Positions 1-32,877 of a stretch of DNA of 32,877 nt are shown here, one piece after another (within the stretch, counting starts at the first letter, position 1; every line of letters begins with the position of its first letter). The translations under genes and the position numbers were made by a program. Where the stretch lies: assembly GCA_030830875.1 (NCBI GenBank), contig JAURMD010000167.1, positions 1-32,877 of the forward strand, in the 5' to 3' direction. Origin of the DNA: Thermoplasmatota archaeon (lineage in GTDB: Archaea; Thermoplasmatota; Poseidoniia; Poseidoniales; Poseidoniaceae). Below the pieces are notes generated by a model, which was given only the letters and a program-made list of their open reading frames with translations, was not told where the DNA came from and ran no database searches.

Positions 1-302
1 GATTGAAAGTTTTGGGTTTTGAGCATCAACCTAAGCAGAGTAGTGAATGATGAACAAAATTTCACCGATATCAATCATTCCAGCCGGAAGAAGCCGCAAG
101 GGTTCATTCGGAAACTGATCGTTCTGCGAAGGCTCTCAAGATCCTTTTTGCTGCCCCATGTTCACCTTGATCTGATGACTCGATGGCCTTCTGGCCAAGG
201 CTACGCAGCAGCAACAGGAACTCGCTGCCGGACCCCGGTTCACCTCCGGGAGTGAAGATCAAGCATCCATGGGCCTTGAAACCGTCAAAATCGGGAGTAA
301 GG

Positions 303-310
303 ATATAAAC
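303..310 (+). promoter_or_regulatory. Candidate archaeal TATA box (atataaac) upstream of the ABC substrate-binding protein gene
   Basis: AT-rich octamer in a GC-rich context about 35 nt before the ATG at 345; spacing is compatible with a short leader. Confidence 0.45.
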
Positions 311-344
311 ACGGGCAATGTAGTTTAGCGTGGACGTGGACACC

Positions 345-1529
345 ATGAAGACCAACCGAACCATTGCCCTGCTGTTGACCGCCACCCTCTTCGCCGCTGC
401 CTTCGCTGGCTGCCTCGGCGGAGATGAGGAGCCCGAAGACGACACCGTGACGGTGAAGATCGGCTTCCTGAACCCCCAGACCGGCCCCCTCGAGGCCGAC
501 GCTCCCGGCTTCAGCTGGGGCGTCGCTCAGGCCATCGCTGACCTGAACGCCATGTACGGCGACGTGACCTTCGAGGCCGTTGAGGTCAACTCGGGCTGCG
601 ACGGCACCGTTGGCGGCACGGGCGCTCAGACCCTCGTTGACTCCGGCGTCGTTGCCGTGGTCGGTGCGGCTTGCTCCGGCGCCTCCATGGGCGCCAACGC
701 CATCCTCTCGGCCGCCGGGATCCCCATGATCTCCTACGCCTCCACCAACCCCTCGCTCTCCAGCGATGCGGACTACCCGCTCTTCTACCGCATCGTCCCG
801 AGCGACGCGATTCAGGGCCCCGCTGCCGCTGACATGATCGCCGACGCCGGCGCCACCGACCTCGCCATCATGCACATGACGAACGACTACGGCTCCGGCC
901 TCGCCGACGCCGTTGAAGCGGCCTGGAACGAGACCATGCCGATGTGCTCCGCCGGCAAGATCGGCTACGAAGAGACCGCGACGGACTTCGCTGCTTCCGC
1001 TCAGGCCATCGCCGACGCAAACTGCTCCGCGGTGTTCCTCTCCAGCTACATCAACGACGCCGCCCTCATCATTGAGGCCCTCCACGAGGCGAACTACACC
1101 GGCCACATCTTCTCCGGTGACGGCCCCGCTGGTGTTGGCCTCTACGAGAAGTACGCGGGCAACGACAGCGGCCTTGCGAACGTCATGGTGACCGCGCCCC
1201 GCGCCGGTGCGACCTACGGTGACTTCGACGCCCGCTACGACGCAAACGCGGCCGACGTTGGCAGCATCAAGCAGTACGTGCTCACCGCCTACGACGCGAC
1301 GATGATCATCGGCAAGGCTTCCCAGACCGACGGCGGCATCACCGCCGGCATCGAGTCCGTCGGCACCAACTACGAGGGTGCTTCTGGCCTCATCAACTTC
1401 CTCGACAACGGGGACGTTGGTGGCGCTGGCTACGACATCTGCACCTACTCCGGTGACTCCTCGGATGCGAACGGCGGCTTCGCCTGCGCCAAGTACTGGA
1501 CCGCCGAAGGCGGCGTCCAGTCGGCCTGA
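345..1529 (+). CDS. Branched-chain amino acid-type ABC transporter substrate-binding lipoprotein (Leu/Ile/Val-binding family)
   Basis: Signal peptide with lipobox (LFAAAFAGC), then IGFLNPQTGPLEA...VNSGCDGTVGG...AVVGAACSGASMGANAILSAAGIPMISYASTNPSLS, typical of periplasmic-binding fold type I. ORF begins at 330; ATG at 345 fits the signal peptide better. Confidence 0.93.
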   Translation: MKTNRTIALLLTATLFAAAFAGCLGGDEEPEDDTVTVKIGFLNPQTGPLEADAPGFSWGVAQAIADLNAMYGDVTFEAVEVNSGCDGTVGGTGAQTLVDSGVVAVVGAACSGASMGANAILSAAGIPMISYASTNPSLSSDADYPLFYRIVPSDAIQGPAAADMIADAGATDLAIMHMTNDYGSGLADAVEAAWNETMPMCSAGKIGYEETATDFAASAQAIADANCSAVFLSSYINDAALIIEALHEANYTGHIFSGDGPAGVGLYEKYAGNDSGLANVMVTAPRAGATYGDFDARYDANAADVGSIKQYVLTAYDATMIIGKASQTDGGITAGIESVGTNYEGASGLINFLDNGDVGGAGYDICTYSGDSSDANGGFACAKYWTAEGGVQSA

Positions 1530-1530
1530 A

Positions 1531-1604
1531 GTCCATCGGACACCTTCGCACCGAAGGTGCGACGGACAGGGCGTCACGGCGGGCTCCGGCCCGCCGTGAC
1601 GTCC
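1531..1604 (+). promoter_or_regulatory. Two consecutive intercistronic stem-loops between the binding protein and permease genes
   Basis: caccttcg-cac-cgaaggtg (1541-1559) and gtcacggcggg-ctccgg-cccgccgtgac (1573-1600), both perfect inverted repeats. Confidence 0.6.
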
Positions 1605-1640
1605 ACCGGTCGAGGGGTGTGAGAGCGGGAGCGTGGAGCG

Positions 1641-4600
1641 GTGTCAACAACCCTCCTCGCCTCGTGGAACACCCTCTCTCGCGGCACCAAACGCTTGGTG
1701 ATCACCGCCCTTGTTGCGCTTGATGCGGTCCTTGGGCTGCTTCATGGGGCAGGGAGCCTGAACCTGCTCGACGCGGTCGTGTTGGGCAACCTTCCTGGCG
1801 ACCTCGTCTGGTTGCTGCAAACCGTCCAATTGATCGCGACAGGGTTCGCAGTGGTCAAGGTCGTCTTCGACGACCTTCCTCCGTCACGGCTCCGCGTCGT
1901 GGTCATCGCAGCCTCCCCCGTGCTCCTCCTTGTTCACGTCCTGTTCAGTTTGGAGGTCCTTCTGCGGGGGCAAGGGCTCAGCACCACGGTCAACCTCGAC
2001 CTTGCTTCGCTGGGAATGGACACCCTCACGTGGTCGGCCACCTACCTCGCCATCGCGGTGGGCTGTACCCTTACGTATGCGGTTCAGCGGTACGGAAACT
2101 TCGCACAATCGGAGTTTTTCATGGTCGGGATGTACTCCGGCATCGTCCTTGGCTGGATGGAACACGTCCAGCCCTTGGTGACGGCACCTCAAGACGGCGT
2201 TCTCTCGTGGACGGTTTTCCTGTACGCCTTGGTGCTGGGCTTCCTGCTGTCCGGCTTCGCGGGCGTCGTCGTGGACCGCCTTGTCTTCAAGGGCTTCCGG
2301 GACCGAAAGGCGTCGGCCGACGTGATGATGATCGCTTCGCTCGGCGTTGCCCTCGTCTTGCGTGGATTGCTGTACCTGCGTTTTGCCTCCGATTCGAAGC
2401 GCTTTGTGCCCGACGCGGACTGGATGGACGGTTCTGGGCAGGCATGGTCGCTGCCCTCCCGTGTCTTCCGCATCGACCTCGGAGCAGGTGACCTGCAGTT
2501 CATCAGCGAGGCGCGCGAAGCCTCCTACGCGTTCAACAACGCCATCATGCCGATCGTCACCTTTGGCACCGTTCTGTTGCTGATGTTGCTCCTGACGCGC
2601 ACGCGGCTTGGACGACGCATGCGAGCGGTGGCCGACAACCCAGAGTTGGCCGCTTCCTGTGGCATCAACGTCGAACGGGTGCAGATGCTGAGCGCGTTCC
2701 TGTCGGCCGGCATCACGGGCGTCGGTGGAACGGTCTTCGGGCTGTACGTGACCTTCTCACCCCAAACCGGGTTCACCTTGCTCCTGCCGGCCTTCGCCGT
2801 CATCGTGCTGGGGACCATCGGCTCCATCAGCGGTACCATCGTCGCCGCGCTCGTCATCGGATTTGTCCGCGCCGTGTCCTCACCCGTGCTCATCGCCATT
2901 GGCAACCCGCTCGACCGAACCAACTACGCCGCCATGGCCGGGGTCACGCCGTACCTGATCATCATCGCCATCCTGCTCGTGCTCCCCAAGGGGTTGGGCG
3001 ATGGCTGGGAGCGCTGGCGCATCGAACGCCTCCGGTCCAAGGCGACGAGAAGCAAGGAGCCCAACCACCGCGTGGCTGCGGCCCTCGCGGTGCTCGTTGG
3101 CTGGCTGGGGTTGCATCACCTTCACCTCAAGCAAAACGCTCGCATGGTGGCCATGGCCGGCTTGACCGCCGCGGCGTGGTTCATCCACACGGTCGCGTCC
3201 TTCATGCGCGAGCATTCCTGGGCAGGTCGAGAGGCGCTCGCCCCGAGCGGCATGGATGAGGCCTCCACCGAGGCGTGGTTGAGCCTCATCGGGACGGAAC
3301 AGGCGTTGCTGAACGCGTTCGGTCTCGTTGGCGACATGCTGTGGCCCCTCGTGCCGTTGCTGGTCTGGGCCTATGCGCTCAGGGAAGCACACTTCCTCGT
3401 TGCGGGGCGCCACGGGGAGGACCCCTTCCCGGCCCTGACCAAGCAGTGGTCCTCCCTTACCTCCAGCCTCGGTCGAAGCGCTGCGGCTGCTTCTGGGACC
3501 CTTGGTGGCGTGCTCGGTCGAGCGTCAGGGGCGCTTCGTTCCGCCTCGCCCGTCTCCACCCCGCTCGATGCTGCCCTGAACGGACTTAGCGAACGTCTTC
3601 GAGGCGCGGGTGAACGCCTCTTCGAACGCCTCGACATGCCAGAGGGACGGACGTCGGAACGAGGCTCGACCTTGACCTTCGTCGCCCTCGCGGCCCTCTT
3701 GCTCCTCGTGATCTTCTGGCTACCGCTGGACGGTCGGGACGATTGGGGGTTCTACAAGACCCTGCAGGTCAGCAACGTGATGGCCACGTTCGCCATCTTC
3801 CTTCTGCTCGCGTTTTCGCTCAACCTACACACCGGAATGACGGGATTGCTCAACTTCGGTGTGATCTTCTTCGCAAGCATCGGCGCCATCCTCGTCGGCA
3901 TCCTCACGGCGCCACAGGAATACTTCGGGTATGGGTGGCCAATCCTCCCTGCCGTGCTCGCAGCGATGATTGCCGGTGCCGTCGCAGGGTGGTTGATGGC
4001 CGGGCCGACGGCCCGGTTGAGGAGCGATTACTTCGCCATCATCACCATCTCGATGGGCGAGGTCGTGCGGCTGCTGTTGAGCGGTGAGCCCCTGCTGCGC
4101 GTCGGGGCCAACGCCTCGGCCATCGGCATTGGACAGTACCCAAAACCCCTCAACGTCTGGTGGTTCTGTGGGCGCGAGCCCCAGTTGACGTCTTCAGGCG
4201 AGGTGATGTCCCCCGTCGCCTGCTCGCTCGACCCGTCCATCACGAGCGCGGCGTCCTTCGTCGGGGACCTGCTCGGCTTCACCAAGCCAGCGCCTTACAT
4301 GTTCGTGCTGGCCGTGCTCGGCCTCCTCGCGGTCGTGCTGACCTGGGTCGTCCTCTCGACGCTGTACCGCTCGCCGTGGGGGCGCGTGCTGCGGGCCATC
4401 CGAGAAGATGAGGAGGTGGCCCAGCACCACGGTCACGACATCATGCGCCACAAAGCGACCAGCCTTGCGGTTGGCGGGGCGATTGCCGCCTTTGCCGGAG
4501 CGTTGTGGGCGTGGAAACTGGGTGGCTTCCAGCCGTCCTTCATGTCGCCCGCCCGTTCCACCTTCCTCGTGTGGGCGGCCTTCATCATCGGCGGGGCCGC

Positions 4601-5075
4601 CAACAACCGTGGCATGGTGATTGGAGCGATGATCATCGCGTTGATGGAGTTCTTCTTCAACGTCCTCGTCGCTGCCCAAGGCTCCTCGGACCTCCCGCTG
4701 CACGGCCTCGCCAACAACATCGACGTCGCCTTCCAGTGGATGGTGCTCACCCCCTTCCAACCCGCGTTGCTGTTCCTCGTCCTGGCCGCGGCGATGGCCT
4801 GGCTTCGTCGTCCAAGCGCCGCCGAGACCTTTGGCTGGATGGGCACGACCATGCTTGTGCTCGGGGTGCTGCTCGGGGGCGAGGGTCACCACTCCATCAC
4901 AGAGGTGTTCCCCGAGGTGCTCGGCGGCGTGCATCCAAAGATGGGCTTCGTCAAGGAAGTGCTCGTTGGGCTGCTCATCGTCTTCTCGCTCAAGTTCAAC
5001 GCCAAGGGCCTCTTGCCCGAAGTCCCCTTCCGACCTGAGCGAACGGGCCCTTCGCCATCGGAGGTGGAGGAATGA
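1641..5075 (+). CDS. Fused branched-chain amino acid ABC permease (LivH-like + TM2-like insert + LivM-like)
   Basis: 1144 aa, GTG start. LivH-like part (YLAIAVGCTLTYAVQRYGNFAQSEFFMVGMYSGIVL...PELAASCGINVERVQMLSAFLSAGITGVGGTVFG), LivM-like part (GLLNFGVIFFASIGAILVGIL...YRSPWGRVLRAIREDEEVAQHHGHD...ALWAWKLGGFQPSF). TM2-like motif in between. Confidence 0.9.
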   Translation: MSTTLLASWNTLSRGTKRLVITALVALDAVLGLLHGAGSLNLLDAVVLGNLPGDLVWLLQTVQLIATGFAVVKVVFDDLPPSRLRVVVIAASPVLLLVHVLFSLEVLLRGQGLSTTVNLDLASLGMDTLTWSATYLAIAVGCTLTYAVQRYGNFAQSEFFMVGMYSGIVLGWMEHVQPLVTAPQDGVLSWTVFLYALVLGFLLSGFAGVVVDRLVFKGFRDRKASADVMMIASLGVALVLRGLLYLRFASDSKRFVPDADWMDGSGQAWSLPSRVFRIDLGAGDLQFISEAREASYAFNNAIMPIVTFGTVLLLMLLLTRTRLGRRMRAVADNPELAASCGINVERVQMLSAFLSAGITGVGGTVFGLYVTFSPQTGFTLLLPAFAVIVLGTIGSISGTIVAALVIGFVRAVSSPVLIAIGNPLDRTNYAAMAGVTPYLIIIAILLVLPKGLGDGWERWRIERLRSKATRSKEPNHRVAAALAVLVGWLGLHHLHLKQNARMVAMAGLTAAAWFIHTVASFMREHSWAGREALAPSGMDEASTEAWLSLIGTEQALLNAFGLVGDMLWPLVPLLVWAYALREAHFLVAGRHGEDPFPALTKQWSSLTSSLGRSAAAASGTLGGVLGRASGALRSASPVSTPLDAALNGLSERLRGAGERLFERLDMPEGRTSERGSTLTFVALAALLLLVIFWLPLDGRDDWGFYKTLQVSNVMATFAIFLLLAFSLNLHTGMTGLLNFGVIFFASIGAILVGILTAPQEYFGYGWPILPAVLAAMIAGAVAGWLMAGPTARLRSDYFAIITISMGEVVRLLLSGEPLLRVGANASAIGIGQYPKPLNVWWFCGREPQLTSSGEVMSPVACSLDPSITSAASFVGDLLGFTKPAPYMFVLAVLGLLAVVLTWVVLSTLYRSPWGRVLRAIREDEEVAQHHGHDIMRHKATSLAVGGAIAAFAGALWAWKLGGFQPSFMSPARSTFLVWAAFIIGGAANNRGMVIGAMIIALMEFFFNVLVAAQGSSDLPLHGLANNIDVAFQWMVLTPFQPALLFLVLAAAMAWLRRPSAAETFGWMGTTMLVLGVLLGGEGHHSITEVFPEVLGGVHPKMGFVKEVLVGLLIVFSLKFNAKGLLPEVPFRPERTGPSPSEVEE

Positions 5076-5854
5076 GCGCCGTGCTGAAGGTCGAGGGCCT
5101 GCGCATGGAGTTTGGGGGCCTCGTGGCCGTCAAAGACGTCTCCTTTGAGGTTGGCAAGGGCGAGATGGTCGGGCTGATTGGCCCAAACGGCTGCGGGAAA
5201 TCAACCACCTTCAACTGCATCAGCGGCCTGCTTGAACAAACGCGAGGACGCGTGGAGGTGTTCGGAAAGGACGCGTCCCGCATGCGCCCTGAGCACATCC
5301 AACGCCTCGGCATGACCCGCACCTTCCAGCACACGCGCCTCTGGCGTGAGATGACCGTGATCGAAAACCTCCTCGTCCCCCCGCGCAAGCAGTTCCGGCC
5401 GCTGGATGTGCTGTGGAAGGGCCGCAAACACGCAGCGGAGCAAGCGCGCCTCGCCCGTGCCTTCGAGGTCCTGGACGACCTCGAAGTGCCGCACATGGCG
5501 CACAACCTCGCGAGCGAGTTGTCCGGAGGGCAGAGCAAACTGGTCGACATCGGCCGCGCCATGATGGGCGAGCCGGGCCTCCTGCTTCTGGACGAGCCCG
5601 TCGCCGGCGTGGCCGGCCCCCTTGCGATGAAAATTTTCGCCAACCTCCGTCGCCTTGTGGACGAGACGAGCATCTCCATCCTCGTGATCGAACACAACAT
5701 GGATTTCATCCTCCGTCAGGGCGTCGACCGCATCGTCGTCATGAACGAAGGCGAGGTCCTGATGCAGGGCACACCCGAGGAAGTGCGGAGCAACCGGGCG
5801 GTGGTGGAAGCCTACCTCGGCTCAGCGGGTGACGCAGGGGGTGAGGAGGAATGA
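5072..5854 (+). CDS. livG: Branched-chain amino acid ABC transporter ATP-binding protein (LivG-like)
   Basis: Walker A GPNGCGKST, signature LSGGQSK, Walker B LLLLDEPVAG, LivG-type TRTFQHTRLWREMTVIENLLV; ATGA overlap with the upstream gene. Confidence 0.95.
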   Translation: MSAVLKVEGLRMEFGGLVAVKDVSFEVGKGEMVGLIGPNGCGKSTTFNCISGLLEQTRGRVEVFGKDASRMRPEHIQRLGMTRTFQHTRLWREMTVIENLLVPPRKQFRPLDVLWKGRKHAAEQARLARAFEVLDDLEVPHMAHNLASELSGGQSKLVDIGRAMMGEPGLLLLDEPVAGVAGPLAMKIFANLRRLVDETSISILVIEHNMDFILRQGVDRIVVMNEGEVLMQGTPEEVRSNRAVVEAYLGSAGDAGGEEE

Positions 5855-6570
5855 GCCGCGTGCTGGAGGTGACGGGCCTCGAAGGAGGGTACGGCGCCGT
5901 GCAGATCCTCTACGGCATCGACCTGCACGTCGAGGAGGGCGAATTCGTCACCATCATTGGGCCCAACGGGTGTGGGAAATCAACCTTCATCAAGACCGTC
6001 TTTGGCATCGCCAAGCACTACGGCGGACAGGTCCTCTACAGGGGTGAGCCCATCGAAGGCCTGCGCAGCGACCAACTGGTCGCCAAAGGCATCGCCTACG
6101 TGCCTCAGGTGAACAACGTCTTCCCGTCGCTGTCGGTCGAAGAAAACCTGCAGATGGGCGGCAACAGCCTTCCGGGGTCGTTGCTGAAGCAGCGCATCGA
6201 ACGCGCCCTGGACATGTTCCCTGACCTTCGAACCCGTGAGCACGACCTCGCCGCCTCGCTGTCCGGAGGGGAACGCCAGATGCTGGCCATTTCCCGCGCG
6301 CTCATCGCTGACCCTTCCTTCCTGTTGCTGGACGAACCAACGGCCGCCCTGTCTCCCCTCTACCAGCAACAAATCATTGAGCGCATCGACGCCCTCAGGG
6401 AGCAAGGCATCACCGTGCTGATCGTCGAACAGAACGCACGGCTCAGCCTTGCCCGTTCCGACCGCGGCTACATCATGGCCAACGGCAAGGTCGTCCTGAC
6501 CGGTACGGCCGAGCACATCCTCAACGACCCGGACATCGGGCAATACTTCCTCGGTACGCACGACGACTGA
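5851..6570 (+). CDS. livF: Branched-chain amino acid ABC transporter ATP-binding protein (LivF-like)
   Basis: Walker A GPNGCGKST, YVPQVNNVFPSLSVEENL, LSGGERQML, LLLDEPTAALSP, IVEQNARLSL; ATGA overlap with livG. Confidence 0.95.
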   Translation: MSRVLEVTGLEGGYGAVQILYGIDLHVEEGEFVTIIGPNGCGKSTFIKTVFGIAKHYGGQVLYRGEPIEGLRSDQLVAKGIAYVPQVNNVFPSLSVEENLQMGGNSLPGSLLKQRIERALDMFPDLRTREHDLAASLSGGERQMLAISRALIADPSFLLLDEPTAALSPLYQQQIIERIDALREQGITVLIVEQNARLSLARSDRGYIMANGKVVLTGTAEHILNDPDIGQYFLGTHDD

Positions 6571-6574
6571 AGGC

Positions 6575-7189
6575 TCAGAGCAGTGGCAGCAGCAGGTTGG
6601 CGGCGAACAGGAACATCAGGACCGCGATGCTGCGGTCGATCCACATCCACGCCCGGGCACTGGACAGGGAAGATGCCAAGCGGCTGGACCCGTAGCCAAG
6701 CGAGAAAAAGAACAGCACGGAAGCGGAAGAGGCACCTACGGTGAAGGCGAGCCGCTCGGCGGCATCAAAGCGAAGGGCATAGCCCCCAATCAGCACGAGC
6801 GTGTCGAGGTAGACGAGGGGGTTCAGGAAGGTGAAGGCGAGGGCGGCGGACACCGTTCGCGCCCGGGGAGCGCTCTGCATCGCACCCAGGTCCATGCCTT
6901 GAGCACGCATCGATGAGCGCAGCCTCAGCGCGCCATAGGCCAAGAGAAAGGAAGCAGCCCCAAGGGTCATCGGCACGTGCACCTGCTCCCATGAGTCGAG
7001 CAAGGCGCCCACGCCGAGGGTGCCCAGCGCGATGAGCGCGATGTCGGCCATCGTGCACACGAGGCAGACGAGGAAGACGTGCGCCCGCATCAGCCCTTGA
7101 CGGATCACGAAGGCGTTCTGTGGCCCGAGCGCGACGATCAGGCCGAGGCTGAGGCCGAAGCCCTGCAGCGTGGCCGACAGCAGGGGCAT
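6575..7189 (-). CDS. LysE/ArgO-type amino acid exporter
   Basis: MPLLSATLQGFGLSLGLIVALGPQNAFVIRQGLMRAHVFLVCLVCTMADIALIALGTLGVG matches the LysE family N-terminal signature (GPQNAFVLRQG). Confidence 0.93.
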   Translation of the reverse strand: MPLLSATLQGFGLSLGLIVALGPQNAFVIRQGLMRAHVFLVCLVCTMADIALIALGTLGVGALLDSWEQVHVPMTLGAASFLLAYGALRLRSSMRAQGMDLGAMQSAPRARTVSAALAFTFLNPLVYLDTLVLIGGYALRFDAAERLAFTVGASSASVLFFFSLGYGSSRLASSLSSARAWMWIDRSIAVLMFLFAANLLLPLL

Positions 7190-7203
7190 GCCGGTCCCGC
7201 AGC

Positions 7204-8571
7204 ATGGCCCGATTCAAGCGCACCGGTCGGGTCCAACCGCCTGTGGTGGGGTTCAAAGGGGGTCGAGTGAAGTCCACCCCCGTGTCGTTGCTCCAGCGTT
7301 GGCGATGGTGGACGTCCACCAAGAAGGCCAGGTCCGCCGCACAGGACCACCGTGAGCTGGTGGCGTGGAAGGCGGAACACGCGGTCGCCGCTGCCGTTCG
7401 ACACCTGCCGGGGACACGCTGCGTCTACCTCGAGCGGCGCGTTCCCAACCCGGACCGCTCCCATGGAGCAGGAGAAGTGGACGTCATTGCGGTGACGGAA
7501 CGCGCGGTGCTGGTCATCGAAGTCAAGAACTGGGCCGGCCCTGTGGACCTGGTCGATGGGGACCTTGTTCAGGCGCGGCAAACAGCGCGAGGGAACGCGG
7601 CGAAACCGGTGATTGCCAAAATTCAGGAGAAGGCCGACCACCTGAAACGGTGTTCGATTTCACACGACCAGCAGGAACTGCTCGAGGTGTTCCCCTTGGT
7701 CGTGTTCGCCAACGCGAACGTCGAGCCAAGCGACGACGTGATGGCCCACCCCAACGTCTGCAGGTTGAGCGACCTGAAGGCGTGCTTGACGACGAAACTC
7801 GCGGCGCGTGAGGTGCAGAACGACGTTGAACTCCTTCGCCAAGAGCGGTTGCTCGAGCGGCTGCCAACGTGGGACACCGTGACCTTCGACGGTGGTGACC
7901 GACGCACCGGCGACGCCATCGACGAGGACCTTCCACCGGGGTGGGACCGTTCAACGTGGGCCAGCATCGAAGTGAGCCTTGTGGGGGGCTGGTTGCCGAC
8001 CATGCTTCGCGGGCCCCGCCTCCTGATCACCTTCGTGGACCACGAAGGTGGGCGGCATGAGGAGGTGACCACCCCCGGCGCCACCCTTCGCCACAGCGAA
8101 CCATGGGGTGCCTCAGGGGTGGACGGCCGTGGGACCTACCCCATCGAACACCTTCGACGGCTCGTCTTTGGATTTCAGACCGCGTTCACGTGGGACGGAG
8201 GGGGCGACGCGGGCGGACGTCGACCCGGGGAAGCGACCGGTCCGCAGGACGGCGTTGTGGGCCATGAAGACCCGGCATCGAACCCGCTCGACCGTTTTCA
8301 TGAGGGCGGGGTGTACACGGGCACGGTCGTCAAGCACCTCACCGACGATGCGACGGGGGCCGTCTACGCCGTGCTGGTCTCCCTCGTCGAGCAGAAGGTG
8401 AAGGGGAAGATGCACGTGAATCGCCTTGGTTCGATGGACCCAAGCATGTTCGAGATGTTCTATGCCGAGGGCCAACCCGTGAAGGTGCAAATCCTCAGCA
8501 TGCACTCGGCCAACCGTATCACTTTGGCTCCTGCACCACTCGAGGACGTCAACGGAGACGACGAGGAGTGA
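7204..8571 (+). CDS. NERD-domain (nuclease-related) protein with C-terminal S1-like RNA-binding domain
   Basis: HRELVAWKAEHAVAAAVRHLP..RRVPNPDRSHGAGEVDVIAVTERAVLVIEVKNW is NERD-like (E-x-D and E-x-K); C-terminus GGVYTGTVVKHLTDDATGAVYAVLVSLVEQKVKGKMHVNRLGSMDP..EGQPVKVQILSM resembles an S1/OB fold. The exact start is uncertain. Confidence 0.75.
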   Translation: MARFKRTGRVQPPVVGFKGGRVKSTPVSLLQRWRWWTSTKKARSAAQDHRELVAWKAEHAVAAAVRHLPGTRCVYLERRVPNPDRSHGAGEVDVIAVTERAVLVIEVKNWAGPVDLVDGDLVQARQTARGNAAKPVIAKIQEKADHLKRCSISHDQQELLEVFPLVVFANANVEPSDDVMAHPNVCRLSDLKACLTTKLAAREVQNDVELLRQERLLERLPTWDTVTFDGGDRRTGDAIDEDLPPGWDRSTWASIEVSLVGGWLPTMLRGPRLLITFVDHEGGRHEEVTTPGATLRHSEPWGASGVDGRGTYPIEHLRRLVFGFQTAFTWDGGGDAGGRRPGEATGPQDGVVGHEDPASNPLDRFHEGGVYTGTVVKHLTDDATGAVYAVLVSLVEQKVKGKMHVNRLGSMDPSMFEMFYAEGQPVKVQILSMHSANRITLAPAPLEDVNGDDEE

Positions 8572-8583
8572 CCTTCGACGGAT

Positions 8584-9102
8584 TCAGTTCCGCTGGATGG
8601 GAATGAGCCGACCCGAGTCCACGTCGTAGATGGCGCCGCTCACGCGGGTTCCTTCATGCAAGTCCGGGTGGGCAACCAACCGCTCCACGTCGCTCAGGAG
8701 TCTCTCTTGCTGGTCTTCGATGGCGCGTGGCATGACCTCTCGGAGGTGGTGCCCGGTGACGTCGCTCACACGCGCACTGAGGGCCTCTGCGTCGCCGCTG
8801 GCCATCGCACAGCGGGTGTGGGGCATGATGAGGATCCTGTTCACGTCAAGCAGGTGCGAGGCCAAGACGAGGTCGTGCAGCGCTCCGTTGTTGAGTTGTG
8901 CTCCTGCGTTGCGGACGACCTTGGCGTCGCCGATGTCCAAACCCAGCACGGCGAAGACATCGATCCTGCTGTCCATGCAGGTGAGGATGGCCAGGTTCTT
9001 GGCCGGGGTGGGGCCGACGCCTCCGGCGTCGAAACCTTCCGCATACGCTGCGTTGCCCTCGAGCAGATCGTCGAACCCTTCCATGCGCCACGCTAACCGC
9101 AT
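8584..9102 (-). CDS. Beta-class carbonic anhydrase (small, mycobacterial Rv1284-like)
   Basis: Zn-ligand motifs CMDSR, RNAG and HTRC in LAILTCMDSRIDVFAVLGLDIGDAKVVRNAGAQLNNGALHDLVLASHLLDVNRILIMPHTRC; internal ATG at 9084 is the likely start. Confidence 0.88.
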   Translation of the reverse strand: MRLAWRMEGFDDLLEGNAAYAEGFDAGGVGPTPAKNLAILTCMDSRIDVFAVLGLDIGDAKVVRNAGAQLNNGALHDLVLASHLLDVNRILIMPHTRCAMASGDAEALSARVSDVTGHHLREVMPRAIEDQQERLLSDVERLVAHPDLHEGTRVSGAIYDVDSGRLIPIQRN

Positions 9103-9133
9103 CGGTTCTTGAGGGCATGGTCGCCGACAGGCT

Positions 9134-9850
9134 TCAATCGGTTCGCTGGCGCAGGCATTCCATCAGGAGGGCGGTCGCCGCCACCTGCAGGTTGTAGGAC
9201 GGAACGAAGCCCGGCATTGGAATACGGACGACAGCAGAGGCCGCGGAAAGCAACGACGTATGCACCCCCTCCGATTCGGCCCCAACCGCGAGGATCGCGT
9301 TCCATGGTATGGTTGCGTCCCATGGTGCCACCTCGCCGACGTCCTCGGCGACGATCAACGGGCGCCCTGACCGTTGTACCGCTTCGATGATCACCTCCCG
9401 TGTGGCGTGAACCAAAGGCATGAACCGCGTGGCTCCCATGCTGGCGTGGGTGACGTCCTTGAGCCACGACGTGGCAGGAGTGTCTTCGCTGACGAGCACG
9501 ACCCCTGAGGCGCCTGCAACTTCTGCCGTTCGAACAACAAATCCGACGTTCGTTGCGTACTTCACACCGTCCAAGAGGACGACAGGGCCGGGTTGGGTGA
9601 GCAGGTCGTCGATGCCGTTGACCTCCGGACATCGTCCAACAAGCGCGAGTGCCAAGGGTGGTTCCAACCCTGGAACGGCCATCCGCCACAGGTCACGCTC
9701 CGTCCCTTCGTGCACAGGCACACCCTGTTCGGCAGCAAGGCGACGCACGGTCGTCACCTGCTCGTGTTTGCAATCCTGCTGAACAAGCACGGCGGTGGCC
9801 TCGCCCGCTCGGAGTGCGGCCAAGGTGGCTTCAACCCCCCGTTCCTGCAT
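9134..9850 (-). CDS. TrmH/SpoU-family RNA 2'-O-methyltransferase
   Basis: SPOUT motifs: VVLLDGVKYATNVGFVVRTAEVAGASGVVLV...ILAVGAESEGV...VRIPMPGFVPSYNLQVAATALLMEC. The ORF opens to 10003, but MQERGVEATLAALRAG (9850) is the likely start. Confidence 0.9.
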   Translation of the reverse strand: MQERGVEATLAALRAGEATAVLVQQDCKHEQVTTVRRLAAEQGVPVHEGTERDLWRMAVPGLEPPLALALVGRCPEVNGIDDLLTQPGPVVLLDGVKYATNVGFVVRTAEVAGASGVVLVSEDTPATSWLKDVTHASMGATRFMPLVHATREVIIEAVQRSGRPLIVAEDVGEVAPWDATIPWNAILAVGAESEGVHTSLLSAASAVVRIPMPGFVPSYNLQVAATALLMECLRQRTD

Positions 9851-9935
9851 GCTGCTTCGACACCTTCGCTGTGCATCATCTTGCCGTCGGAGAACGGAGC
9901 AAGTGTTGAAGCCACGAATTTGTCCATCGGGTCGC

Positions 9936-10676
9936 ATGGAAGGCCGAGGCATCCTTATCGCCGTTGAGGGCATGGACGGCAGCGGGAAATCCACCCAAGC
10001 CAAGTTGCTCTACAATTGGCTGCGCGCGAAGGGCATGCCCGTGCACCACACCGAATGGAATTCCAGCCCGGTCGTGGCCGAGGCGACCAAAATAGGGAAA
10101 ACCACCCAGCGGCTCAAACCGATGACGTTTCACCTCATCCACGCCGCCGATTTTGCCGACCGGTGGAGTTCCCAAATTGAACCCATGTTGGCAGTTGGAG
10201 CCATCGTCGTGTGCGACCGGTTCAAGTTCACGGCCATGGCTCGTGACGGGTCCCGCGATGTGCCGCTCGAGACGGTGGAGCGTGCTTACGCCTTTGCCCC
10301 CGAGCCCGACCTCACGCTCTACTTTGACGTGCCGCCCGAGGTTGGGTTTCAGCGCATCACCGAAGGGCGAACCTCGCTGAAGTTCTACGAGGCGGGGCTT
10401 GACATGGGGTGGACGCACGACCCCTTTGAGTCGTACAGGATCCTTCAGAGCCGCACCAAAGCCATCTACGACACGCTGGTCGCGGACGGACGCATTGTTC
10501 GGATCAACGCCCTCGGGAGCGTGAGCGATGTGCACGAGCGCGTCCGTGAAGTCTTCAGCGCGAAGGTGGACCTGAGTGGCGTCCAACCGATCGACGAAAA
10601 CGACCGCGTCGCACAAACGATGCGCCACAGCACCTTGGATTGGCGGCGGTTTGAATCCGAAGGGGGCGACGCGTGA
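9936..10676 (+). CDS. Thymidylate kinase-like P-loop kinase
   Basis: MEGRGILIAVEGMDGSGKSTQAKLLYNWLRAKGMPV, then IVVCDRFKFTAMARDGSRDV, PDLTLYFDVPPEVGFQRI; ORF 9795 trimmed to the ATG at 9936. Confidence 0.85.
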   Translation: MEGRGILIAVEGMDGSGKSTQAKLLYNWLRAKGMPVHHTEWNSSPVVAEATKIGKTTQRLKPMTFHLIHAADFADRWSSQIEPMLAVGAIVVCDRFKFTAMARDGSRDVPLETVERAYAFAPEPDLTLYFDVPPEVGFQRITEGRTSLKFYEAGLDMGWTHDPFESYRILQSRTKAIYDTLVADGRIVRINALGSVSDVHERVREVFSAKVDLSGVQPIDENDRVAQTMRHSTLDWRRFESEGGDA

Positions 10677-11338
10677 TGTCGACAGGTCGCCTCATCGTGC
10701 TCGAAGGCCCTGACCACGTCGGCCGTTCCCTGCACGTCCGCTTGCTCTCAGAGCACCTCGAAGCCCGCGGCGTCGCGACCATGACGACCGGGCTTGCACG
10801 GTCGCTGCTCCTCGGTGAGCAGCTGAAAGGGCGGGACCGCGCGCTGCATGACCTCAACTGGCGCACGCGTGCCCTGCTCTACGCAACGGACCTGCATGAC
10901 CAGGTGATTCACAACATTCGTCCGGCCTTGGAGGCAGGTTTCGTGGTCATCGCGGACCGCTACACCCTGACCCCAGAAATTCGTGAGGGCATCCGCGGCG
11001 GGGACGTGGAGTGGGTGCGCAGCCTCTACCTTGACGTGCCAACCCCCGACATGACCATCGTGCTCAGCGCTGGCCCACGTCGTTTGCTGAACCGCATCCT
11101 CTTCGGCGAAGAACTGCAGACCCTTGTGGACTTTGAAGCCGGAATGGACCTCAACCTGTCGCGGTCGGTCACCACGTCCTTCCTTGAGTACCAGAAGTTG
11201 CTTCGTAAGGCGTTCACGGACGCTGCAGAGGAACAAGGATTCCCCGTGGTGCAGACGCGGCACTCTGTGGAGGAAGTCCACGCTGAAATTTGGCGGGTGC
11301 TTCAGCCGCACGTGTCCGACATGCTCCACCCCCTGTGA
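10673..11338 (+). CDS. Second thymidylate kinase-like protein with degenerate Walker A
   Basis: LIVLEGPDHVGRSLHVRLLSEHLEARG...FVVIADRYTLTPEIREG; same family as the preceding ORF and translationally coupled (GTG at 10673 / ATG at 10676 overlapping the TGA). Confidence 0.8.
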   Translation: MMSTGRLIVLEGPDHVGRSLHVRLLSEHLEARGVATMTTGLARSLLLGEQLKGRDRALHDLNWRTRALLYATDLHDQVIHNIRPALEAGFVVIADRYTLTPEIREGIRGGDVEWVRSLYLDVPTPDMTIVLSAGPRRLLNRILFGEELQTLVDFEAGMDLNLSRSVTTSFLEYQKLLRKAFTDAAEEQGFPVVQTRHSVEEVHAEIWRVLQPHVSDMLHPL

Positions 11339-11341
11339 CGC

Positions 11342-11737
11342 CTAGCGGAGGTCGCTCAACGGCACCGCAATGTGGGGAACGTCCGTAGGAAGGGTGTGAC
11401 GGCTGGTTTTCGGCGCCAACCGCTCCCCTCGGGAGGCGAGGTCGACGATGTCCTGCTTTGTGATGGACTCGATCGTCGCGGACGGCCACAGGTCGACCAC
11501 GATGCTGTCGTCCTCAAGGTAATCGAACAAGAGGGCCGGCATGCGTGTCAATCCGAGTTCAAGCGAGGCGGTGTAGCGGTGATGGCCGTCGAGGATGGTG
11601 CCTGAGGCCCGGTCCACCAGGATTGGTTTGTGGATGAAGCCCTGGCTTTGCAGTTTTTGACGAAGTTCCTCGACACGCTCGGGCTGGATTTGCTCATGAG
11701 GGCGTAACCACGCGATGTCCACCAGTTCCGCGTCCAT
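11342..11737 (-). CDS. ParB/sulfiredoxin-fold protein resembling archaeal ADP-dependent L-serine kinase (SerK)
   Basis: MDAELVDIAWLRPHEQIQPERVEELRQKLQSQGFIHKPILVDRASGTILDGHHRYTASLELG...FDYLEDDSIVVDLWP...RGERLAPKTSRHTLP; the DGHHR motif and the (S/A)PKT(S/T)RH C-terminus match the SerK family from memory. An upstream ATG at 11818 is possible. Confidence 0.75.
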   Translation of the reverse strand: MDAELVDIAWLRPHEQIQPERVEELRQKLQSQGFIHKPILVDRASGTILDGHHRYTASLELGLTRMPALLFDYLEDDSIVVDLWPSATIESITKQDIVDLASRGERLAPKTSRHTLPTDVPHIAVPLSDLR

Positions 11738-11886
11738 GCGGTGGTGCGGCGGCCTGTACCCTTCAAGATGACCGCCAAATGTGGTCCACCTTGCCCCTGC
11801 TCGGACGCTGCGTTTCATCGTCGTGCTTGCCCATGGGAGGACTGATAAAGGGGAGGAAGGTCGGCAGGACGCTGGATGGTGTGACC

Positions 11887-12489
11887 ATGACGAAGGGGCT
11901 CTATCAGCACGTCCGTGAAAACTGGGGCCAGCCAAAGGCGAACCAGCCCCATATGCACCGTCAATCCCGGATGGCGCAGTGGCGACGTGAAGAGGTGTTC
12001 ACCCGCGTCGACAAACCGACCCGCATCGACGCCGCTCGCCGCCTTGGATACAAGGCCAAGCAAGGCGTCGTTGTCGTGCGCACGCGCGTTCGCCGTGGTG
12101 GCCTCCGCAAGGGCAAGGTGCACATGAAGCGCAAGCCCTCGAAGGCCGGTGTGACCAAGATCACGATGGCGAAGAGCATCCAACGCATCGCAGAGGAGCG
12201 CTGCTCTCGCCACTTCCCCAACCTTGAGGTCTTGAATTCGTACTGGGTCGGCCAGGATGGCAAGCACAAGTACTACGAGGTCATCCTCATCGATACGCAC
12301 CACCCTGCCATCATCAACGACAAGCAGCTTGGAGTGTTCTCCGAAGCCAACGGCAACAAGGGCCACCGCGGTCGCGCAGAGCGCGGTCTGACCTCAGCCG
12401 GCAAGCGCGGTCGAGGCCTGTACCGCAAGGGCAAGGGTGCGGAAAAGATCCGTCCCTCCCTCAAGGCGAACCTCAACCGCGGCAAGTGA
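11887..12489 (+). CDS. rpl15e: 50S ribosomal protein L15e
   Basis: MTKGLYQHVRENW...RIDAARRLGYKAKQGVVVVRTRVRRGGLRKGK...VLNSYWVGQDGKHKYYEVILIDTHHPAI...GKRGRGLYRKGKGAEKIRPS, a clear L15e. Confidence 0.97.
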   Translation: MTKGLYQHVRENWGQPKANQPHMHRQSRMAQWRREEVFTRVDKPTRIDAARRLGYKAKQGVVVVRTRVRRGGLRKGKVHMKRKPSKAGVTKITMAKSIQRIAEERCSRHFPNLEVLNSYWVGQDGKHKYYEVILIDTHHPAIINDKQLGVFSEANGNKGHRGRAERGLTSAGKRGRGLYRKGKGAEKIRPSLKANLNRGK

Positions 12490-12549
12490 ACCAACACCTT
12501 TGGCGTTGGGTTCTAAGGGCGGACCGCCCGTCATCGCCTTGGGGCCGTT

Positions 12550-12801
12550 ATGGACATCAGCACCGTGCGCGGAAAGGAGGTGTTCCTTCCGGACGGTCGC
12601 CTGCTCGGCAAAGTGCACGACGCCGTCATCGATGTGGAGGGCTGCGCCTGCTCCCACCTTTTCGTGATTGGGACCCCCGACCACCTCGTCGAACAAGGGA
12701 TCGATGTTGCGGTGCCTTGGCGGTGGGTTCGTGGCGTTGGGGATGCAGTGATCCTTCGCTGGTTCCCAGCGACGCCCATCCCGTTGCCAGGTCGTGGCTG
12801 A
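12550..12801 (+). CDS. PRC-barrel domain protein
   Basis: MDISTVRGKEVFLPDGRLLGKVHDAVIDVEGCACSHLFV...GIDVAVPWRWVRGVGDAVIL, a typical archaeal PRC-barrel. Confidence 0.82.
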   Translation: MDISTVRGKEVFLPDGRLLGKVHDAVIDVEGCACSHLFVIGTPDHLVEQGIDVAVPWRWVRGVGDAVILRWFPATPIPLPGRG

Positions 12802-12802
12802 G

Positions 12803-13954
12803 ATGCTCGACCTGCACGTCCTCGGCACGTCGTCGGCCCGTCCGACCTCGGAACGTGCGGTAAGCGGCTCCGTGGTGAGCACCGTTGAAGGATTGGTGGT
12901 CATCGACCCGGGTGAGGGCTTTCAAGACCGATTTGCTGAGGCTCGTCGTCACCTTCGAAGCGTTGGAGGCGAGCCAAGGTTGCGCCCTCGCCGCGTTGGA
13001 GCGGTGCTGCTGAGCCACGGACACCTCGATCACACATGGGGTTTGTTGCCGTGGTTGCAAACCTCTGGTCTTGACGGCCGGACTGAACCGCTTGAGGTGG
13101 CTGGACCGGTTGACCCGTCCACCTTCGAGCGTCTGGTGAAGGACGGATGCGATGCGGCCCTTGAGGGCGGTGAGCCCTCCGACCTCTTGCGGCAAATTCA
13201 GCAATGGCGCGCGTTGGGCGCCACCTCAGAGCGGCTTGGCTATCCCGTGTGCTGGCGACTGGGGGACGTGCGTGGCGGTCGGTGGGCACGCATCGAGGAC
13301 GACGGCAGCGTGTCGCCCGATGTCGAGGCTTCATGGGCCCCGAACGGCTGGGCGAAGTTGCACGTCGTCCCCGTTGTGTCGACGTATTCTGTCGACTCGT
13401 GCGGGTGGCAGATCCTTCACGCCTCAGGCCAAGGACGGGTGGAGGGTGAACGCCTCGAGGCGCTTCGCTTGACCGAGGACGAACGACTGCGGCTCTTTCG
13501 AGAAGGACACCTCGACCAAGGGGACGCAAGGATCGAGTTGGACACCTACCGTGGACCCGGCACGCCATCGCTGTCGCTGGTCGTCTCTGGGGACACGGCT
13601 GCTCCTGGCCTCGTCGTGCACGGTCAAGCACCTGACCTCTTGGTACACGAAGCAACCTTCCTCGAAGCCGAGCAGGACAAAGCAGAGGCGCACCTCCACA
13701 GCACCTGCTCAGGGGCGGCAAGAACGGCGATGTCAAGCCAAGCGCGTGTGCTCGCGTTGACGCATTTCAGCGCTCGTATCACCGACCTCGGCGTGGCGCT
13801 TCGCGAAGCAACGGCGGTGCTTCCGGACGGTTTCCCGTGCGTGGCCCTCGTGGACGGAGACCGCTTGCGCATCGATGCGCACGGAGCGGTTGAACATCAC
13901 CGACGACGCGACGGTGGATGGACGGTCACACGGCTCGCGGAGAGCAGACGTTGA
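12803..13954 (+). CDS. Metallo-beta-lactamase-fold protein, RNase Z-like
   Basis: LHVLGTSSARPTSERAVSGSVV, SHGHLDHTWGL (HxHxDH), LSLVVSGDTAAP, LLVHEATFLEAEQDKAEAHLHSTCSGAARTA, LALTHFSARI. ORF begins at 12794 with an alternative ATG at 12803. Confidence 0.82.
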   Translation: MLDLHVLGTSSARPTSERAVSGSVVSTVEGLVVIDPGEGFQDRFAEARRHLRSVGGEPRLRPRRVGAVLLSHGHLDHTWGLLPWLQTSGLDGRTEPLEVAGPVDPSTFERLVKDGCDAALEGGEPSDLLRQIQQWRALGATSERLGYPVCWRLGDVRGGRWARIEDDGSVSPDVEASWAPNGWAKLHVVPVVSTYSVDSCGWQILHASGQGRVEGERLEALRLTEDERLRLFREGHLDQGDARIELDTYRGPGTPSLSLVVSGDTAAPGLVVHGQAPDLLVHEATFLEAEQDKAEAHLHSTCSGAARTAMSSQARVLALTHFSARITDLGVALREATAVLPDGFPCVALVDGDRLRIDAHGAVEHHRRRDGGWTVTRLAESRR

Positions 13955-13981
13955 AAGGCGCATCATCGCCGTAACTGTTCC

Positions 13982-16444
13982 ATGCAGCGGTGCCTCTGGC
14001 TGGTCCTCCTGCTGCTGCTGACAAGCCTTCCTGCTCAGGCATCGGTTGCTGGACGTGCGGCTCCGGAGTGTGCAGAAGCGTTGCTTGCCGACGTGTCGGG
14101 GGCGGTGGGGATTGACGCTGGAACGTGCCTGAGTGTGAACCTCGGTACGCTCGAGCCCGGCGCCGTGTTGGAGGTGGACGTGCTGGTGATCGACGATGCG
14201 GTGGACCTGCTGGTGTTCGACGCTGCTGCCCGTTCTCCCTACGACCTCGGTCAGGGGTACAGAGCCGGCATGACCCTTCCCGCAAGCACAGAAGCCCTGC
14301 TTGGAGAGCAGGGTTTCCATTGGCAGGTTCCTCCCTCAATCCAACCGAAATCGTGGTCCTTTGTGTTTGACAACCTCGCCCATGACGGCGATCAAGGGAT
14401 GGGCGATCAAGGTGGAGCACGCGCTACAATCAGCCTGCTCGTGACTCCTGTAAGCGAAGGAACGCTCACGGTCGTTCACGACCTCTACGGTCTTGAAGCC
14501 AACACGTCGACGTGGTTGACGGCTCCTGCTGGGCTGTCCCTCGATGCTGGCACGTCCTTGTTGCTCGAGGCGTGGCCGCTCGAAGGCAGCGGAGACCTGC
14601 TCTTGCTGAGCGAAGCCGAGCGGACAGCATTCGAAGGGGGCGGGTCGGTCGAACCTCAGGCCGGCCGTTCGATGCTTGACGTGGACGGGGACTCCACCCT
14701 GAGTTGGGTCCTTCCCTCCGCGCTCGAGGGAACGCCGATGCACCTCCTTTTCGATGCCACAAACCGCACCGTAGGTGGCGCTGTGGCAGGGGACGTCCGC
14801 TCGACCGTTCGCCTCACCCTCGACCCTCCGTTGACCCCAATGGTTCACGACAATGCCAACGGTTCGACCACCATCGGTGTCGCCATCGAACTTGACGCCG
14901 ATGCGACACCCGACCGATTGATGCGGCTTGAGGCATGGTCGTGGGACCTGGAGGGAGGGGTGGACGCCAACGGTGGGGTGCTGAACGGCGACGAATGGGG
15001 CGTCGATGCAAGCACCTCGGCAAGGTGGAACTCACCCGGAACGAAAACCATCACCCTGAGCGTACGGGACGTCGATGGCCGAACGGCCAGCACAACCCAC
15101 ACGGTTGACGTGAGCGATGTGGTTGCACCTGTGGCTGCTGTCGCTTCGCTTGGGGAAGAGCAACCGATCACCGATGGCTACCGCATCGGTTTGGACGAAC
15201 TGCTCCACCTCTCTTGCGAACCTTCCACCGACGACCACCGCATCGACGCTTGCTCATGGTCCATCGACGGCGCAGCCGCCGGTCAGAACACGACCTTGAT
15301 TTCGTCGTGGTCAAGCCCCGGTGAGCACACGGTTCGTCTGACCGTGACCGACCCCTCGGGTGGTGCTGACGTTCTCGAACGTCGCGTTGTGGTGACCGAC
15401 CCATCTCCGCCGTCCATCACGCCGGGTTCCGTCTCCGCACTGCCTGCATCGGTGGAGGTCGGGGCTCAGACGGTGGTGAGCGTGGTCGTTGAGGACGACG
15501 TCGATGCTGCCGAGGACCTTGTCGTGCACTGGGACCTCGACCCCTTGGTGGATTCGGACGGCAATGGTATCAAGGACGACGATCCGGACGCCGTTGGCCC
15601 TCAGGTGGCGCTCTCGTTCAACGATGTTGGTACGCAGACGGTGGTCATCACCGTCGAGGACCCGTCCGGAAACCGCGACCGTGTGGTGTGGAGCGTGGAG
15701 GTGACGTCCTCCTCGTCCACCTCACGCGGGGGCTCATGGATGGGGATCGCCCTCCTGCTCATCGTGGTCTGCGTTGCCGTTTCTGCCGTAGTCCTTCGTG
15801 CCCGACGGTCGCGGGGGCCTGAAGCCACAGTCGAACAGGAGCCCTCCGATGAGGAACGTGCTGAAGCGGCCAAAGCCGCAGAAATGGCGAGCATTTACGG
15901 GGCCAGCACGGCGTCCGCTGCACCGCAGGACGTGTACGCCTCACAGACCACGCTCATGACGTCGCGACCAGCCACGGTGAACGCAGCATCAAGCGCCGCT
16001 TGGAGCGAAGCCTCACAGGCCTTGTTCGATGAAGTCCCATCGGGAGCGAGGGCCCCCACAGGGGCCGAGGGCCTTGCTTCGTTGATGGACGAGGACGCAA
16101 CGTCCACCGAGTCGAACACGGTGGCCGATCTTTGGAGTCCTGTTGAAGCGGAGGCGCCGCCAACACCGGTTCAATCTTTGGAGGCCACGTCTGTCGAACC
16201 GGTTGCGGGGGGCCGCGTTTCGCTCCCTGCCGGCTTCGATGCCTTCCTCAACGGCGGGACGGCTCCTGCACCCCTCGTGAAGGCGACAGAACCGACCCCA
16301 GCGATTGCCACCGACCTTCCAACGACCTGTCCAGCCTGCAGCCAGCGCTTCATCGCCCGACTGCCAGAGGACCTCCAGGCCGCGAGGGCTGCATGCCCAT
16401 CCTGCGGGGGGCACGTGACCGTACGTCGTCCTCCCCTTGCGTGA
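13982..16444 (+). CDS. Secreted/membrane-anchored PKD-domain surface protein with C-terminal zinc ribbon
   Basis: N-terminal signal (LWLVLLLLLTSLPAQA); PKD-like repeats (WNSPGTKTITLSVRDVDG, WSSPGEHTVRLTVTDPSG, FNDVGTQTVVITVEDPSG); TM WMGIALLLIVVCVAVSAVVL followed by RARR; tail CPAC-x18-CPSC. Confidence 0.85.
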   Translation: MQRCLWLVLLLLLTSLPAQASVAGRAAPECAEALLADVSGAVGIDAGTCLSVNLGTLEPGAVLEVDVLVIDDAVDLLVFDAAARSPYDLGQGYRAGMTLPASTEALLGEQGFHWQVPPSIQPKSWSFVFDNLAHDGDQGMGDQGGARATISLLVTPVSEGTLTVVHDLYGLEANTSTWLTAPAGLSLDAGTSLLLEAWPLEGSGDLLLLSEAERTAFEGGGSVEPQAGRSMLDVDGDSTLSWVLPSALEGTPMHLLFDATNRTVGGAVAGDVRSTVRLTLDPPLTPMVHDNANGSTTIGVAIELDADATPDRLMRLEAWSWDLEGGVDANGGVLNGDEWGVDASTSARWNSPGTKTITLSVRDVDGRTASTTHTVDVSDVVAPVAAVASLGEEQPITDGYRIGLDELLHLSCEPSTDDHRIDACSWSIDGAAAGQNTTLISSWSSPGEHTVRLTVTDPSGGADVLERRVVVTDPSPPSITPGSVSALPASVEVGAQTVVSVVVEDDVDAAEDLVVHWDLDPLVDSDGNGIKDDDPDAVGPQVALSFNDVGTQTVVITVEDPSGNRDRVVWSVEVTSSSSTSRGGSWMGIALLLIVVCVAVSAVVLRARRSRGPEATVEQEPSDEERAEAAKAAEMASIYGASTASAAPQDVYASQTTLMTSRPATVNAASSAAWSEASQALFDEVPSGARAPTGAEGLASLMDEDATSTESNTVADLWSPVEAEAPPTPVQSLEATSVEPVAGGRVSLPAGFDAFLNGGTAPAPLVKATEPTPAIATDLPTTCPACSQRFIARLPEDLQAARAACPSCGGHVTVRRPPLA

Positions 16445-16505
16445 CGTGCATCTGAAGGCTCACGTCAGGGATGGTTTCACAAAGCACCTCGGACCGACTC
16501 CCTTC

Positions 16506-19500
16506 ATGGAGACGTTCGCGCCACGGCTCCTGCATCGAGGGGTTGCGCCGCTCCCAGGAGGGCGGCGTCCAGCCGCGGTGTTCTTGCTGCTCATGGTCCT
16601 CCTTCCTGCAGCACATCCAGTGACGACGGCTGAGGTCGTCGCCGATGACTTTGGCATCCTCGATGCGATGGACGAGTTGCTCGCGGAACGCACCGCGTCC
16701 AGTTCAGACCTTCTGGCAGAAGCCGCGGCCTCGTCGGCCCTCGCGTCCGTGGATGCAGCAGCACGGCCCGTAGGCGACGGCGACGCCATCACCGAGGTAG
16801 GAACCTTCCTGGACGGGGTGGAGCTTCGTGACGCCTCACCCATGCCAGAAGACCACCCACGGGCCTACGAGTACCTCTTGGACGCCGAGAACCACAGCGG
16901 GGCTGGACTTCCCGACAACCTCTTCCAAACCTTGTTTTCACTGGAGAACTGGCAACTCAATGACCCGCTCGCGTTCGGCCTCAACACCTACGCGATTTAC
17001 CTCAATTTCACAACCAAGAACGATGGACCGTCCTACGAGTCGTGGACGGCAGGGACCTTCACAGGTGACCTCATCGTTGGCGGAGCGCTCAGTCTGTTCG
17101 ACAACCAGATCGACATCGACGGCGACGAGGACCCAGATGTTGTCGTGGAATTGACGATCCAAGGCCTTGTGGAGCGTGGCCAAGGATGGGACATCGAACT
17201 CTCAGACGGCTTGGTACCGGTCCCCACAACGCTTTGGCTTCGGCCAATTTTCCAATGGCGCGTCCACCAAATCGACGCAGACGCTCCACTATGGGACGAC
17301 ATGGCCACGCTCGAAGTCAGCTTGATGAAGGGGTTCGCCTTTGACGCCACGCTTCAGGATTCGTCCGCGTATTCCATCGTCATTGACACCCGCTTTACCC
17401 AACCGCCGCACGAATTTCGCGTCGGCGTCGGCCTTCAAAGGATGACGTTTGACATCGAAGGAACCTTCACCGACGTCTCGAGCCTGTTGGCCGGCCTCGT
17501 GTTTGGTGGCCTTCCAGACGGGACCTTCACCCTGGCCTCGATCTCGGCCCCCTATGCCATCACCATCCAAAATCCCGACGCGGACGGCGGCTCCCTTCAG
17601 ACGGAGTGCGCCGACGAAATCTGGTACGACCCTGCTTCGCAGCCACGCGTCGACAGCCACAGCGATCGATGCGGCTTCGGCGTGGGTGTAGGTTTCGTGC
17701 ACTTCGCACCACCGCCCGCGGACGGCGGCGTCCCGGACGTGCTCGAACTCGCCTACCTCGACACGGGATTCCACCCCGAAGGCGAGGGCCGTCGCCTGCC
17801 TTCTGAAATTGACTTGACGTTGCGGAACGACAACCTCGGCGACAACAGCTTCGATACGGTGGAAGTCTTCACCGACCGTGACGCCGATGTTTGGGTTCAC
17901 TATTTCGAAGACAGGAGCGCCATCACGGACGGGTCTGGTGGATTTGGTAACGTTTCCGACGCTCGAATTTGGATTCGCGGATTGCCTTCAGGAACGCTCC
18001 CGGATGAGGAAATTGAGGCCTTGTTCACGATGATTGGAGAAAAGCCCGGGAGCGTCAATTTGCCCGGCGACATGCCGGACCGGCTTTCCCTGTTCATCGG
18101 CATCAAGAACTTCTCAGGTGACGCATCGGCGAACGAGAACGACCCGACGCTGCCCGTCAATCCCGCGACGCCTCCGAACACGCTGATTGCCGTGGCAGCG
18201 GTGGACGACATCCCCTTGCTTCAGTACGAGTCCTCCTTCAAACGTGGAGGCTGGGCGAGCGACGCCTCCTCGATGACGCTCACCATCGAGGACCTGCCTC
18301 CTGTCGTGTTGGTGCATGGAACGTTCGAAGTCGGCACAAGCGGTGTCGACCGCATTCGTCCGGACACATCCAGCCTCAACGTTGTGAGCCAGATGCTTGA
18401 CAACGCGCTCATCGCCCTCGTGGAGATCATCCTCGATGTGGGCACCATCGTCAACAGCCTCCCCACCGCTGTGGTGGGGACGGCGGGCAGCACCGGCGGT
18501 TCGGTAACCGTGGCGTGTTACACGCAGGTGGCCGCCGGCTGGCAGGACGGCACCCAGCGCCTCACGGCAGAAGTGGGCCGGCTGACCTTCGCCCTTGCTT
18601 CCAGCGATCAGCCCTGGTTGCCTGACCAAGACCACCTGTTGCTGTCCGACGACACCGCGCTTGCTCAGGTGACGGGCCGCACCGGACCGGTGGACCCCTT
18701 GGTGCCCATCGCGATGAGCGCGCGCATGAGCGGTGTGAGTTCGGTGACGCAGACCTTTGATCCAAGCGACGGGAGACGCGTGCTACAGTTGGACGGCTCA
18801 AGCACAGAATCCCTTGTGGTTGGGCATGTTCTGCACACGTCGGGGAACCTTGCAACGGCCCAAACGCAGGCGGCAAAAGTGTCGAACCGTCCTGACACCT
18901 TGCGGTTGGTTCAGCAACCCGACCGTATCGCGTACGAAGCGAGCGCACCAATCGGCACCATCACCTACGGGGGACAGGACGGGACGCAACGCAACGCGCT
19001 CAGGTTGGTCGGCATCCCTTCCGATTTTGAATTGGTGATTGGAACTGAAATAGGGTACGTCTCAAGCGCCGCCCTTCAGAGCGTTGAGATTCAGGCCAGC
19101 AATGCCAGCGTTCCAATGACGATGGACGGCGACCACCTCCGCTTCTTGGTCAGCGAAGATGGCACGAGCCTCTCCATGCGGTTGTCTGACGTGACACGCA
19201 TGCGTCGATTGCTTCCCTTGGATCCTGGGTCGGCCGGTCCGGAGGGCAACAGCAGATTGGAAATGCAGCGAACGTCCTCCTCGCCCTTCCGTGTCTTGCT
19301 TGAAGACAGCACGGTGTACGACGATCCGATGTTGGGATTGAACGGCCGATTGGTGGTCGATCCCCTTCCTGCGAACATCGAACTCGCCGTGCCCGAAGAC
19401 GAGGAGGGATTGGGGCTGGATCTTCCAGACTTTGGAACTGAAGCAGGTGTCGAGGGTCTGTCCTTTTTCCTCGGCGACCTCGTGACCCTCGGGCGGCTGG

Positions 19501-21185
19501 CCAACGATTTGGTTCATGCCATCACTCGAGACCTTGGCGGCGTGGTGGGCGAGGAACGCGACATGGCGCTTGGGATGGATCTGGTGACCGGCGAACCCTT
19601 CGACCTGACCGCCGACGTGCGCAAGGGCACAACAGCGGGGACACCGAACTGGGTGCACGGGTTGGCCATGAATGCAGACGAACGGCTCGTCCTCGAAACG
19701 AACCTCAGCCGATTGACCCGTTTGACCCTGTCTGGTCGCTTGACCCTTGAACGAATCCTCGAGGACGGCACGCTGACGGAGGCCGAAGTCGAGGAGGGAA
19801 CCTTGGTGCTGGAGACGGCGAACGTCACCGGCGCTTCCGATATCATGGACGTGCTCCGCGACGGCCGTCTTGGTGACGACGAAGTGGTCGCCTTCGATTT
19901 CGACAACTGGAGCGAGCAAGGGCTTGACCTCGTTCAACGTCGAGGATGGCACCTTCGAACATGGTTGCCACAACTCCCTGCAGGCGCCATCGAAATCGAC
20001 TATGATTTCCGCATGATCGAAGGTCGTCCCACCTATGAGATCGACATCGCCTTTGCCTCATGGTTGCCAGCATACGAGGACATGTCCGTTGTTGTGAAGG
20101 GGTTGAGCGGTCAAGACGTCGACCTGCGCCTCACGGGACTGGACACATCAAGGCCCAACGACGTTGTGGTTAACATGCTGTTCTACCAAGAGCGCAACCT
20201 GACCGTGCCTCGGCTCACGCTCGACATGCACTACGACGTCGGCGTTCGACTTGATTCCGCCCATGTTGTGTTTGTCGATCACACCACGTTCACACGTGCA
20301 GAGGCCCTCATTTTCGACGTTCCACGGAGCACAAACGTCGCGGCCACCATCGGTGACGTGCTTCGGCTTGACCTGACCGTTCCCGAAGAGCACCAGAACA
20401 ACGGGCGTTCAGCGGAGGCGCTGATGATTCAGCAGCATCGTTACCTCGAGGGCCGGTGGTGGCCGGCGACCGTGTTCATGCGGGACCTCCCCGGCGAACT
20501 TCACCTCAGCACGGACCCGAGCAGCGAGTTTGACATTCGAGCCGAAACCTCGTTCCAAGGTTTGTTCACAATGGATTACACATCGAACGGAGAGGACCTC
20601 GACCTGTTCGTTCAGGCGTCGGGCCGTGCTGTGGACAGCAAAGGGGACGTCACGATGCTTGCAGAGAACCTCCCCTCGACCTTCCGCCTCGCTCCGACCG
20701 CAGACCATGGCCTTGAAATCGCGTCGAGCGGTTCCGGAGTCGAACGGGTGTACATTCGCGTTGCTGACGTCCCGTCTTCACCCGGTGTGACCCTTACCTC
20801 ACTGGAAGTTGTCGGTGAGGACCTCAAGGGTGCCACCGTGCACATGACGCGGCTCGGGGGCGCCTACCCCATCATCGTCCTTGATGGCATCACCACTGGA
20901 CGTGTGATTGCCTCGGCCAACGCGGCCGTCGAACCCGGCAAAGTGGCACCTTTCCTCGCTGATCTGCCGTTGTTTGGAAGCATGCGCTTCGATGGCCGTG
21001 CCGTCATGCTTGACACCCAGTTCACCGGCATCTTGCCCTCCGCTTCTTCACTTGGTGTGAACGGCATGGTGAGCGACCTTTCCCTCGTCGGAAGCCTCAC
21101 CGGTGGAACGGTCGAAACAAGACACGTGCTCGTCGTCGAGCCCATCACGACGGCCCTCGCGACCCTTGTTGCATGGGTGGTGTGA
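16506..21185 (+). CDS. Very large secreted beta-rich surface protein of unknown function
   Basis: Long ORF (16437-21185, 1582 aa; likely ATG at 16506), signal-like AAVFLLLMVLLPAAHPVTTA, acidic beta-rich sequence, repeated [D/N][LV]P-containing strands; weak hydrophobic C-terminus. Confidence 0.75.
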   Translation: METFAPRLLHRGVAPLPGGRRPAAVFLLLMVLLPAAHPVTTAEVVADDFGILDAMDELLAERTASSSDLLAEAAASSALASVDAAARPVGDGDAITEVGTFLDGVELRDASPMPEDHPRAYEYLLDAENHSGAGLPDNLFQTLFSLENWQLNDPLAFGLNTYAIYLNFTTKNDGPSYESWTAGTFTGDLIVGGALSLFDNQIDIDGDEDPDVVVELTIQGLVERGQGWDIELSDGLVPVPTTLWLRPIFQWRVHQIDADAPLWDDMATLEVSLMKGFAFDATLQDSSAYSIVIDTRFTQPPHEFRVGVGLQRMTFDIEGTFTDVSSLLAGLVFGGLPDGTFTLASISAPYAITIQNPDADGGSLQTECADEIWYDPASQPRVDSHSDRCGFGVGVGFVHFAPPPADGGVPDVLELAYLDTGFHPEGEGRRLPSEIDLTLRNDNLGDNSFDTVEVFTDRDADVWVHYFEDRSAITDGSGGFGNVSDARIWIRGLPSGTLPDEEIEALFTMIGEKPGSVNLPGDMPDRLSLFIGIKNFSGDASANENDPTLPVNPATPPNTLIAVAAVDDIPLLQYESSFKRGGWASDASSMTLTIEDLPPVVLVHGTFEVGTSGVDRIRPDTSSLNVVSQMLDNALIALVEIILDVGTIVNSLPTAVVGTAGSTGGSVTVACYTQVAAGWQDGTQRLTAEVGRLTFALASSDQPWLPDQDHLLLSDDTALAQVTGRTGPVDPLVPIAMSARMSGVSSVTQTFDPSDGRRVLQLDGSSTESLVVGHVLHTSGNLATAQTQAAKVSNRPDTLRLVQQPDRIAYEASAPIGTITYGGQDGTQRNALRLVGIPSDFELVIGTEIGYVSSAALQSVEIQASNASVPMTMDGDHLRFLVSEDGTSLSMRLSDVTRMRRLLPLDPGSAGPEGNSRLEMQRTSSSPFRVLLEDSTVYDDPMLGLNGRLVVDPLPANIELAVPEDEEGLGLDLPDFGTEAGVEGLSFFLGDLVTLGRLANDLVHAITRDLGGVVGEERDMALGMDLVTGEPFDLTADVRKGTTAGTPNWVHGLAMNADERLVLETNLSRLTRLTLSGRLTLERILEDGTLTEAEVEEGTLVLETANVTGASDIMDVLRDGRLGDDEVVAFDFDNWSEQGLDLVQRRGWHLRTWLPQLPAGAIEIDYDFRMIEGRPTYEIDIAFASWLPAYEDMSVVVKGLSGQDVDLRLTGLDTSRPNDVVVNMLFYQERNLTVPRLTLDMHYDVGVRLDSAHVVFVDHTTFTRAEALIFDVPRSTNVAATIGDVLRLDLTVPEEHQNNGRSAEALMIQQHRYLEGRWWPATVFMRDLPGELHLSTDPSSEFDIRAETSFQGLFTMDYTSNGEDLDLFVQASGRAVDSKGDVTMLAENLPSTFRLAPTADHGLEIASSGSGVERVYIRVADVPSSPGVTLTSLEVVGEDLKGATVHMTRLGGAYPIIVLDGITTGRVIASANAAVEPGKVAPFLADLPLFGSMRFDGRAVMLDTQFTGILPSASSLGVNGMVSDLSLVGSLTGGTVETRHVLVVEPITTALATLVAWVV

Positions 21186-21187
21186 GC

Positions 21188-21802
21188 ATGAACGACGTAC
21201 CGTTCACGCCGGACCCTGACAAGGGTCGACTGATCGACCGCGTTCGGCAGCAGATGGGGCTGGACGAAGACGTTCCCCACGAGGACGTCGTTCGCGCGGC
21301 TGAGGATGCTGCAGAACGCCTGAATCGGTTCCGAGAAGACATTCCAGTCACCAAAATCGCGATGGCCGGCGTTTCCCTGCTGCTGCTGTTCGGTTTGTTG
21401 TTGAGCGGATGGTATTGGATGCTGCCGCGTGACGGACTCACGGTGCACACAGTCTACATGCAAAAGGGTGGACACGTGGTGCTGGTCGAGGTGGAAAACG
21501 ACGGGTCCAGGCTCGTCACGGACGTCGAAGTGCAGGTTCGCTTCCTCGATGCTGAAGGCGAAGAACTGGACGTCATGGACACGCGCATGGACGGCGTCAG
21601 CGCGCACAGCGCGGTCGCAGGTGATGAGTTGGAGATGCAAGTCGTCGGGGCAACGGTGTGGGCGAACTACACCGTGTCCATTTCCCTCACCTGGACAGAT
21701 TATGCTGGAGACCGTCATACTGAGCGGTGGGAGCACGATGTCGGGGCGTGGGCGACCGAGGTCTTTGACGACCGCACCGCCCGTCGAACGTGGCCGTTCT
21801 GA
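21188..21802 (+). CDS. Single-pass membrane protein, cytoplasmic N-terminus and small extracellular beta domain
   Basis: 209 aa ORF (from 21173); soluble helical N-terminus, TM IAMAGVSLLLLFGLLLSGWYWML, then HVVLVEVENDGSRLVTDVEVQVRFLDAEGEEL resembling a small Ig-like/FxLYD-type domain. ATG at 21188 is 2 nt after the previous stop. Confidence 0.75.
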   Translation: MNDVPFTPDPDKGRLIDRVRQQMGLDEDVPHEDVVRAAEDAAERLNRFREDIPVTKIAMAGVSLLLLFGLLLSGWYWMLPRDGLTVHTVYMQKGGHVVLVEVENDGSRLVTDVEVQVRFLDAEGEELDVMDTRMDGVSAHSAVAGDELEMQVVGATVWANYTVSISLTWTDYAGDRHTERWEHDVGAWATEVFDDRTARRTWPF

Positions 21803-21830
21803 ACAAGGAGAATAGCACCACACCCCAAGC

Positions 21831-21840
21831 GATATAGTGG
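21831..21840 (+). promoter_or_regulatory. Candidate TATA-like element (gatatagtgg) upstream of the S8 protease
   Basis: AT-rich element about 25 nt before the ATG at 21861, which would give a near-leaderless transcript. Confidence 0.3.
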
Positions 21841-21860
21841 ACGCGCGGAGGCCTTAGCCT

Positions 21861-24800
21861 ATGTCGAACGGGCGTTGGCAGACCCCGCTGCTCCTCGTTC
21901 TTCTGCTCGTGTGCAGCCCGTGGACGGGGCTTGCGAAGAACGGGGTGGAGGCCGACAAGGAGGTTGCACTTCCTCCTCAAGGGTTCGCGGTCTCTGCGGA
22001 CGACTACCACGACTTTGTTGGCACCCTCAATGACGCAACGACGCCCGACCGGAGGTCCGGCGTCTCAGCCACTCGAATCGGTGTGTTTGAAAAAGAAGGG
22101 TGGACGGCCACTCGCCCCCTTCCCGCCGCATGGCTGCAACCGAGGCCAGATCTTCGGCTCGTTCTCGTTGATCCGGCAGTTCCGATGACGCAGGTCCGTT
22201 CGGAGCTTGCTGATCTTGCATCGATTGAGGTCCGGGAACTTGTGGCGCCGTCTGGACTGCTCTTGCAAGCCGCGCCCGACGCTTTCGGTGTGCTGGACCA
22301 GCGATCTGACCTGCTGGCGGTGCACAACGTTCCGGTCGCGATGTTGCTTGACGACGCGTACCTTGACGTGCTCCTGTTGGAAGGTGGCGTGGAGGCTTTG
22401 GTTGGTTCTGAAGTACGCCTCGAGGGATGGCGAGGTGAAGATGGCCCCGTGGCAGGTGTCGCGCTCTCTGGCCCCTCCCTCCACCTGCAGCAGCAGGTGG
22501 TTGAGGTGGCCGCGGAGGTGCTTTCGGACCCCGTTGAACTTGACGCAGGTCGATGGCGCGGCCGGCTCCAGACGAGCGACCTGTTTGGGCTTGCCATGCA
22601 ACCCTCACTGATGTGGGTCGGCCCCGAACCGGTCCATACCTTGCTCAACGATGTGGCACGGACCAACATGGAGGTCGCCCCCGTTGCCAATGGTTTCACC
22701 ACCTCGCTGAACGGTTCTGGCATCGTCGTCGCGGTCGCGGATTCAGGCCTCGATGCGGACCACGGCGATTTTGGCAACCGCATCATCTCAACCACCGACG
22801 TGGTCGGTGACGGCTCCACCGCCGATGCTCACTCCGGTCATGGCACGCACGTGTCCTGCACCGTTCTTGGGGACGGCAGCCGAGGTGGGTACGCAGGCAT
22901 CGCTCCACAGGCAGAGCTCATCTTCCAGGCGATGGAAAACGATCAATCCGGCCAATTCCTTTCCCCGAGCCTCAACTACATCCTCAACCAAGCCTACAAC
23001 GCTGGTGCTCGCATTCACACAAATTCGTGGGGCTCCTCGCAGGCCAGCGACCAAGGAAAATACACCTCGTCCTCCGAGGACGTCGATGACCGTTCGAACA
23101 CCTACGACCGGTACTACAACGGGCAAGAAGGTCTCCTGATCTTGTTCGCCGCTGGAAACGACGGTCCCGGCACTGGGACCGTGGGCTCGCCCTCCACCGC
23201 AAAGAACACCCTTACCGTTGGCAACCATCAGAACAGGTACGGGAACGCACCGGACGTGATCATGTCCGGTTCATCCCGGGGCCCGACCGACGATGGACGC
23301 ATCAAGCCGGACGTCGTTGCTCCTGGTGGCTATGTCCGGTCGTGCAGGGCGCAGGAAGCGCAGGACATCGCGGGGGCAACGTGGTCCAGCCAATACTACC
23401 TCGAATACACAGGGACCTCCATGGCCACACCAAACGCGGCAGGAGCAGCGGCATTGGTGCGTGAATACTTGCTTGAAGTGGCCCAGCGTCCAGCCCCCCA
23501 GGGGGCCCTGATCAAGGCGCTGCTGATCCTTGGAGCCGAGGACATTGGGACCCGCAACATCCCCAACGACGACGAAGGATGGGGACGCATCAACCTCAGG
23601 GACACCCTCGCTCCGAGCGGAGGGCGAGGAATTTGGGTTGACGACCGCTCCGTTCTCTCGAAAACGGGGAACAGCAAGACGTACGTGTTCAACGTGACGT
23701 ACGCGAACAGTCCGTTCAAGGTCGTGCTCGCATGGTCGGACGAGCGAGGCAACCGCTTCTCCACAACGCAGCTCGTCAACGACCTCGACCTCGAAGTCAT
23801 TGCTCCTGACAACACCACGTACCTAGGCAACGTCTTCAGCAACGGTCGGAGCATTCAGGCCGGCTCGCACGACACGGTCAACAACGTCGAAGTGGTGCTT
23901 GTTGATGCGGCCCAGAAAGGCATCTGGGAGGTTCGCGTGAAGGACGGAAACCATGGGGGGTCGAAGGCGCAACCCTACGCGATCGCTGTTTCTGGTCAGG
24001 GCGTGAACGATTTGCGTCCGGACCCATTGATGGTCCCAGACAGCCTCACCATGGACGCTTCCATCCCTCAAGTCGGCGACCCCGTCAACCTGCTCAGTCA
24101 GGTCATGAACATGGGCAACGTCAAGGCAGAAGGGGTTGACGTGGCCTTCATCGTGGACGGTTCAGAACTCGACCGTGTGACGTTGGACCTTTCGCCAGGT
24201 GCGATTCGCACCCTGCCGTGGACCTGGACGCCGTCCGTTGCCGGGACGTCTGAACTGCTCCTTCGCGTGGATCCTGATGGCGTCATGGACGAGGTGCAGG
24301 AGAGCAACAACGACCTGCTCATCCCGGTGAACGTCAGCGCACCGGGGGTCAAGGTCTTCGCGAGCAATGACGAACAACGGGTCTTGACGTCTGTTCAAAC
24401 GACTTCGTCGTGGAACGTGACCTTGACCAACACGGCCCTGATCGACACCAACGCTTCGTTGAGTGCCACCTCCGTCGTGCGTTCCTCGGATGGGGCGTCC
24501 ATGCCTTGGTACGTAGGATTGACCGTGGCCAACTTCAGCCTTGCAGGCCGTGGCGAAGCCTCGGTTGAGGTGACTGTGGTGCATCAAGCAGGCCCGTCAC
24601 CAGGCACCTACCTCGTTCCGTTGACCGGTCTCGACGTGGACAACGGCGTCTCCTATCCCTACAACCTCACCCTCATCGTCCCTTCGCTCGCCGAAGCGAG
24701 GATGTCCCTGGATTACAGCATCGTTCCCCTGCACCCTACCGAGCCAACGTCCTTCGAGGTTGGCTTCATCAACGACGGAAACGGACCAATTGGGTACGAC

Positions 24801-26414
24801 CTCTTCCTTCAAGCACCAACCGGTTGGTCCGCAGGCTTTGATGACCTTGGGTCTGAAGCCGGCGCGACGTCTGGTTCAACTGGATTGATGCAACAGGGAG
24901 CTGAGCGTCTAGTCAGCATCACCGTCAAACCTCCTGCGTTGAAAACCATCGCCGGGGCCGAACGGACCGTCACGCTCACCGCAATATCGCAGACCGATCC
25001 AAGCATCTCCTCGGCTTGGGACATTCCGATGGAGGTCGTCAGCGTACGTGACGTCTTGTTGACCTTGGAGTCAACCTTCGCTGCAATGCGCCCCGACGCC
25101 TCGGTCGCGCTGGTGTTCAGTTTGGAAAACCGAGGGAACGTTGACCTCGAACTGACGCCTTCCTTCGTGCTGCCCAGCGGCTGGAGCATGGACGCAGATA
25201 CCTCGCCCATCGCCCTCGCATGGACAGGGAGTGAAAACGTCCGGTACATCCTCAACGGTGACGGCAGCGGCAGGAGCGGTGCCATTGAAGTTCGGTTTGG
25301 CGACGCAGAGGGGCGCTTCACATGGGCCTCCACCATCGAAGTGCGTGACCTTCCTGCTCCGACCCTCGACTTCAACCGGCTCCTGTTGGAGGACGGCACG
25401 TCCTACGACACGCCCTACGGAGGCGGAAGCCACCCCTCAGGGGAAGCCCTGCTGTTCTCTTGGCTTGTTGGAAACGACGGTTCTGCACCATGGTCTCCAA
25501 CCGTGGCCCTCGACCTCGATGCCGGTCTGTTTGGCTCCTGCGAAGGTCCCGGGAACGTGCTTCCAGGTGCGTTCGAAGTGTTGGCTTGTGAAATCGTCAT
25601 TCCCACCGACCTGCCGGCCGGGGCGGAGGCCGCCTTCCGCATTGTGTTGGACGACGGCGAGGTGGAGCGTTCGACCGAAGTCGGATTGTTGGTCGCTGAA
25701 CTTCGCTCGCTTCGTGTTGATGGGCCAGAAGAGGTGCTGCTCGACGGCGAGGCCTCCACGTCGTCATCCTGGACCGTGACGAACGTGGGTAACGTTCGAT
25801 TGCAAGAAGTGATCTCCTTGCAGGCAACGGAGGGCTGGGTCGCCGTGCTCGACGGCGCCAGCAGCATCGACCTTGAACCAGGGGAGGCCCGCGTGCTTCG
25901 AATTGATGTGGAGCGAGAGACCGATGGAGAGGGCAGCCTTACCGTGAACATCGGAAACGGGATCGAAGGTGGTAACCTCATCGTTCCGCTTCGTGCACGG
26001 GGATTAGGGGTCATCGATGCTGATGGGACGTCCAGCCTCCTGCTTGCAGGCGGAGGGTTGGCCCTCGTGGTTCTTGTTGGTGCCGCAGCCTTGGTGCTTC
26101 GTGGTCGACGTGAACAGGTGCCTTCACGACCAACGCTCCCAAGCGTTGCGGGCAGCGTGACGACTGTTGCACCGCCGTCGACCATGGCTCAGACCGCTCA
26201 ACCGTCCTCTGCTTCGGTGGTCGCTCCAACCGCTCCGACTTCAGAAGCACGTCCATCCGTGCCGTGCTGGGGATGCAGGCAAACCATCGAAGGAGCGACG
26301 GTGGGTTGCCGAGGGTGTGGAGCCCGATTCCATGCTCCAGGGAGCACCGCCTGCATCCTTCCATCGTCATGCCCAAATTGTGGGCAGCCAGCCTCCACCT
26401 TCGTGGCCGCGTGA
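21861..26414 (+). CDS. Membrane-anchored subtilisin-like (S8) serine protease with CARDB/NEW3-like domains and C-terminal Cys/His cluster
   Basis: Catalytic Asp VVAVADSGLDADH, His HSGHGTHVS, Ser YTGTSMATPNAAGAAALV; Kp43-like C-terminal jelly roll (NDLDLEVIAPDNTTYLGN...GIWEVRVKDG); CARDB-like DPLMVPDSLTMDASIPQVGDPVNLLSQVMNMGNVKAEGVDVAFIVDG; TM LLLAGGGLALVVLVGAAALVL then RGRRE. Confidence 0.95.
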   Translation: MSNGRWQTPLLLVLLLVCSPWTGLAKNGVEADKEVALPPQGFAVSADDYHDFVGTLNDATTPDRRSGVSATRIGVFEKEGWTATRPLPAAWLQPRPDLRLVLVDPAVPMTQVRSELADLASIEVRELVAPSGLLLQAAPDAFGVLDQRSDLLAVHNVPVAMLLDDAYLDVLLLEGGVEALVGSEVRLEGWRGEDGPVAGVALSGPSLHLQQQVVEVAAEVLSDPVELDAGRWRGRLQTSDLFGLAMQPSLMWVGPEPVHTLLNDVARTNMEVAPVANGFTTSLNGSGIVVAVADSGLDADHGDFGNRIISTTDVVGDGSTADAHSGHGTHVSCTVLGDGSRGGYAGIAPQAELIFQAMENDQSGQFLSPSLNYILNQAYNAGARIHTNSWGSSQASDQGKYTSSSEDVDDRSNTYDRYYNGQEGLLILFAAGNDGPGTGTVGSPSTAKNTLTVGNHQNRYGNAPDVIMSGSSRGPTDDGRIKPDVVAPGGYVRSCRAQEAQDIAGATWSSQYYLEYTGTSMATPNAAGAAALVREYLLEVAQRPAPQGALIKALLILGAEDIGTRNIPNDDEGWGRINLRDTLAPSGGRGIWVDDRSVLSKTGNSKTYVFNVTYANSPFKVVLAWSDERGNRFSTTQLVNDLDLEVIAPDNTTYLGNVFSNGRSIQAGSHDTVNNVEVVLVDAAQKGIWEVRVKDGNHGGSKAQPYAIAVSGQGVNDLRPDPLMVPDSLTMDASIPQVGDPVNLLSQVMNMGNVKAEGVDVAFIVDGSELDRVTLDLSPGAIRTLPWTWTPSVAGTSELLLRVDPDGVMDEVQESNNDLLIPVNVSAPGVKVFASNDEQRVLTSVQTTSSWNVTLTNTALIDTNASLSATSVVRSSDGASMPWYVGLTVANFSLAGRGEASVEVTVVHQAGPSPGTYLVPLTGLDVDNGVSYPYNLTLIVPSLAEARMSLDYSIVPLHPTEPTSFEVGFINDGNGPIGYDLFLQAPTGWSAGFDDLGSEAGATSGSTGLMQQGAERLVSITVKPPALKTIAGAERTVTLTAISQTDPSISSAWDIPMEVVSVRDVLLTLESTFAAMRPDASVALVFSLENRGNVDLELTPSFVLPSGWSMDADTSPIALAWTGSENVRYILNGDGSGRSGAIEVRFGDAEGRFTWASTIEVRDLPAPTLDFNRLLLEDGTSYDTPYGGGSHPSGEALLFSWLVGNDGSAPWSPTVALDLDAGLFGSCEGPGNVLPGAFEVLACEIVIPTDLPAGAEAAFRIVLDDGEVERSTEVGLLVAELRSLRVDGPEEVLLDGEASTSSSWTVTNVGNVRLQEVISLQATEGWVAVLDGASSIDLEPGEARVLRIDVERETDGEGSLTVNIGNGIEGGNLIVPLRARGLGVIDADGTSSLLLAGGGLALVVLVGAAALVLRGRREQVPSRPTLPSVAGSVTTVAPPSTMAQTAQPSSASVVAPTAPTSEARPSVPCWGCRQTIEGATVGCRGCGARFHAPGSTACILPSSCPNCGQPASTFVAA

Positions 26415-29365
26415 TGGTGCAGGAAGGGGCAGGTCTTTCATGGGAGGCACGACCACCAAGGGGCATGGTGCAAGGGCCGTCCACCGCGCTGCGCCAATTC
26501 CGGTCCATCGGCCTTGTCGTCCTGATGATGCTCTCGACGCTACCGTTGCTGGCCAATCCTGTCATGGCCGACGGCCGCGATGCCAGCATCGTGCTGACCG
26601 TCACGCCTTCATCGCTCGTCGTCAATCCCGGTGAGTCGGGTGAGTACACGGTGCGAGTCTACAACACGGGTTCGAACCCGGTCACGGTGCAGTTGACGGC
26701 GGCTGAGGAGCAAACTCAGGAATGCAACCAGTACACTTCGGTCATCACTCAAATTTCCGGTGCCATTGATGCTGGATCCTATGAGGAAACGTCGATGAAC
26801 GTCACCCTGTCTCAATTAGCGGAAGGAACCTGCGACACCACCATCACCGCGACAGCCACGGAGCAACCCGAACCGCCCGAATTGCCGGGACAGCCGGCCA
26901 GCGAGGAGAAGACCGTCACCACCGAAGCAGGAGACGGTTCTGGGAGCGTGCTTTACGGCGTCGACCTCCGTGCAGTCGGTCCGTCCGCCAAGGACTGGAC
27001 TGGCGAGGATGTTGTTGAATGGGACATGGAAGTGGAAAACACCGGCCGTGCGGACGCGAACGTGGTCCTGACCGCAGAGGAGCGCGACGATCCTGGCTGC
27101 GCCGACGCGGGCGACTTCTCCATCGAGATCGACCCGTCTTCGGTTTCAGTATCAAGCGAAGACGTGGAATCGGTCACCGTATCCACAGAAGTGCCTGAAG
27201 GCCAAGATTCGGACTTGTTTTGTTGGGACATCGTTGCCACCGTACAGAACGATCCCACCCAAAACGCCAGCGACACGCAGGAAATTTCGCTCGACGTCCC
27301 CGAACTTCGAACCTGCGACGCGACCTTGTCCCCGACCAGCCTCAGCGTGGACCCGGGAAAGACGAAGAGCACCACGGTGACCTTTGAGAACACGGGGAAC
27401 ACGGAATGGAGCATCAGCGTCGCCAAAACGGGCGCGAAGGCGGCGTGGGTGACCGTCGATGGGGCCTCCTCGGGCCTGCTGCCCTACGACACATCCTCTG
27501 ATCGCCGGTCCTTCGATCTCGACGTTACTCCAGACGATACGGTGGAGGCCGGCTCCGTGACCACCATCGTTGTTCAGGGGCGCGATGGCACGAACGTGGC
27601 GTGCGATGTCGAGCTGCGTGTGACCGTCGGTCAAACGCGTGGGGCGTCGCTGAGCCTTCCTCAGCCCATGATGAGCAACGTCGAACCGGGAACAAGCCGC
27701 TCGACGACCTTCAGCGTGACCAACCTTGGCAACGGAATGGACAGTTTCCGCGTCAGCGCTTCGGCCCCGCCCAGCGGATGGGTCGTCTCCTTCGACGTCA
27801 GCACCGTCTCCGTCGGCTCAAAACATTCCTCGGACCGCAGCGCTGACGTTCAGGTCGAAGTCACCGTTCCGCTGAGCGCCCTCGCGACCCAAGAAGTGGA
27901 AATTACAATCTCTGTGCTGCCCGGAACTGGCGGCGAGGCCTACGATGAGGTCGTGTTGCGGGTCACCGTTGCAGAATCCCATGGCATGGACATCACGGCC
28001 AGCGCAACGCGTCAACGGGGACGGCTGGACTCGGAACTGCGCTTCCCTATCTCCATCGAGAACCTTGGAAACGTTGACGCAACCTTCCGATGCGTTGTCA
28101 TGTCACAGAGCCCAGATGAATGGCCGGTTCATTACGAGGACCGCGACGGCATCACCCTCGTCGAAATCGATGTGCCTGCCCGCGATGAACTGACGGTGGA
28201 CCTCGTGGTTCGGGTGCGCGGAGCCGAGGACCTCGACACCATTCAAATCGTTGCTCGAATCATCAATACAGACCACAGCGGAGCCGTGGACGACGACGGC
28301 GACGGACTTCCTGACAACCAAAAGGAAGTCATGGTCACCGCGACCCGTTCGGACAAATTGTACGCCATGGACGTCAGGTTTGATGCAGGGCTGACGGGCG
28401 ACACCCAGCGGGTGGAACTTCCACCCGGTGGAAGCACCACCATCGATCTTTGGATCCGCAACACAGGCAATGCTTCTGCCGACATGGCCCTGTTCGAACT
28501 CTCCGGACTGGAGGGCATCGCGACCCGCGAACTGAGCGCCTACGGTATCCCCTTGGGCGACACGATGCTGGTTCCCGTCGGATACGGCGTCTGGGACAAG
28601 AGCGTCAATGGATTCGTTCGGGCTGCCTCAGGTGCACCCCTGACGTCGCCAAGCATGTCCGGGGCAGAACAGATCATGGTTGGGCTTGACGACTTCGCCG
28701 AAAAGCAGGCCGAGTACGAAGCCCGGCCATACGAAGTGCTTGTGCAACTCGTGATCACCGTCAACGCCGGTGCCGAGACTGGCGATGGTGGCACGCTGGA
28801 CCTGTTGGTGTTGAGTGAAAACAACACCGCGAACCGAAGCGGCTTCGTAAGCCTCGTTCTCGACGTGCGCGTCATTGAGGACCTGTCCTTCGACATCGAC
28901 GAGATGGAGTTGGAGGCCAACATCACCTATCCCGAAACCGCGACCTTTGAGGTGACCATCGTCAACGAAGGCAACATCGAAAGCGAGGCACGGATCTTCA
29001 CCTCCGATGAACTGCGCGGATGGAGCGTTCGCTTCACGGACCTCGAAAACCTGCCATGCACCACCGAAGAAGGCGAACTTCTCTGCACGATGGAGCCTGG
29101 AGAGCGGTTGACCCTCAAGGTGGTCGTCGGTCCACCGTTTGATGCTTCGGTGGACGACGAGTTCACCTTCACGGTCTCCGTTGAGCCCACGGACGGGGGT
29201 GTGTTCAACCGGCGAAACATCGAGTTGACCGTGCACGGCGCGAACCCAACTGGCCTGCTGTCCCTCTCCTCTGAGGCCGTTACCACGATTGGTGTCAGCG
29301 TGATCGGGTTGCTTGCGGTCGGCGTTGTGGTTCAAGCCTTGAGCAGCCGAAAGCGCACCGTTTGA
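26414..29365 (+). CDS. Secreted, C-terminally TM-anchored surface protein with multiple Ig-like/NEW3-like repeats
   Basis: ORF 26264-29365 with ATG at 26414 overlapping the upstream TGA (TGATG); signal GLVVLMMLSTLPLLANPVMA; repeats with NTGSNPV, ENTGRADA, ENTGNTEW, TNLGNGMD, ENLGNVDA, RNTGNASA, VNEGNIES; C-terminal TM ending SSRKRTV. Confidence 0.88.
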   Translation: MVQEGAGLSWEARPPRGMVQGPSTALRQFRSIGLVVLMMLSTLPLLANPVMADGRDASIVLTVTPSSLVVNPGESGEYTVRVYNTGSNPVTVQLTAAEEQTQECNQYTSVITQISGAIDAGSYEETSMNVTLSQLAEGTCDTTITATATEQPEPPELPGQPASEEKTVTTEAGDGSGSVLYGVDLRAVGPSAKDWTGEDVVEWDMEVENTGRADANVVLTAEERDDPGCADAGDFSIEIDPSSVSVSSEDVESVTVSTEVPEGQDSDLFCWDIVATVQNDPTQNASDTQEISLDVPELRTCDATLSPTSLSVDPGKTKSTTVTFENTGNTEWSISVAKTGAKAAWVTVDGASSGLLPYDTSSDRRSFDLDVTPDDTVEAGSVTTIVVQGRDGTNVACDVELRVTVGQTRGASLSLPQPMMSNVEPGTSRSTTFSVTNLGNGMDSFRVSASAPPSGWVVSFDVSTVSVGSKHSSDRSADVQVEVTVPLSALATQEVEITISVLPGTGGEAYDEVVLRVTVAESHGMDITASATRQRGRLDSELRFPISIENLGNVDATFRCVVMSQSPDEWPVHYEDRDGITLVEIDVPARDELTVDLVVRVRGAEDLDTIQIVARIINTDHSGAVDDDGDGLPDNQKEVMVTATRSDKLYAMDVRFDAGLTGDTQRVELPPGGSTTIDLWIRNTGNASADMALFELSGLEGIATRELSAYGIPLGDTMLVPVGYGVWDKSVNGFVRAASGAPLTSPSMSGAEQIMVGLDDFAEKQAEYEARPYEVLVQLVITVNAGAETGDGGTLDLLVLSENNTANRSGFVSLVLDVRVIEDLSFDIDEMELEANITYPETATFEVTIVNEGNIESEARIFTSDELRGWSVRFTDLENLPCTTEEGELLCTMEPGERLTLKVVVGPPFDASVDDEFTFTVSVEPTDGGVFNRRNIELTVHGANPTGLLSLSSEAVTTIGVSVIGLLAVGVVVQALSSRKRTV

Positions 29366-29440
29366 GCCCCCCCTCAACTCGAGCACTTCCGTGCGACGTC
29401 AAAGCCGTCACGGACGGCGATTCGGGAACGCTTATGGAGG

Positions 29441-29460
29441 GGTCTCAGGTGGCTGAGACC
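29441..29460. repeat. Perfect 8-bp inverted repeat with 4-nt spacer upstream of nuoA
   Basis: ggtctcag-gtgg-ctgagacc read directly in the sequence. Confidence 0.9.
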
Positions 29461-29492
29461 AAGGAGCGTATGCGTTCCCGTGGGGTCTCCGG

Positions 29493-29966
29493 ATGGCTGA
29501 TGCGACCACCGTTACCGACGCCTATCTCGCGGTCGGACTCATGACCCTGATCGGCATCCTCGTTCCGTTCGGGGCCTTCCTCACGTCCTATTTTGTGCGA
29601 CCTCGAAACGACCCGTCCCGTCCACACATGACGCGGTCGTACCTCCTTGAGGGGTACGAAGCAGACCACAGCCTCTACCCTCGCCGTCTTTCGACCTACG
29701 AATGCGGCTCCGAGCCCGTTGGCGACGCGATGATTCAATTTCACTTCCAATACTACTGGTACGCTCTGATTTTCCTCGTTTTCGACGTCGCGTTCATGTT
29801 CATGGCGCTCGGCGGTTTCATTGTCAACGATGCCACGGCGCTCGGCGCTGACAACGACGCGGTGGCCGTTGCCGTGGACCGCTTGCTCGTGCTCACCGGA
29901 TTCTTCCTTGTGATGACGCTCGGCGTCTGGCACGTCTTCCGGAAGCGTGGGCGTATCTACATCTGA
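29493..29966 (+). CDS. nuoA: NADH-quinone oxidoreductase / F420H2-type dehydrogenase subunit A
   Basis: VPFGAFLTSYFVRPRNDP...YECGSEPVGDAMIQFHFQYYWYALIFLVFDVAFMFM, the NuoA signature. Confidence 0.95.
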   Translation: MADATTVTDAYLAVGLMTLIGILVPFGAFLTSYFVRPRNDPSRPHMTRSYLLEGYEADHSLYPRRLSTYECGSEPVGDAMIQFHFQYYWYALIFLVFDVAFMFMALGGFIVNDATALGADNDAVAVAVDRLLVLTGFFLVMTLGVWHVFRKRGRIYI

Positions 29967-29975
29967 GGTGATGAC

Positions 29976-30563
29976 ATGGCCGACCCAGGACAGAACTACG
30001 CCGCGTTCAACAGCTCGGCCTTGCTCGATTTCGTCGGTGACGTTACGGACGAATCCCTCAAGGCCACACGCATCAAACAATTCCTGTCCGTGCTCGCAGG
30101 GCGCTTCTTCAATTGGGCAGGCCGAAAGTCCCTGTTCACGCTTCACCTCGGCATCAAGTGCTGCGCCATCGAAATGGCCGCCTCCGCCATCCCTCGTTTC
30201 GATGCTGAGCGTTTTGGAGTCATTTTCCGTTCCTCGCCGCGGCAGAGCGACGTCCTGCTGGTGAACGGCCCGATCTCCAAGAAGTTCGCCGACCCTGTCG
30301 TCCGCCTCTGGGAGCAGATGCCGGAGCCGAAGTATTGCATCGCGATGGGCGAGTGCGCGATTTCTGGTGGGCCTTACTTTCAATCCTACAACATCCTTGA
30401 GGGCGTGGACACGGTGATTCCCGTGGACGTCTACATCCCAGGGTGCCCACCTCGGCCTGAGGCCCTCATCGACGGCTTCGGGCTGTTGCGTGAGAAAATC
30501 ATCCGCATCGGTGGTGCCCCCGGAGGGGCCCGTGGCAAGCCAGTCATCGTGGGGGAGGACTGA
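29976..30563 (+). CDS. nuoB: NADH-quinone oxidoreductase subunit B
   Basis: HLGIKCCAIEMAA, PRQSDVLLVNGPISKKFADPVVRLWEQMPEPKYCIAMGECAISGGPY, VYIPGCPPRPEALIDG; N2-cluster cysteines present. Confidence 0.96.
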   Translation: MADPGQNYAAFNSSALLDFVGDVTDESLKATRIKQFLSVLAGRFFNWAGRKSLFTLHLGIKCCAIEMAASAIPRFDAERFGVIFRSSPRQSDVLLVNGPISKKFADPVVRLWEQMPEPKYCIAMGECAISGGPYFQSYNILEGVDTVIPVDVYIPGCPPRPEALIDGFGLLREKIIRIGGAPGGARGKPVIVGED

Positions 30564-30565
30564 GC

Positions 30566-31213
30566 ATGCACGTCAGCCGTGAACAGAACGAGTCGGCCAC
30601 CAACGACGCCGTGACCGCTGCCGAGGCCGCGTGGGGAGCCCTCGGCGTGACCGCCGCGTCCGTCGCGCACAGCAGCGGGCACGGCTATGCCTTCCTTCGC
30701 CTCACGGTTCCTGCCGCCCACGTGGTGACCGTGGCCAAGGGCCTGAAGCACGATCTGGGCGTGAATTACTGTTCGATGATCACCGGCACCCACTTTCCAG
30801 ATGGCGGTTCTGACCGCGGTTGGGAGGTTGTGTATCACCTGATGCGCCAACCCGTACGCAACCCTGAGCCCAACACCTCCCATGTTCTCGTTGCGTCTGA
30901 ACTCAAGGGGCATGACATCCCCCTCGAGGTTGAGGTGGTGGTCCCCTTGCCGGCCGGCGACGAACCCACCGTTCCGAGCGTGCAAGCCGTGTGGAAGGGT
31001 GCCGATTGGAACGAGAAGGAGACGTGGGACCTCGTCGGCATCCGCTTTGATGGCCATGAGAACATGCACCGCGTCCTCAACCCCCACGACAGCCCAGAGG
31101 GCTTCCATCCGCTGCAAAAACAGCACCAAATTCGCTACCACGATTTCAACGAGATGTACGACGATGCCCAAGGCTTCGTTCGTAAACCGGTCGATGAGGG
31201 CCGGGTGAAGTGA
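30566..31213 (+). CDS. nuoC: NADH-quinone oxidoreductase subunit C
   Basis: GWEVVYHLMRQPV...EVVVPLPAGDEPTVPSVQAVWKGADWNEKETWDLVGIRFDGHENMHRVLNP matches the NuoC 30-kDa signature. Confidence 0.94.
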   Translation: MHVSREQNESATNDAVTAAEAAWGALGVTAASVAHSSGHGYAFLRLTVPAAHVVTVAKGLKHDLGVNYCSMITGTHFPDGGSDRGWEVVYHLMRQPVRNPEPNTSHVLVASELKGHDIPLEVEVVVPLPAGDEPTVPSVQAVWKGADWNEKETWDLVGIRFDGHENMHRVLNPHDSPEGFHPLQKQHQIRYHDFNEMYDDAQGFVRKPVDEGRVK

Positions 31214-31225
31214 GGAGGGACGGTC

Positions 31226-32365
31226 ATGGCGCAAATGTGGATCACGATGGGCCCTCAACACCCGATGACGCACGGTCTGTGGACCCTGCGTGTGAAGGTC
31301 GATGGAGAGACGGTCGTGGATGCAGAAGCCGAACTCGGCTACATTCACCGAGGCGTGGAGAAGATCGCCGAAGCGCGTGACTTCACGCAGGTCACCCCGT
31401 ACTGCGACCGCCTCTGTTACGTGTCGGCCATGACGTGGTCGTCCTCGTACATCTACGCGGCAGAAGACCTGCTTGAGGTTGAGGTTCCCGAACGGGCGGA
31501 ATACATCCGCTGCATCGCTGCGGAGTGCCAGCGTATTGCGAGTCACCTGATGTGGCTCGGAGCCTATGGCCCTGACGTCGGGAACTTGACCATCATGACA
31601 TGGGCGCTCCGTGAGCGCGAGATGTTCCTCGACCTCTTGCAGGAACTCGGCGGCTCCCGCATGCACTACAACTACCCGCGTGTGGGCGGCGTCAAGCGCG
31701 ACATTCCGCCGGGCTGGTCAGACCGACTCATCGCCAAGACGAAACTCTTCGAGAAGCGCATTGATGAATACGAGATGCTGCTTGACGAATCCACCATTTT
31801 TCTCGTCCGCTTGCAAGGCGTTGGATATGCCACGGCCGAAGAGATGGTTGAGGCTGGCGTCTCAGGGCCGAACGTCCGCGCCTCTGGCGTCAATTACGAC
31901 GTTCGATGGACCCACCCCTACTCCGTCTACGACGAACTGGATTGGGAACCCGCTGTGGAGAAGCCCACCAGCGTCAAGGGGAGCGACTGCTACGACCGTT
32001 ACCGTGTCCGGATGGAGGAGATGCGGATGTCCTGCCGCATCATCCTCGACGCCATCGAGAAGATTCCCGGTGGACGCAACACGACCTACGCCAACGGTGA
32101 CGAGATGATCCTCGCGAAGGCTCCGACCCGCGCCCCCGAGGGTGCGACGGGCTTCAGCAACTACGAGTGCACCCGCGGAGCGAGCCAATTCTACATCCAA
32201 GGTGGCGGTGACGGGCGTGGCAAGAATCCGTACCGGCTCTCGATCCGTTCGCCGATGTTCATCACGATCCCCTTCGTCGCTGAAACGATGATTGGCTACA
32301 AGGTGGCGGACATTCCGGCCATCATGGGGAGTTTCGACCCCTGCATCGGGGAGACCGACCGTTGA
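31226..32365 (+). CDS. nuoD: NADH-quinone oxidoreductase subunit D
   Basis: MGPQHPMTHGLWTLRVKVDGETV, LGYIHRGVEKIAE, REREMFLDLLQELGGSRMHYNYPRVGGVKRDIP, GDxYDRY-like SDCYDRYRVRMEEM, ends PCIGETDR. Confidence 0.96.
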   Translation: MAQMWITMGPQHPMTHGLWTLRVKVDGETVVDAEAELGYIHRGVEKIAEARDFTQVTPYCDRLCYVSAMTWSSSYIYAAEDLLEVEVPERAEYIRCIAAECQRIASHLMWLGAYGPDVGNLTIMTWALREREMFLDLLQELGGSRMHYNYPRVGGVKRDIPPGWSDRLIAKTKLFEKRIDEYEMLLDESTIFLVRLQGVGYATAEEMVEAGVSGPNVRASGVNYDVRWTHPYSVYDELDWEPAVEKPTSVKGSDCYDRYRVRMEEMRMSCRIILDAIEKIPGGRNTTYANGDEMILAKAPTRAPEGATGFSNYECTRGASQFYIQGGGDGRGKNPYRLSIRSPMFITIPFVAETMIGYKVADIPAIMGSFDPCIGETDR

Positions 32366-32374
32366 GGTGTTGTG

Positions 32375-32877
32375 ATGTCGGGAAGCACGGGTTTGCCCAC
32401 CATCAACTCCCTCGTGAAGGAAGACCTTGCGGGTCTTATTGTCAACCTCCTGTCAGGGACCCCGCTTGAGAGTCAAGCCGAGGCCATTGCCGCGTTCACC
32501 GGCGCGCTGCTGACCTCCATCGTTGGCTTCCTCGCCATCATGCTCTCGATGTTCATGATCCTCTGGATCGAACGCAAGCAACTCGGACGCATGATGGACC
32601 GCCGTGGTGCCATGACCTCGCTCCGTTCCTTGTGGATCGGGGAAAACGGCACCACCGCTGGCGAATGGTGGAACATGGTCCCGCTCATCGGTCGTCCGAT
32701 TGGTGCCCTGAACCGTTGGCTGAACAAGGCCTTTGGCAACCATGACCCCGCTCGACCGACCGTTGACCGCGTCGGTAACCGCTCATGGATGGGCTTTGCG
32801 ATTTTCCCCGGCTTCTTCCAGAACATCGCGGACGGCATGAAGTTCCTCATCAAGGAGCACATGGTCCCTGAGCGCGC
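32375..32877 (+). CDS. nuoH: NADH-quinone oxidoreductase subunit H (partial, runs off the window)
   Basis: FLAIMLSMFMILWIERKQLGRMMDRRGAM...FPGFFQNIADGMKFLIKEHMVPER; open to the window end and not listed in the ORF track because it has no stop. Confidence 0.85.
   Translation, partial: MSGSTGLPTINSLVKEDLAGLIVNLLSGTPLESQAEAIAAFTGALLTSIVGFLAIMLSMFMILWIERKQLGRMMDRRGAMTSLRSLWIGENGTTAGEWWNMVPLIGRPIGALNRWLNKAFGNHDPARPTVDRVGNRSWMGFAIFPGFFQNIADGMKFLIKEHMVPER

Follow-up and report, generated by a model that had tools for sequence, protein, structure and literature searches.

The window, by which we mean the whole analysed stretch of 32,877 nucleotides, comes from a Ca. Poseidoniales (Marine Group II, MGII) MAG of 1.8 Mb that is 95% complete. 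The locus consists of five consecutive open reading frames on the + strand (Table 1), which encode a PKD protein (A), a protein of about 1.5 kaa (B), a small TM protein (C), an S8 protease (D) and an Ig-like protein (E). Upstream of A are the genes for ribosomal protein L15e and a metallo-beta-lactamase-fold protein (11779-13954), the latter of which we read as RNase Z (rnz), and downstream of E the complex I genes nuoA-B-C-D-H follow from position 29493 onward, so A-E lie between rnz and nuoA. The same window also holds a branched-chain amino acid ABC transporter operon (330-6570), with a 1144 aa protein that is a fusion of two permease domains, and a tandem pair of thymidylate-kinase-like genes with a 4-base overlap (9795-11338).

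Table 1. Genes and features of the five-gene locus, in positions of the window.
Feature	Position	Strand	Content	Basis
Gene A	13982..16444	+	Signal peptide, PKD domains, single TM, linker, C-terminal 4-Cys zinc ribbon	Translation, Pfam, topology
A TM segment	15740..15796	+	Residues 587-605	Hydropathy 3.05
A zinc-ribbon ligands	16328..16405	+	C783, C786, C805, C808	Alignment of relatives
Gene B	16506..21185	+	Secreted all-beta protein of ~1.56 kaa, family absent from Pfam; conserved hydrophobic extreme C-terminus	
Gene C	21173..21802	+	N-terminal cytosolic segment, one TM, extracellular FxLYD-like domain; alternative start ATG 21188	
C TM segment	21347-21403	+		Hydropathy
Gene D	21861..26414	+	Signal, pro-region, S8, probable P-domain, CARDB + Ig-like region, TM, linker, RING-like tail	Translation, Pfam
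D S8 catalytic domain	22713..23585	+		Pfam S8 1e-48
D TM segment	26040..26096	+	Residues 1394-1412	Hydropathy
D RING-like C4HC3 tail	26265..26381	+	C1469 to C1507	Alignment, hhalign, AF2, Foldseek
Gene E	26465..29365	+	Signal, Ig-like repeats (choice-of-anchor T family), C-terminal TM, short basic end	
E TM segment	29276-29332	+		Hydropathy

The first-pass annotation of this DNA had proposed a surface-protein locus whose genes should be neighbours in related genomes also, and the 80 relatives, for the most part MAGs, that we collected via the S8 domain bear this out. Order and strand of A-E are identical in 51 of the 51 loci that carry all five genes, which come from both families, and wherever both flanks are present the locus is complete (44/44); the remaining loci are broken at contig ends or contain weakly matched genes. 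Gene B is present in 143 of the 146 sampled genomes of Poseidoniales, and in 33 of the 33 with best quality. The best explanation is that the five-gene locus is part of the core genome of the order. Its adjacency could reflect shared transcription only. Of the short or overlapping junctions that the annotation had described, the overlaps are partly an artefact of upstream alternative starts, and we have dropped them as a sign of translational coupling. B probably starts at ATG 16506, which precedes its signal peptide, and not at TTG 16437, since in several relatives the N-terminal extension, when aligned, is interrupted by a stop codon. GTG 26264 merely reads the D tail in another frame for about 200 bases, and the start of E is therefore likely ATG 26465, so that D and E do not overlap. 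A scan for sigma-70 promoters and terminators, which is of little use in archaea, gave terminators at chance level and promoters slightly above it.

Protein A has at least two PKD domains (Pfam PKD_4 1e-11, PKD 3e-10), and a linker of about 175 aa leads from the TM to a tail with the pattern CxxC-x18-CxxC. The four Cys together with an F and a P are invariant in the tail alignment (A4). The tail alone matches Zn_ribbon_Nudix at 3.5e-6, and other ribbon families were matched in all relatives; full-length A scores below the cut-offs of the zinc-ribbon families. Both the CxxC...CxxC pattern and the conserved F and P are the same as in the ribbons of the Zn_ribbon_4/5/8 and FmdB kinds, but the ribbon of A terminates a PKD-TM-linker protein and is mostly below the family cut-offs.

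In protein D the signal is followed by a pro-region of about 250 aa, and its subtilase domain (166.6 bits against a cut-off of 21.8) places it in peptidase S8. The His and Ser catalytic motifs are found in 70 of 70 relatives, and the Asp motif (D-S/T/A-G) in all of them except one truncated copy. A CARDB domain follows (Pfam 2.5e-12), and the orthologue in L117 has a P_proprotein domain above the cut-off (1.3e-6, 28.8 bits against 21), which Pfam does not report in the D of the window. Pro-region, S8, a probable P-domain (clear in L117), TM and a cytosolic tail with a presumed sorting or docking role are shared with the kexin/furin proprotein convertases, which are S8 proteins with type I membrane topology. 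That layout, together with the fact that D is syntenic throughout the order and adjoins large secreted proteins, could mean that D is a kexin/furin-like enzyme that matures surface proteins of the cell itself (A, B, E and further secreted proteins), with a tail that positions the convertase, and that it takes no part in nutrient acquisition. We consider this possible though on the unlikely side, as the eukaryotic convertases do not resemble D in its additional ectodomain of CARDB/Ig-like type (about 800 aa) and the P-domain is missing from the Pfam result for the window. D also differs from the convertases in being archaeal, and in having a RING-like zinc tail where these have short peptide signals. 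Our genome has 11 S8 matches in total, and D need thus not be its main degradative protease. One study reported S8 peptidases as extracellular in every MGII MAG that it covered (PMC6864105), and subtilase genes are reported to be highly transcribed in both families (PMC9723583), with the S8 gene specified in the available parts of neither account. D is likewise a secreted S8 protein of MGII, but the locus, the TM-zinc tail and the conserved neighbours are not described in those parts.

The tail of D follows a linker of about 55 aa and has seven Cys and one His in the order C-C-C-C-H-C-C-C. C,W,C,C,C,G,A,R,H,C,C,C are invariant in the alignment of 30 relatives from both families (A3), and the mean pairwise column identity is 0.46 in the tail against 0.16 over those linker columns that can be aligned, the linker otherwise being mostly gaps. 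The ligands of the D tail are thus conserved above chance. The annotation had also claimed that A and D are built on one plan and end in a cluster of Cys that is predicted to be on the cytoplasmic side. The Cys are conserved, with the seven Cys and the His kept in 66 of 68 complete D genes and the four Cys in 46 of 50 complete A genes. The predicted cytoplasmic position also holds, as judged from the heuristic of simple hydropathy and charge around the TM: the charge is positive-inside in 72/72 relatives for D, and for A it is more positive after the TM than before it in 56/57. The plan of signal, ectodomain, TM, linker and Cys tail is found in both proteins, but the tails are different domains, a 4-Cys ribbon and an eight-ligand C4HC3 domain that is RING/treble-clef-like, which makes it a shared layout and not a demonstrably homologous zinc module. 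That they are one domain is not supported, since the ligand sets differ and the local similarity is only partial (80%, E 1.4e-5, 32 columns).

Other proteins with the same TM-linker-zinc layout, for which the annotation had suggested a search, do exist. Our own genome, covered by profile searches, has a CARDB/Ig-TM-linker protein whose inner side carries two zinc ribbons in tandem (L126:497-2011, C106), and other Thermoplasmatota have a PKD-TM-linker-zinc-ribbon protein about 3 kb from C on the opposite strand (L199) and, in another family, an Ig-like-TM-linker protein with a C4HC3 tail that has the canonical RING-like H-x2-C spacing (L246:5644-8565). The layout is therefore a recurring theme in the phylum and not confined to the locus. 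No description of RING-tailed or zinc-ribbon PKD surface proteins was found in the literature searched.

The two tails can be lost separately. The ribbon of A is lost in L039-L044, which are close relatives (B is 71% identical) and have kept the D tail, and the D tail is replaced in L117, L249-L251 and L253, which have kept the ribbon. The L249-L255 genomes were picked because the D-tail profile matched nothing in them; their D gene is intact and syntenic with a changed ending, and most have kept the ribbon of A. The replacement in L249-L251 and L253, and also in L117, is a tail of the type PGWLWD...W, in L252 and L254 the ending is short and helical-looking, and in L255 there is almost nothing; no Pfam family covers the replacement tails. 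That each tail has been lost without the other argues against one obligate module of two fingers, and we consider an obligate pairing of the A and D tails as ruled out. The swapping of the D tail in place in some genera is what would be expected for a modular adaptor. The outer protein survives the loss or exchange of its tail, and some lineages can dispense with a tail (L039-L044 with the ribbon of A, L255 with the tail of D).

One could argue from this replaceability, and from the likeness of the A ribbon to generic ribbons, that the tails are passive, and act without any partner as caps that fold on the cytosolic side, and so stop translocation and fix the topology. The D tail has however been retained across the split of the two families, and its invariant residues that are not ligands (the W of CW and the GAR of CGARYH) go beyond what metal binding needs, which makes passive caps improbable. 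Both proteins are single-pass with conserved cytosolic domains on long linkers, and the tails might instead take part in transmembrane signalling, where ligand binding or proteolysis on the outside alters the zinc tails, so that these bring in regulators from the cytosol or act as sensors of redox or zinc. This we find quite improbable, as the locus lacks a kinase, a response regulator or any other effector, the tails are lost independently, and the segment after the TM of D varies from 73 to 171 residues among the relatives and would be a poor relay. The role that we infer as the best for the tails is docking.

The profile of the D tail matched 109 of the 127 sampled genomes of Poseidoniales and none of the sampled MGIII genomes, with weak matches in 23 genomes of other Thermoplasmatota. 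These weak matches include proteins that end in Pfam Prok-RING_1 (PF14446; up to 57.7 bits against a cut-off of 29.1), and an alignment of nine such tails (A6) was compared with the D-tail alignment by hhalign, which gave 98.1% probability and E 9.7e-14 with the eight ligand positions aligned; the A ribbon as a control in the same comparison gave 69% and E 4e-5. The tail of D itself stays below the gathering score of 29.1 with 11.7 bits in the window and 15.1 bits in L105, and the best relative reaches E 8.6e-5. By profile comparison the D tail is thus a divergent relative of Prok-RING_1, and by the curated score not a member. It aligns with bona fide members across the ligands, but the spacing from His to the next Cys is longer (about x6 instead of x2), and it forms the inner terminus of a surface protease. 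The AF2 model of the tail has a pLDDT of 84.7, and its top match in Foldseek is RING1B/BMI1 (prob 0.94, E 0.06), although the RING matches are mixed with rubredoxins, and the fold class is therefore suggestive only. It is very improbable that the tail belongs to an archaeal ubiquitin-like system, as a RING ligase of E3-like kind bound to the membrane, in spite of its homology to Prok-RING_1 and the RING among its structural neighbours, since E2 (UQ_con, PF00179) is essentially absent from the order (1/146 genomes, 0/33 of the best), the score of the tail is below the Pfam cut-off, and no ubiquitin-like, E1 or JAMM gene was found in the window. Prok-RING-like ends occur in quite different proteins as well. 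Soluble proteins of about 1.6 kaa in Thermoplasmatota with small genomes end in a bona fide or near Prok-RING_1 and have a conserved neighbourhood (L240, L241, L243, L244, L245), and an oligopeptide ABC transporter ATPase has a C-terminal Prok-RING-like zinc tail (L247:7692-8876).

Protein E belongs to the choice-of-anchor T family NF041740 of NCBIfam (1.9e-20, 73.1 bits against a cut-off of 70), and has gained cytosolic or TM modules in some lineages. Lineage-specific C-terminal extensions beyond the TM are seen in L039-L044, L095 and L097; in the first of these it is a DUF4234-like multi-TM region, and in L097 a domain of about 230 aa without any Pfam family.

Protein B did not match any family in Pfam, NCBIfam or the PDB sequences. 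An AF2 model of residues 383-1582 from 28 sequences is mostly beta (pLDDT 75.6), and a Foldseek search of the PDB with it gave no confident match, the best being ApoB100 with E 3.8e-4 but prob 0.13 and TM 0.08. We have rejected the idea of an AsmA-like or ApoB-like lipid-carrying beta protein as there is no significant fold match; the matches to ApoB100, LptD and SusC are those of any large beta protein. C matches FxLYD of NCBIfam at 2.3e-4, just below the cut-off. Within the sample, homologues of B are found in MGIII and a further 14 families of Thermoplasmatota, several of which had contributed to the search profile (f13, f20, f21, f28 and f34 had not). In many of these genomes a small TM protein directly follows B; its similarity to C is detectable in MGIII and f8, and in others it resembles C in size and layout. 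Homologues of A, D and E were not detected beside B-C in the other Thermoplasmatota. The simplest reading is thus that B-C is an ancestral cassette, and that A, D and E probably joined it later in Poseidoniales.

Our explanation, which we consider to have about an even chance of being right, is that the locus encodes a surface assembly for proteolysis and attachment that is core to the lineage and has exchangeable cytosolic docking tails. It is based on the synteny, the domain content, the topology signals, the conservation of the ligands and the replacement of the tails; from these we infer a complex of A-E, the binding of zinc and docking of a partner by the tails, and external protein as the substrate. 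The products of A-E would form a single assembly on the cell surface, in which B and C would be an older secreted and membrane-bound pair that acts as a scaffold, and D an outward-facing, membrane-anchored serine protease of the kexin type. A and E could be membrane-anchored PKD/Ig-like stalks that hold or present the substrate, or that attach cells to particles. The cytosolic tails, a zinc ribbon in A and a RING-like binuclear zinc domain in D, would be folded docking knobs that tie D and the PKD stalk to a partner in the cytosol or close to the membrane, and in that way set the clustering or position of the two proteins. Other short tails can take the place of these knobs with the outer machine kept. 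There is also a further-reaching account, to which we give tentative credence at best: B-C might be an undescribed envelope machine across much of Thermoplasmatota on which the Poseidoniales built a transmembrane proteolysis complex, with D coupled through its RING-like tail to a cytosolic partner, and with the inner adaptor exchanged in several genera as the outer machine stayed fixed.

To our knowledge Marine Group II has no cultured representative, and it is thought to live on proteins. Among planktonic archaea it is the most abundant group in the surface waters of the ocean (PMC6461757). The locus looks like a conserved and undescribed surface machine, the inner connector of which has been replaced in some lineages. 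The B-C pair, probably the most ancient part of the locus, was not singled out by the first-pass annotation, and the large family of B, missing from Pfam, is of note together with an outward protease that has a conserved zinc-type domain directed inward. The replaced tails are a natural experiment on the role of the cytosolic end, and the locus is a specific and testable candidate for the way in which MGII retain and cleave protein on the surface of the cell.
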